Shown: in pieces, positions 1 through 64,000 of the stretch
Numbering within the stretch: position 1 is the first letter of the stretch
Layout of the letters: the number at the start of each line of letters is the position of its first letter
Source: Myxococcaceae bacterium JPH2
Lineage (GTDB): Bacteria > Myxococcota > Myxococcia > Myxococcales > Myxococcaceae
DNA length: 64,000 nucleotides
Reading direction: 5' to 3'
NCBI GenBank assembly: GCA_016458225.1
Contig: JAEMGR010000006.1
Coordinates: 1-64,000 of the forward strand
Translations under genes and position numbers: made by a program
Notes under the pieces: generated by a model
Told to the model about the DNA's origin: nothing
Seen by the model: only the letters and a program-made list of their open reading frames with translations
The model's database searches: none

Positions 1-3000
1 CCCTGGAGCCAGGAGCGCTGCCACTGGGCGAAGTCCGCGTACTGGATGGGCAGCGGCGGGAGCGCGGGCGACGAGCCGCTGGCGAAGGCGGCGTACGCGG
101 CGCTCAGCTCCTTCGCGAACACGTCGATGGACCAGCCATCGAAGATGATGTGGTGGAACGCGAGCAGGAGGACAGGGTCCTCGTCGTCCACGCGGACGAG
201 CGTGGCCCGGAGCAGCGGACCCTGGCGCAGGTCGAACGGCTGGCGAATCTCTCGCTCGGCTCGGGCGCGGATGGCCTGGGGCACATCCTGCCCCTCCGCG
301 ACGCGCAACGTCTCCCGCTTCAGCGCGACGGCCATGGTGGGCAGGACGTGCTGCAGGGGCTGTCCGTCCTCCTCGGTGAAGACGGTGCGCAGCACGCCGT
401 GCCGCTGCACGAGCAGGGCGATGGACTTCTCCAGCGCGGTGTCGTCGACCGGGCCCCGCAGTCGCGCGAACATCGGGACGTGGTACGCGTGGCCGGTGGC
501 GTCGATCTGCGCGATGAACCACAGGCGCTGCTGCGCGAAGGACTGCGGTGAGCGCTGGCTTCGCGTCATCGGCACGAGCGGCGGCAGGCGCGCGGGCTGG
601 TTCTCCTGGCGCACGTCCTCCAGTCGCGTGGCGAGGGTCTCGACGGTGCGGGCCTCGAAGAGGAGGCGTACGGGGAAGTCGAGCGACAGCGTCTCACGCA
701 GGCGCGAGGCGGCTTGGGTGGCCATGAGCGAGTGGCCTCCCAGGTCGAAGAAGTTGTCCTCCGCGCCCAGACGCGGCAGTCCCAGCAGAGGCGCCCAGAT
801 GTCGGCGACCACCTGCTCCAGCGGCGTGCGCGGTGCCACGAACTCGCGCGTGTCGAGTGCCGCCTCCGGCGCGGGCAGGGCCTTGCGGTCCACCTTGCCG
901 TTGGGGTTGAGCGGCAGGGCGTCCAGGACGACGAGGGCGCCGGGGACCATGTACTCGGGCAGCGACTGACGCAGCCGTGCCTTCAGCTCGCCCGCGTCCA
1001 ACGTGTGCCCGGGCTTGGGCGCGACGTAGCCGACCAGCTTCTTGCCCACGCCCTCATCCAGCGCGACGACCACCACGTCCTTCACGGCGTCGTGGGCGCG
1101 CAGCGCGGTCTCAATCTCTCCCAGCTCCACGCGGAAGCCGCGGATCTTCACCTGGAAGTCGGCGCGGCCCAGGTACTCGAGCACGCCGTCGGCCCGGTAC
1201 TTCACGCGGTCGCCCGTGCGGTACATGCGGCTTCCCGGCGGTCCGTAGGGCGCGGGGATGTAGCGCTCCGCGGTCAGGTCGGGCCGCAGGAGATAGCCGC
1301 GCGTGGTGCCTTCTCCCGCGAGGTACAGCTCGCCCACCACGCCCACCGGCACGGGCTGGAGCTGCGCATCGAGCAGATAGGCCCGCGTGTTGGACAGCGG
1401 TCGCCCGATGTCGGGCTCTCGCTCCACGCCCACCAGCGACACCGTGGAGAAGGTGGTGTCCTCCGAAGGGCCGTAGAGGTTGTACAGCTTGTGCACCGTG
1501 GGCACGCTGTACACGAGGCGCGCGAGCGTGCCGGGGATGGCCTCGCCGCCCAGGTTCACGATGTGCGCGTGGGGTGGCACCGCGCCCTGTTGGACGAGCA
1601 GCGCCATCGCCGAGGGCACCGTGTCGATGAGGGTGACCTCGTTCGCCGCGGGCAGCTCCGCGAGGTGCAACGCATTGCGCGCCACCACCACGCTGCCACC
1701 GCAAGACAGGGGCGCGAACAGCTCGAACACCGACATGTCGAAGTTCAGGCTGGTGGAGGCGAGCACGCCTTGCAGCGCGGCGCGGTCATAGGTGTCGAGG
1801 GACCACTGGATGACGGCCACCGCGTTGCGGTGCGCGATGGCCACGCCCTTGGGCCGGCCCGTGCTGCCCGAGGTGTAGATGAGGTACGAGAGGTTCTCCG
1901 GCAGCACCTCCACGTCGGGCGCGTGCTCGGGCTGGAGCGCCAGCTCGGGGTCGGTGTCCAGGCAGACGGCGGGCGCGGGGTGCTCGGGCAGCGTGGCCAA
2001 CAGGCGCGAGTGCGCCACCAGCGCGGGGCCTCGCGCGTCCTGGAGCAGCCACGCCAATCGCTCCTTGGGATAGTTCGGGTCGAGCGGGACGTACGCGCCG
2101 CCCGCCTTGAGGATGCCGAGGACGCCCACCACCATATCCGCCGTGCGCTCCACGCACAGGCCGACCCTCACCTCCGGGCCCACGCCCATGCCTCGCAGCC
2201 GATGCGCGAGCTGGTTCGCCCGAGCGTCCAACTCGCGGTAGGTGAGGCGCTTCTCCGGGCTGATGACGGCGACCGCGTCGGGCGTGCGCCGCACCTGGGC
2301 TTCCACCAGGCCGTGCAGCGTGGCGTCGCGCGGGAAGTCCGCCTCGTTGCGATTCCACTCGACCAGGAGTTGGTGGCGCTCGGCCTCGGACAACAAGGGC
2401 AGGTCGCTGATGCGGCGGTCGGGTTGGGCGAGCGCGCTGGCGAGGAGTCGCGCGTGGTGGTCGGCCATCCGCTCGAGGGTCGCGCGGGTGAACAGGTCGA
2501 CGTTGTATTCCCAGAGGAAGGACAGGCCCGTGGGCGCCGGCTGTGCGAAGAGGGTGAGGTCGAACTTCGACATCCCCGTCTCCACGTCGAGCGTCGACGC
2601 GGTGATGCCGGGCAGCTCCAGCGTGGCGGTGGCCGCGTTCTGGAGCACGAACATCGCCTGGAAGAGCGGCGTGCGGCTGAGGTCTCGCTCCAGTCCGAGC
2701 GCGTCCACGAGCTGCTCGAAGGGCAGTTCCTGGTGCGCGAACGCGGAGAGGGAGGCGTCGCGGGCGCGGTCGAGCAACTGCGTGAAGGTCGTGCCGCTCG
2801 GCAGGTGGAGCCGGAGCGGGACGGTGTTGGCGAAGAAGCCGATGAGCGGCTCCAGCTCCGGCTGGGTGCGTCCGGCGATGGGCGCGCCCACCACGATGTC
2901 GTCCTGGCCCGTGTAGCGCGAGAGCAGCGCGTGGAAGGACGCGAGCAGTGCCATGAAGGGCGTGACGCCGCGCTGGAGGCACAGGGCATCCAGCGCGCCC

Positions 3001-6000
3001 GACAGCGCGGGCGGGAGCGAGACGGACAGGTGCGCGCCTCGGAAGGACTGCACGGGCGGGCGAGGCAGGTCGGTGGGCAGCTCCAGCGCGGGAGGCGCTC
3101 CGGCGAGGCGCTGCTTCCAACTGGAGAGGAGCGAGTCGAGGACGGGGCCGGTCAGCCACTCGCGCTGCCACCGCGAGAAGTCGGCGTACTGGACGGGCAG
3201 CGGGGGGAGGACGGGCTCGGGCTGGCCTCGAGAGAACGCGGAGTAGAAGGCGGCCAGCTCGCGCTGGAGGACATCGAGCGACCAGCCATCACAGACGACG
3301 TGGTGCAGGGTCACCAGCAGCACATGGTGGTGCGGCTCGACCTGGAGGAGCGAGGCGCGAACGAGCGGGCCCTGGCGCAAGTCGAAGGGGCGGCGGACCT
3401 CTTCCTCCGCGAGCCGGAGCGCTTCGTCCAAGGAGTCGATGCGCCGCGACGTCAGGGCGAAGTCGACGACGGGGGAGATGACCTGGACGGGGCGGCTGTC
3501 CACCTGGGTGAACGTGGTGCGCAGCGCCTCGTGGCGCTGGATCAGCGCGGAGAAGCTTCGCTCCAGGGCACTGGCGTCCAGCGGGCCCCGCAGGTTCAGG
3601 AACAGCGGGAGGTTGTAGGCGAACGACGCGGTGTCGAACTGGTGGATGAACCAGAGGCGCTGCTGCGCGAAGGACAGCGGGAGCGGACCTGTGCGCGGTT
3701 TCGCGACGAGCGCGGGCGCGTGCGGCAGCGCGGCGGAGGACTTCTGGGGTTCGAGCAGGGACTGGAGGTGGTCGGCCAGCTCCTCGACGGTGGGGTGCTC
3801 GAAGAGGGCGCGCAGCGGGAGGTTGATGAGGAAGCGCGCGCGCAGGCGTGACACCACCTGCGTGGCGAGCAGCGAGTGCCCGCCGCGCTCGAAGAAGTTG
3901 TCGCTGACGCCCACGCGGGGCAGATGCAGCAGCGTGGCCCACAGCGACGCGATGGCCGCCTCGACTGGCGTGCGCGGCGCGATGAAGGATTCCTCGTCCG
4001 AGGCGAGGACCGGCGTGGGGAGCGCCTTGCGATCCAGCTTGCCGCTGGGCGTGAGCGGGAAGGTGGCCAGGGTCGTGAAGGCCGCGGGCACCATGTACTC
4101 GGGCAGCCGGCCCTTGAGCGCGGAGCGCAGCGTCGCGGCGTCCAGCGTGACGCCGGGCTTCGGCACGACGTAGGCGAAGAGCTGCTTGCCCAGGCCCGCC
4201 TCATCGCGGGCGACGACGGCCACGTCCTGGACTCCCTCTATCGCGGAGAGGGCGGCCTCCACTTCGTGCAGCTCGACGCGATAGCCGCGCACCTTCACCT
4301 GCGCGTCGCGGCGGCCGAGGAACTCGATGTCACCGGAGGGGAGGAAGCGGGCGAAGTCGCCGGTGCGGTACATGCGCTCGCCGGGCGTGGGCGCATGGCA
4401 GTCCGGGAGGAAGCGCTCGGAGGTGAGGTCGGGCCGGTGGAGGTAGCCGCGCGCGAGCTGCTTGCCGCCGATGTACAGCTCGCCCGGGACTCCAAGGGGC
4501 ACGGGCTGGAGGTACGCGTCGAGCAGGTAGATGCGCGCGTTGGTGATGGGCTTGCCAATGGGTGGCAGGTCCGGCCACGTCTCGGGCGCGCCGCGCAGCA
4601 TGAAGGCGGTGCCGGCGTGCGTCTCGGTGGGGCCGTAGTGATTGTCCAGGGCGCAGGCGGGCAGCGCGCGCAGCATCCGGCGCAGCGCGGGCGTGAGGCG
4701 GAGCTGCTCGCCAGCCGTGTTGATTTCGAGCAGGTGCACCGGCAGCAGCCCCTCCTCCGCGCTCACCTCCGCGAGGTGCTGGAGCGCGACGAAGGGGAGG
4801 AAGAGTCGCTCCACGGCGCGCTCGCGCAGCAGGTGCAGCAGCGCATGCGTGTCGCGGCGGACGTCGTCGGTGAGGAGGACGACCTCGCCTCCGGCCACGA
4901 GCGTGGGGAGCAGCTCCTGGAAGCAGACGTCGAAGCTGAGCGCGGAGAACTGGAGCGTCCGAGCGCGCGGCGCGGTGGAGCGCAGGTTCTGCCAGTGGAT
5001 GAGGTTGAGGAGCTGGCGGTGCGGCATGGCCACGGCCTTGGGCACGCCCGTGGAGCCGCTGGTGAAGATGACGTAGGCGAGGTGATCCGGGCCCGAGCGT
5101 GGCTCCGGGTTGGTGTCCGGCTGCGCGGCGAGCCCTGGGGTGTCATCGTCCAAGAGGAGCACCGGCGCCACGTCGCGCGGGAGCGAGGGCTCCAGGTGCC
5201 GCTGCGCGAGGAGCAGCTTCGCGCGCGAGGACTGGAGCATGAGGGCCAGTCGCTCGGGCGGATAGGCCGGGTCGAGCGGGCAGTACGCGCCGCCGGCCTT
5301 GAGGATGGCGAGCAGCGCGATGGGCAGCGAGAGCGAGCGCTCGACACACAGCGCGACGGGCGCGTCCGGGCCCACGCCGTGCTCGCGCAGCAGATGTGCC
5401 AGTTGGTTGGCGCGCCGATTGAGCGCGTCGTAGGTGAGGGTGGCGTCCTCGAAGCGGACCGCGATGGCTTCCGGGGCGCGGCGCACGGCCTCCTCGAAGA
5501 GGGCATGCGCGCCCAGCGCGGGAGGCACGGACACCGCCGAGTCATTCCACTCGACGAGCAGCCGGTGACGCTCCGTCTCGGAGAGCAGCGACAGGGAGGC
5601 CAGCGGACGCGACGGCTGCGCGACCGCGCCCTCCAGCAGCCGGGCGTAGTGCGCGGCCATGCGCGCCACCGTCGCCTCGTCGAAGAGGTCGGTGTTGTAC
5701 TCCCACCAGCTCCGGATGCCCTCCGGCGTCTCGCGCATGAAGACGGCGAGGTCGAAGCGCGACACCCCGGGCTCGAACTCCAGCTCCTCCACGGCCACGC
5801 CCGGGAGCTGAAGCGCGGACGCGCCGCTCTCCTGGATGAACATGACCTGGAACAGCGGCGTGCGGCTCAGGTCTCGCACGGGCTGGAGCGCCTCCACCAG
5901 TTGCTCCAGCGGCACGTCCGGATGCGCGTAGGCCCCGAGGCAGACCTTGCGCACTTGCGCCAGGAGGGTGCGGAAGTCCTGCTCACCAGCGACCTCCACG

Positions 6001-7016
6001 CGCAGCGCCAGCGTGTTGGCGAAGAAGCCGAAGACGCCCTCCAGCTCGCGCCGGCTCCGCGCCGCGATGGGCGTGCCCACCACGATGTCCGACTGGCCGC
6101 TGTAGCGAGAGAGCAGGGCCTGGAAGCCCGCGAGCAGCGTCATGAAGGAGGTGACTCCCTCCTTGCGGCTCAGTGTCTGGATGTCGGTGGACAGCGCGGC
6201 GGGCAGGGCCACGCGGTAGCGCGCGCCGCGCGAGGATTGGACCGGTGGACGTGGCCGGTCCGTGGGCAGGTCGAGCGAGGCAGGAGCGCCCGCGAGCTGC
6301 GCCTTCCACCACGCGAGCTGCCCTTCGAGTACTTCGCCGCGCATCCACTCGCGCTGCCACGCGACATAGTCCGCGTACTGCACGGTGAGCGGCGGCAGCG
6401 TGGGCGCTGCGCCCGAGAGCGCCGCCACGTAGAGTGACTTCAGCTCTCGCTCCATCAGGCCCAGCGACCAGACGTCGCAGATGATGTGGTGGACCGTGAA
6501 GAGCAGCGCGTGCACCTGCGGCGCCAGTTGGATCAGCCGCGCGCGGAACATCGGGCCCTGCTTCAACTGGAACGGCTGGCGGACCTCCGCCTCGGCGAGC
6601 CGACGCAGCGCGATGGCTTCGTCCTCGGCCCCTGTCGTGTCGAGTGCCTCCACGGGCAACGCCACGTCCAGGTGGGGCACGATGCGCTGCTCGGGACGGC
6701 CATCCACCTCCTCGAAGTGGGTGCGCAGGGCCTCGTGACGCTGGACCCACGCGACGAAGGCCCGCTCCAACGCGGGCGCGTCCAGCGGGCCCGTGAGCCG
6801 CATGAAGTACGAGACGTTGTACGAGGAGTTCCCCGGCGCGAGCTGATCGATGAACCACAGCCGGAGCTGCGCGAACGACAGCGGCAGCGTGCCTTGGCGG
6901 GACACCGGGACGACGGGCGGCGCTCGACGCGCGGGCTTGGGTGGGGGCGCGGCCGGCGCGAGCGTGCCAGCCGACTGCGTGTCTCGCGGGAGCGGGGACC
7001 CAGGGTGCTCGTTCAT
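1..7016 (-). CDS. Non-ribosomal peptide synthetase, C-A-PCP-C-A-PCP-C..., 3' end beyond window
   Basis: Multimodular NRPS that assembles a peptide on phosphopantetheine arms in the cytosol. The ATG is at 7016-7014. About 2,338 residues are visible and the frame is still open at base 1. Order: C1 with HHIICDVW near 6,490-6,460; A1 with TSGSTGVPK near 5,070-5,035, YGPTE near 4,640 and YRTGD near 4,370; PCP1 with GGHSLLATQ near 3,880; C2 with HHVVCDGW near 3,300; A2 with TSGSTGRPK near 1,880; PCP2 with GGHSLMATQ near 735; then a third C domain (HHIIFDGW) cut by the edge. By alignment to GrsA-Phe I read the A1 pocket as D-V-Q-F-N-A-H-A-G-K (proline-like scaffold, altered) and A2 as D-M-F-D-N-G-L-T-F-K (nearest to alanine-type codes). 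A C domain at the start suggests acyl or peptidyl input from an upstream carrier, probably the free PCP at 7098-7367. Confidence 0.97.
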   Translation of the reverse strand, partial: MNEHPGSPLPRDTQSAGTLAPAAPPPKPARRAPPVVPVSRQGTLPLSFAQLRLWFIDQLAPGNSSYNVSYFMRLTGPLDAPALERAFVAWVQRHEALRTHFEEVDGRPEQRIVPHLDVALPVEALDTTGAEDEAIALRRLAEAEVRQPFQLKQGPMFRARLIQLAPQVHALLFTVHHIICDVWSLGLMERELKSLYVAALSGAAPTLPPLTVQYADYVAWQREWMRGEVLEGQLAWWKAQLAGAPASLDLPTDRPRPPVQSSRGARYRVALPAALSTDIQTLSRKEGVTSFMTLLAGFQALLSRYSGQSDIVVGTPIAARSRRELEGVFGFFANTLALRVEVAGEQDFRTLLAQVRKVCLGAYAHPDVPLEQLVEALQPVRDLSRTPLFQVMFIQESGASALQLPGVAVEELEFEPGVSRFDLAVFMRETPEGIRSWWEYNTDLFDEATVARMAAHYARLLEGAVAQPSRPLASLSLLSETERHRLLVEWNDSAVSVPPALGAHALFEEAVRRAPEAIAVRFEDATLTYDALNRRANQLAHLLREHGVGPDAPVALCVERSLSLPIALLAILKAGGAYCPLDPAYPPERLALMLQSSRAKLLLAQRHLEPSLPRDVAPVLLLDDDTPGLAAQPDTNPEPRSGPDHLAYVIFTSGSTGVPKAVAMPHRQLLNLIHWQNLRSTAPRARTLQFSALSFDVCFQELLPTLVAGGEVVLLTDDVRRDTHALLHLLRERAVERLFLPFVALQHLAEVSAEEGLLPVHLLEINTAGEQLRLTPALRRMLRALPACALDNHYGPTETHAGTAFMLRGAPETWPDLPPIGKPITNARIYLLDAYLQPVPLGVPGELYIGGKQLARGYLHRPDLTSERFLPDCHAPTPGERMYRTGDFARFLPSGDIEFLGRRDAQVKVRGYRVELHEVEAALSAIEGVQDVAVVARDEAGLGKQLFAYVVPKPGVTLDAATLRSALKGRLPEYMVPAAFTTLATFPLTPSGKLDRKALPTPVLASDEESFIAPRTPVEAAIASLWATLLHLPRVGVSDNFFERGGHSLLATQVVSRLRARFLINLPLRALFEHPTVEELADHLQSLLEPQKSSAALPHAPALVAKPRTGPLPLSFAQQRLWFIHQFDTASFAYNLPLFLNLRGPLDASALERSFSALIQRHEALRTTFTQVDSRPVQVISPVVDFALTSRRIDSLDEALRLAEEEVRRPFDLRQGPLVRASLLQVEPHHHVLLVTLHHVVCDGWSLDVLQRELAAFYSAFSRGQPEPVLPPLPVQYADFSRWQREWLTGPVLDSLLSSWKQRLAGAPPALELPTDLPRPPVQSFRGAHLSVSLPPALSGALDALCLQRGVTPFMALLASFHALLSRYTGQDDIVVGAPIAGRTQPELEPLIGFFANTVPLRLHLPSGTTFTQLLDRARDASLSAFAHQELPFEQLVDALGLERDLSRTPLFQAMFVLQNAATATLELPGITASTLDVETGMSKFDLTLFAQPAPTGLSFLWEYNVDLFTRATLERMADHHARLLASALAQPDRRISDLPLLSEAERHQLLVEWNRNEADFPRDATLHGLVEAQVRRTPDAVAVISPEKRLTYRELDARANQLAHRLRGMGVGPEVRVGLCVERTADMVVGVLGILKAGGAYVPLDPNYPKERLAWLLQDARGPALVAHSRLLATLPEHPAPAVCLDTDPELALQPEHAPDVEVLPENLSYLIYTSGSTGRPKGVAIAHRNAVAVIQWSLDTYDRAALQGVLASTSLNFDMSVFELFAPLSCGGSVVVARNALHLAELPAANEVTLIDTVPSAMALLVQQGAVPPHAHIVNLGGEAIPGTLARLVYSVPTVHKLYNLYGPSEDTTFSTVSLVGVEREPDIGRPLSNTRAYLLDAQLQPVPVGVVGELYLAGEGTTRGYLLRPDLTAERYIPAPYGPPGSRMYRTGDRVKYRADGVLEYLGRADFQVKIRGFRVELGEIETALRAHDAVKDVVVVALDEGVGKKLVGYVAPKPGHTLDAGELKARLRQSLPEYMVPGALVVLDALPLNPNGKVDRKALPAPEAALDTREFVAPRTPLEQVVADIWAPLLGLPRLGAEDNFFDLGGHSLMATQAASRLRETLSLDFPVRLLFEARTVETLATRLEDVRQENQPARLPPLVPMTRSQRSPQSFAQQRLWFIAQIDATGHAYHVPMFARLRGPVDDTALEKSIALLVQRHGVLRTVFTEEDGQPLQHVLPTMAVALKRETLRVAEGQDVPQAIRARAEREIRQPFDLRQGPLLRATLVRVDDEDPVLLLAFHHIIFDGWSIDVFAKELSAAYAAFASGSSPALPPLPIQYADFAQWQRSWLQ

Positions 7017-7097
7017 GGCGCGGCTCGGGATGAGGAAGAGGAGGGGAGAGGAACGTTCATGCGCGCGCGGGAGATGGACCCCACGCGCTCATGCGCT

Positions 7098-7367
7098 TCA
7101 GGCCGCGGGGGCCGCGCCGCCCTGTTCCTGCAGGAGCTGCTCGCAGAGCGAGGCCACGTGCTCCAGCGTGTTGAACAGGTCCACCATGGAGACCTGCACG
7201 CCCAGCTCGTCCTCGATGCGGTTGGCCAGCATGGTGGCGAGCAACGAGTTGCCGCCGATCTCCAGGAAGTGGTCCGCCGGCCGCACCACCTCCACTCCCA
7301 GCGACTCGCGCCAGTAGTCAGCCAACTTCTGTTCCATGGACGTTCGGAGGACGCTGTCGGTGCTCAC
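7098..7367 (-). CDS. Free-standing peptidyl/acyl carrier protein (PCP)
   Basis: An 89-residue discrete carrier protein. The phosphopantetheine attachment motif is GGNSLLAT around residues 38-45, preceded by DHFLEI and followed by a helix with a VDLF element. It lies between the C-A-PCP-TE gene and the multimodular NRPS on the same strand, 81 bp upstream of the latter. The upstream AMP-dependent ligase (11472-13151) is a natural candidate to load it, and the first C domain of the next NRPS is a natural acceptor. That would make this the starter-unit carrier, which is inference. It could also carry an amino acid that is modified before use. The acidic, alanine-rich C-terminal tail is usual for the family. 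Confidence 0.93.
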   Translation of the reverse strand: MSTDSVLRTSMEQKLADYWRESLGVEVVRPADHFLEIGGNSLLATMLANRIEDELGVQVSMVDLFNTLEHVASLCEQLLQEQGGAAPAA

Positions 7368-7408
7368 GGGTTGCTCCTTGAGTGCACGGATATCTGAATG
7401 TTGCGAAT

Positions 7409-11425
<4,017 letters not shown>

Positions 11426-11471
11426 GGCGCCCGCCGAACCTTAACAGGATGTCTTTGAATGTCGTTTTGTC

Positions 11472-13151
11472 CTAACGCGCGCGCGAATTGAGCTGCTCAC
11501 GCAAGAGGTGCTTGCGCACCTTGCCGGTGGCCGTCTTGGGCATCGCGTCGACGAGTTCCAGGCGGTCTGGCCAGTACTGATTGGACATGCCCTGCTGCTT
11601 CAGGTGCTGGCGCAGCTCGTCCAGGGTGGGCGTGCCCTCGCCCTCGCGCGTCACGACGACGGCACAGACACGCTCGCCGCCAATCTTGTCATCCGAGTGC
11701 GCGACGACCGCGACTTCCTTCACCTTGGGATGGGAATACAGCGCGGATTCCACTTCCACGACGGGAATCTTATAGCCATATCGAAAGATGACGTCCTTGA
11801 GCCGGCCGACGATGCGGATGCCGCCTCGGCCGTCGTCGCGCGCCAGGTCTCCGGTGTCGAACCAGCCTTCGGCGTCCACACTGGCGGCATAGATGTCGTC
11901 ACGCTTGAAATAGCTCAGACACTGGCTGGCGCCGCGCACCAACAGGCGGCCGGTGCCGTCTGGATAGGGCGTCCCATCCTCGGCCACGGCGGGGGCAATC
12001 CTGACATCCATCCACTCCACCGCGCGGCCGTCGCTGTGGGCGGGCCAGTCTGGCGGGTCGTCCTGGCGGGTGATGGTGACGGCGCCATTCTCCGTCATCC
12101 CCCACAATGTGTGCAGTTGAATGCCGAACATTTCCCTCACGGTCGCGATGAGGTGGGGCGGAACGGGGATGGAGCCCGTGGCCAGCTTTCGCAACGAGGA
12201 GGTGTCGCGCGGGCGCTTGCGCTGCGTCGCGATGACATTCATCAGGTAGGTCGGAATGCCATAGGAGAAGGTGACGCGGTGCTCCTCGATGAGCTTGAGC
12301 GTCAGCTCGGGGTCACCCACGTCCATGTAGACGGCGGTCGCGCCGAGCTGCACGGGGAGCTGGAACAGATAGGTGAAGCCCGTGGAGGCGGTGAGCAGGG
12401 ACGGGAGGCAGAAGACGTCCTCGCCCGTCAGTGACAGGGTTTCTCCCAGCGCCCGGGTGATGCCGTAGTTGGTGTTGTGGGAGTGGATGACGCCCTTGGG
12501 CTCGCCCGTGGTGCCGGACGTGTAGAGGACGTTGCAGACCTCGTCCGCGTGGGCCTCGCGTGCGTCCAGCTCGGCGGCCGGGCGCTCCTCCTCCCAGGCG
12601 CGCGCGACGAAGGTGGCGTCGAAGTCCAGCTCGCCCGGCCCCAATGGGCCCTCGGCGCCCAGGAGCACCCGGTGCCGCAGCGAGGGCAGCACGCCCGCGA
12701 TCTCCCGCGCCATGTCGCGGTGCGTGTAGCCCGCCCAGGCCTGCGGCCCGATGTACACGGACGCCTCGGTGCGGCCGAGGATGAACTCCACCTCACGCCG
12801 TCGGTAGTCCGGAGGAATGGGCGCGATGACCGCGCCCATGCGCGCGCAGGCCAGCGCCAGCGCGGAGAACTGCCACCCATTGGGGAGCTGCACCGCGACG
12901 ATGTCCTCGCGACCCACCCCCAGCGACAGCAACGCCCCCGCGAACCGATCCATATAACGGCTCAGGTCCGCATAGGTCAGACGTGTCACATCCTTGGAAA
13001 AATACCGTGCGGCAATGATTGCTGTCTTCTCTGGATGGGATTGCACGGCGCGCCGAAGGTCATCCACAATCGTGGCGTCACGCCACCAACCCCTCTGCCG
13101 ATAGAGGGCGCCGTGCGTCTGGGCCGCAGGGTTCTGGAAGCGCTGTCCCAT
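11472..13151 (-). CDS. AMP-dependent acyl-CoA/acyl-carrier ligase
   Basis: Class I adenylate-forming enzyme of 559 residues. It should activate a carboxylic acid with ATP and pass it to CoA or to a carrier protein. Visible motifs are YTSGTTGEPKG, the aromatic-substrate region ending in WGMTENG, GWFDTGDLARDDG, GRLKDVIFRYGYKIP and PKTATGKVRKHLL with the late catalytic Lys. I chose the ATG at 13151 because GAGGAGAA lies a few bases upstream; 32 more codons are open upstream but lack a good ribosome site. The protein resembles cyclohexanecarboxylate or medium-chain acyl ligases more than NRPS A domains. As first gene of the left arm next to a free PCP, it probably supplies the starter acyl unit. 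Confidence 0.9.
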   Translation of the reverse strand: MGQRFQNPAAQTHGALYRQRGWWRDATIVDDLRRAVQSHPEKTAIIAARYFSKDVTRLTYADLSRYMDRFAGALLSLGVGREDIVAVQLPNGWQFSALALACARMGAVIAPIPPDYRRREVEFILGRTEASVYIGPQAWAGYTHRDMAREIAGVLPSLRHRVLLGAEGPLGPGELDFDATFVARAWEEERPAAELDAREAHADEVCNVLYTSGTTGEPKGVIHSHNTNYGITRALGETLSLTGEDVFCLPSLLTASTGFTYLFQLPVQLGATAVYMDVGDPELTLKLIEEHRVTFSYGIPTYLMNVIATQRKRPRDTSSLRKLATGSIPVPPHLIATVREMFGIQLHTLWGMTENGAVTITRQDDPPDWPAHSDGRAVEWMDVRIAPAVAEDGTPYPDGTGRLLVRGASQCLSYFKRDDIYAASVDAEGWFDTGDLARDDGRGGIRIVGRLKDVIFRYGYKIPVVEVESALYSHPKVKEVAVVAHSDDKIGGERVCAVVVTREGEGTPTLDELRQHLKQQGMSNQYWPDRLELVDAMPKTATGKVRKHLLREQLNSRAR

Positions 13152-13347
13152 CTGGATTCTCCTCGCAGGAATTGACGTATCGCGGCGCGGGAAGCGGCAC
13201 GGTAGTGATGGTGTTGTCACCGGTAAAGGCAGGTTTTTCTCGCACATCCGAATATTGAGAAAATCCGCGTTGACGTAACACGATGCGATTTCCTAGGGTG
13301 CCAGCTCGCGGCCGGAACCCAGGGCTGACGCCAGCGACGCAACGGGC
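13152..13347. promoter_or_regulatory. Divergent intergenic promoter region between the two arms of the cluster
   Basis: 196 bp separating the minus-strand ligase/NRPS arm from the plus-strand AmCP/encapsulin arm. It contains an AT-rich patch near 13,230-13,300, unlike the flanking DNA. The octamer TTGACGTA occurs twice, at 13172-13179 and 13270-13277. The second copy could serve as a plus-strand -35 box, with a poor -10 (TAGGGT) near 13,294. No regulator gene lies inside the cluster, so control is probably exerted from elsewhere on this region. The promoter assignment is by eye only. Confidence 0.4.
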
Positions 13348-14175
13348 ATGATTCCTCTCTCGGCGAATGCATCCCAATTGGAGCGGCGAGCCCGGCGGGT
13401 CCGGCGGCTCATCCTGAGGCTGGCGGCCACGCCGTCGGGCTGTCATCTCGGGGGCTCGTTGTCGGTGGTGGAGCTGCTGGTGGTGCTGTTGGGGGAGGTG
13501 ATGCGGGTGGATCCGCGCGCGCCCCTGTCCCCGGAGCGAGACCACCTCATCCTGTCCAAGGGCCACGCGGCCGCGGGGATGTACGCGGCGCTGGCGGAGT
13601 TCGGCTTCCTGGACGCCGAGGAGCTGGTGAGCCGCTACAACGCGGAGGGCAGCCCGTACACCGGACACGTCAACGCGGCGGTGCCCGGAGTGGAGTTCGC
13701 CACCGGGAGCCTGGGACATGGGCTGGGGTTGGGCGTGGGGCTCACGCTGGGACACAAGCTCAAGGGCGAGCCCAACCGGACCTATGTGGTGTGCGGTGAT
13801 GGAGAGATGGGCGAGGGCTCCAACTGGGAAGCGCTGCAAGTGGCCGCGCACCACCGGCTCTCCGCGCTGACGCTCGTGGTGGATCGCAACGGCGGACAGA
13901 ACGACGGGCCCACCGAGTCCATTCTCTCGCAGGCCTCGCTGGCGCGGCGGCTGGAGGCGTTTGGCTTCCACACCTCCGAGGTGGACGGGCACGACCTGAC
14001 GGCGCTGGGCGCCGCGCTGCGCGAGTCCGGGGGGGAGCGGCCTCGGGCGCTCGTGGCTCACACGCAGAAGGGCGCGGGGGTCCCCATGCTGCGCGGCAAG
14101 GGCCCGCACTACGCGGTGTTCTCACCGGAGCACCTGCGCCGGGCGCTCGCGTCCCTGGGCGAGGAGGCGTCATGA
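13348..14175 (+). CDS. Transketolase, N-terminal (TPP-binding) subunit
   Basis: A 275-residue thiamine-diphosphate subunit of a split transketolase. It shows the cofactor-binding signature GDGEMGEGSNWEA at about residues 150-162 with the downstream Asn of DRNGGQND, and the substrate histidines in CHLGGSL, SKGHAAAG and TGHVN. Split transketolases work as dimers with the C-terminal subunit, encoded next with a 4-base ATGA overlap. In AmCP-dependent routes of Streptomyces (vazabitide A, ficellomycin) a transketolase moves a two-carbon ketol unit onto the carrier-bound semialdehyde. The carrier gene three positions into this operon supports the same job here. It is the first gene of the operon, and its ribosome site is weak. 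Confidence 0.93.
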   Translation: MIPLSANASQLERRARRVRRLILRLAATPSGCHLGGSLSVVELLVVLLGEVMRVDPRAPLSPERDHLILSKGHAAAGMYAALAEFGFLDAEELVSRYNAEGSPYTGHVNAAVPGVEFATGSLGHGLGLGVGLTLGHKLKGEPNRTYVVCGDGEMGEGSNWEALQVAAHHRLSALTLVVDRNGGQNDGPTESILSQASLARRLEAFGFHTSEVDGHDLTALGAALRESGGERPRALVAHTQKGAGVPMLRGKGPHYAVFSPEHLRRALASLGEEAS

Positions 14176-15209
14176 GCATGGCGTCACGGCCCGGCGCGGA
14201 CCTGCTGGAGACGCCCGAGGTGTGGCTGCGCGAGCACCCGGAGCTGGCCTCGCGGCTCGTCTTCCGTCACGCGGCGGCGCGCTTCGCGGAGCTGGACTCG
14301 CGCATCGTCTTCCTCGAGGCGGACCTGGGCGGCGGCGCGGACCCCTTCGAGTCGCGGCACCCGGGCCGCTACTTCAACCTGGGCATCTGCGAGGCGACGC
14401 TCATCGACGTGGCGTGCGGCATGGCGCGCGTGGGCCACGTGGTGATCGCCCACTCGTTCGCGCCGTTCGGGGTGATGCGGGCCTGTGAGCAGGTGCGCCT
14501 GGGCATGGCGTACGGACGCGCGAACGTGAAGCTCGTGTGCGACTACGGCGGCGTGGCGGGCGCGTTCTTCGGGCCCACGCATCACGCGGTGGAGGACCTG
14601 GCCATCCTCCGCGCCATGCCGGGGATGACGGTGGTGTCCCCCATGGACGGGCTGGAGACGGTGCAGGCCACGCGCGCGATGCTCCAGCACGACGGCCCGG
14701 TGTACCTGCGTCTGGGGCGCAACCGCGTCACGCGGCACGACGTGCCCCGCGGTCCCTTCGAGCTGGGGCGCGCGCAGTGCCTGCGCGAGGGCGAGGACGT
14801 GGGCCTCCTGGCGCACGGCGAGGTGGGCGTGGCGGTGGCGCTGGACGCGGCGCGGCTCTTGGAAGCGCGCGGTGTGTCGTCGCGCGTGCTGAACGTGCAC
14901 ACGCTCAAGCCGCTGGACGAGGCGGCGGTGCTGGAGACGGCGGAGCGCACGCGGCTGCTGGTGACGGTGGAGGAGCACAACGTCCTGGGCGGCCTGGGCG
15001 GAGCGGTCTGCGAGACGGTGGGCGCGGTGGGCCTGGGGCGGCGCGTGGTGCGCGTGGGCCTTCAGGACCGGTACGACGCGACGGCGGGCTCGCACGAGTC
15101 ATTGCTGGCCGGACACGGTTTGGAGGGGGCGCAGGTGGCGGAGCGCGTGTTGAGCGCGCTGCCGCGTCCCCGGATGGCGGCGGTTGGACCAGTCACGAGG
15201 AGGAGTTGA
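14172..15209 (+). CDS. Transketolase, C-terminal (pyrimidine-binding) subunit
   Basis: A 345-residue partner of the preceding subunit. It carries the pyrimidine-binding transketolase fold, with NLGICEATLIDVACGMA containing the catalytic Glu, followed by HSFAPFGVMRACEQVR and the YGGVAGAFFGPTH loop, and a C-terminal transketolase domain containing EEHNVLGGLGGAV. The length fits stand-alone C subunits (about 310-340 residues). Start and stop overlap the neighbours tightly (ATGA with the previous gene; the carrier-protein ATG follows the stop directly), so the two subunits are probably made in equal amounts. The acceptor is inferred to be a carrier-bound glutamate semialdehyde. An ordinary pentose-phosphate role is unlikely in this context. 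Confidence 0.93.
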   Translation: MSMASRPGADLLETPEVWLREHPELASRLVFRHAAARFAELDSRIVFLEADLGGGADPFESRHPGRYFNLGICEATLIDVACGMARVGHVVIAHSFAPFGVMRACEQVRLGMAYGRANVKLVCDYGGVAGAFFGPTHHAVEDLAILRAMPGMTVVSPMDGLETVQATRAMLQHDGPVYLRLGRNRVTRHDVPRGPFELGRAQCLREGEDVGLLAHGEVGVAVALDAARLLEARGVSSRVLNVHTLKPLDEAAVLETAERTRLLVTVEEHNVLGGLGGAVCETVGAVGLGRRVVRVGLQDRYDATAGSHESLLAGHGLEGAQVAERVLSALPRPRMAAVGPVTRRS

Positions 15210-15404
15210 ATGCAGCCGCAAAAGCAGATGGACGCCCTGGGTGGCAGCCCATGTCCCCTGTGTGCGCTGGACGTCCCGGGGGGGAACCGGATGATGGGCG
15301 AGGTCGTCACATGCGAAGGCTGTGACGCGGAGCTGGAGGTGGTGGGGCTCAATCCACTGCGTCTGGCCGAGGCGCCCGAGGTCGAGGAAGACTGGGGCGA
15401 GTAG
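15210..15404 (+). CDS. lysW: LysW-type amino-group carrier protein (AmCP)
   Basis: A 64-residue acidic protein with two CxxC zinc ligand pairs (Cys15/Cys18 and Cys35/Cys38) and the diagnostic C-terminal motif EDWGE. In Thermus LysW and Streptomyces AmCPs, the gamma-carboxyl of the terminal Glu forms an isopeptide bond with the alpha-amino group of glutamate or aminoadipate, protecting it while the side chain is modified. The GAGGAGG-like ribosome site ends just before the TGA of the previous gene. The next gene encodes the matching LysX-type ligase. Neighbours (transketolase, sulfotransferase, NRPS) indicate a specialised-metabolism AmCP, not one serving lysine or arginine synthesis. Identity is firm; the exact cargo (Glu or aminoadipate) is inferred. 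Confidence 0.95.
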   Translation: MQPQKQMDALGGSPCPLCALDVPGGNRMMGEVVTCEGCDAELEVVGLNPLRLAEAPEVEEDWGE

Positions 15405-15411
15405 TCGGCCC

Positions 15412-16254
15412 ATGGCGACGATCGACCTCGTCTACACGCGCCTGCGCGCCGAGGAGCGGCTGATTCACGACGCCCTCCGCCGGCGAGACTGCGTCGTGCA
15501 CATGCACCAGGACGCGGACCTGGTGCTGTCGTTGGACAAGCGGCCCTGGTCGCAGAGCGACACGGTGCTCATGCGCAGCATGTCCTTCACGCGGGCGCGC
15601 TACCTGGCCACCTTCCTGGAGGTGAAGGGGGCACGCGTCCTCAACAGCGCGCGGGCCATCTCCACCTGCGGGGACAAGGCCCTGACGTCCGCGGCGCTGG
15701 CGGCGCGCGGCGTGCGGCAGCCGTGGTCGTTCGTGGCCTTCGATGAGGAGGCGTGCCTCGCGGAGATTGAGCGGCGGGGCTACCCGGTGGTGACGAAGCC
15801 GGTGCTGGGCTCGTGGGGCCGCATGGTGGCGCGCATCGACTCGCGCAGCGCCGCCGAGGGCATCCTGTCCACGCGCTTCGGGACGGGCGGCGCGCAGGAC
15901 CACGTGGCGCTCGTGCAGCAGTACATCGACAAGCCGGGCTATGACTTGCGCGTGTACGTGATGGGGCGCGCGGTGGGCGGCATGCGCCGGCGCTCCGAGC
16001 ATTGGATCACCAACACGGCGCGCGGCGCGGTGCCGGAGCGCTACGAGGTCCCCGCCGCGCACGCGAAGCTGGCGGAAGAGGCCGCGGCGGCGGTGGGTGG
16101 CGACATCGTCGCGGTGGACCTGCTGGAGACGCGCGAGGGCGAGGTCTACGTCAACGAGCTGAACCACTGCGTGGAGTTCGGGCGGAGCATCGAGCTGACG
16201 GGCATCCCGCTGCCGGACCTCATCGCCGAGCACGTGTTGGGAGTCCGGCGATGA
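15412..16254 (+). CDS. lysX: LysX-type ATP-grasp ligase loading the AmCP
   Basis: A 280-residue ATP-grasp enzyme that should join the alpha-amino group of glutamate (or aminoadipate) to the C-terminal Glu of the AmCP. The sequence closely follows Thermus LysX: CGDKALTSAAL, YPVVTKPVLGSWGRMVA, RSEHWITNTARG and the metal-binding NELNHCVEF. The ATG at 15412 lies 7 bases after the carrier-protein stop; the open frame upstream is read-through. It overlaps the next gene by ATGA. Since the AmCP plus C2-transfer route in Streptomyces starts from glutamate, glutamate is the expected substrate. The substrate-pocket residues alone do not let me exclude aminoadipate. Confidence 0.94.
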   Translation: MATIDLVYTRLRAEERLIHDALRRRDCVVHMHQDADLVLSLDKRPWSQSDTVLMRSMSFTRARYLATFLEVKGARVLNSARAISTCGDKALTSAALAARGVRQPWSFVAFDEEACLAEIERRGYPVVTKPVLGSWGRMVARIDSRSAAEGILSTRFGTGGAQDHVALVQQYIDKPGYDLRVYVMGRAVGGMRRRSEHWITNTARGAVPERYEVPAAHAKLAEEAAAAVGGDIVAVDLLETREGEVYVNELNHCVEFGRSIELTGIPLPDLIAEHVLGVRR

Positions 16255-17291
16255 CGGCGCGCGTGGCGGTGCTGGGCGCGGCCGGCTACACGGGCGGCGA
16301 GGTGCTGCGCCTCTTGTTGGCCCACCCGGCCGTGGAGGTGGTGCAGGCGACCTCGGGCCAGTTCGCGGGCAAGCGGCTGGACTTCCCGCATCCGCACCTG
16401 CGGGGCATGAGCACGCTGCGCTACTCGCCCCATGACGCGGTGGAGCCGTGCGACGTGCTGGTGAGCTGCCTGCCCTCGGGCGAGCTGCTCCAGCGCTGGG
16501 AGCGCGTGGCCCCGCTGGCCGAGCGCGTGGTGGACCTGAGCGCGGACTTCCGGCTGGACGCCGAGGGACATGCGCGCTGGTACCCGCAGAACCCGCGACC
16601 TCCAGGCCTGCCCACGTTCGTCTATGGGCTGCCGGAGTGGATGGGGGAGTCGCTCGCCGGCGCGCGCTTCGTCTGCATCCCCGGGTGCATGGCGCACGCG
16701 GGGCTCCTGGCCCTCATCCCGCTGGTGCGCGCGGGCGTGGTGAAGCCCGAGGTCGTGGTGGACGCGAAGACAGGCTCATCGGGCGGCGGCTCCTCGCCGG
16801 GCCGGTCCTCGCACCATCCGGAGCGGGCCAATGCGCTGCGCTGCTTCCGGCCCGTGGGCCACCGGCACACCGGGGAGCTGGAGGACATCGTCTCGCGCGT
16901 GACGGGCGTGCGACCCACCGTCCACTTCAGCGCCACCGCTGTGCCGTCCGTGCGCGGCATCCTGGCCACCGTGCACGCGTTCGCATCGCGGCCCGTGGAC
17001 GAGGCCGAGGTGGCGCGCGTGCTCGCCATGGCCTACCGGGACAAGCCGTTCGTGCGGCTGCTGCGTCCCAACTCCGCCGCGTCGCCGTTCCCGGAGCCGG
17101 GCCCGCTGGCGGGCACCAACCACTGCGACCTCGCCGTGTCCGTGGACGCCGAGCGCGGCCGCATCGTGGTCAACGCCGCCATCGACAACCTGGTGAAGGG
17201 CGCGTCGGGCACGGCGGTGCACGCGCTCAATCTCATGCTCGGGCGTCCGGAGACCGAGGGACTCGGCTTCCGGGGGCTGCATCCCCTCTAG
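16251..17291 (+). CDS. lysY: LysY/ArgC-type AmCP-acyl-phosphate reductase
   Basis: A 346-residue NADPH-dependent reductase of the N-acetyl-glutamyl-phosphate reductase family. It would reduce the carrier-bound acyl phosphate to the semialdehyde. Visible features are the Rossmann motif GAAGYTGGE at residues 9-17, catalytic Cys in IPGCMAHAG near residue 147, and the GHRHTGELED region near residue 205 with the conserved His. It has the usual family length. It begins inside the LysX stop (ATGA) and ends 12 bases before the shell-protein gene. The substrate should come from the LysZ-type kinase encoded at 19859-20725, and the aldehyde product is the natural acceptor for the split transketolase. 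Confidence 0.95.
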   Translation: MTARVAVLGAAGYTGGEVLRLLLAHPAVEVVQATSGQFAGKRLDFPHPHLRGMSTLRYSPHDAVEPCDVLVSCLPSGELLQRWERVAPLAERVVDLSADFRLDAEGHARWYPQNPRPPGLPTFVYGLPEWMGESLAGARFVCIPGCMAHAGLLALIPLVRAGVVKPEVVVDAKTGSSGGGSSPGRSSHHPERANALRCFRPVGHRHTGELEDIVSRVTGVRPTVHFSATAVPSVRGILATVHAFASRPVDEAEVARVLAMAYRDKPFVRLLRPNSAASPFPEPGPLAGTNHCDLAVSVDAERGRIVVNAAIDNLVKGASGTAVHALNLMLGRPETEGLGFRGLHPL

Positions 17292-17303
17292 GAAAGGAAT
17301 TCC

Positions 17304-18161
17304 ATGAGCTCGCTTGTCACGACGGCGGACGTGTCTCCCGGCAGGGCCTTCGCGGAGGCGTGCCAGCAGCAAGGAGCGCAGGCGTCCGTCTCGTTCAACA
17401 CGACCATCACCGACGCCTTCCCCGGCTTCAAACGCCGCCCGCGCATCGCCGTGCGCGGCATGTTCAAGGTGGCGCGCGCGGAGAAGGACCCCGTGCCCTA
17501 CTGGTACGAGACGCACCCGCGCACGGCGCCCACCGTGAAGGTGGAGGACGTGGAGCTGCGTCCCGAGGCGGCCTTCGAGTTCCATCAGGACCAGATGCCC
17601 CTGAAGCCCACCACCGCGTGGATTCAAGTGCCTCGGCCGCTGCTGGAGGACCGCGAGGCGCTGGCGCAGTTCATCGACTTCCGCCTGCTCGTGCGCCTCA
17701 ACACGGCGGAGAACCAGGCGCTGTGCATCGGCAAGGGCGGCGAGCGCGTGCGGGGCTTGTTGGAGACGCCGGGCATCCGCCGCCTGCCGCCGCGCAAGAC
17801 GCCGGTGGCCTCGCTCCTGTCGGCGTGCGCCGAGGTGGAGCAGATGGGCGGATCCGCGGACGGCATCATCATCAACTCGCTCGACTTCTACGCGCACCTG
17901 GTGGGCCAGAACGGGCTCCTGGGGGACCTGGCCAGCATGGGCGTTCGCATCTGCCGCACGCGCATGGTGAACCCGGGCACGGTCATCGTGGGGGACTTCA
18001 CCGCCGCGGCCACGCTGTTCGACAGCGGTCGCTCCGTCATCCGCTTCGCGCAGCCTCCGCCCGGCATCTTCCCGCGCGAGGGACTGGCCGCGTATGGCGA
18101 GGTCTACACGGCGCTCACGGTGCACCTGCCCACCCACTTCTTCGTCACCTCGTTGGTGTGA
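17304..18161 (+). CDS. HK97-fold encapsulin shell protein (family 3-like)
   Basis: A 285-residue protein with the sequence pattern of HK97-type major capsid proteins: a P-domain-like stretch PRPLLEDREALAQFIDFR near residues 107-124, IGKGGERVRGLLETPGI near 137-153 (the conserved GxG...GIL loop), GIIINSLDFYAHL near 190, VIVGDFTAAATLFD near 228, and a closing beta segment GEVYTALTVHLPTHFF. No phage genes (terminase, portal, protease) are nearby. It has its own ribosome site (AGGAAAGG) 12 bases after lysY and is followed by the sulfotransferase ATG within 3 bases. Family 3 encapsulins have been proposed from genome mining in peptide gene clusters of actinobacteria and myxobacteria. It probably self-assembles around one or more pathway enzymes. 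Fold call is strong; the family 3 label rests on context. Confidence 0.85.
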   Translation: MSSLVTTADVSPGRAFAEACQQQGAQASVSFNTTITDAFPGFKRRPRIAVRGMFKVARAEKDPVPYWYETHPRTAPTVKVEDVELRPEAAFEFHQDQMPLKPTTAWIQVPRPLLEDREALAQFIDFRLLVRLNTAENQALCIGKGGERVRGLLETPGIRRLPPRKTPVASLLSACAEVEQMGGSADGIIINSLDFYAHLVGQNGLLGDLASMGVRICRTRMVNPGTVIVGDFTAAATLFDSGRSVIRFAQPPPGIFPREGLAAYGEVYTALTVHLPTHFFVTSLV

Positions 18162-18163
18162 CG

Positions 18164-19111
18164 ATGGCGGACGCGCCCGTGCTCACGGTCCTCTACATCA
18201 CCGGGTGGTGCCGCAGCGGCAGCACCATCCTCGGCAACGTGCTCAACGAGCTGCCGGGCGCCTTCCACGTGGGCGAGCTGAGCTTCCTCTGGAAGAACGC
18301 CTACGGCCACGGCTCCAACACGTTGTGCGGCTGCGGCACGCAGCTGGTGGACTGCGCCATCTGGAAGGCCGTCCTCGAGGGGCCTGAGCGCGCGGCGGAA
18401 GTGGTGAAGCGGCAGCAGGCCGCGGTGCGCACCCGGCACACGTGGCGCGTGTTGGACGAGGCGGGCGAGTCCACCCCGCTGCGCGAGCACGCGGCCTTCC
18501 TCGCGCGCACCTACCGCGCCATCGCGGACGTGACGGGCAGCACGGTGCTGGTGGACAGCGGCAAGTTCCCCTCCGAGGCGGCGCTGCTGCCGCACGTGGA
18601 GGGCATCCGGCCCTTGTACCTGCATCTGGTGCGGGACCCGCGCGCGGTGACGCACTCGTGGACGAAGACGAAGCAGTACGTCGTCCCCATGTCCGCGGCC
18701 CGCAGCACCGCGTACTGGGTGGGCTTCAACCTCGCCTCCGAGGAAGTGACGCGCCGCCATCCGAGCGCGTCCGTCTTCCTGCGCTACGAGGACTTCATCG
18801 CCGCGCCGAGCGCCACGGTGGACACGCTGCTCGACCTGATGGGCGTGGACCGCGCGCGCAACCCGGTGGATGGGCGCACGGTGGTGCTGGGAACGAATCA
18901 CACCGTCACGGGCAACCCGGACCGCTTCCGCAGCGGGCCCACGTTGCTGCGCGGCGAGGACGACGCATGGCGAGGCGAGCTGTCCGCCTCGGCTCGCGCC
19001 ACCACCCTGGCCATGGCCTGGCCACTGATGGCGCGCTACGGCTACTTCTCCGGCACCGCCCCGGTCGCCGACTCCAGGAGGGACGTGCTTGGAACTGGGA
19101 CTCGCCAATAA
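18164..19111 (+). CDS. PAPS-dependent sulfotransferase
   Basis: A 315-residue sulfotransferase that should move sulfate from PAPS to a hydroxyl group. It shows the 5'-phosphosulfate loop WCRSGSTILGN at residues 13-23 and the 3'-phosphate motif LVRDPRAVTHS at about 154-164. In the vazabitide A pathway, a sulfate ester on the C7 dihydroxy-diamino acid is the leaving group for aziridine closure, so a comparable role is plausible. The ATG at 18164 lies 2 bases after the encapsulin stop. The 3' end overlaps the SDR gene by 23 bases and contains that gene's ribosome site. About 20 polar residues after the last predicted helix form a tail that could be a shell-targeting signal; that is speculation. 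Confidence 0.9.
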   Translation: MADAPVLTVLYITGWCRSGSTILGNVLNELPGAFHVGELSFLWKNAYGHGSNTLCGCGTQLVDCAIWKAVLEGPERAAEVVKRQQAAVRTRHTWRVLDEAGESTPLREHAAFLARTYRAIADVTGSTVLVDSGKFPSEAALLPHVEGIRPLYLHLVRDPRAVTHSWTKTKQYVVPMSAARSTAYWVGFNLASEEVTRRHPSASVFLRYEDFIAAPSATVDTLLDLMGVDRARNPVDGRTVVLGTNHTVTGNPDRFRSGPTLLRGEDDAWRGELSASARATTLAMAWPLMARYGYFSGTAPVADSRRDVLGTGTRQ

Positions 19112-19862
19112 GGTCGCGCTCGTCGCCGGAGGCTCCAGCGGTCTGGGGCTCGCGGTGGCCGAGGAGCTGGTGAAGGAAGGCGCGCACGTGGCCATCGCGG
19201 CGCGTGACCCCGAGCGCCTCGCGCGCGCCGAGCGCATGCTCAACGCGGTGGGCCGCGGTCGCGTGCTCGCCTCTCCCGTGGATGTCCGGGACGCGGCGGC
19301 CATGCGCCGCTGGGTGGAGCAGGTGTCCGCCAAGCTGGGCGGTCCGCACATCGTGGTGACGAACAGCGGAGGACCTCCGCCGGGGCCCGCCACGGGCTTC
19401 GACGTGGACGACTACCGCGACGCCACGAACGCGGTGCTCTTGCCGCCCATCGGGCTGGCGCTCGCGGCGCTGCCGTACATGAAGCGGGCCGGATGGGGGC
19501 GCCTGCTCTTCATCACCTCCGAGACGGTGGTGCGTCCGGTGGCCCGCTTCGCGCTGTCGGGCTTCGCGCGCTCGGGCATCGTCGCGTTCGCCCAGGCGCT
19601 GGTGCAGGAGCTGGGCGACTCGGGCATCACCGTCAACGTGCTGGCCCCCGGCTACACGCGCACGCCGCCGGTGGAGCGCACCGCGGGGGCCTCGGGGGAC
19701 GTGGACGCGGGGCTGCGCGCCATGGCCGCGCACATCCCCATGAAGCGGGTGGGGCGCGCGGACGAGTTCGCCGCCGCGGCCGTGTTCCTCGCCAGCGAGC
19801 GCGCGTCCTTCATCACGGGCACGGTGCAGCTCGTGGATGGCGGCGCGAGCGTGGTGGGATGA
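19089..19862 (+). CDS. Atypical short-chain dehydrogenase/reductase
   Basis: A 257-residue SDR with Rossmann motif GGSSGLGLA at residues 13-21, TNSGG in place of NNAG, and the ITVNVLAPGYTRT strand. The catalytic YxxxK is absent: Ser and Arg occupy those places (SGFAR), while the preceding catalytic Ser (ITSE) is kept. The same SxxxR pattern occurs in a subgroup of SDRs, so activity is possible but may differ from normal carbonyl reduction. Start is TTG at 19089, inside the sulfotransferase gene, chosen because AGGAGG at 19076-19081 sits 7 bases upstream. The stop overlaps the kinase ATG. SDRs and sulfotransferases have been suggested as family 3 encapsulin cargo, as I recall. The substrate is unknown. 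Confidence 0.9.
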   Translation: MELGLANKVALVAGGSSGLGLAVAEELVKEGAHVAIAARDPERLARAERMLNAVGRGRVLASPVDVRDAAAMRRWVEQVSAKLGGPHIVVTNSGGPPPGPATGFDVDDYRDATNAVLLPPIGLALAALPYMKRAGWGRLLFITSETVVRPVARFALSGFARSGIVAFAQALVQELGDSGITVNVLAPGYTRTPPVERTAGASGDVDAGLRAMAAHIPMKRVGRADEFAAAAVFLASERASFITGTVQLVDGGASVVG

Positions 19863-20725
19863 GCACCGCGTCCGTCGGTCTCGCGGGTCCTCCCGTGGTG
19901 GTGAAGATTGGCGGGGCCGCGGGCGTGGACCTGGACGGCGCCTGCGAGGACATCGCCGAGCTGACGCGGCAGGGCGTGCGCGTGGTCGTCGTCAACGGTG
20001 GCTCGGACGCGGGCGAGCGGCTCTTGTCGTCGCTGGGGCTCGCGCGCCGCGAGGCGACCACGGTGAGCGGCAACGTCGTGCGCCTCACCGACGCGCCCAC
20101 CCTGCGCGCGCTCACCATGGCGTGGGTGGGCGAGGTGAACAAAGCCGTCGTCCTCGCGCTGCTCGCCCGAGGCGTGTCCGCCGTGGGGCTGTGCGGCGCG
20201 GATGGCCGCGTGCTGACCGCGAAGCGACGCGCGCCGCTGAAGCTCCAGGAGGGCGGGCGCGTGCGCATCGACCGGGAGCATCTGGCCGGAGAGGTGACGG
20301 CCATCAACGTCGCGCTGCTCGACGCGTTGTTCTCGGTGGGGCAGGTGCCTGTCATCTGCCCGCCCGCCGTCACGGCGGACCAGGTGCTGGTGAACGTGGA
20401 CGCGGATCAGGTGGCCGCCGCGCTCGCGGTGGGGCTGGGGGCGCGGGCATTGGTGATGTTGTCCAACGTGCCGGGGCTCCTGGCGGACCCCGCGGATCCC
20501 TCGACGCTGGTTCGCGAGAGTGACGATGCGCGCGCCAGCATGCGGCTGGCCCGTGGGCGCATGCGGTACAAGTTGGAGGCGGCGGCGCGCGCGCTGGAGG
20601 GGGGAGTGCCCTCGGTGCATGTCAGCGCCTCGTGCGCGGAGCGGCCCGTGTTCTCCGCGCTGGAGGGACTTCGGGGCACGCGCTTCACCCAGCCAGGAAA
20701 GGCGGCGGCGGATGCAGGCGCGTGA
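19859..20725 (+). CDS. lysZ: LysZ-type AmCP-glutamate/aminoadipate kinase
   Basis: A 288-residue amino-acid kinase of the N-acetylglutamate kinase family. It should phosphorylate the free side-chain carboxyl of the AmCP-bound amino acid. Motifs are VVKIGGAAG at the N terminus, VVNGGSDAGERL, GLCGADGRVL, NVDADQVAAALA and LSNVPGLLA, all placed as in Thermus LysZ. The start overlaps the SDR stop (ATGA), and the end overlaps the hydrolase by 14 bases. In NAGK the second Gly-rich loop is usually HGGG; LysZ enzymes carry HGGS and here it is NGGS, which fits a carrier-bound substrate. Together with lysW, lysX, lysY and lysK it makes a nearly full AmCP set. Confidence 0.94.
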   Translation: MSTASVGLAGPPVVVKIGGAAGVDLDGACEDIAELTRQGVRVVVVNGGSDAGERLLSSLGLARREATTVSGNVVRLTDAPTLRALTMAWVGEVNKAVVLALLARGVSAVGLCGADGRVLTAKRRAPLKLQEGGRVRIDREHLAGEVTAINVALLDALFSVGQVPVICPPAVTADQVLVNVDADQVAAALAVGLGARALVMLSNVPGLLADPADPSTLVRESDDARASMRLARGRMRYKLEAAARALEGGVPSVHVSASCAERPVFSALEGLRGTRFTQPGKAAADAGA

Positions 20726-21782
20726 GCCGGACATCGCGTTGTTGCGGTGGATGGTCGAGCAGTACAGCCCCAGTCACCACGAGCAGGCCTTCTCGCGCGC
20801 CTTGGTGGAACGGCTGGGGCGACAGGGCTGGCGCGCGCACACCGACGAGGTGGGCAACGCCATCGCGAGCCACGGCGACGGCGACACCGTCATCGCGCTC
20901 CTCGGACACATCGACACCGTGCCCGGAGAGGTGCCCGTCCGCATGGAGGGCGACACGCTCTATGGCCGGGGCGCGGTGGACGCGAAGGGCGCCATCGCCG
21001 CGTTCGTCGAGGCGGTGGAGGCGCTGACGCCCGCCGCGCGCGAGGGGAAGAAGTTCCTGCTCCTGGGCTGCGTGGAGGAGGAGGTGGCCATCACCCGAGG
21101 CGCCTTCCACGTGAAGGAGCGCTACGCACCGGACTACGTCATCAACGGCGAGCCGAGCGGCGCGCACGCGGTGACCATTGGCTACAAGGGCCTGTTGCGC
21201 CTGGACCTGGAGCACCGCGCGGCGCGGAGGCACACGGCCAGCCGCGACTACCGCGCGTCCGCCGAGCACGTGGTGGACGCCTGGAACCTGCTCAAGCGCG
21301 CGTGCGACACCTGGAACCGCGAGCGCACGTCGCTGTTCGAGCAGCACCTGCCCTCGCTGAACGCCTTCCACACCGGGGCCACCGACGAGGAGGAGTGGGC
21401 CACCGCCGCGGTCAGCATCCGCACCGGGCCGTCCACCGACGTGGAGCAGCTCCTGGCCCTGTTGGGGGAGGTGCCCTCGGTCACCGTGCGGACGGTGTCG
21501 CGCAAGGCCGCGGTCTCCACGGCGGGCCAGGATGCGCTGTTGCGCGCCTTCAAGCAGGCCATTCGCGAGCGCAACGCCCGGCCCACGCTGCGACTGAAGA
21601 CGGGCACTTCGGATTGGAACACCGTGGCGTCCGCGTGGAACGTCCCCATCGTGGCGTACGGCCCCGGTGACTCCTCGCTGGACCACACGCCCCACGAGCA
21701 CATCACCGTGCCCGAGTACGAGGAGGGCGTGGCGGTGCTGACCCGCGTGCTGGCCCTGCTGCCCACGAAGGGAGCGCCGTAG
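20712..21782 (+). CDS. lysK: LysK-type M20 hydrolase releasing product from the AmCP
   Basis: A 356-residue zinc carboxypeptidase of the M20 family, expected to cut the isopeptide bond and free the finished amino acid from the carrier. Metal and catalytic motifs are GHIDTVPG (His and Asp), GRGAVDAKG (bridging Asp), GCVEEEVAITRG (Glu pair), INGEPSG and the late LDHTPHEHI. The ATG at 20712 overlaps the kinase gene; a longer reading frame upstream has no supporting ribosome site. It is the last gene of the plus-strand operon, ending 11 bases before the convergent MFS gene. The region that in LysK reads YKG is conserved (GYKGLLRL), supporting a carrier-protein substrate over a simple acyl-amino acid. 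Confidence 0.94.
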   Translation: MQAREPDIALLRWMVEQYSPSHHEQAFSRALVERLGRQGWRAHTDEVGNAIASHGDGDTVIALLGHIDTVPGEVPVRMEGDTLYGRGAVDAKGAIAAFVEAVEALTPAAREGKKFLLLGCVEEEVAITRGAFHVKERYAPDYVINGEPSGAHAVTIGYKGLLRLDLEHRAARRHTASRDYRASAEHVVDAWNLLKRACDTWNRERTSLFEQHLPSLNAFHTGATDEEEWATAAVSIRTGPSTDVEQLLALLGEVPSVTVRTVSRKAAVSTAGQDALLRAFKQAIRERNARPTLRLKTGTSDWNTVASAWNVPIVAYGPGDSSLDHTPHEHITVPEYEEGVAVLTRVLALLPTKGAP

Positions 21783-21793
21783 GCCGCGGAAGC

Positions 21794-23029
21794 TCAGGTG
21801 CCCAGGGCCGCAAGGCCCCGCGGGCGCAGGGCGCGCGTGGTCAGCACCAGGACGAAGAACGCGAGCGCCGCGGTGGCGGTGACGATGCGCACGCCCAGCC
21901 GGTCCGACAGCTCCGCCTGCCCGGCGACGCCCACCGTGTAGCCCAGGTTGATGAACACGGTGAACAGGCTGCTGATGCGCGCCTGGAGCGCGAGGGGCGC
22001 GCGCGCCTGGCACACCGTCTTCAATCCGCTGAACGTCAGCAAGTACACCGCGCCCAGGACGAACAGGGCCGCCGTCGCCACGGGCAGGGTGGGGGACAGC
22101 CAGTAGAGCGCGGTCGCCGGCCCCAGCACCACGAGCGCTCCCTCCAGGAGTCGTCGCTGCCCGAAGCGCCGCGCCGCCGCGCTCGCGAGGAAGGCCGCGA
22201 TGACCGCGCCCGTGCCCTGCGCCGTCACGAGCAACGCGGTGGCCGAGTGACCCAGGTTCAGCACGCGCAGCGCGAAGACGGGCACCAGCCCGATGAACGG
22301 GGTGATGAGCAGGCCCACGCCCAGCACCGCGAGCAGCGCGAGGAAGATGCCGGGGTCCTCCCAGGCCAGTCGCGCGCCGTCCGCCATCCCTCGCCACAAG
22401 GGCTCGCGCCGCGTCGTCGGGGGGAGCGCGCCGCCGCGCACGCGCGTCATGGCCAGCAGCACCGCGCCGAAGGACACCGCGTTGATGAGCAGCGCCCAGG
22501 TGATGCCGCCCATGGACAGCACCAGCGCCGCCAGCGCGGGCCCCACGATGCGGCCCAGGTTGAACTGCGCCGAGTCCAGGCTCAGCGCGCTGTGCAGGTC
22601 CTCGGCGGGGACGACGGCGGCGATGAGGCCCGTGGCCGCGGGGATGACGACGCTGTTGAGGCTGCCGTTGAGCAGCGAGATGAGCGCGATGGCCGGCACG
22701 GTGAGGTGGTCCGTGTAGGCCAGCGCCGCGAGCAGTCCGGCCAGCAGCGCCTGGGCGCCCACGCACACCGCGAGGAACGCGCGTCGATCGAACCGGTCCG
22801 CCAGCACGCCGCCCAGCGGGGACAACACGAGGGAGGGCAGGTACGTCAGCGACGCGACCGCGCCTGTCCAGGCCGCCTCGCCCGTCACCTGCGTGACGTG
22901 GACGCCCAGCGCGATGGACTCCATCCACGTGCCGATGTTGGACACCAGGGTGCCCGTCCAGATGGCCGCGTAGTCGCGGTGCGAGAAGGCCCGGAACGAG
23001 GCGAAGCGCGGCGATGAGGGAGCGGACAC
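21794..23029 (-). CDS. MFS exporter (EntS-like, DHA3 type)
   Basis: A membrane transporter of about 411 residues with roughly 12 hydrophobic segments. The first segment, FRAFSHRDYAAIWTG followed by NIGTWMESIA, is typical of the EntS-like MFS group, and the loop GGVLADRFDRR is the MFS signature between helices 2 and 3. I chose the GTG at 23029 because the homologous start falls a few residues before FRAF; the open frame continues upstream without a clear start. The gene converges on the AmCP operon with an 11-base gap. Self-resistance by export of the cluster product is the likely role. Substrate is not determinable from sequence. Confidence 0.85.
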   Translation of the reverse strand: MSAPSSPRFASFRAFSHRDYAAIWTGTLVSNIGTWMESIALGVHVTQVTGEAAWTGAVASLTYLPSLVLSPLGGVLADRFDRRAFLAVCVGAQALLAGLLAALAYTDHLTVPAIALISLLNGSLNSVVIPAATGLIAAVVPAEDLHSALSLDSAQFNLGRIVGPALAALVLSMGGITWALLINAVSFGAVLLAMTRVRGGALPPTTRREPLWRGMADGARLAWEDPGIFLALLAVLGVGLLITPFIGLVPVFALRVLNLGHSATALLVTAQGTGAVIAAFLASAAARRFGQRRLLEGALVVLGPATALYWLSPTLPVATAALFVLGAVYLLTFSGLKTVCQARAPLALQARISSLFTVFINLGYTVGVAGQAELSDRLGVRIVTATAALAFFVLVLTTRALRPRGLAALGT

Positions 23030-23078
23030 GGGGCTTCGTTCTAACGCAGCTCCCGCGTGCCCGCTCGTGACAGAAGCG

Positions 23079-25046
23079 TCAGGGATGCGGCGCGGTGGCC
23101 AGCGCCCCCAGGAATCCGAGCGCGGACTGGCGGATGTTGGGGTTGGAGTCGTGCTGGCTCGTCCACGTGAGCAAGGGGAGCCCCTGCGGCAGCGCGCCCA
23201 GGTTGGCGCCCAGGAGGCCGACGACCTCGGCGCGCACCGCGTCCGCGCTGTCTCGCTGGAGCACCGTCCCCAGCGTGGGCAGCAAGGGGGGCAGGGCGCG
23301 GAAGCTCGCGGCGAACACGGCGCTCTTGCGCACATCGGGCGAGGGGTCCTCCAGCATCCGTGAGGCGAGCAGCCGGTCGGCTTCCGCCTCGGGGACCAGC
23401 CGCAGCGCCTCCACGGCCGCCTGCCGCACCGGGACGGAGGGCGAGGCCAGCGCCTCGCGAATCGTGGTCAGCGCGCCCGGGTCGCGCGTGTTGCCCAGCG
23501 CGCGCAGGAGGAGCGCCTGGTCCTCGGGCGTCTTCGCCGCGTGGAAGCGCGTGCCCAGCTCGCGTGAGAGGGCCTCCGCGCCGTGCGCGTCCTCGTCCCG
23601 GAGCTGGTAGGCGGAGTTGCCCAGCGCCAGCGCCGCCGTGTCGCGCAGCTCCGGGTGCGTGTCGTTGCCCAGGTCCCTCAGCGCCTGGATGCCCTCGGTG
23701 GAGGGCGTCTCCGCCATGCCGAGCGCGGCCACCGCGTCCGTGCGCACCGGCACGCCCACGGCGGCGTCATCCACCACCTTGGACAGCGCGCTCAGCGCCT
23801 CGGGGGTGCTCGCCGCGGAGAGCGCGCCCAGCATCGGGCTGGCCGCCAGGGGATCCATCCCCTCGTGCAGGAGGCCGGGCACCTTGCCTGCCTCCTGGGG
23901 CTCCAGGAGGAACAGGGCGCGCAGCTGCTCCAGCGCGTGCGTGCGCGCGTCGTCGCGCTCCTTCTCGTCCTTGGGCAGCGAGCGCAGGTCCTTCACCAGG
24001 TCGTCGAAGCGCTTGCCCGCGAGCAGCCGGCGGTACTGCTCCTTGGGGTCCTGCGGCGCGGCCTGGAAGCTGGCGAGCGGCATCGCGGTCAGTCGCGAGC
24101 GCTCCCGGTCCAGCAGGCCCACCAGCGTCGAGTCCCGCCCGCGCTCCAGCAGCTTCAGGCTCACGTGCAGCGAGTGGCTCACCTTGGGCATGCCGTCGCC
24201 CGCGTCCACGCCGAGCTGCTCGTCACCCTCCAGCAGCTCGGGCCACACGTCCTCGCCCACGTCGATGACGGCGCGGGTGCGCGCGTCCAGGCGCAGCTTG
24301 CTCGCGTCCACTTCTTGGAGTCCCTGCGACGTGGCCACGTGCGTATAGCCCCGCTTCGTCTTCTCATAGCGCTTCGCCTCGAGCCGGCGGTACGCGGCGC
24401 GGTAGAGCCCCGTCGCGTCCTGCTCGTCACTCTCCCAGGCGTCGCGCGGAGCGCCGGCCACCACGAACTGCGTGGAGGCCACCACCGAGCGCAGGATGCC
24501 CTGCGCGAGCACGTCCAGCCCCGGCTCCACGTGGACGGTCCGCACGGCGCCCGTGCGCTCCATCGTCAGGAAGATGGGCAGCGTGAGGCTCGCCGTCAGC
24601 GCGGCGCGCATCTGCGGCTCCAGCGCGTCCCGCCCCTCCACCGTCACCGACAGGTCCGTGAGCAGCAGCGCGGCCCGCGCCTCGACCTCCGTGTCGCGCG
24701 CGCCGGTGATGCCCACGCGCCACTCGCCCTGCACGTGGAAGCGCATCCCCGGCGGCACCTGCGCGCCTGGCTGCGAGGCCACGAACGTCACCTGCTGCGT
24801 GGTGTCCACCGCGTAGCGGAACTGCTGGCCTGGCACCCACGCACGCGTGCCGTCGGGCGTCCGCGTGGGCTCGGGCTCATCCAGCGAGGCCGCGGGCCGC
24901 GGCGGCCGAGCGGTGGGCCGGGTCTCCGCCACGGGCGAGGGTCCGGACTCATCGCCCGCGCGGCTCGCTCCCCACCAGCCCACGATTCCCAGCACCACGG
25001 CGAGCAACAGCAGGAGGCTGTGATGACGCTTCCAGGGCATGCGCAT
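23079..25046 (-). CDS. Membrane-anchored HEAT-repeat protein with beta-rich N-terminal domain
   Basis: About 655 residues. After a positively charged start, one hydrophobic segment (LLLLLAVVLGIVGWW) anchors it, and a Pro/Arg/Glu linker follows. Residues of about 70-330 look beta-rich, beginning with WVPGQQFRYAVDTT. From about residue 350 the protein is helical, with recurring HEAT-like units such as VRTDAVAALG, LRDTAALALG, VRQAAVEALR and VRKSAVFAAS. The order of a beta domain followed by a helical repeat array resembles the large lipid-transfer (vitellogenin N) layout, but that is only a resemblance. Two ATGs (25046, 25040) are possible, and a longer frame reaches 25103. It is separated from the MFS start by about 50 bases and may share no function with the cluster. 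Confidence 0.75.
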   Translation of the reverse strand: MRMPWKRHHSLLLLLAVVLGIVGWWGASRAGDESGPSPVAETRPTARPPRPAASLDEPEPTRTPDGTRAWVPGQQFRYAVDTTQQVTFVASQPGAQVPPGMRFHVQGEWRVGITGARDTEVEARAALLLTDLSVTVEGRDALEPQMRAALTASLTLPIFLTMERTGAVRTVHVEPGLDVLAQGILRSVVASTQFVVAGAPRDAWESDEQDATGLYRAAYRRLEAKRYEKTKRGYTHVATSQGLQEVDASKLRLDARTRAVIDVGEDVWPELLEGDEQLGVDAGDGMPKVSHSLHVSLKLLERGRDSTLVGLLDRERSRLTAMPLASFQAAPQDPKEQYRRLLAGKRFDDLVKDLRSLPKDEKERDDARTHALEQLRALFLLEPQEAGKVPGLLHEGMDPLAASPMLGALSAASTPEALSALSKVVDDAAVGVPVRTDAVAALGMAETPSTEGIQALRDLGNDTHPELRDTAALALGNSAYQLRDEDAHGAEALSRELGTRFHAAKTPEDQALLLRALGNTRDPGALTTIREALASPSVPVRQAAVEALRLVPEAEADRLLASRMLEDPSPDVRKSAVFAASFRALPPLLPTLGTVLQRDSADAVRAEVVGLLGANLGALPQGLPLLTWTSQHDSNPNIRQSALGFLGALATAPHP

Positions 25047-25119
25047 GCCCCAATCGCTAGCATGCTCGCCGGCCTCACGCCTAGTGTGTCCCGAAAGATT
25101 CATGCGAGTTTTTGCGGGG

Positions 25120-25233
25120 TGTCATGACAGGAGAAGGCCCCGGTCAGGGTTTAAAAATCTGTCAGGAGCGCCATAAAACTGACATACTATTAGTGAAATC
25201 GAATTGACACCCCATGCAAGGCGAAAGTATGAC
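25120..25233 (+). promoter_or_regulatory. Candidate promoter and inverted repeats upstream of the secreted protein gene
   Basis: An AT-rich leader in very GC-rich DNA. It holds a perfect 10-base palindrome TGTCATGACA (25120-25129), an inverted repeat TGTCAG-N13-CTGACA (25160-25184), and a promoter-like pair TTGACA (25204-25209) and TATGAC (25228-25233) with 18 bases between. The strong AGGAGGGGG ribosome site (25281-25289) serves the ATG at 25294. The two inverted repeats share the half-site TGTCA and could bind the same regulator, possibly controlling the divergent gene at 23079-25046 as well. Identified by eye only. Confidence 0.45.
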
Positions 25234-25293
25234 GATCTTTGTTTCCGCGTTTTTCGATGTAAGCGGAGACAAAACCAAGCAGGAGGGGGTCCC

Positions 25294-26475
25294 ATGCATA
25301 AGTTGCGTCTGTTATCCGGCGTCGCCGCGGCGGTCTGTGCCGTCGTGGTTCCTCAAGTCGCGCTGGCGCAGGTGCCGTCGTATTCCGATCCGGTTGTCTA
25401 TACGGTGGACACCGGCGCGTTTCCGGCGACGACGTATCCGTCCGGCTACCAGCTGGACAACAATTATCCCTGGAAGTCGTCGTACCCGTTCTCGCCCAAC
25501 TACACGACGAGCGAGCAGCAGCTCATCATCAACCAGGAGGTCGCGCTGACCCACGGCACGCTGGGCACCGACCCGGCGGATGGCAAGCCGAACATCACGA
25601 TTGACCAAGGGGTCATCCCCGAGGCCAACACGCAGAACGTGCAGCCGGCGGTGACGGTCACCAACGACAGCGCGTCGCTGCCCACGGGCAACCAGCCGTT
25701 CACCAAGAGCTACTTCCGCAACGAGGGCTTCGGCAACAGCCTGTTCGGCGCGGGCTATGTCATCGACGCGTCCATGACGGCCACGCCGTCCACGGGCGTG
25801 GGTGAGAAGCGCGTGGAGGCCTATGCCGAAGGCAAGGTGACGGCCACCGCGTTCAGCTTCCAGAAGGAGATTGTCCGAGGGCGCGCTGAGATTTCCGGCC
25901 AGCAGGGCGGCAACAACAGCGGCACCGCGAAGGTGTACGCCATGGGCCAGCAGATCTGGTCCGGCAACCTCTTCTACAGCTTCGAAATCACCCCCATCAA
26001 CTGGAGCCGCACGTTCTTCTCCGCCTCGAAGACGTTCATGGTCGGCCCCGTTCCCGTGCGCGTCGCGGCGTCCGTCAGCGGCGGCGTGAAGCTGACCGTC
26101 ACGGGCCAGATTGGCCCCACCGTGGCCCGTCTGACCGCCACCCCGGGCGGCTGGGCGAACGTCACCGCCTCCGCGGGCGTGGACATCATCATCGCGGGCT
26201 TTGGTGTCGAGGGCAGCCTGACCCTCATCAACATCAACCTGCCTGCCTTCGCCGAGCTGTTCTGGCCCTTCTACTCGCTGGATTGGACCCTGAAGGCCAC
26301 CCTGAACCTGAACGCCCTGTCCGGCACCCTGAAGCTGTATGTCCGGATTGGCTTCTGGATCTTCAAGAAGACCTGGTGGCTGACCATCGCCAGCTGGGGC
26401 GGTATCAACCAGAGCTGGAACCTGTACACGAACAACGGCTCGTTGATTCTCGGCATGGACCCCATGGGCATGTGA
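25294..26475 (+). CDS. Secreted protein of unknown family
   Basis: A 393-residue protein with a clear signal peptide (basic start, hydrophobic core, cleavage expected after VALA|QVPS near residue 26). The mature part is rich in Asn, Thr, Ser, Gly and aromatic residues and looks all-beta. Its second half has alternating stretches such as GGVKLTVTGQIGPTVARL and TLKATLNLNALSGTLKL, suggesting a long amphipathic beta structure. Only two Cys are seen and both are in the signal region. The ATG follows AGGAGGGGG at the normal distance. It stands alone between a divergent gene and a bidirectional hairpin. I do not recognise the family; a surface or outer-membrane-associated protein is a fair guess. 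Confidence 0.85.
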   Translation: MHKLRLLSGVAAAVCAVVVPQVALAQVPSYSDPVVYTVDTGAFPATTYPSGYQLDNNYPWKSSYPFSPNYTTSEQQLIINQEVALTHGTLGTDPADGKPNITIDQGVIPEANTQNVQPAVTVTNDSASLPTGNQPFTKSYFRNEGFGNSLFGAGYVIDASMTATPSTGVGEKRVEAYAEGKVTATAFSFQKEIVRGRAEISGQQGGNNSGTAKVYAMGQQIWSGNLFYSFEITPINWSRTFFSASKTFMVGPVPVRVAASVSGGVKLTVTGQIGPTVARLTATPGGWANVTASAGVDIIIAGFGVEGSLTLININLPAFAELFWPFYSLDWTLKATLNLNALSGTLKLYVRIGFWIFKKTWWLTIASWGGINQSWNLYTNNGSLILGMDPMGM

Positions 26476-26493
26476 CGCCCGCGTGAGTCCTTT

Positions 26494-26524
26494 CACGGCC
26501 CGGAAGTTTTCATTCCGGGCCGTG
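26494..26524 (+). terminator. Hairpin terminator between convergent genes
   Basis: A perfect 12-bp stem (CACGGCCCGGAA pairing with TTCCGGGCCGTG) with a 7-base loop starts 18 bases after the secreted-protein stop. It lies before the convergent end of the Hint gene at 26571. The U-tract is weak (TCTGAT), so it may act in both directions or with help from Rho. Confidence 0.7.
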
Positions 26525-26570
26525 TCTGATGGGTGAGTCTTGACGCACTACGAGTGAATGCTGGCGACGC

Positions 26571-27614
26571 CTAGGGGATGGCGGGGATGACGGAATCCGG
26601 CACGTTGGCTCGGATGAGCAGCCGGTTCAGCTCATTCACATACTCGCTCTGGAAGCGCTGCGAGCCGCTGAGGAAGCCCTGGGCCACGAGGATGTTGGAC
26701 GTGGGGTCGGAGGTGACGGGGCGCACGTTGTGAGCGCGGACCCACTCGAGCGACTTCTCCACGGAGACGATGGGGTCGGACTTGCCGTTCTGGGTGACGA
26801 GCGAGTCGCCCACGCCCAGCTCGTGCGCCTTCTTGAGGTTGCCCTCGGGGACGACGAGCGGGTGCTCGGTGGTGACGCGCAGCACGCCGCCGGACTCGGT
26901 GTGGAAGGTGATGATCTCCTGCTCGGAGAGCCGCTGGTCCAGCGTGTAGTGCTCCACCGGGTTGTCCATGAAGGTGAGCGCCGCGAAGGTGGCGTTGGGC
27001 GTGAGCGTCACCAGGTCACGGCGGCCGGTGGCCAGCGCCTCGCCGATGGGCACGGGCCCGGTGGACAGGAGGACCTCCTGGTCCGGCGTGTAGCAGCCGG
27101 GCTCGCAGAGGGCGTCCATCTGGACGGCGACGGGCTTGTAGGTGCCGGGCACGCCCTGGATCTGCGCGCCGGTGTAGCCGGCCGTCGCGGAGCCCGGAGC
27201 GCCGGGCCCAGGCCACGGGGCGTAGGTGTTGTTGGGGTCCACGTACACCGGATACAGCCAGGTGCCGGCGAGCGCGGCGTTGTTCGCCTCCATCGAGAAG
27301 GCCGAGTCCCAGAAGCGCATGTCCAGGCCCCCCCACTGCGTGAGGCCGTAGGGATTGCCCTGCTGCCAGCGCTTGGCCCACTTCTGCCGCCCATAGCCCT
27401 GGTCGATGTTGAGTTGGTCGTACGTGCATCGGTAGTTGTAGGGGACCCAGGTGCCGCCGCCGCCGCCCCCACCCCCGCCGCCCGGATCATTGGGGTCGGT
27501 GTCCATCATCAGGGATTCGGGGAGGTTGGACTGCGGAGGGGCTTCGATGGCGGACGCGGTGAGCGAGCCACCCAGGGTCAGGATGAGCAGCGAATGTGAC
27601 AATGCATTGCGCAT
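26571..27614 (-). CDS. Secreted Hint-domain protein, paralog 1
   Basis: A 347-residue protein. Signal peptide at the N terminus, then a linker with ten consecutive glycines, then a conserved domain starting YRCTYDQLNIDQGYGRQ, and a C-terminal Hint (hedgehog/intein) module from about residue 190. The Hint module shows GCYTPDQEVLLSTG (block A with candidate nucleophile Cys), TEHPLVVPEG (block B TxxH), a GVGDSLV turn and SNILVAQGFLSG near the end. Such modules can self-cleave or attach a partner. The ATG at 27614 has a GAGGAA ribosome site; the longer frame is rejected. Paralogs lie at 27768-28715 and 33600-34532. Unlike inteins, no C-extein domain follows, only about 35 residues. Function of the N-terminal domain is unknown. 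Confidence 0.85.
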   Translation of the reverse strand: MRNALSHSLLILTLGGSLTASAIEAPPQSNLPESLMMDTDPNDPGGGGGGGGGGTWVPYNYRCTYDQLNIDQGYGRQKWAKRWQQGNPYGLTQWGGLDMRFWDSAFSMEANNAALAGTWLYPVYVDPNNTYAPWPGPGAPGSATAGYTGAQIQGVPGTYKPVAVQMDALCEPGCYTPDQEVLLSTGPVPIGEALATGRRDLVTLTPNATFAALTFMDNPVEHYTLDQRLSEQEIITFHTESGGVLRVTTEHPLVVPEGNLKKAHELGVGDSLVTQNGKSDPIVSVEKSLEWVRAHNVRPVTSDPTSNILVAQGFLSGSQRFQSEYVNELNRLLIRANVPDSVIPAIP

Positions 27615-27671
27615 GGCTTCCTCGGTGAGGACGACGGGCTGGAGCGACAGGGGGCGCCACGACAGGACGCG

Positions 27672-27710
27672 ACCGGGCACCGCGCGTGGACTTCCACGGC
27701 GGTGCCCGGT
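27672..27710 (-). terminator. Strong hairpin between Hint paralogs 1 and 2
   Basis: A 12-bp stem (ACCGGGCACCGC with GCGGTGCCCGGT) is extended, after one unpaired base, by a 5-bp stem (CGTGG/CCACG) closed by a 4-base loop. It lies between the stop of paralog 2 (27768) and the start of paralog 1 (27614). No U-tract follows in the minus direction, so it may attenuate or process the transcript and not fully end it. Confidence 0.5.
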
Positions 27711-27767
27711 CTGGTTCAGCGACGAGAGCGCCCGTCAGGGCGCTTTCTGGCTTTCAACGACAGGCTC

Positions 27768-28715
27768 TCAGGGCGTAAACGGGATGACGGAGTCCGGCAC
27801 GTTGCCGCGGAGGATGAGGCGGTTCATCTCCTCCACGTACTCGCTCTGGAACCGCTGCGAGCCGCTGAGGAAGCCCTGCGCGACGACGATGTTGGACGTG
27901 TAGTCCGTGGTGACCGGGCGCACGTTGTACACGCGCGTGTGCTCGATGGACTTCTCCAGCGAGACGATGGTGTCGAACTTGCCATCCTGGTTCACGAGGC
28001 GGTCACCCACGCCCAGCTCGCGCGCCCGCTTGAGGTTGCCCTCGGGGACGACGAGCGGGTGCTCGGTGGTGACGCGCAGCACGCCGCCGGACTCGGTGTG
28101 GAAGGTGACGATCTCCTGGTCCGCCGCGTCACGGTCCAGCGTGTAGTGCTCCACCGTGTTGTCCATGAAGGTCAGCGCGGAGAACGTCGCGTCAGGCGTG
28201 AGCGTCACCAGGTCCATCTGGCCGGACTCGAGCGCGCTCTGGATGCCCATGGGGCCGCTGGACAGGAGGATCTCCTGGTCCGGGGCGTAGCACCCAGGCT
28301 CGCAGAGGCCGTCCATCTGGATGCCGGCGGGCTTGAACGTGTAGGGAATGTCCGTCTGGATTTGCGCGCCGGTGAGGGTGGCCGTGGTGCTGCCATACGC
28401 GCCCGGGCCCTTCCAGGGCGAGTACATGTTCGCGGGGTCGACGTAGATGGGGTACAGCCAGATGGGCGTCGCCAGGGCGGCGGCGTCGTTGGCCTCCGTC
28501 GAGTAGGACGAGTGCCAGTAGCGCATGTCCAGCCCGCCCCACTGCGTGGTGGCATACGGGTTCTGCTGCTGCCAGCGCTTGGCCCACCTCTGGCGGCCAT
28601 AGGCCTGATCCGAGTTCAGCTGATCGAAAGTGCACCGGTAGTTGGTGGGCGCATAGGCCGCGAACGCGGGCGTGGACAGCACCAACGCCCCAATGACTGC
28701 GGTGAGTGTCTTCAT
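27768..28715 (-). CDS. Secreted Hint-domain protein, paralog 2
   Basis: A 315-residue protein with signal peptide ending near AFAA, followed at once by the shared N-terminal domain (NYRCTFDQLNSDQAYGRQ, then WAKRWQQ and WGGLDMRYW) and a Hint module from about residue 158 (GCYAPDQEILLSSG, TEHPLVVPEG, GVGDRLV, VYNVRPVT, SNIVVAQGFLSG). It lacks the glycine run of paralog 1. Sequence identity with paralog 1 is high across the Hint part by eye. Conserved Cys pairs (YRC; LCEPGC) may form a disulfide outside the cell. It is 35 bases downstream of the propeller lipoprotein stop, so the block is probably co-transcribed. Confidence 0.87.
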   Translation of the reverse strand: MKTLTAVIGALVLSTPAFAAYAPTNYRCTFDQLNSDQAYGRQRWAKRWQQQNPYATTQWGGLDMRYWHSSYSTEANDAAALATPIWLYPIYVDPANMYSPWKGPGAYGSTTATLTGAQIQTDIPYTFKPAGIQMDGLCEPGCYAPDQEILLSSGPMGIQSALESGQMDLVTLTPDATFSALTFMDNTVEHYTLDRDAADQEIVTFHTESGGVLRVTTEHPLVVPEGNLKRARELGVGDRLVNQDGKFDTIVSLEKSIEHTRVYNVRPVTTDYTSNIVVAQGFLSGSQRFQSEYVEEMNRLILRGNVPDSVIPFTP

Positions 28716-28750
28716 CGTGTCTACTCCCCTGTGTGATTGGTGTTGCGCTG

Positions 28751-30094
28751 CTACGGTGTCGTCGCGAACTTCACGGCGAACACGTCCTGGCCGCCCGAGT
28801 TGGACCCCGGGCCGGCGAGTTCTCCGCTGGTCGTCCCCACCGCCACCGCCGTGGTCGCGCTCGTCAGCACGATGTCGCGCGCGTCATCGTCCGCGCTCGT
28901 GCCCCACTGCCAGGCGCGCACGCGGTTGCCGTAGCGATCGAACTTGGCGACGAAGGCGTCCGTGCCGCCGTGGTTGGCGTCGAGCGTCATCTGCCCGGTG
29001 GTCCAGCCGGCCACGTACGCATAGCCCTGCGAGTCCACGACGAGGCCGGTGGCGAGGCTCAGCTTGTTGGCCGCGCCAATGCGCTTGACCCACTTCAGGT
29101 CGCCGTTGGTGGCGTAGCGCATGAGGAAGGCGTTGGGGATGCCGTCGTTCTCCGACTGGCCCGTCTCCAGGTTGCTGTAGGACATGGCCAGCACGTAGAT
29201 GCGGTCGACGCCGTCCTGCGCGACCTCCAGGGCCGCGTCGATGTCGGGCGTTCCCTTCTGGCGGGTCCACTGGTTGGCGAAGCTGCCGTCGAGCTGGCGC
29301 ACGAAGACGTCCGTGGAGCCCGCGGCGGGGTTGCTACCCATGACGCCCTGCGTGGAGCCCACCACCCACGACATGCCGTCCGCGCGCGCGGAGACGCCCT
29401 CGCCGCGGTCATTGGCGAAGTTGGAGGACCCGAACGCGTTGCGGCCCACCGGCTGGCCCGTCAGGTCCAGCTCGTCCATCACCACGTCGAAGTCGTAGTT
29501 CTCCGAGTTCTGCGCGGCGCCCGCCAGCACGAGGTGGTCGTTGTTGGGGCGCAGCGTGGCGGCCAGCGCGTAGTCCTCCCCGGCGGTGCCGCGCTGGAAG
29601 ATCCAGGAGCGATTGCCATTGGCGTCATAGCGCGTGGCGAAGATGTCCGAGCCGCCCGCGGTGAGCTGCCCGGGCAGCTCGTCCGAGGTGAGGCCGACCA
29701 CGTAGGCCGAGCCGTCGCTGGCGGCGACGACGTCCCACGCGGAGTCATCCCCCCGCGAGCCGAGCTGGTGGGCCCAGTTGAAGATGAGGTTGTTGGTCAG
29801 CTTGGCGATGAAGATGTCCTGCGCGGCGCTCTGCTCGGACGGCTCGCCGAGCGCGCCGTCGGTGTTGCCCACGAGGAAGAGGCTCCCGTCGGGGGCCTGG
29901 GTGACGGCCGAGGGGCGGTCCGTGCCGGAGGTGCCAAACTGGAGCAGCACGCCGTCGCCGAGCGCCTGGGTGTGGACGACGGGTGCGAGGGATTGCGGCG
30001 CCTCCGCGGATTCCGGTCCGCAGGACGTGCCGAGGCACAGGATGCCGAAAGAAAGCCACCACCGCTGATTGAAAGACATTCGGAGACGCCTCAT
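28751..30094 (-). CDS. SBBP-type beta-propeller lipoprotein
   Basis: About 447 residues. The N terminus carries a hydrophobic stretch and Cys (CLGTSCGPE), a loose lipobox. The rest is built of recurring units ending in patterns such as DIFIAKLTNN, DIFATRYDANGN, DAFVAKFDRYGN and DVFAVKFAT, with GTSGTDRPSAV/GTSADDDARDI openings. These are typical of the seven-bladed beta-propeller (SBBP) repeats of myxobacterial secreted proteins. The start at 30094 overlaps the upstream stop as ATGA; an ATG at 30079 with GAGG upstream is an alternative. It lies inside the Hint/protease block and may serve in binding or display at the cell surface. No enzyme motif seen. Confidence 0.85.
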   Translation of the reverse strand: MRRLRMSFNQRWWLSFGILCLGTSCGPESAEAPQSLAPVVHTQALGDGVLLQFGTSGTDRPSAVTQAPDGSLFLVGNTDGALGEPSEQSAAQDIFIAKLTNNLIFNWAHQLGSRGDDSAWDVVAASDGSAYVVGLTSDELPGQLTAGGSDIFATRYDANGNRSWIFQRGTAGEDYALAATLRPNNDHLVLAGAAQNSENYDFDVVMDELDLTGQPVGRNAFGSSNFANDRGEGVSARADGMSWVVGSTQGVMGSNPAAGSTDVFVRQLDGSFANQWTRQKGTPDIDAALEVAQDGVDRIYVLAMSYSNLETGQSENDGIPNAFLMRYATNGDLKWVKRIGAANKLSLATGLVVDSQGYAYVAGWTTGQMTLDANHGGTDAFVAKFDRYGNRVRAWQWGTSADDDARDIVLTSATTAVAVGTTSGELAGPGSNSGGQDVFAVKFATTP

Positions 30095-30915
30095 GGGTTG
30101 GGTTGCGGTTGCTGCTGCTGCTTCGCCAAGGCCCAGAGCGCGTCGAAACGCGTCCGGGCATAGACGAGGAGGTTCGCGTACTCACTGCCCTGGGCCTGGG
30201 CCTCGGTGATGAGCTGCTCGGCGCGGGGGCGGTCGTTGTAGAGGAGGATCATCATCAGCTCCGCCTTGTCCCCGGACAGCGAGCGCCGCAGGGCCTGGTC
30301 CTGGTTGGGCTTGAGGTTCTTCGCCGCCACCAGCGACTCGACGGTGTCGAGCACGTGCGCGCGCTCGGGGTTCTCGGTCCACTCGAGCGCCGCGCCCAGG
30401 TACTCGGTGCGGTACAGGCGCAGGAACTGGTTGTCGTCGTTGAAGGTGGTCTCCGACTCGGCCAGGAGGTCCTTCTTGGCCGCGGCGATCTGCTCGCGGT
30501 CCTGGTAGATGGCGTGGAGCCGCTGCTTCTCCGCGGGCGTCTGGAGCACCTTGCGCTGGAGCGTGCGGAACTCCGCGAGGTCCGGGTGCTGCTCCATCAT
30601 CTTGTCGCGCAGGTCGTCCACGAACATGCGGGGGCGGCCCTTGCCCGCGCTGTCGCCCGGGCGGTGCGGCTCGGTGATGACCACGGCCGAGGGCTGCTCG
30701 ACAGGGGGCGCGACCTTGGGGCTCGTGCGCGGCGCGGCGCCCGTCGTGGGCGCGGACGGAGCGGGGGCGCCTGGGGTGGCCACTTCGGGCGCGGGCGGCG
30801 GCGGGGCCGGATGCAGCAGGCTCCACGCGGCGAAGCCCGCGGCGGCGAGAAGGGCGGCGGCCCCCACGCCCAAGAGTGTCTTCTTCTTCTGTGGCGGCTG
30901 GGTGGGAAGGGACAT
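30091..30915 (-). CDS. Anchored helical protein, paralog A
   Basis: A 274-residue protein. A short basic N terminus (PPQKKKTLLG) precedes one membrane segment at about residues 13-32, then comes a Pro/Ala-rich spacer of about 60 residues, then a charged helical domain of about 160 residues (DDLRDKMMEQHPDLAEF, LQRKVLQTPAEKQRL, YQDREQIAAAKKDLLAE). The helical part should lie outside the cytoplasm. It has a clear paralog at 32719-33504 with the same layout and motifs (NPDLARF, LQRKVLRR, AAKKDLLA, RRSLxGDKxEL, NDRPRAE). I do not recognise the family. Both copies flank the S8 protease gene, so a role in the same secreted system is likely. Confidence 0.85.
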   Translation of the reverse strand: MSLPTQPPQKKKTLLGVGAAALLAAAGFAAWSLLHPAPPPPAPEVATPGAPAPSAPTTGAAPRTSPKVAPPVEQPSAVVITEPHRPGDSAGKGRPRMFVDDLRDKMMEQHPDLAEFRTLQRKVLQTPAEKQRLHAIYQDREQIAAAKKDLLAESETTFNDDNQFLRLYRTEYLGAALEWTENPERAHVLDTVESLVAAKNLKPNQDQALRRSLSGDKAELMMILLYNDRPRAEQLITEAQAQGSEYANLLVYARTRFDALWALAKQQQQPQPNP

Positions 30916-30998
30916 GGTCGGCTCGGGTGACACAGGGGACGGACGGCGGGGAGGCGGCGGCCCCATTCCGGAGGAGGGAGCAGGGCCGCCGCCGCCTT

Positions 30999-31028
30999 CA
31001 CGCCCCGGCGTGGGGGCGCCGGGGCGTG
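30999..31028 (-). terminator. Hairpin terminator after the S8 protease gene
   Basis: A perfect 12-bp GC-rich stem (CACGCCCCGGCG with CGCCGGGGCGTG) and 6-base loop starts 7 bases after the protease stop in the minus direction. No U-tract follows. It would separate the protease transcript from the genes downstream, at least in part. Confidence 0.6.
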
Positions 31029-31034
31029 GAGCGA

Positions 31035-32627
31035 CTAGAAGAGGTTGAGGCGGGTGAGCGCGGCGCGCAGGTTGGGGCGGTTGCCGATGCGGCGGGCGTC
31101 CGCGGCCTGGGCGCTGCCGGTGCTGGAGAGCACGTCACGCAGCGCGAGCGGGCTCAGCGGGAAGCGGCCGTGGCCGCGCAGGGCGCCCTGGATGACCGCC
31201 ACGGTGCCGGTGACGATGGGGGACGCGCTGGACGTGCCGCTGAACGTGCCGGTGTACCAGCTGTCCTCGGTGCCGCCGTTGTAGAGGTCGCCGTAGCCGG
31301 TGGAGACGACGTTCTCGCCCCAGCCGTTCACGTCCGGGCGGCCGCCGAAGTTGGTCCAGCACATGGGCACGATGCCGTTGGAGGAGCCGGCGGCCACGAC
31401 GATGGCGCCGGAGTCGCGCGTGTCGCGGTTGAAGAGGCCGCCGTACGCCGGGTCATCCATGTTCACGCTGCCGTTGCCCGCGGCCTCCACCACGGACGTG
31501 CCGTTGTAGGTGGCCTGGGTGATGGCGTCGAACTCGGCCTGCCAGTACTCCATGGCGATGTAGTTGCACTGGCCGAAGTTGCACGTGCAGGGCGTGGCGT
31601 CCGCGGGGCCCTGGCGGTGCAGCTCGATGAGGACCACGTTGCCCGGGCCCGCCGCGACGGCGGCGTTGGCGATGGCGCTCGCGGCGCTCTGCGCGCCAAT
31701 GGCCTCGAAGCCCGGCGAGGCGCCGTGCGCGATGCCCGTCACGCCCGCGCCGTTGTTGCGCGCCACCATCTCACCCATCACCGCGGTGCCGTGGTTGCGC
31801 CACGCCGGATCGTTGAACTGCGTGCCGCCCATGTGGAAGAAGGCCGGCAGGTCCTCGTGGGTGGTGCGCCAGGCGCCCTCCACGTCCACGATGTTGATGC
31901 CCGCGCCGTTGCCGCCCGCCACCGTCCACGCGTACAGCGCGTCGACGCCGTTGGGGGCCGCGGCCAGGTAGCCCTGGTTGGGCTGGCGGTTGCCCACGCC
32001 GCTGAAGGCGAAGGGCGCGGGGGTGGTGGTGGCGGGCCCCGTGAGGGACGCGGGCTCGGTGACGGGCTCGGCGTACGCGGTCTCCACGCTGGGCAGCGCG
32101 TCCAGGCGGGCCACCAGGGCCTGCACGTCCGCGAAGGTGGTGCCCGCGCGCATGGGCAGCTCCACGTAGAGGTTCAGGTCGGCCAGCTCCTGGCCACCGC
32201 GCAGCTCACCCTCGCTGCGGCGCGCGTCCAGCAGGCGCTCCTCGGCCTTGAACAGGCGGTCCAGGCCGAGCGCGCGGGGCTCGTCGCCGGCCAGGCGCAC
32301 CAGCGCGTCCACGTCCGACTGGATCTGGAGCGCGGACAGGCCGCGGGCGGTGAGCTGGTTGCCCTCGCGCGCGCTGCGCTCGGCGGCGAACTGGGCGAGG
32401 CGGCCATCGCGCACGCGCACGTGGGTGCCCTCATGGAACTTCACCACGACGCGGGGAACGGACACGTCGGCGCGCAGGTCGTGCAGCCCCTTGCGCGGCA
32501 GGAGCCGGGGAGCCAGCTCGCCCGTGCCGCGCGTGTCCGCGGCGGCGGCGGGAAGGGCCAGCGACATGGCGAGCGCCATCATCAGCCGGCGGGAAGCGAC
32601 ACTCTTCTTCGACGTCCTTGCTTGCAT
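31035..32627 (-). CDS. Secreted S8 (subtilisin-like) serine protease
   Basis: A 530-residue protein with a signal peptide (cleavage near PAAA|ADTR) and a propeptide-like region of about 170 residues. The S8 catalytic domain follows. Triad: Asp in NIVDVEGAW (a variant of the usual DTG), His in NHGTAVMGEM, Ser in SGTSSASPIVTG; the oxyanion Asn is in EAAGNGS. A short Cys-rich insert (TPCTCNFGQC) may form disulfides. Placed between the two anchored-helical paralogs and close to three Hint proteins, it may process them or their partners. Downstream is a strong hairpin. A general extracellular protease used in predation is the main alternative role. Confidence 0.93.
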   Translation of the reverse strand: MQARTSKKSVASRRLMMALAMSLALPAAAADTRGTGELAPRLLPRKGLHDLRADVSVPRVVVKFHEGTHVRVRDGRLAQFAAERSAREGNQLTARGLSALQIQSDVDALVRLAGDEPRALGLDRLFKAEERLLDARRSEGELRGGQELADLNLYVELPMRAGTTFADVQALVARLDALPSVETAYAEPVTEPASLTGPATTTPAPFAFSGVGNRQPNQGYLAAAPNGVDALYAWTVAGGNGAGINIVDVEGAWRTTHEDLPAFFHMGGTQFNDPAWRNHGTAVMGEMVARNNGAGVTGIAHGASPGFEAIGAQSAASAIANAAVAAGPGNVVLIELHRQGPADATPCTCNFGQCNYIAMEYWQAEFDAITQATYNGTSVVEAAGNGSVNMDDPAYGGLFNRDTRDSGAIVVAAGSSNGIVPMCWTNFGGRPDVNGWGENVVSTGYGDLYNGGTEDSWYTGTFSGTSSASPIVTGTVAVIQGALRGHGRFPLSPLALRDVLSSTGSAQAADARRIGNRPNLRAALTRLNLF

Positions 32628-32718
32628 GAAACAGCCTCCTGGGGTGACTACAGCCGTCCGTCGCCCCGAGCCCTGAAGGGCCCGAGGTCGGGGGGAATGG
32701 TGGGAAAAGGGATGGCCG

Positions 32719-33504
32719 CTACTTGTTCGCGAGCGCCCACAGCGCGTCGAAGCGGACGCGGGCGTTCTCCAAGAGCGGTGCGAGCCGGGTGCCCTGCGCC
32801 CTGGCGAGGAGCGCCTCGGCGCGCGGCCGGTCGTTGTGCAGCATGACCATGAAGAGTTCGACCTTGTCGCCCGCGAGCGAGCGCCGCAGCTCCAGGTCCA
32901 TGTCCGGCTGGATGTTCTGCGCGAGGATGAGGTCCTCGACGTCTTGCATCAGCGCGGGCCGCTCGGGGTTGTCCTTCCACTCGATGCCATTGCCCAGGTA
33001 CTCGACCTGGTAGAGCCGGCGGAACTGGGCCTCGTCGTCGAAGCGCGTCTGGCCTTGGGCCAGCAGGTCCTTCTTCGCCGCCTCGATGACCTTGCGATCT
33101 TGATAGAGCGCCTGGAGGGATTGCGTCTCGTCCGCGCGGCGCAGCACCTTGCGCTGCAATTGGCGGAAGCGGGCGAGGTCCGGGTTCTGGGCCATGACGC
33201 GCTGGCGCAGCGAGTCCAGCGGCGAGCCGGGGCGCGCCAGGGCTTGGGGCGTGGGTGTCTGGGATTCGAGCGGCGCGCTCACGACCACCGGGTTGGTGGT
33301 GTCCAGCGGGCGGCCCGGGATGGTGGGCGAGGGCCCCTCGAAAGAGGGCAGGGGGAGCCGCGGCGCGGGCGCGGGCGTCTGGGCGACGACCGGGGGCGGC
33401 ACGGGCTCGGGAGCGCCAAGGCGCAGCCAGGCGACGCCCGCGGCCACGGCCAGCGCGCAGGCAATCAAGGACAGCACGGACTTCGAGCGGGCACGGCGTG
33501 CCAT
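32719..33504 (-). CDS. Anchored helical protein, paralog B
   Basis: A 261-residue protein with basic start (ARRARSKS), one membrane segment (VLSLIACALAVAAGVAWL), a Pro-rich spacer and a helical domain matching paralog A at 30091-30915. Shared features are NPDLARF, QLQRKVLRR, YQDRKVIEAAKKDLLAQ, EYLG.GIEW, LRRSLAGDKVEL and HNDRPRAEALL. It lies about 90 bases upstream of the protease gene and just downstream of Hint paralog 3. The arrangement (Hint plus anchored protein) therefore occurs on both sides of the protease, suggesting a duplicated two-gene unit. No known family recognised. Confidence 0.86.
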   Translation of the reverse strand: MARRARSKSVLSLIACALAVAAGVAWLRLGAPEPVPPPVVAQTPAPAPRLPLPSFEGPSPTIPGRPLDTTNPVVVSAPLESQTPTPQALARPGSPLDSLRQRVMAQNPDLARFRQLQRKVLRRADETQSLQALYQDRKVIEAAKKDLLAQGQTRFDDEAQFRRLYQVEYLGNGIEWKDNPERPALMQDVEDLILAQNIQPDMDLELRRSLAGDKVELFMVMLHNDRPRAEALLARAQGTRLAPLLENARVRFDALWALANK

Positions 33505-33599
33505 GGCGAGGCCTCGGATGGCTGGGAATGGGCGGACGGACCCCCGCGGGGAGCGCGGGAGCCGTCCGGATCAACGTGAGTCAGTTGCAGCGGCCGGGA

Positions 33600-34532
33600 C
33601 TACGGGATGAGCGCGTCCGGGACGTTGGTGCGGAGGATGAGGCGGTTGAGCTCCTCCACGTACTCGCTCTGGAACCGGGCGGAGCCGTTGAGGTAGCCCT
33701 CGGCGACCAGGATGTTGGAGGTCAGGTCCGTGCTGGTGGGGCGCAGGTTGTACGCCTTGCCGAACCAGGACTCGCCCTGGATGGAGACGATCTCGTCAGG
33801 GGTGCCGTCCTGGCGGACCAGGCGCTCACCGATGACGAACTCCTTGGCCTTCTTGAGCGTGCCGTCGGTGGTGACGAGCGGGTGCTCCAGGGTGACGGAC
33901 AGCTTGCCGCCCGAGGCCATGCGGAAGCGGAGGATGTCCTGGCGCGCCGCGTCCTTGTCCACCGTGTAGCGCTCCACGGTGTTGGGCACGAGCGTCAGCT
34001 TGTCCATGGAGGCGTCCTTGGACAGGGTGACGAGGTCATCCACGCCGCCCGCCTGGGCCTTCTCGATGGGCAGCGAGCCGCTCTGGAAGAGCACCTGCTG
34101 GTCGGGGGTGTAGCAGCCCGGCTCGCAGACGCCGTCCATGAGGATCTGGACCGGCTTGGAGTTGAAGCCGAGCGCGAAGATCTGATCGCCCGTGAAGCCC
34201 GCCGTCGTGGTGCCCGGAGCTCCCGGCCCCTTCCAGGGCTCGTAGTTGTTGTTGGGGTCCACGAACACCGGGTACAGCCAGGTGTTGTAGGCATTGAGCG
34301 CGTCGCGCGCATCCGTGTCATACACGGTGGCCCAGAAGCGCTGATCCTTGCCCGTGGAGATGTTGTACGGATCCGCGTCCGCCCACTTCTTGGCCCACTG
34401 CTGGCGGCCCTTGGCCTGATCGCTGGTGAGTTGATCGAACGTGCAGCGGTAGTAGCTCGGAGCCCACGCCGCCATGGCCGGAGCGGCAAGGCCCAGGGCG
34501 ACAACGAGGGTCGGCAGAGACAACTTGTGCAT
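33600..34532 (-). CDS. Secreted Hint-domain protein, paralog 3
   Basis: A 310-residue protein with a signal peptide (cleavage near AMAA|WAPS), the shared N-terminal domain (YYRCTFDQLTSDQAKGRQ) and a Hint module from about residue 155 (GCYTPDQQVLFQSG, LEHPLVTTDG, AYNLRPTS, SNILVAEGYLNG). In block B the usual TxxH is kept as TLEH. It is more diverged than paralogs 1 and 2 are from each other. The ATG at 34532 follows a strong AGGAGGAAGC ribosome site; the longer frame upstream is not needed. As the most upstream gene of the minus-strand block it is probably the first gene transcribed. Confidence 0.86.
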   Translation of the reverse strand: MHKLSLPTLVVALGLAAPAMAAWAPSYYRCTFDQLTSDQAKGRQQWAKKWADADPYNISTGKDQRFWATVYDTDARDALNAYNTWLYPVFVDPNNNYEPWKGPGAPGTTTAGFTGDQIFALGFNSKPVQILMDGVCEPGCYTPDQQVLFQSGSLPIEKAQAGGVDDLVTLSKDASMDKLTLVPNTVERYTVDKDAARQDILRFRMASGGKLSVTLEHPLVTTDGTLKKAKEFVIGERLVRQDGTPDEIVSIQGESWFGKAYNLRPTSTDLTSNILVAEGYLNGSARFQSEYVEELNRLILRTNVPDALIP

Positions 34533-35086
34533 GCTTCCTCCTGCGGTTTTGGTGTTCCACGTTCCCTGTCGCCAAAGAACGTGAGGACGACAGGGAGCGT
34601 CGCCCGCGCCGGGGCGCCACGGCCCCGGTGGGTCCGGTGCGCGTCGTGCGTCCCTGGGCATGGGATGTCATTGACCGCGCCTCCGGCGGAGGCAGGTCGA
34701 CGTCTGCGGGATGTCTGGATTTGCGGGGGAGCCGCCCGCGTTCAATGCCTCGCCGCCAGGACTGGCGTCAGGGGCCGCTGAACTGAGAAATGCCTGGGTC
34801 TGCCTTTCCAGGAACCCGCCCGAGTGCACAGGGCCGGGTCTGGATAGACTTCACTCCGTGTGAATCAGCGCCTGGGCGCGACTTCCACCGAGTCATGAAT
34901 TCCCCCCTCAGGGAGAGTGACGGGACGCGGCAAGGCGATTCCCTCACTCCGTATGATTTATAATACATGGAGTGAAGACGCGCGCAAGACGATTTCTTGG
35001 ATTTCTGAAATTGTTGCTCTTGCGTTATTTAATGGCAGATCTTGTCTTGGTGAAGCTTTGCAGCTTGGGCGGAGTGGGGTGCCGCC
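34533..35086. other. Intergenic leader of the Hint/protease block, with repeated TCACTCC motifs
   Basis: About 550 bases without a convincing gene. The part from 34,900 to 35,060 is clearly AT-richer than its surroundings. TCACTCCGTGTGAAT at 34851-34865 is repeated as TCACTCCGTATGATT at 34944-34958. The second copy pairs with GGAGTGA at 34969-34975 to form an inverted repeat around a TATAAT-like core. A small GC hairpin (GCCTCC-GGC-GGAGGC) lies near 34,680. The short reading frame at 34917-35159 runs into the ChaN-like gene on the other strand and is not supported. Confidence 0.5.
34960..34987 (-). promoter_or_regulatory. Candidate promoter for the Hint/protease block
   Basis: On the minus strand, TTGCGC (34987-34982) and TATTAT (34965-34960) are separated by 16 bases. 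The -10 box lies within the inverted repeat TCACTCC...GGAGTGA (34944-34975), which could be an operator. Transcription would run through a leader of about 420 bases to the start at 34532. Identified by eye only. Confidence 0.3.
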
Positions 35087-36076
35087 TCACTGGGGACGCG
35101 CTTTGCGCAGGGGCGCGCACGGGTCCTCCTCCGGCACCGCGGGGGTGAACCAGACATAGTCGTAGGGAATGCGCGCGGCGGAGAAGGTGGCCGCGTAGTC
35201 CTGGGGTTCGCGCGCGTCAGGGGACACCTCAATCAGTCCCACGCTGCGCGCCTTCACGCCCGGTGCGCGGCGCGCGAGGTGCGCGGGGACACCTCGGTCG
35301 GTCCGCGCGTGGCCGTTGCCCGCGATGAGCACCGCTCCCGCCGGGGTCGCGGAGGCGAGCAGCCGGTCCGCCATGACGGCGTCACGGGCGCGCTGCGCCA
35401 GCGCCATGGGGTCCATCATCGCGGCCGGGAGCTGGCCGCAGTGCGAGCGGTCCAGCTCCTCGCTCACCGCGCGCGCTTCGTCCTCGGGCACGGGCGTGTC
35501 CAGGCCCAGCCGCGCGCGCAGCTCCGGCTCGAGGGCCGTGGGGCCTTCCTTCACGAGCTGGCGCACCTGGGTGCGCGGCAGGTTCGCGGCGACGATGGGC
35601 AGCTTCGCCTCCAGGCCCGCGACGAAGACGGGGCGGTAGAGCGCCCAGGCGGGCCACCCGCTGTGCTCCCAGTCCACCGCTCGCGCCAGGGCGTCCGCGT
35701 CGCCCGGGGCTTTTGAGAGCGAGGCCTCCACCGCGGGGGCCTGGGCGGTGTCCAGCATCTCGAAGGCGAGCGCGGGGCGCGCGTCCTTCGCGAGGGCGCG
35801 CACGAGTTCGGCCTGGAGCTGGTGGTGGTCGGGTTGATCATGCCGCTCGCCCACGAGGACGAAGCGGGCGGGGCGCAGCGACTCGAGCAGGGTGGCCTCG
35901 TCGACGAAGCGGCCCTGGGCCACGTCCCAGATGCGGCCCACCAAGGGATGGTCGCGGTGGAGCGGCGCCTGCCACGCACGAGGCGCGCTGGGGGGCGCGG
36001 CGCCCGAAGGGGAGGGCGTGCGTCCGGCGCACGACAAGGACATCAAGAAGAGGCCCGCGAGGAGGGTGCGTGACAT
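35087..36076 (-). CDS. ChaN/DUF399-family lipoprotein
   Basis: A 329-residue lipoprotein (lipobox around LMSLSCAG). The mature part matches the ChaN-like, haem-binding or haem-uptake-associated family: FVLVGERHDQPDHHQLQAELV near the start (the GE.H..p.hh motif), AFEMLD, DWEHSGWPAWALYRPVF, and GAVLIAGNGHARTDRGVP near the end with the conserved GNGH. The ATG at 36076 was chosen because it opens the signal peptide directly; 30 codons upstream are open but unlikely to be used. It probably sits at the outer or inner membrane facing the periplasm. The precise ligand is unproven in most members. Confidence 0.88.
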   Translation of the reverse strand: MSRTLLAGLFLMSLSCAGRTPSPSGAAPPSAPRAWQAPLHRDHPLVGRIWDVAQGRFVDEATLLESLRPARFVLVGERHDQPDHHQLQAELVRALAKDARPALAFEMLDTAQAPAVEASLSKAPGDADALARAVDWEHSGWPAWALYRPVFVAGLEAKLPIVAANLPRTQVRQLVKEGPTALEPELRARLGLDTPVPEDEARAVSEELDRSHCGQLPAAMMDPMALAQRARDAVMADRLLASATPAGAVLIAGNGHARTDRGVPAHLARRAPGVKARSVGLIEVSPDAREPQDYAATFSAARIPYDYVWFTPAVPEEDPCAPLRKARPQ

Positions 36077-36135
36077 GCACCCATCTGACACCAGGGACAG
36101 CGCTGGCGGCAGCCCGCGGGCCGTGCGGCTGATGA

Positions 36136-36621
36136 CTACTTCGCGTCGACGACGAGCACCATCCACCGGTCGGTGGAGTGGTCGATGCGCAGGTTGGAGG
36201 CGCCGGCCTCCTGGAGCTGGTTCACGATGCGCTCCAGGAACACGAGGTGCTCCTGCGGCGCGTCCACGAACACGTTGCGCGAGCCCGGGCCCTTGGCCTT
36301 GGGCTTCTTCGCGGGCGCGGCGTTGGAGGCGCTGAGCGAGTCGGCGTTGGCCGCGGACTTCAGGCCGGCCGCGGAGTCATTGAGGGCGGGCTCCGGCGTC
36401 TCCTCGGGCTCGACAGGCTCGGCGGGCTCCGCGGCCATCTCCGCGAGCTCCTTCTGGATCTGATCGCGCAGCTGGCTGAACGTCTTCAGGTTGATGCTGG
36501 CGCCGAACTTGTCCTTGTAGGCGTCCATCGCTTCATTCCGGGAGAGTTCCGGCTGGGTGCGGAAGAGGTCGATGAGGAACGCGTGGCGCTCCTGCGTCTG
36601 CTCCTGGGAGGTCCTGGCCAT
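36136..36621 (-). CDS. Small charged protein of unknown function
   Basis: 161 residues in three parts: an N-terminal helical domain (about 1-60) that could be a small winged or helix-turn-helix fold (FLIDLFRTQPELSRNEAMDAY, INLKTFSQLRDQIQKEL); a low-complexity acidic then Lys/Ala-rich linker (about 62-112); and a short C-terminal alpha-beta domain ending in STDRWMVLVVDAK. The N-terminal part resembles fragments of bacterial regulators but I cannot name a family. It lies 59 bases upstream of the ChaN-like gene on the same strand. No signal peptide, so cytoplasmic. Confidence 0.8.
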   Translation of the reverse strand: MARTSQEQTQERHAFLIDLFRTQPELSRNEAMDAYKDKFGASINLKTFSQLRDQIQKELAEMAAEPAEPVEPEETPEPALNDSAAGLKSAANADSLSASNAAPAKKPKAKGPGSRNVFVDAPQEHLVFLERIVNQLQEAGASNLRIDHSTDRWMVLVVDAK

Positions 36622-36781
36622 GGTGATGTGTCCTCGGCGTGGGGGGAAGTTGGGCGGCGCACCGTAGCCGAGCCCTCCGACTTGAGGAAGGTGCGCCGCG
36701 CCCTATCGCCGCCTCCACGCCCCGAGAACCGGGCCCTCCCCGACGTCACGGCGTCCGTGCCGCGCGGAAGGAGGGACGGGC

Positions 36782-38797
36782 TCAGCGCGAGCGAGGCCCC
36801 GGGCGCGCGGGGCGGCCCGAGGACGGACGCGGCTGCACGGGCCGAGGATAGGCCGCGCGAGGCAAGTCCTCGCCCGCGTCGCGCGGCTCGGCGGCCTCGG
36901 TGCGCTGGCGGCGCGCGGCCTCGGCGGGAGACTCCGGCGGAACGAGCGCGTGGGGGCCGCGTCCGATGAGGTCCTCGCGCCCCGCCTGCCTCAGGGCCTC
37001 GCGCGCCAGCGGCCAGTGCTCCGGGTTCCAGTACAGGAGCAGCGCCTTCTGGAGCCGCTTCTCGCGCAGGCCCTTCGCCGTGTACACGGGCTCCATCTTC
37101 AGCGGGTCCAAGCCCGTGTGGTACATCGCCGTCGCCACGGCCATGGGCGTGGGGATGAAGTCCTGCACCTGGCGCGGGCGCTTGCCCTTCACCTTCAGCC
37201 AGAGCGCAAGCTCCACCATGTCCTCCAGCGTGGAGCCCGGGTGGCCGCTGATGAAGTAGGGGATGTCGTACTGCTCCTTGCCCGCGTCCTCGCTGGCGCA
37301 CGCGAACATGTGCTGGAAGCGCTCGAAGCTCTCGATGCCGGGCTTCTTCATCTTCTCCAGCACGCGCGGAGACACGTGCTCGGGGGCCACGGAGAGCTGG
37401 CCGCCCACGTGGTGCGCGGCCAGCTCCTTCACGTACTCGGGTGAGCGCTCGGCCAGGTCGTAGCGCACGCCGCTGGCGATGAAGACGTGCTTCACGCCCG
37501 CCTCGGCGCGCACCTGCTTCATCACGTCGATGAGCGGGCCGTGGTCCGTCTGGAGGTTCTCGCAGACGCCCGGGTGCACGCAGGACAGCTTCCGGCAGCG
37601 GCGCTCGATGTCCTCGCTCTTGCACTTGAGCTTGTACATGTTGGCCGTGGGGCCGCCGAGGTCGGTGATGGTGCCGCGGAAGTCGCCCATGCGCCGCAGC
37701 GCTCGCACCTCGCGCAGCACGCTCTCCGCCGAGCGACTCTGGATGACGCGGCCCTCGTGCTCGGTGATGGAGCAGAAGGTGCAGCCGCCGAAGCACCCGC
37801 GCATGAGCACGACGGAGTGCTTCACCGTCTCGTAGGCGGGGATGCGCTCGGAGTACATCGGGTGCGGCACGCGGTTGAAGGCCAGGTCATACAGCTCGTC
37901 CATGGCCACGGTGCTCGGCTCGTCGGGGCGCAGGCCGGTGCCGTCCTCCAGGGGGCGCGCGGGCCGGTTGATGAAGATGGCGCGGTTGCCGTGGCGCTGC
38001 GCGAGCGGGCGCGCGTTGCCGGGGTTCGTCTCCATCTGGAAGTCGCGGCTCATCACCGCGAAGGCGCGCGCGTCTTGTGTCACGTCCTCGTAGGAGGGGA
38101 GCACCACGACCTTGTCGTCCGCGGCGCGCTTGGCGGGGTCTGCCTCCAGCGCGCGCATCGCCTCGTCGTTGATGAGGTACGCGGTGCCGCGGATGTCGCG
38201 GAGGTCCTCCACGCGCTCGCCGTTGCGCAGCCGGTCGGCGATCTCCCAGATGGGCCGCTCGCCCATGCCGAAGACGAGCAGGTCCGCCTTGGCGTCGAAG
38301 AGGATGGAGCGGCGCACCTTGTCGCTCCAGTAGTCGTAGTGCGCGATGCGGCGCAGGCTCGCCTCGATGCCGCCCAGCACGATGGGCACGTCCGGGTACG
38401 CCTCGCGGCAGCGCTGCGCGTAGACGATGGTGGCGCGATCCGGCCGGGTGTTGGTGCGCCCGCCCGGGCTGTACTGGTCCTCGGAGCGGTTCTTCTTCTG
38501 CGCCGTCAGCCGGTTGAGCATCGAGTCGAGGTTGCCCGCGGCGACCCCGAAGAAGAGGCGCGGCGCCCCCAGCGCGCGGAAGGGCTCGGCCGAGTGCCAG
38601 TCCGGCTGGGGGATGAGGCCCACCTTGAAGCCTCGGCCCTCCAGGAAGCGGGCGATGAGCACCGGCCCGAAGGCCGGGTGGTCCACGTAGGCGTCCCCCG
38701 TGACGATGATGATGTCGCACTGCTCCCAGCCCCGAGCCTTCATGTCGGCGCGAGAGATGGGGAGGAACGGGTGGGCGTGGCGGGCGGGAGTTGCCAT
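36782..38797 (-). CDS. YgiQ-family radical SAM protein
   Basis: A 671-residue radical SAM protein. The cluster-binding motif is CFGGCTFCS (CxxxCxxC) near residue 330. Upstream is a cobalamin-like or UPF0313 N-terminal domain with [11 protein letters not shown] and [18 protein letters not shown], both hallmarks of the YgiQ family, and downstream GVRYDLA and [10 protein letters not shown]. The C terminus adds a basic Pro/Arg tail. The ATG at 38797 follows a strong AGGAGGGGG site; the open frame extends far upstream but has no support there. Family members are widespread but their reaction is not settled; do not read a specific substrate from this. Confidence 0.93.
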
Positions 38798-39101
38798 GGG
38801 GGGACCCCCTCCTAAACCCCCAGCGTGGCGCGACGCAAACCCATTGGGTGGGACGGCCCGCCGGACGTCCCCTGTTTCCCGGGTTCGAGCGGGGTGTGCC
38901 TCACCCGGCCCGCGAGTCCCATCCGTGCGAGGGCCGGTGCACGTTGCCCGGGACTGGGGGGCCATCGCAATCGGCGCGGGTCGGATGGAATGTCGAGCGG
39001 CCCCAGACACGGTCGCCCCGGGGCAGGGTCCGGCCGCGCGCCGTGAAGCCGGCCGAGAGCCCTGGTTCGGGGTGGATGCCCTCACACCAGGAACGCCGAA
39101 C
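38798..39101. other. Intergenic region with no feature seen
   Basis: About 300 bases between the divergent YgiQ-like and lipoprotein genes. It contains the ribosome site of the minus-strand gene next to 38,797. I see no RNA gene, clear hairpin or convincing promoter; both genes should have promoters here. Confidence 0.5.
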
Positions 39102-40241
39102 ATGCGCCATCGCCGAGCCCTCCGTTGGATTCCCTCCTCCCTCCTGCTGCTGTTGGGTGGCTGTGGTGTCGAACCCCCCGATGCGGAGCCGGGCCCGCGT
39201 GTGTCGGCGCTCGCGTCCTCCGGGTTGGACTTCAGCGCGTCCAATGTCGCCGTGAACTGCGAGGGGGCGATGCCGCGGGTGTCCGCCGTGGTGGTCAACG
39301 AGTTCGTGAGCGGCGTGGATGCGTCTACCGTCGGGGTGTACGCGGGGGACCCCGCGCTCGGTCTTCGACTGGCGAGCGTGTCCATTCCCTTCCTGGTGGG
39401 CCAGGAGCGCCGCGCGTTCCAGGTGGACGTCGCGCTGCCGCCGGGCACGACGCAGGTGTTCGTGGTGGCGGACGACGACCGCCGCTTCAAGGAGGTGGAT
39501 GAGACGAACAACGTCGCGTCCGCTTCGCTGTCTGGTGCGTGCCTGAGCAACCAGGCGCCCACGGCGGTGTGTCACGCCGTCACGGCCACCGCGGACGCGT
39601 CGTGCCGCGCGATGGCGTCCATTGACCATGGCTCGTTTGATCCAGACGAGCGACCGGGGCTGCTCTCGGTGAGCCAGAGCCCGGCGGGGCCCTTCCCCTT
39701 GGGCACCACGCCGGTGGAGCTCACGGTGTCGGACGGCGAGGCGTCCAGCTCGTGTGCGGCCACGGTGACGGTGACGGATGTGCTGCCCCCGGTGCCGGGC
39801 GCGAGCCGGCACGTGGTGCTTCCGGGCAGCCCAGCCTCTGACTACCGCGTCGTCACGCTGGCGGACTGCGCGCTGCCGGCGGTGGACAACTGCGGGGGGA
39901 CGCTGTCCTTGGCGCAGACGGGCACGATTGTGCGGGTGACCTCGGATGAGGCCGAGGATGCGCTGTCCATCTTGCGGCTGGTCGCCTGCGACGACATCCA
40001 GCTCAGCCCGGATCGCAAGTCGGCGCGGCTCCGAGCGGAGTCGGCGCTGCTGGGAGACGGACGCGTCTACACGTTCACCTACGAGGTGCGGGACGCGTCG
40101 GGGAACGTGGCCACCAGCAGTTGCGAGGTGTCTGTCCCGCCGCCGTTGGGAGGGCAGAGCACGAACTCGGGGACGGTGTTCTGCCGGGGGACGGGCTGTC
40201 CGCCGAACACGGGCGGTGGCCTGCTGTGCACGCTGCTGTAG
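39102..40241 (+). CDS. Lipoprotein with CARDB-like and HYR-like domains
   Basis: A 379-residue protein with an N-terminal lipobox (LLLLLGGCG). Residues of about 35-145 form a CARDB-like Ig domain (AVVVNEF..., [24 protein letters not shown]). Residues of about 150-225 resemble a HYR or PKD-type domain ([40 protein letters not shown]). The C-terminal third has another beta domain ending in [17 protein letters not shown] and a Cys-bearing tail. Such domains act in adhesion or ligand display. ATG at 39102 is the first codon that makes a proper lipoprotein signal. Neighbours do not reveal the ligand. Confidence 0.85.
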
Positions 40242-40385
40242 GGAGCGAGGCGGAGGTGGGCGCGCCGGGACGCGCGGTGTGCTCGGAACGAGCGTTGACG
40301 GGGATCCTCGGGTCCCCTACCTTGGCTTGCTTCGCGCCCCGGTGATTCCGCCCGAGCGGATGGGCGGCGCCGAAGGCAGCTCCGC

Positions 40386-43300
40386 ATGATGCGCCGTACG
40401 CACGAGGACCCAGCCCATCCGGACGCGCCCCGGGACGAGCGCGCTCCCGATGACGCCGTGCCCGTGTTGCGCGTCGAGTACGACGCGGACCCGACCACGC
40501 CGTCCGGAGCGCCCGTGCTGCGCGTGCGCCCCGAGGCCGAGCCCGTCTTCGCGCGCGAGCAGCCAAGGTCGAACGGGCATGTGAACTCAGCGGAGCCCGA
40601 GGCGTTCGATTCCGAGGAGTCCACCGGTTCGCGCGCAGCTGAGAGAGCGCGCGGAAGCGCCCGACCCAACGCGAGTTCGACGCATGCGGAGGTCCTCATC
40701 CCGCGCGCAACGGAGCGGTTGCGCGGAGTCACGAGGACGGGGACGAGTTCGACGGAGCCCCCCGCGTTCGACGCCGAGGCGCCCGCTGCTCCGCGCGTGC
40801 CCGCAGGAGCTCGTGGTGTCTCCCGCCCCAGCGAGAGTCCGGCGGAGCATGAAGTCCGCGAGGTGGATCGAAACCTCGCGGCCCCCGTGGACTCCACCCG
40901 CGCCGAGCGCGAGGCGATGCAGGCCGCGGTGGGGGCGGGCCGGCGCCGTGACGCTTGGAACCCTCCCGACTATCTGCCTCCCGACCTGGCCGAGGCCCTG
41001 GCCGCCGAGCGCAGTCAGTATCGAGCGCAGCGCATCCAGGATGCGCGCGACGTGGGACTGGCCGGGCCCGGTGTGGTGGGACTTCAGCCCGTGCCCGCGG
41101 CGGACCCGGACTGGACCGGTGGCTCGTTGCTCGGCTTCGTCGGCGAGGAACTCGTCTTCGCCGGCAACATCGTCCACCTGGACTTCGAGTCGGGGCGTGT
41201 GTTCGCCGCGTCGGACTCGGGTGAAGACCTGGACCGCCGCGCGCTCGTGGCCGAGCGCTGGTGCTACCGGCCCTACGACTTCGCGGAGGCCCTCTGCACC
41301 GCCGCGACCGCGTACGCGGATCGTCAGCCCGCGCTGGCCCAGGCCCTGCGCCGTGCCTGCGGTGAGGAGCCCCCCGCGCCGCCTTCGCCTCGCGACGCGG
41401 AATGGACGCCCGCCGATCGACTGTGGCGCCAGCCCTGGGGCTGCATCTGGGGCCCACCCGGCACAGGCAAGACGACCGCCGTGGCGGACCTCATCGCCCG
41501 CGCGCTGCGAGCCTTCCCGAACGAGCGCATCCTCGCGGTGGCGCCCACCAACCGCGCCGCGGATGAACTGGTCATGCGCGTCAGCGCGCTCCTCGAACGC
41601 GAGCCCATCCCGCTGCGCCCGTTGGCACGCACCATCTTCCGGGGCGGCACCGGCGCGAGCGAGGCGCTCTCGAAGCTGCCCACCGTGGCGCTGGAGGAGG
41701 CCAAGGCGAGCAAGCTGCGCAGCTCCATCCAAGAGCGTGAGCGAGAGCTGACGCTGGAGCGCACCCGAGGCGGCCCCGCCGACGAGCTGGCCCGGATGCA
41801 GGCGGAGCTGCGCCTCCTTCGCGGTCGCGTGAAGGACCCCACGCTGCGCGAGGCGGAGAAGGGCGAGAGCCCCCTCATGGTGCTGACCGTGCACCGCGCG
41901 CTGCGGCTCGTGTCGGAGCTGGAGGGCGCGGAGACCTTCGCTCGGCTGGTGGTGGACGAGGCCGGCATGGTGACGCGCGCGGCCACCGCGCTCATGGCGC
42001 CGCTGGCCCGGCAGGTGACGCTGGCGGGTGACCCCAAGCAGATTGGCCCCGTGAGCCGCGCGGCCGAGGGCGTGGGCAAGGGAACCCAGCGCTGGCTCCG
42101 CGCCAGTGGCCTGTCCCACCTGGAGGACGCGGTGCGCGACGCCTCGCGCTCGGACGTGATGCTGCTGCGCACGCAGCACCGCATGCACCCCGAGATTGCC
42201 CGCGTCGTGAGCCAGTTCTGTTACGGCGGCGCGCTGGAGGATGGAGAACTCGTGCGCCAGCGCGCGGAGCGTCCCGCGCCGGTGCCCGCCTTCCCGCTGC
42301 GTGCCGCGTGGCTGGTGTTGGACGGCCTCACCCGGGACGCGCGCCGCCTCACGCACGGACGCGGCGAGACGGGCTCGGGTTATCAACGCGAGCTGTCCGC
42401 GGACCTCGCCGTGTCGCTGGCGAAGCAGGCGGTGCGCGCGGGCCTCACCGTGCTGTGCGTGACGCCGTACCGCGCCCAGGCCGCGCTGCTGCGCCGCATG
42501 GGCACGGCCGCGGGTCTGCGCTCGGACGTGTTCAGCGCCTCCACCATCCACCGGCAGCAGGGCACGCAGTACGACGTGGTGATGGTGGACACGGTGGCCG
42601 GTGGGCGTCCCTTCCCGGCGCATGCGCTGGTGCCCATCCTCAACGTGGCCGCCAGCCGCGCACAGGACTACCTCCTGGTGCTGGCGTCTCGCGGTGAGGC
42701 CCGCGCCTCGCCCGTGGCCACGCGCTTCTTCTCGCTCCTGCCTCGCGTGCGCGTGCACGCCGGCGACGTGCCGCGCCTGGAGCCGCTCGCCACCCAGCCT
42801 CGACCACCGCCTCCGCCTCCGCCTCCGCTGGTGCCCGCGGGCCTGGGCGGGGAGATTGAAGGCGCCAAGGGCTCGCTGCCGCTCTTCACGCAGGAGCAGG
42901 TGTCCCTCTTCGAGCGCAACTTCGACGGCGGCCACCACCTGGTGCGCGGCGTGGCGGGCAGCGGCAAGACGTACGTGCTGACGAACTGGGTGGCGCGCTA
43001 CCTGCTCGAGCACCCGCGCGCGCGCGTGCTGGTGTCCTTCTACAACCGCTCACTGGCCCCGCTCGTGGAGGTGCTGCTGAAGGAGGCGCTCACGCAGCGC
43101 GCGGGAGCGGAGCGGGTGCGCGAGCTTCGCACTCAAGTGACGGTGCGGCACGTGGGCGCGCTGCGCCGGCCCGAGCCCGGCAGCTTCGACGCGGTCTTCG
43201 TGGATGAGGCGCAGGACATGGACGCCAAGGCGCTGGCCACGCTCTACGGGCTCGTCCGTCCTCACCTCGCCGAGGACGGGAAGGAGTCGCGCTGCTTCCA

Positions 43301-44120
43301 GCTCTTCATGGACGACTCGCAGAACGTCTATGGCCAGGTGCCCATCGAGCTGCTCAAGGAGCAGCTCCCGGATGGCCTGTCCTTCCGAGGCCGCACCCGC
43401 GTGCTGAAGGAGACGTTCCGCGCCACGCGCGACATCCTCGACGTGGCCTTCAACGTGGTGCTGGATCCGTTGCGCCAGCACGCGGTGGGGGACCCGGGCA
43501 TGCGCGAGTACATGAAGGTGGGCGAGCTCGCGCGCGAGGGACTCGTCTGGCTTCCCGAGGAGACGCTGGAGGGGCTCTACCGCGTGCAGTCCACCGAGCG
43601 CGGCGGCGTGGTGCCCACCGTGCGCGGCTTCGCCTCCACGACGAGCGAGGCGCGCTGGGTGGCCAAGGAAGTGGCGCGGCTGGTGCGCGAGGAGGGCGTG
43701 AAGCCGGGAGACATCCTCGTGGTGGCGCCGGTGATGCCGGCCACCTTCACCCAGGCGCTCCAGCGCGCGGGCGTCCCCGCCGAAGCGTACGGCGGCAAGG
43801 GTGGCCGAGACGCGGCGGACTTCCGCGTCACGGGCGTGGACCACGTGCGCGCGACCACGGTCTTCTCGTGCAAGGGCCACGAGTGCCCCGTCGTCTTCTT
43901 CGCGGGCTTGGAAGCGCTGGATGCCATCGAGGCGTGGATGGCCGGGGCGCGTCAGCGTGGCGCGCGCGAGAATGAGCGGATCCGCCGAGCCATGTTCTAC
44001 GTGGGGGCCACGCGCGCCATGAAGCGGCAGTACCTGACGGGCGTGCGAGGCGGGCGCTTCCTCTCGGTGGCCACTGCCTACGTCGAGGCGCTCACCCAGG
44101 GTCGCGCCGCGACGGAGTGA
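40386..44120 (+). CDS. Tandem superfamily 1 helicase (UPF1-like module fused to UvrD-like module)
   Basis: 1,244 residues. About 180 N-terminal residues are charged and disordered. Module 1 (about 340-800) is UPF1/AAA_11-12-like: Walker A WGPPGTGKTT, Walker B VVDEAGMV, AGDPKQIGPV, RTQHRMHPEI, STIHRQQGTQYDVV and NVAASRAQDY. A Pro-rich hinge follows. Module 2 (about 830-1240) is UvrD/Rep-like: VAGSGKTYVL, FVDEAQDMD, FMDDSQNVYG, LKETFRATRDI, VFSCKGHECPVVFF and YVGATRAMK. Both sets of catalytic motifs look complete, so both modules may be active. Expected to act on DNA or RNA in the cytoplasm. The nearest partner gene is not evident; it appears to be transcribed alone and ends at a strong hairpin. 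Confidence 0.9.
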   Translation: MMRRTHEDPAHPDAPRDERAPDDAVPVLRVEYDADPTTPSGAPVLRVRPEAEPVFAREQPRSNGHVNSAEPEAFDSEESTGSRAAERARGSARPNASSTHAEVLIPRATERLRGVTRTGTSSTEPPAFDAEAPAAPRVPAGARGVSRPSESPAEHEVREVDRNLAAPVDSTRAEREAMQAAVGAGRRRDAWNPPDYLPPDLAEALAAERSQYRAQRIQDARDVGLAGPGVVGLQPVPAADPDWTGGSLLGFVGEELVFAGNIVHLDFESGRVFAASDSGEDLDRRALVAERWCYRPYDFAEALCTAATAYADRQPALAQALRRACGEEPPAPPSPRDAEWTPADRLWRQPWGCIWGPPGTGKTTAVADLIARALRAFPNERILAVAPTNRAADELVMRVSALLEREPIPLRPLARTIFRGGTGASEALSKLPTVALEEAKASKLRSSIQERERELTLERTRGGPADELARMQAELRLLRGRVKDPTLREAEKGESPLMVLTVHRALRLVSELEGAETFARLVVDEAGMVTRAATALMAPLARQVTLAGDPKQIGPVSRAAEGVGKGTQRWLRASGLSHLEDAVRDASRSDVMLLRTQHRMHPEIARVVSQFCYGGALEDGELVRQRAERPAPVPAFPLRAAWLVLDGLTRDARRLTHGRGETGSGYQRELSADLAVSLAKQAVRAGLTVLCVTPYRAQAALLRRMGTAAGLRSDVFSASTIHRQQGTQYDVVMVDTVAGGRPFPAHALVPILNVAASRAQDYLLVLASRGEARASPVATRFFSLLPRVRVHAGDVPRLEPLATQPRPPPPPPPPLVPAGLGGEIEGAKGSLPLFTQEQVSLFERNFDGGHHLVRGVAGSGKTYVLTNWVARYLLEHPRARVLVSFYNRSLAPLVEVLLKEALTQRAGAERVRELRTQVTVRHVGALRRPEPGSFDAVFVDEAQDMDAKALATLYGLVRPHLAEDGKESRCFQLFMDDSQNVYGQVPIELLKEQLPDGLSFRGRTRVLKETFRATRDILDVAFNVVLDPLRQHAVGDPGMREYMKVGELAREGLVWLPEETLEGLYRVQSTERGGVVPTVRGFASTTSEARWVAKEVARLVREEGVKPGDILVVAPVMPATFTQALQRAGVPAEAYGGKGGRDAADFRVTGVDHVRATTVFSCKGHECPVVFFAGLEALDAIEAWMAGARQRGARENERIRRAMFYVGATRAMKRQYLTGVRGGRFLSVATAYVEALTQGRAATE

Positions 44121-44210
44121 GTGGGATTTTCGCGAAGGAGTGTGCCTCGCCTCGTTCTCTTGGGCGGAGGGCCGCGGCGCTTTCGAGTGCCCCTACCACG
44201 GCCCTGCCCA

Positions 44211-44241
44211 AGCCCCCGGTGTCAGACTGGCACCGGGGGCT
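44211..44241 (+). terminator. Bidirectional hairpin terminator
   Basis: A perfect 11-bp stem (AGCCCCCGGTG with CACCGGGGGCT), 9-base loop, followed on the plus strand by TTCTT. It sits 91 bases after the helicase stop and 10 bases after the stop of the convergent lipoprotein gene, so it probably ends both transcripts. Confidence 0.8.
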
Positions 44242-44251
44242 TTCTTCCGGG

Positions 44252-44752
44252 CTACTGGGCGCCGCGCACCACTTGTCCCCGCGTCTTGTAGGGCAGGCGG
44301 TTGGAGACGATGAAGCGCGAGAGCTGGTAGATGTACTTCCTCCACTCGGTGCCTGTGGGGCCGGGGCCGCCGCCCTTGCCGAAGATGTCACCCGCGTTGG
44401 CGACGATGGAGCAGGGATTGCCCTCCGCGTCGACGCAGGTCGGTGCGGCGGCAGCGGCGGCGACCGAGTGCTCCGCCTGCGCCTGGGGTCGCGTCGTGTT
44501 TCCGGTCGAGCGCCGCAGCCAGGCGGTCAGCTCGTCGAGGCTCGTGGACTCGTGCTGGAGGATGACCTCGGTGGAGTTGGCATCCACCAGGTAGCCCACG
44601 TAGAGGTTCGGGTTCTGGGGGCTGCTGGCGACGACCGTGACGATCATCCCCTCGGGGATGTCCTTGGGCAGGATGCGGTCGGCCTCGATGGAATGAGGGA
44701 AACAGCCGGAGACCGCCAGCAGCAGCGGCAGCAGCAGCAGATGCTTCTTCAT
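44252..44752 (-). CDS. Small lipoprotein of unknown function
   Basis: A 166-residue lipoprotein with lipobox LAVSGC at residues 12-17. The mature part begins with a beta-rich domain (ILPKDIPEGMIVTVVASS, NPNLYVGYLVDANSTEVIL), then an Ala-rich linker with two Cys (PTCVDAEGNPCS) that may form a disulfide, then a basic helical end (EWRKYIYQLSRFIVSNRLPYK). It starts 27 bases downstream of the anti-sigma/CHAT gene on the same strand and is probably the last gene of that operon. It could be a sensor or target of that system; this is inference from position only. No family recognised. Confidence 0.82.
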   Translation of the reverse strand: MKKHLLLLPLLLAVSGCFPHSIEADRILPKDIPEGMIVTVVASSPQNPNLYVGYLVDANSTEVILQHESTSLDELTAWLRRSTGNTTRPQAQAEHSVAAAAAAPTCVDAEGNPCSIVANAGDIFGKGGGPGPTGTEWRKYIYQLSRFIVSNRLPYKTRGQVVRGAQ

Positions 44753-44779
44753 GGAAGGTAGCTCGTTGCGGGGGTGGGA

Positions 44780-47716
44780 CTACTCGAACAACAGGACCTG
44801 CTCGACCCAGGTGGCGCCGGGATGGGCCGCGAGCCAGGCACGGCGCGCATCGCGCAGCACGGGGGCCGCGGATTCTCCGGCGCGGATGCGCGAGAGCACC
44901 GGCGTGAAGAACGCCGAGGCCTCACTGTCGGGAATCACCTGCGTCGCGGCCAGCACCGCGCGGGCACCGGCTGTCACGAAGGCCAAAGGCAGTCCGAAGT
45001 TCTCGTGGACATAGGCCGTGGCGTGCGCCGCGTGACACGCCGCGAGCACCACCACGGGATGGCCGTGGAGTGGAGAGGCCTGGACGTCCGCGGCCGTCAG
45101 CGCGAAGCGCCCGCCCTCGGACTCCGGGGACAGCACCAGCAGCGAGGCGTCCGACATGCCCGGGTCGATGAGCCCATGCGCGTGGATCTGCACCTCGGTG
45201 GCGTCCCGCATGGCCTCCAGCACGCGCGAGGGCGTGGCGGCGGGGCCGCGCAGCACGACGGGCGCATCGCCCTCGGTCGCGTCGTCGTGCCATGGTTGAA
45301 GCTCCGGCAGGCGCAGCTCCGACGGAGGCACCACGTCCGAGACCACCAGCCGGTGAGGCGTGGCGGCGGGAGCGGAAGGCCGGGCCGGGCCCACCCGGTA
45401 GGACCACGCGAACTCCGAGGGCAGCAGGCCCGCTCGGCCCTGCACGGGGGGGCGGGCCACCACCTGGATGCTCGGGCAGTCGCGCAGCGCGGCCAGCACG
45501 TCGGACGGAATGAGCCCCGTCACGTCGGTGAGCGGCGTGCGCCGAAGCTCGTCGTAGTGCGCCACCAGTCGGCCGTCAGCGCCGCGCGCCGCCACGAAGG
45601 TGCGCTCGTCATCCACCGTCACGCCCAGCAGACACGTGCCCTCGGTGGACAGTCCCAGCTCCTCGGAGGTGAGGGCCATGCCGCGCTCGAACTCGCCGTG
45701 GCGGGCCGCGTCCAGGATGAGCGAGGTGTACGTATAGACGCGCGCCTTGCGGGCGTTGGGCGTCGTGGCCAAGAGGGGCGCGGCCTCGGTCAGCGTCTGA
45801 CGCAGCAGGGCCTGGCCTCGGGCGCGGTCCAGCTCCAAGTAGAAGCGCCCTTCGATGTGGCGCAGGAGGAGGTCCTCGCCCGCGTCCAGGGAGCCAGGAG
45901 TCCGCAGCGCGTCCAGGCCTCTGCGCATGAGGGCCTCGTCCTCGGGGCGGCGCAGCGGCGTGCGCGCCAGGTCCGCCACCACGAAGAGCCGCGCCATGGA
46001 GGGCGGGGTGTCGCAGCGGGCCGCGCGATCGAGCTGCTCGCGCGCCGCGGGGAAGTCCAGCGCGCGGTGGAACGCCGTGGCGAGCCCGGTGTACGCCAGC
46101 TCCGTGTAGGCGCAGTTGTCCGGGGACCGCTGGATGGCCTCCTCGGTGTACGCGTGCGCCAGGGCCAGCTCGCCCCGCATGCGAGCAGTCTGTCCCAGCT
46201 CCTGGAGCAGGCGCAGCTCCTGGCCCCACTCGTGGCCGGCGCGGGCTCGCTGGAGCGCGGAGAGCGCGTGGGCGTGCGCCTCCACGGGGTGGTGCAGGTT
46301 GCCCTCCGCGAGCGCCAGCTCGCGCAGCAGCGTGGTGCAGCGGTACGCGGGCCGCGCATCCTCGCCACACGCGCGCAGCACCTCGGGCGTGAGCGCCTGG
46401 GCGCGCCGAGGCTCACCCGCCATCACCGCGGCCCGCGTCCGTCGCTCCAGCGCGAGCAGGGTGAACCACGGGTCCCGGGTGTCGCGGGCCAGCGCCTGGT
46501 ACTCGTCCAGGTGCGTGCGCGCGTCCTGCTCGAACACGAGCGCGCCCAGGAGCTGATCCTCCTGCCGGGCCTCGCGCAGGCGGGAGATGAGCGCAGCCAG
46601 CTCGCCCGGGGGCAGCGTCCCCACGGACAGCTGGGCATATGCCCGCGCCAGGGGACGGCGGACCGCGAAGTCCCGCCGGGACGCGGTGCGGCGCACGGCG
46701 TCCACCAGGTCGGAGCCGCCGTCATGCGCGTCCAGCGCCGCGGCCAGCTCGCGCAGGGCTTCCACGCGCTCGGGCGAGTCCGCGGTGCGCAGGCCGTCAT
46801 AGAGGCACAGCCGAGCCATGCCGGGCACCGTCTGCGCTTCCGCGACGGACATGGGCGCGCCGCCCGTCACCATGCGGCGGCAGGACTCCCACGCCCCCTC
46901 CCAGGACTTCTTCTCGTCGTTCGCTCGCGAGCGCAGCTCCACGGCGCGCCGCGCGGCCTCGTCGCTCCACCCTGGCTCCTTGAGGGCGGCCACCTGCTCG
47001 AAGGCTTCGGCCGCCGTCATGAACAGGCCCAGGGCGCGCAGCGCGAGCCCGCGGTTCCACAGGGCCTGGGGATGCCGAGGCTGCTGCTTGAGGGCCTGCT
47101 CCGCGAGCGCCAGCGCCTCCTCCGGCGCGCCGCGCGCGAGGGCCAGCACGGCCCGGTCGCTGCTCGCGTCGGGCGAAGGCGCCAGCGCGTCGAGGAAGGG
47201 CCCCGCCTGGACCAGCTCTCCGCGCAGCAGGTACGCGGCCGCGATGCCCCGCTTGTCTCCCGCGTCCTCCAGCCGGGCCAGCTCGCGCAGGGACAGCGCT
47301 CGGGACGCGTCCGGGGCGCCGCGCATCACCTCGTAGGGCCGGTGGCGGTCCGCCCCCGGGTGCGTCAGGCGCGCCTCCAGCGAGCGCGTCGGGGCCTGGG
47401 CGAGCCACAGCTCGGAGGTCGTGCGCTCGTCCGCGCGGCGAGAGACGAACATCACCACCGCGAGGCTGGCCGCGAGCGCCAGCGGCGCCACCACCCACGC
47501 CCAATGGGGGCGAGCGCGGACGCGGGACGGCGTCGGAGGTGCCTCGGCCTCGGCGGGGTGCAGGACGTCATCCGCCAGCAGTTCCAGGGCGAGCAGCTCC
47601 TGCATGCGCGGTGGACACGTGGCGCACTGGGCCAGGTGGTGGCGGAAGTTCTCCGCGTCCACCGGCGGAAGCTCCCCGTCGACGAAGGACTCCAGCTTGT
47701 CGCATGGGGCGCTCAT
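44780..47716 (-). CDS. Anti-sigma factor fused to TPR-like repeats and a CHAT protease domain
   Basis: 978 residues. Residues of about 1-45 are a zinc-finger anti-sigma module with the HxxxCxxC motif (HHLAQCATC). One membrane segment follows near residues 75-92. From about 110 to 700 the protein is helical with TPR-like units (for example LALARGAPEEALALAEQAL, LWNRGLALRALGLF). The last 280 residues form a CHAT domain, a caspase-like protease: catalytic His in IHAHGL and Cys in LAACHAAHA, then GLPLAFVTAGARAVLA. The start overlaps the ECF sigma stop by ATGA, so the pair is co-translated. The sigma-binding part would be inside the cell and the CHAT part outside, or reversed if the segment is not crossed. 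A signalling protease is inferred. Confidence 0.88.
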   Translation of the reverse strand: MSAPCDKLESFVDGELPPVDAENFRHHLAQCATCPPRMQELLALELLADDVLHPAEAEAPPTPSRVRARPHWAWVVAPLALAASLAVVMFVSRRADERTTSELWLAQAPTRSLEARLTHPGADRHRPYEVMRGAPDASRALSLRELARLEDAGDKRGIAAAYLLRGELVQAGPFLDALAPSPDASSDRAVLALARGAPEEALALAEQALKQQPRHPQALWNRGLALRALGLFMTAAEAFEQVAALKEPGWSDEAARRAVELRSRANDEKKSWEGAWESCRRMVTGGAPMSVAEAQTVPGMARLCLYDGLRTADSPERVEALRELAAALDAHDGGSDLVDAVRRTASRRDFAVRRPLARAYAQLSVGTLPPGELAALISRLREARQEDQLLGALVFEQDARTHLDEYQALARDTRDPWFTLLALERRTRAAVMAGEPRRAQALTPEVLRACGEDARPAYRCTTLLRELALAEGNLHHPVEAHAHALSALQRARAGHEWGQELRLLQELGQTARMRGELALAHAYTEEAIQRSPDNCAYTELAYTGLATAFHRALDFPAAREQLDRAARCDTPPSMARLFVVADLARTPLRRPEDEALMRRGLDALRTPGSLDAGEDLLLRHIEGRFYLELDRARGQALLRQTLTEAAPLLATTPNARKARVYTYTSLILDAARHGEFERGMALTSEELGLSTEGTCLLGVTVDDERTFVAARGADGRLVAHYDELRRTPLTDVTGLIPSDVLAALRDCPSIQVVARPPVQGRAGLLPSEFAWSYRVGPARPSAPAATPHRLVVSDVVPPSELRLPELQPWHDDATEGDAPVVLRGPAATPSRVLEAMRDATEVQIHAHGLIDPGMSDASLLVLSPESEGGRFALTAADVQASPLHGHPVVVLAACHAAHATAYVHENFGLPLAFVTAGARAVLAATQVIPDSEASAFFTPVLSRIRAGESAAPVLRDARRAWLAAHPGATWVEQVLLFE

Positions 47717-48291
47717 GGCGTGGACCCGTCCTCGGCGGACAAGTGGAGGCGAAGGGACTGGCGCGCCTCGGTCAGCCAGCGCCCCACGGTGCCTTCCGGG
47801 ACCCCCTCCAACTGCCGGGAGATGGCGCGGTAGCGCATGCCCGAGGCGTGCAGGCGGTAGGCGGTGCGTTGGGGCTCGGGGAGCGACTCGATGGCGCGCT
47901 CGAAGTCTTCGCGGGAGACGCGCTCCCACTGCTCGTGGGGCGTGGGCTCGGAGGCGGTCTCGGTGAGCTGCACCACGCGCAGGGCGGGCTGGCCCAGCGC
48001 CTCGGTGCGCCGGCGACGGCAGTGATCCAGGAAGCGGTTGCTCAGGGTGGTGCTCAGCCAGACGGCGACCGCGCCGGCGGGTTCTCCCTCCAGCCGGTCG
48101 AAATGCCGATAGGCGCGCTCCAGCGTCTCCTGCACCAGGTCCTCCGCGTCGATGCCGCCGCCCGTGCACAACCGCACGGCCATGCGCAGCAAGCCCTGCC
48201 GCCGCGCACGCGCGAACGCCTCGAACCGATGACGGTCGATTGGCGGGGCGGCAGGCCCGTTCTTCGTCTCCCTGCTTTCACGTCGGTCCAA
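47713..48291 (-). CDS. ECF-family RNA polymerase sigma factor
   Basis: About 192 residues. Region 2 is seen as DAEDLVQETLERAYRHFDR and WLSTTLSNRFLDHCRRRR; region 4 as FERAIESLPEPQRTAYRLHA followed by the helix-turn-helix YRAISRQLEGVPEGTVGRWL. I chose a TTG at 48291 because GGAGGGGG lies upstream and the length then fits ECF factors. An ATG at 48372 or 48396 would add residues not typical of the family. The next gene, overlapping by ATGA, encodes its probable anti-sigma factor. Target promoters cannot be read from this window. Confidence 0.85.
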   Translation of the reverse strand: MDRRESRETKNGPAAPPIDRHRFEAFARARRQGLLRMAVRLCTGGGIDAEDLVQETLERAYRHFDRLEGEPAGAVAVWLSTTLSNRFLDHCRRRRTEALGQPALRVVQLTETASEPTPHEQWERVSREDFERAIESLPEPQRTAYRLHASGMRYRAISRQLEGVPEGTVGRWLTEARQSLRLHLSAEDGSTP

Positions 48292-48459
48292 GCTTGGAGT
48301 GCCCCCTCCGGCCGTATGAACGCCGAACGTGAAGTCTCTTCGCGGGAAAGTCCAGGATGCGTCACGGCCCATGGGCCGAGGCCTCACCACCCACACTGGC
48401 TCTGGGCGTGCCCTCTGGGGCGGCGCCCGTGCTCGGGTGTGGGGAGGCCGCTGTCTTCG

Positions 48460-48897
48460 CTACATCCGCCAGTGGGTGGCGCCACCGCTCGGCACGGAGG
48501 TCGGCTCCGCGGCGGGGGCGGGCTTCGCGTACACCTCGCGGAAGCGGGCGCGGAGCATCTCGATGGTCTTCTTGACGCCCTCGTCCAGCGCGGGCGCGGA
48601 CAGCCGGGCCAGCTCCAACGGCACGGGCGGCGCCACCGGGCGCGCGTCCGAGACCTGCCGACTGCACTGCTCGAGGAAGCACTGGTGCATCGTGGTGAGC
48701 AGCCACCCGCGCACCGCACTGGGGTCCCGGTCCTCCAGAGTCTCGAAGACGTGCAGGGCCTGCTCCAGCGTCTCGCTCACCAGGTCTTCCGGATCGAACT
48801 TGCTGCCCGCGCACAACCGCGCGGCCAGGCGCTCCAGGTCCGGTCGGTACTCACGGACGAAACCACCAAAGGCATTCAAACGGCCGTTCAACTTCAT
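48460..48897 (-). CDS. Sigma-70 region-2-only protein (truncated ECF-like)
   Basis: 145 residues. The N-terminal 85 residues match ECF region 2 (FDPEDLVSETLEQALHVFE, RGWLLTTMHQCFLEQC). After that comes a Pro/Ala-containing stretch and one helix (DEGVKKTIEMLRARFREVY), with no region 4 helix-turn-helix in this frame, and I see none in the other frames downstream. It lies 168 bases upstream of the intact ECF gene on the same strand and shares its motifs, so it may be a decayed duplicate or a functional core-binding competitor. Gene start is the ATG at 48897. Confidence 0.8.
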   Translation of the reverse strand: MKLNGRLNAFGGFVREYRPDLERLAARLCAGSKFDPEDLVSETLEQALHVFETLEDRDPSAVRGWLLTTMHQCFLEQCSRQVSDARPVAPPVPLELARLSAPALDEGVKKTIEMLRARFREVYAKPAPAAEPTSVPSGGATHWRM

Positions 48898-49173
48898 CCA
48901 AGTCCCCCCAGCCCCTTCTTGATGCCGTGCATATTGCGCTCCAGCCCTGACGCACCTGCTGGGGTCGCGTCCGATACAACGCTCAGCATGATGAATCTTG
49001 GATCAAAACACATGGTGCGAAGAGTCAAATAACCCGCGCGCTCAGAGGGAAACCTGGGTGGGTCTGAACCCGCCATGGGGTGAAGTCCTCCCACCCTGTG
49101 AGACGGCGAATCAGGTGGGTGAAACATTTTCGCGAATCCACCTCCGGCGTTGCGCTGACAGGCTGCGAAACCC

Positions 49174-50376
49174 TCACTCCGAGAGTCTGGTGACGAGCGC
49201 GGGCCAGTCCGTGGCCAGGGGCAGGCGGCCCTCCGCGTGCTCGGGGCGTCCTCCGCCACGGCCTCCGGCGGCCTCGGCGGCGCGCTTGAGGAAGGCCCCG
49301 CAGGCGAAGGTGGACTGGGGGCCTCGGGCCACGAGGACGGGCATCCCCTCGGGTGTGCGCCCCGCCAGGAGCACCACGGCCTTGGGGTGGGTGACGAGGC
49401 GGGCGGCCACGGCGCGCAGCTCCTCCGGGCCCGCGGCATCCAGCACGGCGACCACGCGGGCATCCTCGGAGCGCGCCATCTGCTCCGCCAGCTCGCGGGC
49501 GATGTGCTCGGCGGCGCGTGCGCGGGCGGCGCCCAGGGCCTCTCGGGCCGTGGTGAGGTCGCGCTGGAGCTTGTCCACGACGGTGGGCACCTCGCCGGGG
49601 CCGCAGGTGAAGGCGCGGCCCAGGCTCCGCAGGGCGCCGGCCTCCTCCCACAGCTCGCGGCGCGCGCGAGGCCCCGCGGAGAAGAGGACGCGGCCCTTGC
49701 CCTTGTAGCGCTCCACGCCCAGCACGCGCACCAGCCCCACCTGCGCCGAGCCCGTGCAATGGGTCCCGCCGCAAGGGGACACGTCGAAGTCGCCAATCTG
49801 GATGACGCGAATGGAGGCGCTCACCTTGGGGGCCCGGCGCAGCGGCAGCGCGGCGAGTTCCTCCGGGGTGGGGAAGAAGGCGCGGATCCGCACGTCGTCG
49901 TCGATGACCGCGTTGACGAGCGCCTCGGCCTCGGCCACGCGCCGCTCATCGAGCGCGTCCTGGTCCGTGTCGAGGGTGCACAGGGTCTCGCCCAGTCGCG
50001 AGGACACGGTGGCCGCGCCCGCCACGTCCATGAGCGCGCGCGACAGCATGTGCTGGCCGGTGTGCAGCGCCATGTGCACGCGGCGCCGGGCGCGGTCCAC
50101 GTCGCCGCTCAACTCGGTGCCCACGGCGGGCAGGGCCGCGCTGGCCTCCAGGGTCAGCAGGTGGTGCACCACGCCCGCGTCGTCCACCTGGACGTCGCGC
50201 ACGGGCAGGCCGCCGAGCACGCCGTGGTCCGCCATCTGGCCGCCCGCCTCCGGATAGAAGGCGGTCTGGTCGAGCACGACGGAGGGCGCGCCCTGGAATT
50301 GGGCGTGGGCGAGCACGCGGGCGCGGAAGTGGAGGAGGAACGGATCAGAGAAGTAGAGGCGCTCGGTGGGGAGCAT
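49174..50376 (-). CDS. AlaX-type alanyl-tRNA editing protein (long form with DHHA1-like end)
   Basis: A 400-residue protein. It matches the editing half of alanyl-tRNA synthetase: TAFYPEAGGQMADHG, zinc-binding HTGQHMLS (HxxxH) and CGGTHC, with the linking region GDFDVSPCGG. It should hydrolyse Ser or Gly wrongly attached to tRNA-Ala. The C-terminal 170 residues contain a coiled helical stretch and a DHHA1-like domain ending near GGRGGGRPEHAEG, as in longer AlaX forms. ATG at 50376; the first codons form LYFSDPFLLHF, the usual start of the family. Free-standing, transcribed away from the DsbA-like gene. Confidence 0.92.
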   Translation of the reverse strand: MLPTERLYFSDPFLLHFRARVLAHAQFQGAPSVVLDQTAFYPEAGGQMADHGVLGGLPVRDVQVDDAGVVHHLLTLEASAALPAVGTELSGDVDRARRRVHMALHTGQHMLSRALMDVAGAATVSSRLGETLCTLDTDQDALDERRVAEAEALVNAVIDDDVRIRAFFPTPEELAALPLRRAPKVSASIRVIQIGDFDVSPCGGTHCTGSAQVGLVRVLGVERYKGKGRVLFSAGPRARRELWEEAGALRSLGRAFTCGPGEVPTVVDKLQRDLTTAREALGAARARAAEHIARELAEQMARSEDARVVAVLDAAGPEELRAVAARLVTHPKAVVLLAGRTPEGMPVLVARGPQSTFACGAFLKRAAEAAGGRGGGRPEHAEGRLPLATDWPALVTRLSE

Positions 50377-50521
50377 GGTGGTGGGGATAACACGCGGGCG
50401 ATGAAACCGGCGGCGCGCTCGTGTCACTCCTTGGCGCGCGGCCAAGGTGGCCCCGCGCTGCCGGCCCCCTTGCTGGGGGGCGGGTGGCCTTGCTCACACC
50501 CCACATCTCCAGGTGATGTCC

Positions 50522-51175
50522 ATGAACCGTCGGCTCATGCTGTCGTTGTCTGCTGTCCTGCTGTTCCCCCTGTCCTCGCTCGCCAGCTCCGAGGCGGACG
50601 CGCCCGCTCACGCGTGTGACAAGGCTCGGAGCGAGGAGGCCGACGCGCGCCCCGCGCCCCGCGCCGCCACGCCTCGCTCCGACGCTCCGTCGGTGGGGCC
50701 CGTCTCCGCGCGCGTGACGGTGGAGGTGTGGTCCGACTTCGAGTGCCCGTACTGCGCTCGCGGCGCGACGACCCTGAGCGCCCTGCGCGCGAAGTACGGA
50801 GACCGGGTGCGCTTCGTCTTCCGGAACCTGCCGCTGCCGGGACACGCGCACGCCAAGCTGGCCGCCGCCGCCGCGATGGCCGCGAACGAGCAGGGGAAGT
50901 TCTGGGAGTTCCACGACGGCCTCTTCGCCCAGCAGGACGCGCTGGACCGCGCGGGGCTGGAGTCTTTGGCCCGCAAGCTGGGGCTGGACGTGGCGCGCTT
51001 CCGCACCGCGCTCGACAAGCGCTCGTGGGACTCCTACGTGGAGGCGGACGCGGTGGAGGCCCGTTCGCGCGGCGTCCTCGGCACGCCCACCTTCTTCGTC
51101 AACGGCCAGCCCGTGACGGGCGCGCAGCCCATCGAGAACTTCGCGCAGCTCATCGACGCGGAGCTCTCACGCTGA
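50522..51175 (+). CDS. DsbA-like thioredoxin-fold protein
   Basis: A 217-residue secreted protein with a signal peptide and a low-complexity Ala/Arg/Asp spacer to about residue 60. The DsbA/DSBA-like fold follows, with the redox motif CPYC in VEVWSDFECPYCARG near residue 76 and the cis-Pro loop in GVLGTPTFFVNG. It resembles the Gram-negative and actinobacterial single-domain Na+/H+ antiporter-associated type (thioredoxin 4 family). It would oxidise or isomerise disulfides in the periplasm. ATG at 50522 is preceded by AGGTG; another ATG at 50516 is 2 codons upstream. Confidence 0.92.
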   Translation: MNRRLMLSLSAVLLFPLSSLASSEADAPAHACDKARSEEADARPAPRAATPRSDAPSVGPVSARVTVEVWSDFECPYCARGATTLSALRAKYGDRVRFVFRNLPLPGHAHAKLAAAAAMAANEQGKFWEFHDGLFAQQDALDRAGLESLARKLGLDVARFRTALDKRSWDSYVEADAVEARSRGVLGTPTFFVNGQPVTGAQPIENFAQLIDAELSR

Positions 51176-51188
51176 ACCCCGCCTGGCC

Positions 51189-52424
51189 TCAGCGGGGCTC
51201 CCACTCCAGGTAGAGCTGCTTGGGGCCCCGGTGCAGGAAGTTGGGCAGGTAGACGATGGGCTTGTCCGCCTGGAGGCGCGGGTTGTCCATCCGCGCCAGC
51301 AGCACTTCCATGGCCACGCGCACCTCCAGGCGGGCGAGTTGCGCGCCCAGGCAGTAGTGGATGCCCGCGCCAAAGCCCAGGTGTCGGCCGGTGTCCGGTC
51401 GGCGAATCTGGAACCGGTCCGGCGCCTGGAAGGTGCCCGCGTCCCGGTTGGCCGAGCCGAACAACACCAGCACGCGCGCGCCCTCGGGCAATTCGGCGTC
51501 GCCCAGCGACACCGCGCGCCGCGTGGTGCGCATCATCCCTTGGAGTGGTGTGTCCAGGCGCACCGCCTCCTCCACCGCGCGCGGCAGCAGGGTGGGCTCG
51601 TCGCGCAGCGCCTTCCAGCGCTCGGGCTCGCGCAGCAGCATCACCTGCATGTTGCCCAGCAGGTTGGTGGTCGTCTCGTGCCCGCCGAAGTGCAGGCCCA
51701 TCACCAGGTTGATGAGCTCCGCGTCCTCCAGGGGTGGGCCCTCCTCGGGACGCGTGGCGACGAGCGCGCTCGTCAGGTCGTCGCGAGGGGACTGGCGGCG
51801 CTCGTGGATGAGGGCGGCCATGTAGTGCTGGAAGGCGACGAGGCTGCGCGCGCACTCCACCTGCCGCGCCACCGGCAGGTTGCCGCCGGACAACAGCGAC
51901 ATGTCCTCGGTCCACACGCGGAAGCGCTCCAGGTCCGCGTCCGGCATGCCGAGCAGCAGGCCGATGACCCGCGCCGGCAGCGGGAAGTTGAAGCGCGACA
52001 CCACCTCCGCGCGCCCCAAGGGGACGAAGTCGTCCGCCATGCGCGTGGCCAGCTCGCGGATCCGCGGCTCGAGTGCGCCCACCCGCTGCGGCGCCAGGGC
52101 GCGCGACACGATGGCGCGCATGCGCGTGTGGTACGGCGCGTCCGCGTCCACCAGCGAGGGCAGGCGGGGATATCCCTGGGCCAGCACCTCCAGGACTTCG
52201 GGCGGCGGCGGCACGGGGCTGGCGAACGCGTTGGCGGACAGGAAGTCCCCCGGATTGCCCAGCACCGCGCGCACGTCCTCGTGACGCGAGACGACCCACA
52301 GGTTCAGCGCCTCGCTGAAGTGGATGGGGGCCTCGTGCCGCAGGCGCTCGTAGAGGGGATAGGGGTCCTCGAGGTGCGGGGGCTGGAAGCGCTGCTGGAA
52401 GTCGGGGGCGGAAGGAATGGACAT
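51189..52424 (-). CDS. Cytochrome P450
   Basis: A 411-residue soluble bacterial P450. It has the I-helix oxygen-binding motif GGHETT, the K-helix ExxR in EEAVRLDTP, and the haem-binding loop FGAGIHYCLGAQLAR with the Cys thiolate ligand. Class I type, so it needs a ferredoxin and reductase from elsewhere. It converges on the DsbA-like gene with a 13-base gap. It ends its 5' side next to the histidine kinase gene (5 bases), suggesting co-transcription with it. Substrate not predictable from sequence; there is no reason to link it to the NRPS cluster 29 kb away. Confidence 0.95.
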   Translation of the reverse strand: MSIPSAPDFQQRFQPPHLEDPYPLYERLRHEAPIHFSEALNLWVVSRHEDVRAVLGNPGDFLSANAFASPVPPPPEVLEVLAQGYPRLPSLVDADAPYHTRMRAIVSRALAPQRVGALEPRIRELATRMADDFVPLGRAEVVSRFNFPLPARVIGLLLGMPDADLERFRVWTEDMSLLSGGNLPVARQVECARSLVAFQHYMAALIHERRQSPRDDLTSALVATRPEEGPPLEDAELINLVMGLHFGGHETTTNLLGNMQVMLLREPERWKALRDEPTLLPRAVEEAVRLDTPLQGMMRTTRRAVSLGDAELPEGARVLVLFGSANRDAGTFQAPDRFQIRRPDTGRHLGFGAGIHYCLGAQLARLEVRVAMEVLLARMDNPRLQADKPIVYLPNFLHRGPKQLYLEWEPR

Positions 52425-52429
52425 GGTGC

Positions 52430-53767
52430 TCAGGCGCCGTGGGACTCGGGCGCCGCGCTGGCGGCCAGCCCCATCAGGTAGGGCGGATGCAAGGGGAGGC
52501 GGATGGTGAAGGTGCTGCCTTGACGGGGCTGGGACTCCACGTCGATGCGGCCGTGATGGGTGGTGATGATGCCGTGCACGACGGACAGGCCCATGCCGGT
52601 GCCCTCGCCCACGGGCTTGGTGGTGAAGAAGGGCTCGAACATGCGCGCGCGCACGTCGGCCGTCATGCCCATGCCCGTGTCGCTCACCTGCAGCACCGCG
52701 TGGTCCTGCACCCGCTGGGTGGACACGACGATGCGCCCGCCTTCCGGCATGGCCTGCGAGGCGTTCATCAGCAGGTTGACCACCACCTGGGCAATCTGGC
52801 CCGGACGCCCGAGCAGCACGGGCACCTCGCCCAGCTGCGGCACCACTTCGCAGCGCGGGTGGAGCTGGCTTCGGGTGATGCGCAGCGCGACGGCCACCTC
52901 GTCGTTGAGGTCGTACTCCGTCAGCGCCTCCGGGTCTCCCCGCGCGAAGCGACGCAGGTCCGCCACGATGGCCGTCACGCGGCGGATGCCATCCAGCGTG
53001 GCCGGCAGCACGTCCTCCACGTACTCGTTGAGCAGGGGCGACAGGTTCGGGGTCGCCTTCAGCTCCACGAGCAGCGAGTTGACGTTGCTCTTCACGTAGC
53101 TCATCGGGTTGTTGATTTCGTGCGCCACGCCCGCGGCGAGCAGCCCCAGGCTGGAGAGCCGCTCCTGCTCGTGCGCGCGACGGTGTGCCTCATCCAGCGC
53201 CGCGTGCGCCCGCGCCAGGGCTTGATGCTGACGGTCCAGCCCGCGCATCGCCTGGTGCGTGAGGAAGACGCGCGCCTCGGAGATGAGGCCCACCAGCAGG
53301 GACAGCAGCAGGAAGCACGCGGGGAGCATCGGGTCGCAGCCATCCAGCAGGGCCACGCCCGCCACCAGCACCAGCAGGAGCCCCAGCCGGCGGCGCGCGG
53401 TCGGGTCCACGTAGCCGTCCACCCACAGGCTGTTGAGGGGCAGGTACAGCCACGCGGGGACGGCCCAATCGCTCACCGTGCCATAGAGCAGGGTGGCCAG
53501 CAGGTTGAGCCCCACGCGCAGGGCCTCGGCCACGCGCGTATGGCGACTGAAGAAGGCCCGCGCCAGCACGAGGTTGATGGCGGTCACCGCGACGAATACC
53601 GCCGTGACCAAGGCCATGCGGCCCCACTTCCCCCACAGCGTCCACAGGAGCAGGGCGTGCAGGGCCGTCACCGCCGCGAGTGTGATGCGGCGGACGAGTT
53701 GGTTCACGCGTCGGGCGGCCTCCTCGGGCGGGAGGTCCATCTCCCGCTCCCAGGGGGAGGGACTCAT
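52430..53767 (-). CDS. Membrane sensor histidine kinase
   Basis: A 445-residue kinase with about six hydrophobic segments in the first 180 residues and a short coiled linker. The HisKA domain has phospho-His in AAGVAHEINNPMSYV and the HATPase domain shows LMNASQAMPEGG (N box), VSDTGMGM (G1) and EPFFTTKPVGEGTGMGLSV (F and G2). There is no separate periplasmic sensor domain, so it probably senses something in or near the membrane. The ATG overlaps the response regulator stop as ATGA, giving a strongly coupled pair. Cytosolic autophosphorylation then transfer to the regulator is expected. Confidence 0.94.
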   Translation of the reverse strand: MSPSPWEREMDLPPEEAARRVNQLVRRITLAAVTALHALLLWTLWGKWGRMALVTAVFVAVTAINLVLARAFFSRHTRVAEALRVGLNLLATLLYGTVSDWAVPAWLYLPLNSLWVDGYVDPTARRRLGLLLVLVAGVALLDGCDPMLPACFLLLSLLVGLISEARVFLTHQAMRGLDRQHQALARAHAALDEAHRRAHEQERLSSLGLLAAGVAHEINNPMSYVKSNVNSLLVELKATPNLSPLLNEYVEDVLPATLDGIRRVTAIVADLRRFARGDPEALTEYDLNDEVAVALRITRSQLHPRCEVVPQLGEVPVLLGRPGQIAQVVVNLLMNASQAMPEGGRIVVSTQRVQDHAVLQVSDTGMGMTADVRARMFEPFFTTKPVGEGTGMGLSVVHGIITTHHGRIDVESQPRQGSTFTIRLPLHPPYLMGLAASAAPESHGA

Positions 53768-54459
53768 GCCTTGCCCACGGTGGTCCGAGCCGCCGCAGGC
53801 CCAAGCTCCGCCCGCACGGGCAGCTCCAGCTTCAGCCGCTGCGGCCCGCCCACCTCCGCCACGAAGGACACCTTGCCCCCGTAGCGCTCCAACAACCCGC
53901 CCACCACCTTGAGGCTGTCGTCGGCCAACAGCCCCGCGAAGCGCTCGATGAGCTTCATCGCCTGGTCCGTCGCGAACGCGGGCTCCGTCAACTGCACCTT
54001 CACCACCAGCGCCGAGTCCGCCGGGCACACCTCCGCGGTGCGCCCCGCACGTTCACCCAGGAACGGCTGGTAGAGCTGCGCCATCACCTCGCGGTGCCGC
54101 AAGAGCCCCAGCAGGTAGGCCACCAGCTCCGCGTCGTCCCACGGTTTGCTGATGAAGCGACAAATCTCGCCGTCATTCACCGACGCGACGACGGACTTGA
54201 AGTCCGCGTAGCCGGAGATGATGAGCCGCAACGCCAGCGGGTGGCTGCGTTTGATTTGCTGAAGCAACTCGCTGCCCGTCATCCCGGGCATCCGGAAGTC
54301 CGACAGGACAATGTCCGGTGTGAACTGCTGGAGCCGCTCCAGGGCCTCCTCGCCGTTGTACGCCACCTCGACCGTGAAGCCTTCGCGGCGCAGCAGGCGG
54401 CGCAGGGCGTGCGCCACTTGGGGCTCGTCGTCCACTACCAAGACTTTAGACTCTTCCAT
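53764..54459 (-). CDS. Response regulator with unusual C-terminal domain
   Basis: 231 residues. Residues 1-125 are a receiver domain: VLVVDDEPQ (acidic pocket), phospho-Asp in IVLSDFRMPGMTG, RLIISGYADF and FISKPWDDAEL (conserved Lys), closest to receivers of the RpfG/HD-GYP and hybrid-kinase type. The C-terminal 100 residues have no HD-GYP, DNA-binding or other motif I recognise; they are Leu- and Val-rich with VEVGG-like strands. ATG at 54459 opens directly at MEESKVLVVDDE. Encoded immediately before its kinase, with ATGA overlap. The output mode is unknown; it may act by binding a partner. Confidence 0.92.
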   Translation of the reverse strand: MEESKVLVVDDEPQVAHALRRLLRREGFTVEVAYNGEEALERLQQFTPDIVLSDFRMPGMTGSELLQQIKRSHPLALRLIISGYADFKSVVASVNDGEICRFISKPWDDAELVAYLLGLLRHREVMAQLYQPFLGERAGRTAEVCPADSALVVKVQLTEPAFATDQAMKLIERFAGLLADDSLKVVGGLLERYGGKVSFVAEVGGPQRLKLELPVRAELGPAAARTTVGKA

Positions 54460-54545
54460 GAATGTCCAGGAGTTCAGGTCGCGACAAACTACCGCACTGC
54501 CGCTCGGATTTCGCCTATGTCGGTGGCATCCAAAACTCGAGCGAG

Positions 54546-56045
54546 ATGGAACAACCCTGGTCGTGGGCGACCCGGCCCCCACACACCTGGCGCCGGGCGC
54601 TGGCGGTGCTTGCGCTGCTGTGCGCCGCCTGCGGCCACGAGACAGGCACGGGCCTGGAGCGCGTGCGTCGGGCGGGGGTGCTCCGTTGGGGTGGGGACGC
54701 GCAAGGTGGCGAGCCCTACGTCATGGAGGATCCCGAGCAGGTGGGAGGCGTGCGCGGCTTCGAGGTGGAGCTGGCGGACGCGCTGGCGCGTGAGCTGGGC
54801 GTGCGCGCCGCGTTCGTGCAGAACGATTGGTCCAACCTGATTCCATCCCTGGAGCGCAGCTCGTTCGACGTGGCGCTCAACGGCTTGGAAGTCACCCCGG
54901 CGCGAGCGGGCCGCATCCTCTTCACGCGGCCCTACTACGTCTTCCAGCAACGGTTGATGGCCCGGCTGGGTGATGCGCGCATCACGGACCTGGCCTCGCT
55001 GCGAGGCAAGCGGGTGGGCACGTTGGCCAACTCGCAAGCGTGGGACCTGCTCTTGCGCGTCGGGGCGCAGGCCCTGCCCTACGAGGGCGTGCAGGAGCCG
55101 TACATCGACCTGGAGGAAGGGCGGCTGGACGCGGTGCTCCTGGACGACATCATCGCGGAGCGCTACGGCCAGACGCGCCCGCGCCTGCGCGTGGTGGGAG
55201 ATGTGGGGGAGGGGCACTACGCCATCGCCGTGCGCCCCGGTGAGGAAGACCTGCGCGCGGCGTTGGACGCGGCGCTGACGCGGCTGGCCCGCTCGGGCGA
55301 ACTGCGCGCCATCTTCCAGCGCTGGCACGTCGACGATGACGCCGAGCAGCGCATGGTGGACTGGACGGAGGCGGACACCAAGGCGCTCCTGGCGGACACG
55401 TCCACCGCGCACCTGGGCTGGGGACAGGCGGTGCTCTTCCTCCAGGCCGCGGGGGTGACGCTGCTGGTGTCCGTGCTGGCCATGGCGCTCGCCATCCCCA
55501 TGGGGGTGCTCCTGGCGCTGGCGAGGCTGTACGGGAACGGGGTGGTGTCGCGGGCCTCCACGCTCTACGTGGAGCTGCTGCGCGGCACGCCGGTGCTGTT
55601 GCAACTGTATGTCTTGTACTACGGGCTGGCGGGAGTGCTGCGATTGGACGCGCTGAGCGCGTCGGTGTTGGGGTTGGGGCTCAACTACGCGGCCTACGAG
55701 GCGGAGGTGTACCGGGCGGGGGTGCAGGCGGTGCCGCGCGGACAGCTGGAAGCGGCGCTCTCGCTGGGCATGTCCCTCCGGCTGGCCTTGCGGCGCGTGG
55801 TGATGCCACAGGCGTTCCGGGTGGCGCTGCCGGGCGTGACCAATGACTTCATCGCGTTGCTGAAAGACAGCTCGCTCGTGTCGGTCATCTCGGTCGTCGA
55901 GCTGACGAAGCGGATGACCATCACCGCGGTGGATGTGCGCAGTTGGTTGGTGCCCGGCGCGCTGTGTGCCGCGCTCTACCTGGCGATGAGCTATCCCCTG
56001 GCGCGGCTGGCGAGGCGGCTGGAGGCGCGACTGGAGCGTGGATGA
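54546..56045 (+). CDS. Amino-acid ABC transporter, binding protein fused to permease
   Basis: 499 residues. N terminus: lipobox LLCAACG, then a periplasmic amino-acid binding domain (SBP_bac_3) with GGVRGFEVELADALA, NDWSNLIPSLERSSFDVALNG and LRGKRVGTLANS. From about residue 300 comes a permease of the His/Glu/Gln/Arg/opine type with four to five membrane segments and the EAA loop (EAALSLGMSLRLALRRVVMPQAFRVALPG). Binding-protein/permease fusions are known in this family. The ATPase follows with ATGA overlap. Probable polar or basic amino acid uptake; substrate not fixed by sequence. Confidence 0.93.
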   Translation: MEQPWSWATRPPHTWRRALAVLALLCAACGHETGTGLERVRRAGVLRWGGDAQGGEPYVMEDPEQVGGVRGFEVELADALARELGVRAAFVQNDWSNLIPSLERSSFDVALNGLEVTPARAGRILFTRPYYVFQQRLMARLGDARITDLASLRGKRVGTLANSQAWDLLLRVGAQALPYEGVQEPYIDLEEGRLDAVLLDDIIAERYGQTRPRLRVVGDVGEGHYAIAVRPGEEDLRAALDAALTRLARSGELRAIFQRWHVDDDAEQRMVDWTEADTKALLADTSTAHLGWGQAVLFLQAAGVTLLVSVLAMALAIPMGVLLALARLYGNGVVSRASTLYVELLRGTPVLLQLYVLYYGLAGVLRLDALSASVLGLGLNYAAYEAEVYRAGVQAVPRGQLEAALSLGMSLRLALRRVVMPQAFRVALPGVTNDFIALLKDSSLVSVISVVELTKRMTITAVDVRSWLVPGALCAALYLAMSYPLARLARRLEARLERG

Positions 56046-56791
56046 TTGACGTCAAGGAGCTGCGCAAGCGCTACGACGGACAGGCCGTGCTGGACGGCGT
56101 GAGCGCGACGTTCGCTCGCGGCGAGGTGGTCGCGTTGGTGGGGCCCTCGGGTGGCGGCAAGAGCACGTTCCTGCGATGCCTCAACGGATTGGAGTCCTTC
56201 GACGCGGGCTCGGTGCGCGTGGGGCTGGACACGTTGGGGCCGGGGTGTGGGCGGTCTCAGGGGGCGGTGCTGGGGCGCATCCGCCAGCGCGTGGGATTCG
56301 TCTTTCAGCAGTGGCACTTGTTCGCGCACCGCACCGCGCTGGGCAACGTCATCGAGGCGCCGATGTTCGTGCGGGGCCTCGGTGCTCGCGAGGCCACCGA
56401 GCGCGGGAGGGCGCTGCTGGCGCGCGTGGGGCTGTCGCATCGCGAGAGCGCCTATCCGGCGGCGCTGTCGGGAGGAGAGCAGCAGCGGGTGGCCATCGCG
56501 CGGGCGCTGGCGATGGACCCGGAGGTGTTGCTGCTGGACGAGCCCACCAGCGCGTTGGACCCGGAGCGAGTGGGCGAGCTGGTGGACCTGCTCGCGGGCC
56601 TGCGCGCGGAGGGCCTGACGATGGTGGCGGTGACGCACGAGATGCGCTTCGCGCGGGAGCTGGCCTCGCGGGTGCTGGTGCTGCACGGAGGACGGGTCAT
56701 CGAAGAAGGCGCGCCTGGTGAGGTCCTCACGCGACCGAACCACGCTCGCACGCGCGCCTTCCTCGGGTTGGACCGCTCAGCGCGCGGCTGA
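56042..56791 (+). CDS. Amino-acid ABC transporter ATPase (GlnQ-like)
   Basis: A 249-residue ATPase: Walker A GPSGGGKST, Q-loop in GFVFQQWHLFAH, signature LSGGEQQRV, Walker B VLLLDEPTSALD and the H-loop VTHEM. It powers the fused binding-protein/permease encoded just upstream, overlapping by ATGA. Normal length for the polar amino acid uptake family. Confidence 0.95.
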   Translation: MIDVKELRKRYDGQAVLDGVSATFARGEVVALVGPSGGGKSTFLRCLNGLESFDAGSVRVGLDTLGPGCGRSQGAVLGRIRQRVGFVFQQWHLFAHRTALGNVIEAPMFVRGLGAREATERGRALLARVGLSHRESAYPAALSGGEQQRVAIARALAMDPEVLLLDEPTSALDPERVGELVDLLAGLRAEGLTMVAVTHEMRFARELASRVLVLHGGRVIEEGAPGEVLTRPNHARTRAFLGLDRSARG

Positions 56792-57077
56792 TCCGCAGGG
56801 CGTGGCGGGAGTCGCGACGTCCCAGGTCGGACCTGTTCGCCGCGCGGTCGTGTCCGGATACGTCGTGGGACATCGCGTGGATGACTTCGTGACCGCCGTG
56901 GCTCGAACGAATCGTCCGGCGCGCGTCTGATGCGCGAGCCGGGTGTACACGGGCTGAAAGTGGAGGGCGGGCGGGCTTCCCCTTGCTGCCTCTGCCTGGG
57001 AGCCTGCGAAGGGCCGGGCGCGGGCAGACGTCGCGCCGCCGCCGTGTTCGCCATCGCGCTCACCTGAGGAAGATTGC

Positions 57078-57857
57078 ATGCGTCGCGAGGTACAGCTCAC
57101 GGAAGTCGGACAGGGAGAGGGGCCTCGCGTGCTCCTCCTGGCGGGGCTCGGTGCACGGGGTTCGGGCTTTCGAGCGCTCGCGGAGCGGCTGGCGGAGTGC
57201 TCGCGGCCGGTGCTTGTGGAGTACCCCGAAGGCGTGCACGCGTCACAGGGCGCTCGCTCGCTCGCGGTGCGGGTGCTGCGTGCGGCGGGGCCGGTGGACG
57301 CGGTGGTGGCCAGCTCCTACGGGGGCATGGTGGCGGCGCACCTGGCCGCCGGCGGAGCGACGCGTGGGGTCGCGTTCCTCGGCTCGTTCGCACGCACCGA
57401 GCATCTGGGCCTTCGCGGCCGGCTCATCCGCATGATGGGGCCCATCGCCGTGCTGGGGCGGCCCGGGTGGGGCGCCGCGTCGCTGGCCGCATGGAAGCCC
57501 GTGCCGCGAGCGCAGGTCGCGGAGGTCGTGCCCACGACGTGGGAGGAGCGAGTCACCACGCTGTATCGCGCGTTCGCCATCCGCTCCGAGCCCCCGCCTC
57601 CGGAGCTGCGTCGGCTGCCCGTGGCCTGCATCTGCATCCAGGGAGACCGAGACGTGCTGGTGCCGCCGGCCACGCTGGGTCGCCTGGCCGAGTCACTGCC
57701 ACCGGGAACGCCCCGACATCTGCTGCGTGGCGCGGGCCACGTGCCCTACTTCAGCCACCCGGACGCGTGCGCGCGGCTTCTGCGTCCGTGGTTGGCTTCG
57801 CTAGCCGTGGAGTCAAGCCCCGAGTGGTCTCGGTCGATGGCCGCGACGAAGGGGTGA
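57078..57857 (+). CDS. Alpha/beta hydrolase
   Basis: A 259-residue cytoplasmic protein with the alpha/beta hydrolase pattern: VLLLAGLGARG (oxyanion strand), nucleophile elbow ASSYGGMV, acid in QGDRDVLVPP and His in GAGHVPYF. No signal peptide. Similar to the BioH/esterase-like group but substrate unknown. The 286-base gap upstream shows no other gene. Start is the ATG at 57078. Confidence 0.88.
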   Translation: MRREVQLTEVGQGEGPRVLLLAGLGARGSGFRALAERLAECSRPVLVEYPEGVHASQGARSLAVRVLRAAGPVDAVVASSYGGMVAAHLAAGGATRGVAFLGSFARTEHLGLRGRLIRMMGPIAVLGRPGWGAASLAAWKPVPRAQVAEVVPTTWEERVTTLYRAFAIRSEPPPPELRRLPVACICIQGDRDVLVPPATLGRLAESLPPGTPRHLLRGAGHVPYFSHPDACARLLRPWLASLAVESSPEWSRSMAATKG

Positions 57858-57893
57858 CGTCACCACGTGGGGCCGAGTAGGTTGCGGGCGCCG

Positions 57894-58799
57894 ATGCGGA
57901 ACCGGTTCACGCGCTCGCTCCTCCTTTTCGTTTCCCTGTTCGCGGTGGGTTCGCGGGCGGCATCTCCCGCGGAGGGCGCCGTGTCCCCGGCTCCCGTGCT
58001 GCCGGCGGTCCCCGCACAGCCCTCGCCACGTCCTGCGCCCGCGCCCGGCGCCGAGCACACGGTGCTCCTGCTGGGCGACAGCCTCATCGCCACGGGCTTC
58101 GGAGACACCCTTCAAGCCGAGCTGGATGCGCATCCGAGCATCCGCTGCCGCCGCAAGGCGAAGTCCTCGACGGGCCTGTCGCGCCCGGACTTCTTCGACT
58201 GGATGGAGGCGGGCCGTCAGGAGGTGGAGCGGCACCAGCCGGAGGTCGTGGTCGTCATCCTGGGCGGCAATGACGGGCAGGCGCTGCGCGACAAGGAGGG
58301 AGGCTCGGCCATCTCCTGGGGGCAGACCGAGTGGGAGACGGCCTACCGTCAGCGGGTGCAGGACTTCCTGGGCGTCATCGCGGCGCCGGGCCGGAAGATC
58401 GTCTGGTTGGAGCTGCCTACGACGGGCCTGCGCCGCTTCGAGAAGAAGCTGGCGCTCATCCGAGGACTCCAGCGCGAAGTCATCACCGCGCGCGAGGACG
58501 CGGTGCACGTGGACACGCACCCGTTCTTCACCGACGCGCGAGGCCGAGCGCTGCAGGAGGCCCACGTGGAGGGCTTCCGCAAGCCCATGCGGTTGCGGAT
58601 GACGGACGGCGTCCACTTCACCGTCGCGGGCGGGCGCTACTTCGCGGACAAGGTCTATCCCGAGGTGCTCGGCGTGCTCGGCCTCGAGCCCGCGCCGCGA
58701 CACGCCATCGCGCCCGCGCATGGCGCGGCACACAGCACCAGTGGACACGCAGCAACCCCGGCAGCGCACACCGCGGAGCCCGTGGTCGCCACGCCCTGA
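57894..58799 (+). CDS. Secreted SGNH/GDSL hydrolase (DUF459-like)
   Basis: A 301-residue protein with a signal peptide and a Pro/Ala spacer. The SGNH fold follows: LLGDSLIATGF (block I with Ser), VILGGNDGQ (block III Asn), and TDGVHFTVAGG (block V with Asp/His). The ILGGNDGQ and FYDWME-like elements (FFDWMEAG) fit the DUF459 family linked to envelope or peptidoglycan modification. C-terminal Ala/His/Thr-rich tail. Probably acts in the periplasm or outside; the substrate, likely an acylated sugar or cell-wall ester, is not shown. Confidence 0.88.
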   Translation: MRNRFTRSLLLFVSLFAVGSRAASPAEGAVSPAPVLPAVPAQPSPRPAPAPGAEHTVLLLGDSLIATGFGDTLQAELDAHPSIRCRRKAKSSTGLSRPDFFDWMEAGRQEVERHQPEVVVVILGGNDGQALRDKEGGSAISWGQTEWETAYRQRVQDFLGVIAAPGRKIVWLELPTTGLRRFEKKLALIRGLQREVITAREDAVHVDTHPFFTDARGRALQEAHVEGFRKPMRLRMTDGVHFTVAGGRYFADKVYPEVLGVLGLEPAPRHAIAPAHGAAHSTSGHAATPAAHTAEPVVATP

Positions 58800-58836
58800 G
58801 CGACGCCTCAGGGCGGCCTGTCCACAGCCACGCCAC

Positions 58837-59697
58837 TCACCGGATGCCTGGGGCTCGCGGCTCGGGTTCGCGCTGCCTTTGGAGGACTCTGCGCACGGCG
58901 CGCAGGAGCAGCTCCTCGTCGCGCGGATTGGCGAGGAAGCCGCGGGCCCCGAGACGCAGCGCGCGCTCGAAGCCCTCGTCGTCCGAGGTGCCGTGGACGA
59001 TGAGCCCGCCCGCGATGCGGACCTCTCCCGCGAGCAGCCCCTCCATGGCCTGGATGGGCGCGATGACGATGTCGCCGACGCGCGTGTGCAGCACCTCCAA
59101 CGGCGTCGCGGTCCGTGACGGAATCCGGTGTCGCGCCAGTGCCCGGGAGATCAGCACCGCCGTCACGGGCGGCCAGCCGTAGAGCAGGAGCGGAGTCTCG
59201 GGGGCTGGAGGGTGCTCGGGGGGCGGGGTGTGTTCCTCGGGCTCGTGGATGCCGTACATCGTGCCCAGGGCGCGGGTCAGGGCGCTGTCCGCGGCGAGGT
59301 GCGGCTCGACGCGCGCCTTGCCGGAGATGGCACGCACATCGTCCACGGCTTCCAGCGATACAGGCGCGGGCAGGGCGAGATGGAGCACCTCGCGCTCGTC
59401 GCGCTGCTCGATGCGCAAGGGAATGACTCGGTACTGCCGCGCGATGCGGGCCGGGACGAGCGAGGTGAGGGCTCGGTCCAAGGGCTCGTGATCCAGGTCC
59501 ACCGAGTCCACGCCTGCTTGAGCGGCAAGGCCTCGCAGGACGTCCGCCTCCGTGCACACGCCTTCCCGCACCAGCGCCCGGCCAAGCGGGACGTGCACCT
59601 CGTGGTGATGCACCAACCCGAGCCGGAGCTGGGCCCTATCGACCACGCCCATCTCCAGGAGGATCTCTCCCAGGGGCCGCTTGGCTCCCATCTCCAT
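58837..59697 (-). CDS. MshEN (type II/IV ATPase N-terminal) domain with pseudo-receiver
   Basis: 286 residues. The first 150 match the MshEN/GspE-PilB N-terminal domain (GEILLEMGVVDRAQLRLGL, LGRALVREGVCTEADVLRGLAAQAG), known in some relatives as a c-di-GMP binding module. A Pro-rich linker follows. The last 120 residues have the pattern of a receiver domain (LLYGWPPVTAVLISRALA, VGDIVIAPIQAMEGLLAG, RALRLGARGFLANPRDEELL) but lack the phospho-acceptor Asp (IVIAPIQ). It is cytoplasmic and has no ATPase part. Probably a signalling adaptor for pilus, secretion or motility, by analogy only. ATG at 59697 or a second at 59691. Confidence 0.82.
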   Translation of the reverse strand: MEMGAKRPLGEILLEMGVVDRAQLRLGLVHHHEVHVPLGRALVREGVCTEADVLRGLAAQAGVDSVDLDHEPLDRALTSLVPARIARQYRVIPLRIEQRDEREVLHLALPAPVSLEAVDDVRAISGKARVEPHLAADSALTRALGTMYGIHEPEEHTPPPEHPPAPETPLLLYGWPPVTAVLISRALARHRIPSRTATPLEVLHTRVGDIVIAPIQAMEGLLAGEVRIAGGLIVHGTSDDEGFERALRLGARGFLANPRDEELLLRAVRRVLQRQREPEPRAPGIR

Positions 59698-59959
59698 GAC
59701 CCTTGAGTCTGGCAACGGTCGGCCCGCGCGACGACGGGCGGGCAGGGGAGCCACCGCCCTGTCCGTCTCCACGCGGGGAGGCATCGGCTGGGCTTGGTGC
59801 GTATCGACGCGGGTGCCCGCGCTCCCGGGAGGCCCAGGCCGTACGCCCGCGTGTTGGCGCTCGAATCGCGCTGACTCCTCTCACGCGGCTTCGGGTTCGC
59901 GGCGTGAATCGAGTGGGTCTCGGCTACGCTGGCGTGCTCCTTCTCGCCGGGCTCCTCCG

Positions 59960-60889
59960 ATGACGACCTCTGCTCGCGCTGTCCTGCCTCGCCTCGTCGC
60001 GCTCTGCCTGGCCTTGGGCGGGTTGGGTGCTCCGGCGATCCTGGGATGGCAGGGGTGGCGCACCGCTCAAGGCATGCTCCACCCAGCACGAGTGCCCGTG
60101 GTCCATCCAGGTGCCACGGGTGCGTTGGAGGGCATGGAGAATGTGTCCTTCCAGGGACCGGAGGGCCAGGTCCTCCGAGGCTGGTACGTGCCCTCGCGTG
60201 ACGGATCCGCGGTGGTGCTGGTGCACGGCTTCGCGGCCAACCGGACCCAGCTCCTCTTCGAGGCGCGCGCGCTCGCGGAGTCTGGCCATGGCGTCCTGCT
60301 CTTCGACCTGCGTGCCCAGGGCGAGAGCGACGGTGACGCTGTCACCTGGGGCGACCGTGAGCGAGGAGATGTCCGGGCCGCGCTGGCGTTCGTCGCTTCG
60401 CGTTCCGACGTGGATGCCTCACGTCTGGGATTGCTGGGGTTCTCGATGGGCGGCACCACCGCGCTCCTGGTGGCGCAGGAAGAATCCCGTGTGCGCGCCG
60501 TGGCGGCGGTGGGCGCCTTCCCCGTGCTGGAGGCCGACGTGCACTCCTGCTACGGCGGGCGCCTGGGGCGGCTCAACTCGCTGCCGGTCGTGTGGAGCCT
60601 GCGCCGCGCGGGCGTGGCGGTGGACGCGGTGCGACCGTTGGATGGGATGGCTCGGCTGGAGGGGCGCGCGCTGTTGCTCATCAACGGCGACACGGATCCG
60701 GATGGGCCCACCAAGCTGGACGGCAGCCTCTATCGCGCCGCGCGTGAGCCGAGGACGCTGTGGCGCGTCCCCGGCGCGACTCATGGCGAATACGCGCGCG
60801 TGGATCCAACGGGCTACGCACACCAGCTCCGCGCGTTCTTCGCCGCGGCGCTGGCGCCCTATCCGCGCGCGGAGAACAGCGAGCCGTAG
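59960..60889 (+). CDS. Membrane-anchored alpha/beta hydrolase
   Basis: 309 residues with one N-terminal hydrophobic segment (signal anchor or signal peptide). Hydrolase motifs are VVLVHGFAANRTQL (oxyanion), GFSMGGTTAL (nucleophile elbow, Ser), INGDTDPDGP (acid) and ATHGEYAR (His). Resembles the dienelactone hydrolase/YqiA-type serine hydrolases of unknown substrate. The ATG at 59960 follows a weak site. The gene end overlaps the convergent ArsC-like gene by 31 bases. Confidence 0.86.
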   Translation: MTTSARAVLPRLVALCLALGGLGAPAILGWQGWRTAQGMLHPARVPVVHPGATGALEGMENVSFQGPEGQVLRGWYVPSRDGSAVVLVHGFAANRTQLLFEARALAESGHGVLLFDLRAQGESDGDAVTWGDRERGDVRAALAFVASRSDVDASRLGLLGFSMGGTTALLVAQEESRVRAVAAVGAFPVLEADVHSCYGGRLGRLNSLPVVWSLRRAGVAVDAVRPLDGMARLEGRALLLINGDTDPDGPTKLDGSLYRAAREPRTLWRVPGATHGEYARVDPTGYAHQLRAFFAAALAPYPRAENSEP

Positions 60890-61227
60890 GCCTCGGGCTG
60901 AAAGCCCACGAGGACCCGGTCCGCCGTGACGAGCACGGGCCGCTTCACCAGCTTGCCATCCTGCGTGAGCCACTCGCGGAGCGTCGCCTCCGAGGCGGCG
61001 TCCACCGCGGCCTTGCCGATGGCCCGGTAGCTCTGCCCGCTGGTGTTGAGCCACTTGCGGACGGGGAGGCCGCTGCGGGCGATCCACGCTGGAAGCTCGG
61101 CGGCGGTGGGAGGGGACTCGACGATGGGGCGAACCGTGTAGGTCACCCCTTGGGCATCCAGCCACTTGCGAGCCTTGCGGCAGGTATCGCAGCCCGAATA
61201 CTCGAGCAACAGGACGTCTTTGGCCAT
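60859..61227 (-). CDS. ArsC/Spx/YffB-family protein
   Basis: A 122-residue thioredoxin-like protein: YSGCDTCRKARKWL with CxxC near the N terminus, VRPIVESPPTAAEL, and LVKRPVLVTADRVLVGF. This is the arsenate reductase/Spx fold group. The CxxC fits YffB-like glutathione or thioredoxin-linked reductases; arsenate reduction itself is not shown. It overlaps the convergent hydrolase gene by 31 bases. Confidence 0.9.
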   Translation of the reverse strand: MAKDVLLLEYSGCDTCRKARKWLDAQGVTYTVRPIVESPPTAAELPAWIARSGLPVRKWLNTSGQSYRAIGKAAVDAASEATLREWLTQDGKLVKRPVLVTADRVLVGFQPEAYGSLFSARG

Positions 61228-61285
61228 GCGCGGCTTCTACCAGAGGCCCATCCAGCAGGTGGGCACCTATGTATGCTCGCGCCCC

Positions 61286-62596
61286 ATGAGACCCCTTCTC
61301 CTCGTCTTGGGCCTGGCGCTCTCCGCGTGCGCGACGCGCACCCTGCCCGCGCCGGTGACTTCGACGGCCGCGAACACCTCGGGGACTCCCGAGTCGCTGG
61401 TGGATGAGGCCTGGGGTGTCCTCCTGCGCGAGTTCATGAACCCCGAGGCCGTGAAGCGCGGCGAGGACGTGCGCCTCGCGGGGACGCCGCCCGCGACGCA
61501 GAGCGAGGCCTGGGCGCGCATCCGCGCCCTCACCACCGTGCTGAACGAGCCCGCCACGCGGCTGCTGGAGCCCGAGCAGCGCGCGGGACTGGAGCGCGAG
61601 CTGACGGGAGCGGCGGGGGTCGGCGTGGGCCTGCCGGAGCTGCTGTGCCTGGATGTCGACTCGCGCTCGCGCACGCTCATGGTGGTGACGCCGCTGCGAG
61701 ACTCACCCGCCTCGCGAGCGGGGATTCATCCCGGGGACATCGTGGAGTCCATCGACGGGAGACCCGCGCGGGGCATGCGGTTGGAGGTGGCGGGCTCGCT
61801 CCTACGAGGCGTCGCGGGCACGCCCGTCTCGTTGGAGATTCGTCACGGCACGCAGGTTCGCACGGTGACGTTGGTGCGCGAGCAGCGCGGCACCTGGCTG
61901 CGTCCGGTGCAGTGGCGCATCCTGCGAGAAGGCGGGCGAGCCGTGGGGTACCTGCGGGTGGAGATGTTCTCCTCCGGGACGGCCGACGAAGTGCGCGCGG
62001 CGCTCGCGGCGCTGCGCCAAGAGGGAGCCGATCGGCTCATGCTCGACCTGCGGCACAATCCAGGGGGCCGGGTGGACGAGGTGCTCCGGGTCGCGGGGCT
62101 CTTTCTCGGCCCCATCGAGGCGGGCCGGCGCGTGAGTCGTGCCCAAGGTGACGCGCCGCTCACGGGTCCCGCCGCGAGTCGCTCGCCTGGCGCGGGCAAG
62201 GCGGACAGCGACGGAGCGCAGGCGGGCCGTTCCTCGGAAGGTGTCCCGGTCCTGGCCGAGGGCCCGCGCGAGGTGGACTGGCCGCTCGTGGTGCTCGTGG
62301 ATGGAGGAACGGCGAGCGCGGCGGAGCTGTTGGCGGGCGCGCTGCAAGCGCATGGGCGAGCGGTGTTGGTGGGCCGACGCTCGCATGGCAAGGGGTTGGT
62401 GCACGGGCTGTTTCCCCTCGTGGACGGCTCGGCGTTGATGGTGTCGCTGGGCACGCTGCGGACGCCGCGAGGACGCGAGCTTCAGGACGAGCCCCTGGTG
62501 CCTGAAGTGGTCGTCCCTTGGGAGGGGCCGCTGGATGCCGTCCCGAGCGTGGATGATCCGCAGTACATGCGAGCGCTCCAACTCCTGACTCGGTGA
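61286..62596 (+). CDS. S41-family C-terminal processing protease, lipoprotein
   Basis: A 436-residue lipoprotein (lipobox LALSACA) with a helical N-terminal part. A PDZ domain follows (PLRDSPASRAGIHPGDIVESIDG), then the S41 core: GYLRVEMFSSGTADEVR, LRHNPGGRVDEV, catalytic Ser in GGTASAAELLAGAL and Lys in RSHGKGLV. CtpA-type tail-specific protease facing the periplasm. An inserted stretch near 62,150-62,260 (Ala/Gly/Ser-rich) is longer than usual. Immediate neighbours do not reveal the target. Confidence 0.92.
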   Translation: MRPLLLVLGLALSACATRTLPAPVTSTAANTSGTPESLVDEAWGVLLREFMNPEAVKRGEDVRLAGTPPATQSEAWARIRALTTVLNEPATRLLEPEQRAGLERELTGAAGVGVGLPELLCLDVDSRSRTLMVVTPLRDSPASRAGIHPGDIVESIDGRPARGMRLEVAGSLLRGVAGTPVSLEIRHGTQVRTVTLVREQRGTWLRPVQWRILREGGRAVGYLRVEMFSSGTADEVRAALAALRQEGADRLMLDLRHNPGGRVDEVLRVAGLFLGPIEAGRRVSRAQGDAPLTGPAASRSPGAGKADSDGAQAGRSSEGVPVLAEGPREVDWPLVVLVDGGTASAAELLAGALQAHGRAVLVGRRSHGKGLVHGLFPLVDGSALMVSLGTLRTPRGRELQDEPLVPEVVVPWEGPLDAVPSVDDPQYMRALQLLTR

Positions 62597-62707
62597 GTCC
62601 GCGGGGTGGGGCGGGCTGGATGGTGGTGGGGCGGTCGGGCAGTCGGGCGTCCGCTGCTGCGCTGGGGGGCGGCAGGGCGCATCGTTTCCAGAGCGGAAGG
62701 GAGCACG

Positions 62708-63790
62708 ATGGAAGGCACCCGCCAGGACGAGGTTTCCGAGCAGGATGAGGCATGGGACGGCCCCCTCGTGCGCCGTCGTCGATGGTGGTGGGTCCCTGGC
62801 GCGGTGCTGCTGGTGGCCTTCCTCGCGTTCGTGTTCTCGCGGCACTCGGAGGAGCAGCAGTTCCTTCGCCTGCTGCGCGCGGCCCGGCCCGTCTGGCTCC
62901 TCGTCGCGTTGGGGCTGCAATTGGCGACCTACCTGTGCGTGGCCGGCATCTGGCACATCGTGCTGGGGCGGACGGGCGTGCGCGTCTCGGTGTGGTCGCT
63001 GTCGCGCCTGTCGGTGATGAAGCTGGCGTTCGATCAGGTCATCCCCACGGCGGGCATCGGCGGCACGCTGGTCGTGGCGCGCGGGCTGCGGCGCGAGGGG
63101 GCGGCGCCCGGGGTCGCGGCCGGCGCGGTGCTGCTGACGGTGCTGTGCTTCTACGCCGCACAGGCCCTGGGGGTCGGCGCGAGCATCGTCTTCCTGTGGG
63201 CGCGCTCGGAGCTGAGCCCGCTGGTGCAGATGCTGGTGACGGCCTTCGGCGCGCTGGCCATCGTCGTCCCGGTGCTGATTCTGGGGCTGTCGCGGCGGCG
63301 CAACTGGAAGCCGGGCCGCTGGCTGCGCCGCGTCCCCGGGCTCGAGGCGCTGGTGAAGGCCCTGGCCGAAGTCCCGCCCGGTCTGCTGGGCAGCCCGAGC
63401 CTCCTCGTGCGCGGCATCGCGCTGCAGCTCTCCGTCTACGTGCTGGACGCGGCCACCCTGGGCGCGATGTTGCGCGCGCTCGGGCAGCAGGAGGTGCCGC
63501 CGAGCACGGTGTTCGTCAGCTTCATGGTGGCGTCGATGGCGGAGACGGTCTCCATCATTCCCGGCGGCGTGGGCACCTACGAGGCGGTGTCCGTGGGGAT
63601 GCTGAACTTCATGGGCGTGCCCGTGGAGGTCTCGCTCGCGGGCACCTTGCTCCTGCGGGGCTTCACGCTGTGGCTGCCGATGGTGCCGGGGCTCTACCTG
63701 CTGCGGCGCACGTTCACGACGCACCCTCCGGAGATGCGCACGCCCACCGAGGCCGGGTCCCCGCCGGGCATGGAGAAGCAACCGGACTGA
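62708..63790 (+). CDS. UPF0104/LPG flippase-like membrane protein
   Basis: A 360-residue integral membrane protein with about eight hydrophobic segments. It resembles the membrane part of lysylphosphatidylglycerol synthases (UPF0104), with FDQVIPTAGIGGTLVVARGL, AQALGVGAS and SIIPGGVGTYEAVSVGML. There is no cytosolic transferase domain. Such stand-alone domains may move lipids across the bilayer, but the substrate is unproven. An acidic N-terminal stretch precedes the first segment. ATG at 62708; longer upstream frame rejected. Confidence 0.87.
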   Translation: MEGTRQDEVSEQDEAWDGPLVRRRRWWWVPGAVLLVAFLAFVFSRHSEEQQFLRLLRAARPVWLLVALGLQLATYLCVAGIWHIVLGRTGVRVSVWSLSRLSVMKLAFDQVIPTAGIGGTLVVARGLRREGAAPGVAAGAVLLTVLCFYAAQALGVGASIVFLWARSELSPLVQMLVTAFGALAIVVPVLILGLSRRRNWKPGRWLRRVPGLEALVKALAEVPPGLLGSPSLLVRGIALQLSVYVLDAATLGAMLRALGQQEVPPSTVFVSFMVASMAETVSIIPGGVGTYEAVSVGMLNFMGVPVEVSLAGTLLLRGFTLWLPMVPGLYLLRRTFTTHPPEMRTPTEAGSPPGMEKQPD

Positions 63791-63803
63791 GGAGGGCAGG
63801 GGC

Positions 63804-64000
63804 GTGAAGCGGCGCGAGACACGCGCGAGGACCGAGGGTCCACCTCCCTGGAGTGGAACGGAGGCGGCGCTGCTGACGCGACTGGGCAGCGCGCCGGTGG
63901 GGCTGAGCGAGCCGGAGGCCCAGGCGCGCTTGGCGCGGCTCGGCCCGAATCGAGCAGAGCCCCATCGCCGGTCGCTCGCCTGGGACATCCTCGCGCGCTT
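63804..64000 (+). CDS. P-type cation-transporting ATPase, N-terminal fragment at window edge
   Basis: 65 complete codons visible. The sequence matches the cation-ATPase N-terminal domain (ALLTRLGSAPVGLSEPEAQARL, LGPNRAEP, then the start of the next helix RSLAWDILARF). GTG at 63804 with GGAGG 8 bases upstream is the likely start. The rest lies beyond the window, so ion and class are not known. Confidence 0.75.
   Translation, partial: MKRRETRARTEGPPPWSGTEAALLTRLGSAPVGLSEPEAQARLARLGPNRAEPHRRSLAWDILAR

Follow-up and report, generated by a model that had tools for sequence, protein, structure and literature searches.

A ten-gene amino-group carrier protein operon with a split transketolase and a family-3 encapsulin in a Citreicoccus-like myxobacterium

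What does an operon make that joins an amino-group carrier protein (AmCP) pathway to a split transketolase and a sulfotransferase, and why does it encode an encapsulin shell? The operon lies in the first 64,000 nucleotides of contig JAEMGR010000006.1 of Myxococcaceae bacterium JPH2 (the window). The host is a Citreicoccus-like myxobacterium, so called because its encapsulin and the one from C. inhibens M34 share 98% identity. Ten genes occupy positions 13348-21782 of the forward strand (Table 1), and their coordinates, strand and family models agree with the ten-gene operon described in an earlier sequence-only reading. Adjacent genes overlap by 4-23 bp or are separated by 0-12 bp, suggesting that the ten genes are likely to form one transcript. 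The arrangement is not due to chance, as the same genes in identical order were observed in Citreicoccus, Corallococcus, Myxococcus/Pyxidicoccus and one further Myxococcaceae genus, with 62-99% protein identity.

Table 1. Features of the AmCP operon and its neighbourhood in the window.
Feature	Position	Strand	Evidence and remarks
NRPS, (C-A-PCP)x2-C...	3..7016	-	Cut by contig end; the window starts at base 1 of the contig
Free-standing peptidyl carrier protein	7098..7367	-	PP-binding 1.5e-14
NRPS, C-A-PCP-TE	7409..11425	-	
AMP-forming ligase	11472..13247	-	Divergent from operon; best NCBIfam model cyclohexanecarboxylate-CoA ligase, below cut-off
Transketolase N-terminal (ThDP-binding) subunit	13348..14175	+	Pfam Transketolase_N 1.7e-29; GDG...DRN motif kept in all orthologues
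Transketolase C-terminal subunit	14172..15209	+	Transket_pyr 1.9e-30, Transketolase_C 2.1e-24
LysW-type AmCP	15210..15404	+	TIGR01206 60.5 bits, cut-off 53.2
LysX-type ATP-grasp ligase	15412..16254	+	TIGR02144 240 bits, 2.5e-71, under that model's cut-off of 275.6; rimK_fam 215.7, above its own cut-off; predicted to load amino acid on LysW
LysY/ArgC-type semialdehyde dehydrogenase	16251..17291	+	TIGR01850 316 bits, cut-off 233.6
Family-3 (natural product) encapsulin shell protein	17304..18161	+	NF041188 359 bits, cut-off 180
Sulfotransferase (Sulfotransfer_3)	18164..19111	+	1.8e-10; PAPS-type motifs GWCRSGSTIL, LVRDPRAV
SDR	19089..19862	+	SxxxR in place of the YxxxK active-site motif; nucleotide-binding glycines and upstream Ser retained
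LysZ-type [LysW]-aminoacyl kinase	19859..20725	+	[LysW]-aminoadipate kinase NF010659 237.8 bits, cut-off 223
LysK-type M20 hydrolase	20712..21782	+	NF003367 355.7 bits, just below cut-off 363; TIGR01902 285.8 bits, cut-off 163.1; predicted to release product from LysW
MFS exporter	21794..23335	-	MFS_3 9e-42; at operon 3' end in most loci; true start probably internal, near 23029

The AmCP gene set is complete, with LysX, LysY, LysZ and LysK accompanying a LysW that retains the EDWGE end and the zinc-ribbon cysteines. The window LysW is the only LysW in its genome. It contains two CxxC pairs, terminates in EEDWGE and extends beyond the N-terminus of the TIGR01206 model by about 10 aa. A general cargo tag was considered for this extension, an idea weakened by the actinobacterial encapsulin-cluster LysW proteins, which do not carry it. 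The solved protein nearest to LysX is 3vpd (1.1e-57). Glutamate, rather than aminoadipate, is its putative substrate, although by score LysX is closer to the aminoadipate-type LysX of Thermus than to 3vpb. Homologues of LysW, LysX, LysY, LysZ and LysK would also be expected in a duplicated lysine, ornithine or arginine operon of primary metabolism. However, this explanation was rejected on gene content and distribution and is highly improbable: a LysJ-type aminotransferase is absent from the operon, the genes keep a fixed association with those for transketolase, sulfotransferase, encapsulin and NRPS, and the occurrence is patchy (32/96 Myxococcaceae genomes) instead of lineage-wide. LysX, LysW and the encapsulin were found together in the same 31 of the 96 genomes; in the one further genome, the contig that bears LysX and LysW is cut.

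The transketolase is divided into two subunits. Among solved proteins, its C-subunit comes closest to 6yaj, the split enzyme from Carboxydothermus hydrogenoformans (1.5e-57), and the two enzymes have the two-subunit architecture and the catalytic residues in common. The two differ at the acceptor site. The C-subunit residues equivalent to yeast Ser386, His469 and Asp477 are replaced by Gly, Tyr and Phe in 24/24 orthologues, and the two phosphate arginines are retained in all of them. In ordinary transketolases, the three replaced residues read the acceptor C2-hydroxyl and part of the phosphate. The Asp477 equivalent is also lost in actinobacterial AmCP transketolases. Judged from these genes, the pathway very probably runs from glutamate to a carrier-bound semialdehyde, which the split transketolase extends by two carbons. 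To this extent the vazabitide/ficellomycin logic proposed in the sequence-only reading holds, with the AmCP, the semialdehyde and the C2 extension retained; the assignment to that branch does not.

In the vazabitide/azinomycin/ficellomycin-type route, the product would be 2,6-diamino-5,7-dihydroxyheptanoate, from which an aziridine would arise through sulfate elimination. The common core of AmCP, LysX/Y/Z/K, split transketolase and sulfotransferase and the azinomycin precedent (PMC9570651) are consistent with it. However, neither the operon nor its annotated neighbours encode a PLP enzyme or aminotransferase. Nine proteins of the window genome are among the matches listed for PF00202 (class III aminotransferase), and a trans-acting aminotransferase is possible. 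PF00202 was discarded as a discriminator between clusters, as its matches are mostly genomic background, and DegT is the relevant family. Fifteen actinobacterial LysW clusters (3 with encapsulin, 12 without) were compared, all of which contain a split transketolase. A DegT aminotransferase was observed in 10/12 encapsulin-free clusters, but in 0/3 encapsulin-bearing clusters and 0/23 myxobacterial operon loci. Conversely, the encapsulin, a sulfotransferase of the window type, the SDR and the AMP ligase occur together in 3/3 encapsulin-bearing clusters, whereas the 12 encapsulin-free clusters contain no sulfotransferase relative and only generic SDR and ligase matches (<=30%). AziU3/U2 were found in four of the encapsulin-free clusters, and the sulfotransferase of an AziU3-bearing cluster belongs to a different Pfam family from that of the window. 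An AziU3-family query, identified through 7wuw (1.5e-70), matched relatives in these four actinobacterial loci and nothing in 96 Myxococcaceae genomes. No encapsulin was found within the 20 kb read around the sampled AziU3-bearing relatives. Every myxobacterial locus compared has the sulfotransferase, the SDR and the AMP ligase, and none has an aminotransferase, AziU3 or an AziU2-like gene. The operon is thus placed outside the azabicycle branch, and the diamino route is improbable. For the C7 product, an inference here as in the sequence-only reading, a cyclised pipecolate-type structure fits better than a diamino C7 acid or an aziridine.

Our best explanation, drawn from gene content and held with moderate confidence, is that the operon supplies the building block within a family-3 (natural product) encapsulin cluster, and that this building block is a 5-hydroxy-6-hydroxymethyl-pipecolate sulfate. 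LysX would attach glutamate through its α-amine to LysW, at the carrier's C-terminal Glu; LysZ would then phosphorylate the side chain and LysY would reduce it to the semialdehyde. Addition of a C2 ketol unit by the split transketolase would give carrier-bound 5,7-dihydroxy-6-oxo-heptanoate, which LysK would free from LysW. Since no linked aminotransferase would install a second nitrogen, the freed α-amine is predicted to close on C6, as an imine that is then reduced, to form 5-hydroxy-6-hydroxymethyl-pipecolate. The SDR is the candidate reductase, a role that is uncertain because the canonical Tyr/Lys pair is missing; the same YxxxK to SxxxR replacement is observed in the solved relatives 2z1n and 5va8 and in actinobacterial relatives. 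The sulfotransferase would convert a hydroxyl to a sulfate leaving group, which might be displaced by the ring nitrogen (through a transient aziridine or aziridinium) or by chloride. Its PAPS-type motifs are kept in orthologues, and PAPS-forming CysD/CysN or CysC genes adjoin some cluster members. The sulfation component anticipated earlier is a fixed part of the cassette.

The ring could also be closed on the same skeleton in another order, in which the SDR first reduces the C6 ketone of the carrier-bound intermediate and the sulfotransferase then acts on the new C6 hydroxyl; once the product has left LysW, the α-amine displaces the sulfate to give a piperidine. For family-3 clusters, PMC8346489 proposes that the SDR acts before the sulfotransferase, and the two genes overlap by 23 bp. 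However, a direct imine needs fewer steps, and the lack of the Tyr/Lys pair argues against an ordinary carbonyl reductase. We consider this order rather unlikely. In the preferred imine route, the acid would be passed to the NRPSs by the divergently encoded AMP ligase together with the free-standing PCP. The ten genes of this soil-dwelling myxobacterium would in this way provide an unusual cyclic, sulfated precursor from which a peptide natural product is assembled. In the sister genome G014, similarity to the truncated NRPS runs on to a terminal TE module. The AMP ligase adjoins the operon in orthologous loci; its best model, below cut-off, concerns a six-membered-ring carboxylate and was counted in favour of the pipecolate reading.

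The encapsulin, the only copy in its genome, is part of a biosynthetic cluster that also contains sulfotransferase, SDR, AmCP and NRPS genes. Its sequence matches only phage capsids in the PDB, and no phage genes surround the locus. Eight Myxococcus-group genomes separate it from the pathway: their operon is complete except for lysW and the encapsulin gene, and the sole copies of both sit at an unlinked locus. In the six of these genomes that were read, the two genes are adjacent, with 14 bp between them, and have an NRPS and a methyltransferase as neighbours; in three complete chromosomes this locus is at least 4.7 Mb from the operon. Trees of six of the eight genomes are incongruent in both directions, as the encapsulins reject the grouping of the operon (AU p 0.0017) and the operon rejects that of the encapsulins (p 6e-92). 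Given the separate location and the differing phylogeny, carrier and shell seem to behave as one unit that serves the operon in trans. The co-occurrence of LysX, LysW and encapsulin and the two-locus arrangement are new here.

As part of the same best explanation, and with no greater confidence than the whole, the encapsulin would have a functional link to LysW. In the simplest case it would enclose the carrier, the carrier in its loaded forms, or an enzyme for which these are substrates. A competing possibility, compatible with any reading of the pathway and one we regard as somewhat doubtful, is that encapsulin and LysW travel together merely because both were acquired along with an NRPS that uses the product, and that the shell holds another enzyme, such as the sulfotransferase or the SDR, and is not directly connected with LysW. 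Where family-3 clusters of actinobacteria and betaproteobacteria have no LysW, the constant partner of the encapsulin is a sulfotransferase, and in class A loci the sulfotransferase and SDR genes lie directly downstream of the encapsulin. However, the eight genomes that lost lysW and the encapsulin gene from the operon kept the sulfotransferase and the SDR there.

These two-locus genomes provide a natural genetic separation, with shell and carrier protein together and the other pathway enzymes elsewhere, which makes LysW a concrete candidate for cargo or client. The literature searched yielded no function or cargo for a family-3 encapsulin and no open papers on family-3 clusters from 2022 onward. 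More tentatively, and in our view unlikely as a whole, the encapsulin may be a compartment for a carrier-protein pathway, its native cargo being either LysW with the reactive intermediates tethered to it or an enzyme that works on these. Carrier and shell would then be a mobile two-gene unit that can be swapped between genomes and serve an operon in trans. The 6-chloromethyl-5-methoxypipecolate of the chloromyxamides would come from the operon, an unlinked source that has so far gone unrecognised, and its chlorine would enter by sulfate displacement and not through a halogenase. If true, a carrier-protein pathway would be housed in a virus-derived shell. A linked FAD halogenase was rejected as the chlorine source: none is listed near the operon or the lysW-encapsulin locus in the six genomes checked for this type, and a search of the two-locus genome G057 returned weak matches only.

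Comparison with known systems places the operon. It shares with the vazabitide, azinomycin and ficellomycin clusters the AmCP route from glutamate, the semialdehyde, the transketolase extension and the sulfate leaving group, but in those clusters an amine is introduced at C6 and the aziridine is made by AziU3/U2, both of which are absent here. Filing it as a new member of that family, as first suggested, was wrong; it belongs with the family-3 'natural product' encapsulin clusters having an AmCP, described by Andreas and Giessen 2021 (PMC8346489). The shell family scores above cut-off, the sulfotransferase, SDR, AmCP and NRPS that share one cluster here are components which that paper gives as common, and such clusters occur in myxobacteria and actinobacteria. 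In contrast, a transketolase is not mentioned in the main text of that paper, and the two-locus lysW-encapsulin arrangement does not appear in its accessible parts. Among its clusters is the one from Myxococcus sp. MCy10608, which produces chloromyxamides (Gorges 2018, as described by citing papers), and it states the chloromyxamide pathway and the role of the shell as unknown. According to PMC8538283, the cluster of the sister species scored 13% chloromyxamide similarity, far too low if the operon were included, which implies that the deposited MCy10608 cluster lacks it. We infer that this cluster corresponds to the NRPS-lysW-encapsulin locus of Myxococcus-group genomes, which is unlinked to the operon and also has a methyltransferase and an OCD. 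The link between operon and chloromyxamide is indirect, and the window product may differ from the chloromyxamide residue because no methyltransferase was seen in or beside the window operon. The operon genes are nonetheless named as candidates for the origin of this unusual chlorinated residue. The chloromyxamide cluster shares the family-3 encapsulin, and the carbon skeleton of its C7 residue, 6-chloromethyl-5-methoxypipecolic acid, would, on our best explanation as a whole, be that of the product predicted for the operon.

The operon proved to be real and of a known kind, a family-3 natural-product encapsulin cluster with an amino-group carrier protein (AmCP). All ten genes named in the sequence-only reading are present, and adjacent genes overlap by 4–23 bp or are separated by 0–12 bp. 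In an HMM search, they were assigned to split transketolase, LysW, LysX, LysY/ArgC, family-3 encapsulin, Sulfotransfer_3, SDR, LysZ and LysK. The LysW carries two CxxC pairs and an EEDWGE end. The encapsulin shares 98% identity with its counterpart in Citreicoccus inhibens M34, which makes Citreicoccus very probably the genus of origin; the copy of the operon in this sister species was previously listed as an NRPS region (PMC8538283). An AMP ligase, an NRPS (C-A-PCP-TE), a free-standing PCP and another NRPS, truncated where the contig ends, lie divergently upstream, and an MFS exporter lies downstream. On contig C33 of the sister genome G014 (L051-L053), similarity to this truncated NRPS extends to a TE module; judged from this continuation, the cluster probably comprises two TE-ending NRPSs. 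Elsewhere in the window, two paralogous genes for small exported-looking proteins, neither of which matched a Pfam family, enclose a run that includes an S8 protease and an SBBP-repeat protein.

Coordinates of the operon and of other features
Feature	Sequence	Position	Strand
Second NRPS, cut by contig start	window	1-7016	
Ten-gene operon	window	13348-21782	+
N-terminal extension of tkC	window	14172-14246	
Small exported-looking protein, YRCTFDQLNSDQAYGRQRWAKRW	window	27768-28715	-
SBBP-repeat protein	window	28751-30094	
S8 protease	window	31035-32627	
Small exported-looking protein, YRCTFDQLTSDQAKGRQQWAKKW	window	33600-34475	-
A-PCP-reductase-type encapsulin cluster	G097:C1	1336481-1337266	

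The encapsulin was found in 31 of 96 Myxococcaceae genomes (in one as two fragments) and LysX in 32, and LysW occurs in the same 32 as a single copy each. In the 32nd genome, G080, LysX and LysW share a 5.7 kb contig whose end falls within lysY. Most loci show the gene order of the window (class A), a divergent AMP ligase followed by tkN-tkC-lysW-lysX-lysY-enc-ST-SDR-lysZ-lysK. Eight Myxococcus-group genomes (class B: G055, G057, G058, G060, G061, G064, G069 and G071) keep this order without lysW and enc (tkN-tkC-lysX-lysY-ST-SDR-lysZ-lysK). In all eight, the sole lysW and the sole encapsulin gene are near each other at a second locus; in the six whose neighbourhoods were examined they lie 14 bp apart, both downstream of an NRPS that is trimodular with a TE in G060. 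Several have an ornithine-cyclodeaminase/mu-crystallin-type gene upstream, and a SAM methyltransferase flanks the opposite side. In three single-contig chromosomes, lysW lies at least 4.7 Mb from lysX. Since each class B genome encodes one LysW, the operon LysX can only charge this distant carrier.

In trees that included six of the eight genomes, the class B operon clusters with the class A operons of the Pyxidicoccus-like G063, G067, G068 and G053, and the alternative grouping was rejected (AU p 6e-92). The class B encapsulin clusters with those of G003, G006, G070 and G056 (support 92/92), and forcing it into the grouping of the operon was also rejected (AU p 0.0017). The simplest reading of these phylogenies would be that the lysW-enc unit came in with the NRPS locus, and that the resident lysW and enc were then both lost. 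Such a joint replacement of carrier and shell, and of no other operon gene, is the strongest pointer obtained, though an indirect one, to a functional link between LysW and the encapsulin; the eight genomes are related, and a single event may account for it. Both the arrangement in two loci and the joint inheritance of carrier and shell are new in the literature covered.

The proposed logic of a carrier combined with a transketolase was upheld. At the positions of yeast transketolase Ser386, His469 and Asp477, which we take to contact phosphate (the first two) and the acceptor C2-hydroxyl (the third), the C-subunit has Gly, Tyr and Phe in 24/24 myxobacterial orthologues, which retain both phosphate arginines as well as the catalytic Glu. 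These changes fit an acceptor without phosphate or alpha-hydroxyl, such as a carrier-bound semialdehyde. The myxobacterial C-subunits also share a conserved N-terminal extension, (G)ADL...P..WL....P.L, which is missing from the aligned Carboxydothermus subunit and most actinobacterial subunits and may serve in docking to LysW, to the partner subunit or to the shell. In the SDR, SxxxR replaces YxxxK in 29/29 sequences compared, in the solved relatives 2z1n and 5va8 and in actinobacterial relatives; by sequence, the protein is therefore not an ordinary carbonyl reductase. The sulfotransferase retains its cofactor motifs. Genes for sulfate activation, by sequence CysD/CysN or APS kinase, adjoin several encapsulin-sulfotransferase clusters in three phyla (L104-L105 in G070, L127 in G374, L129 in G416, and L045-L047).

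Addition of a ketol unit to glutamate semialdehyde would give a C7 chain bearing oxygen at C5, a C6 ketone and a C7 hydroxyl. With no aminotransferase, the alpha-amine would close on C6 to form 5-hydroxy-6-hydroxymethyl-piperidine-2-carboxylate, whose carbons and heteroatoms would be arranged as in 6-chloromethyl-5-methoxypipecolic acid, a residue of the myxobacterial chloromyxamides. The top-scoring model for the AMP ligase is cyclohexanecarboxylate-CoA ligase in both phyla, a match that may loosely suit a six-membered-ring acid. In the six genomes checked, no FAD halogenase was listed near the operon locus or the lysW-enc locus, which would suit displacement of sulfate by chloride.

The chloromyxamides are the product of the sole family-3 cluster studied experimentally by 2021 (PMC8346489). 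Scaffold 18 of C. inhibens M34 has a single listed cluster, with 13% antiSMASH similarity to chloromyxamide (PMC8538283), and the operon orthologue lies on contig NODE_18 of this strain. So low a similarity suggests that the deposited chloromyxamide cluster lacks the operon, as at least ten genes would otherwise match and the percentage should be much higher. We infer that the counterpart of the deposited cluster is the NRPS-lysW-enc locus of class B, and that the residue is encoded elsewhere in the genome that holds the deposited cluster.

LysW was found in 15 of 394 genomes from the Actinobacteria class around Allonocardiopsis opalescens (G097), and 20 kb around each was examined. Split transketolase genes lie alongside in 15/15 and LysX/Y/Z/K in 14/15. 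Three clusters (G340, G374 and G416) contain a family-3 encapsulin, and these share the sulfotransferase (45-47%), SDR (51-54%) and AMP ligase (46-52%) of the operon. The other 12 have, within 20 kb, no encapsulin and no operon-type sulfotransferase, SDR or AMP ligase beyond generic matches; ten encode a DegT/DnrJ aminotransferase and four encode homologues of the aziridine synthase AziU3/U2. In the core tree, read as unrooted, the encapsulin clusters are nested among the encapsulin-free clusters, and core genes and encapsulin set may therefore have come together more than once. Six more actinobacterial genomes carry a family-3 encapsulin without LysW at the same locus. In related LysW-free loci (L040-L048), a sulfotransferase and an aldo/keto reductase are constant neighbours and an A-PCP-reductase protein is usual. 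This class, found in actinobacteria and betaproteobacteria, combines A-PCP-reductase, aldo/keto reductase, Sulfotransfer_5, encapsulin, MFS and often a DAO oxidase, and would convert an amino acid to an amino alcohol and then a sulfate ester. A. opalescens has an encapsulin-free LysW-transketolase-DegT cluster (L124, contig C7) and, at a separate site, a LysW-free family-3 encapsulin cluster of A-PCP-reductase type.

The sequence-only reading had also matched the operon to the vazabitide A and ficellomycin route, as a new member of that pathway family. This assignment, to the azabicycle branch that includes azinomycin, did not hold. Neither the DegT/DnrJ aminotransferase nor AziU3/U2 occurs at the 23 myxobacterial operon loci or within 20 kb in the three actinobacterial encapsulin clusters, and a search of the 96 Myxococcaceae genomes did not find AziU3. 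As far as the literature covered shows, encapsulin-type AmCP clusters are here newly set apart from those of the aminotransferase/AziU3 type.

Follow-up and report, generated by a model that had tools for sequence, protein, structure and literature searches.

Why does a gene for a capsid-type protein lie in the middle of an operon that would build an amino acid on a carrier protein, beside the genes of an NRPS? The question is raised by the window, that is, the whole stretch of 64,000 nucleotides analysed here, which begins at the contig start and covers 64 kb of contig C6 in the 9.0-Mb genome of Myxococcaceae bacterium JPH2. An earlier note on this DNA had proposed that the gene encodes a natural-product encapsulin of family 3 and is not part of a prophage. 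The occurrence of such encapsulins in clusters of this kind has been known since 2021, and the present locus is a further member. The part of the survey by Andreas and Giessen available to us (PMC8346489) counts 132 family 3 encapsulins (97 in Actinobacteria, 34 in Proteobacteria and one in Chloroflexi) and, as of 2021, notes only one family 3 cluster as experimentally studied. According to the same part, the clusters carry sulfotransferases, short-chain dehydrogenases/reductases (SDRs), NRPS/PKS and amino-group carrier proteins (AmCPs), with the chloromyxamide cluster among them; the locus described here has the same shell family together with an NRPS, a sulfotransferase, an SDR and an AmCP, and the hosts there include Myxococcus and Streptomyces. 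What is new is the strictness with which the shell gene is inherited together with the sulfation step. This strict co-inheritance, a split AmCP-encapsulin locus and a missing aminotransferase, all described below, were not found in that part of the survey.

The operon and its neighbours

The operon is a run of ten genes on the + strand (13348 to 21782), of which the encapsulin gene is the sixth. The run opens with the N-terminal half of a transketolase (TK_N, 13348..14175; PF00456, 1.7e-29), followed, in an order that relatives keep, by its C-terminal half (TK_C, 14172..15209; PF02779/PF02780). Next come a LysW-type AmCP with the C-terminus EDWGE (15210..15404; TIGR01206, 60.5 bits, over the cut-off), a LysX-type ligase of the kind that attaches an amino acid to the AmCP (15412..16254; TIGR00768 over its cut-off, TIGR02144 below) and a LysY/ArgC-type acyl-phosphate reductase (16251..17291; TIGR01850, 316 bits). 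Downstream of the encapsulin gene (17304..18161) lie a sulfotransferase of the Sulfotransfer_3 type (18164..19111; PF13469, 1.8e-10) and an SDR with a TTG start (19089..19862; PF13561, 4.4e-44), the beginning of which overlaps the sulfotransferase gene by 23 bp. A LysZ-type kinase for the carrier-bound amino acid (19859..20725; NF010659, 237.8 bits, over the cut-off) and a LysK-type hydrolase, of the kind that takes the product off the AmCP (20712..21782; TIGR01902, 286 bits, over the cut-off; NF003367 just below), complete the run.

The genes on either side are on the - strand. A stand-alone acyl-AMP ligase (11472..13247; PF00501) diverges from the operon, and a homologue that is 47-50% identical is present in all three actinobacterial clusters that combine an AmCP with an encapsulin. 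Beyond it are an NRPS module with the domains C-A-T-TE (7409..11425, by profile matches), a stand-alone peptidyl carrier protein (7098..7367; PF00550) and a multimodular NRPS that is truncated by the contig end (3..7016, also by profile matches); substrate prediction for the NRPS gave no usable specificity code. These neighbours match the families that had been reported earlier for an operon of AmCP-bound amino acid synthesis beside an NRPS. On the other side, an MFS exporter gene (21794..23000; PF05977, 9e-42), the listed open reading frame of which extends to 23335 with a start probably nearer 23000, may possibly export the product. No methyltransferase was found among the window genes scanned. 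Farther downstream, three exported-looking proteins (26571-27680, 27768-28715 and 33600-34661, all on the - strand) carry a common C-terminal motif resembling SGSxRFQSEYVxExNRLxxRxNVPD; Pfam gave nothing for the first of them, and neither the first nor the second matched a PHROG.

Identity of the capsid-type gene

The open reading frame at 17304-18161 (+) has 285 codons for amino acids and an ATG start, with the Shine-Dalgarno-like sequence AGGAAAGGA immediately 5′ of it. The LysY gene ends at 17291, leaving a gap of 12 bp, and the ATG of the sulfotransferase gene (18164) follows after 2 bp, so that length, flanking genes and spacing are as the earlier note had given them. As GC3 is 0.94, dN/dS is 0.061 against the orthologue of Citreicoccus inhibens and orthologues are present in 31 genomes, the frame is coding and not a product of chance. 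In the same comparison, the other nine operon genes have dN/dS values of 0.03-0.17, and the purifying selection on the encapsulin thus resembles that on the neighbouring enzymes. C. inhibens M34 is also the closest named relative by encapsulin (98%).

The protein is almost certainly a family 3 encapsulin. It matches NF041188 (encap_f3, the NCBIfam profile for the “family 3 encapsulin nanocompartment shell protein”) at 1.2e-107 and 359 bits against a cut-off of 180, and matches to this profile are bimodal across 395 actinobacterial genomes, being either above 290 or below 60 bits. The AlphaFold2 model, built from 41 sequences, has a pLDDT of 93.2 and a pTM of 0.89, and predicts a full-length HK97 fold, as the earlier note had expected. 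Its best matches among solved structures are the HK97 and D3 proheads, followed by encapsulins of families 1 and 2; with HK97 prohead I (8fqk_D), 241 residues are superposed at 3.0 A with a Z score of 23.4, the identity with the HK97 major capsid protein gp5 being 22%. A sequence search of the PDB with the encapsulin returned no family 3 structure. In the HMMER alignment, the cross-link residues of HK97, K169 and N356, align with R86 and E259 of the encapsulin, and on our reading of this alignment a covalent chainmail of the HK97 type is therefore not expected.

Could the gene be what remains of a prophage or satellite capsid? A match to PF05065 (40.9 bits) would speak for this origin, and that to the phage capsid profile TIGR01554 stays under its cut-off. 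By contrast, the encapsulin has no PHROG match at E 0.001 and no relative in the viral contigs searched; the neighbours scanned include no phage structural gene and, specifically, no scaffold, protease or portal gene. In the phylogeny, the encapsulin family splits from 13 phage-type capsids with an SH-aLRT of 100, in a tree for which the program flags long branches. Additionally, the dN/dS of 0.06 and the co-inheritance with the operon argue against a remnant. Given the missing PHROG match, the absence of phage genes among the neighbours scanned and the separation in the tree, we reject this origin, which has a negligible probability; both the family assignment and the lack of accompanying phage genes had been put forward in the earlier note, and they hold. 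Neither outcome that the note would have taken as refuting, a fold other than HK97 or a grouping with phage capsids, was obtained. The encapsulin is a domesticated capsid protein of the HK97 fold.

Inheritance in the myxobacterial family

Of 96 genomes of the family, 31 have a gene for the encapsulin, and the sulfotransferase gene is present in precisely these 31. The AmCP gene is found in those 31 and in one more (G121), the contig of which stops before the position of the encapsulin; among the 31 is G061, where contig ends divide the encapsulin gene in two. The encapsulin is, very probably, an obligate component of the pathway.

In eight genomes, the AmCP and encapsulin genes are absent from the main locus and stand together elsewhere, after another NRPS (loci L050, L051, L052, L055, L056, L058, L061, L062 and L083-L090). 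The main locus then carries, in order, the ligase, the carrier, the NRPS, both transketolase halves, LysX, LysY, the sulfotransferase, the SDR, LysZ and LysK; in G112, the two loci are 5.6 Mb apart by coordinate. As the encapsulin has here remained with the AmCP, far from the sulfotransferase, gene adjacency is not enough to identify the sulfotransferase as the cargo. Seven of the eight split-locus encapsulins were placed in the tree, where they form one clade (SH-aLRT 99), and the split therefore looks like one event.

This pairing is the main evidence for an alternative in which the carrier is the true partner: the shell would bind or package the AmCP and concentrate carrier-bound intermediates, with the enzymes acting on the AmCP from inside or at the shell surface. 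The eight genomes, all of one clade, displace exactly these two genes, and in two of the three actinobacterial AmCP clusters with an encapsulin the two genes are also close together, on opposite strands. However, the split counts as a single event, a common need for high expression would explain the pairing equally, and the family 3 systems of classes I and II (see below) have no AmCP match. The N-termini of the AmCPs, which might have served as targeting peptides, are indeed extended, but the sequence of the extension is not conserved, and this candidate was discarded. A docking shell for the carrier is, on this evidence, rather unlikely.

Family 3 loci in other bacteria and clusters without encapsulin

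Of the family 3 loci examined outside the myxobacteria, 19 of 19 have a sulfotransferase gene within 3.6 kb of the encapsulin gene, and each also has a gene for an AKR or SDR (families were assigned by Pfam on representatives and by similarity for the remainder). The sulfotransferases belong to two Pfam families, 11 being of the Sulfotransfer_5 and eight of the Sulfotransfer_3 type, and genes for CysD and CysN, which would supply PAPS, adjoin some of the loci. Three classes can be told apart. Class I combines an A-T-reductase, an AKR, a Sulfotransfer_5 enzyme and the encapsulin, mostly with an MFS gene; class II has a DegT aminotransferase, a Sulfotransfer_3 enzyme, an SDR, the encapsulin and a DAO, mostly with a methyltransferase; and class III has AmCP and transketolase genes with the encapsulin, a Sulfotransfer_3 enzyme, an SDR and the acyl-AMP ligase. 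No AmCP match was obtained at class I and II loci. In a single genome, that of Nonomuraea sediminis (G149), C14, C39 and C3 each carry a locus with a family 3 encapsulin; two of these three loci belong to class I and the other to class II. A basic patch, FKRRPR, considered as a hallmark of AmCP-type encapsulins, was dropped, as the actinobacterial AmCP class lacks it.

As a control, 16 actinobacterial AmCP-transketolase clusters were taken from the 395 genomes. The sulfotransferase-SDR pair is present in 3/3 of those with an encapsulin and in 0/13 of those without, while a DegT aminotransferase is present in 0/3 and 11/13, respectively (Fisher tests, 0.002 for the pair and 0.018 for DegT, uncorrected for relatedness and weakened by the phylogenetic non-independence of the clusters). 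In one encapsulin-free AmCP cluster (L141:5940-8938, - strand), the genes for CysD and CysN (sulfate activation) adjoin a gene of the Sulfotransfer_5 type; these two neighbours, considered as candidates for AziU3/U2, are thus enzymes of PAPS supply and not AziU.

The control also bears on the proposal of the discoverers (PMC8346489, in the part available) that the shells sequester reactive aldehydes or ketones, here a semialdehyde or ketone from which the cytoplasm would be shielded. The product of LysY would be an aldehyde, and reductase genes stand beside all 19 of the non-myxobacterial encapsulins. Nevertheless, the 13 encapsulin-free clusters run the same semialdehyde chemistry, and an aldehyde alone therefore does not call for a shell; we consider this function improbable.

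Proposed pathway and place of the shell

The explanation that we favour, with roughly even confidence, is an AmCP-dependent route to a seven-carbon amino acid in which a shell of the encapsulin surrounds the late stage of sulfation and ring closure. The steps are inferred by analogy with known AmCP and azinomycin chemistry. LysX would load glutamate on the AmCP, LysZ would phosphorylate it and LysY would reduce it to the semialdehyde, to which the transketolase would add two carbons, giving a 5,7-dihydroxy-6-oxo chain. The SDR would then reduce the 6-keto group (or a cyclic imine), no aminotransferase having been found in the cluster, and the sulfotransferase would convert a hydroxyl to a sulfate leaving group. 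Finally, LysK would free the alpha-amine, which would close a pipecolate-type ring with an electrophilic C7 arm. That the encapsulin forms a shell at all is probable, and its role would most likely be to keep the alkylating intermediate from the cytoplasm; that it encloses precisely the sulfation and ring-closure stage is given slightly less than an even chance. We place it there because the pathways of classes I and II, which have no AmCP, share with this one mainly the reductase, the sulfotransferase and the encapsulin. As AmCP-bound substrates would be too big for capsid pores, the AmCP would have to be co-packaged, or only free intermediates would enter.

In azinomycin-type biosynthesis, glutamate is phosphorylated, reduced, extended by a transketolase, aminated to DADH and sulfated, after which the ortho amine displaces the sulfate, as the leaving group, to form an aziridine (PMC9570651). 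The DADH-aziridine pathways of azinomycin and vazabitide thus likewise employ a kinase, a reductase, a transketolase, a carrier (the AmCP in vazabitide) and sulfation. They need an aminotransferase, which makes the 6-amino group, by contrast with the present cluster, in which neither PF00202 nor PF01041 was found; the search was limited to these two PLP families and detected none near the clusters of six myxobacterial genomes. The present operon, in turn, adds the SDR and the encapsulin.

The product had been called unknown, and this can be narrowed to a closest known compound, chloromyxamide, which contains 6-chloromethyl-5-methoxypipecolate. Its C7 pipecolate carbon skeleton would fit the pathway proposed here, and the cluster, from Myxococcus sp. 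MCy10608, also has a family 3 encapsulin and an NRPS (PMC8346489, in the part available). The C. inhibens relative of the present cluster lies on the NODE_18 contig (160,096 bp) and is therefore taken as region 18.1 of scaffold 18, an NRPS region with 13% similarity to the chloromyxamide cluster (PMC8538283). The low value, which refers to the C. inhibens version, means that the peptide part is different.

A broader reading, which we hold to be unlikely, is that all family 3 encapsulins serve one chemistry, in which an amino alcohol is sulfated and the neighbouring amine displaces the sulfate to give an alkylating cyclic amine inside the capsid. The capsid would then take the role that a soluble enzyme of sulfate elimination has in azinomycin-type pathways, and the presence of a common capsid in unrelated pathways with two sulfotransferase families would be explained. 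The comparative data turn a broad association with “peptide clusters” into a specific and testable claim, namely that the shell accompanies the reduction-sulfation pair that would prepare a leaving group. If this is true, an alkylating warhead would here be made within a protein compartment, which would be useful for enzyme engineering and for genome mining of such compounds.

Cargo signals

No conserved terminal peptide for cargo loading was seen in the operon enzymes. This would be consistent with a non-compartment role, in which the capsid fold has been reused as a scaffold, a sponge for self-resistance or a particle that exports the finished compound, and an MFS gene does occur in several clusters. 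Against it stand the high-confidence prediction of an entire HK97 fold and the conservation of that fold in different phyla, and we consider such a role very doubtful. One candidate signal, the C-terminal LGTGTRQ of the sulfotransferase after a variable linker, proved to be another reading frame of the start of the SDR gene (ELGLAN). It is missing from the Corallococcus sulfotransferase, where the sulfotransferase and SDR genes are parted by an intergenic array (L068:11608-12730) of repeats of about 69-71 bp with ACCTGTCGGACAGTCGGACAGGT.
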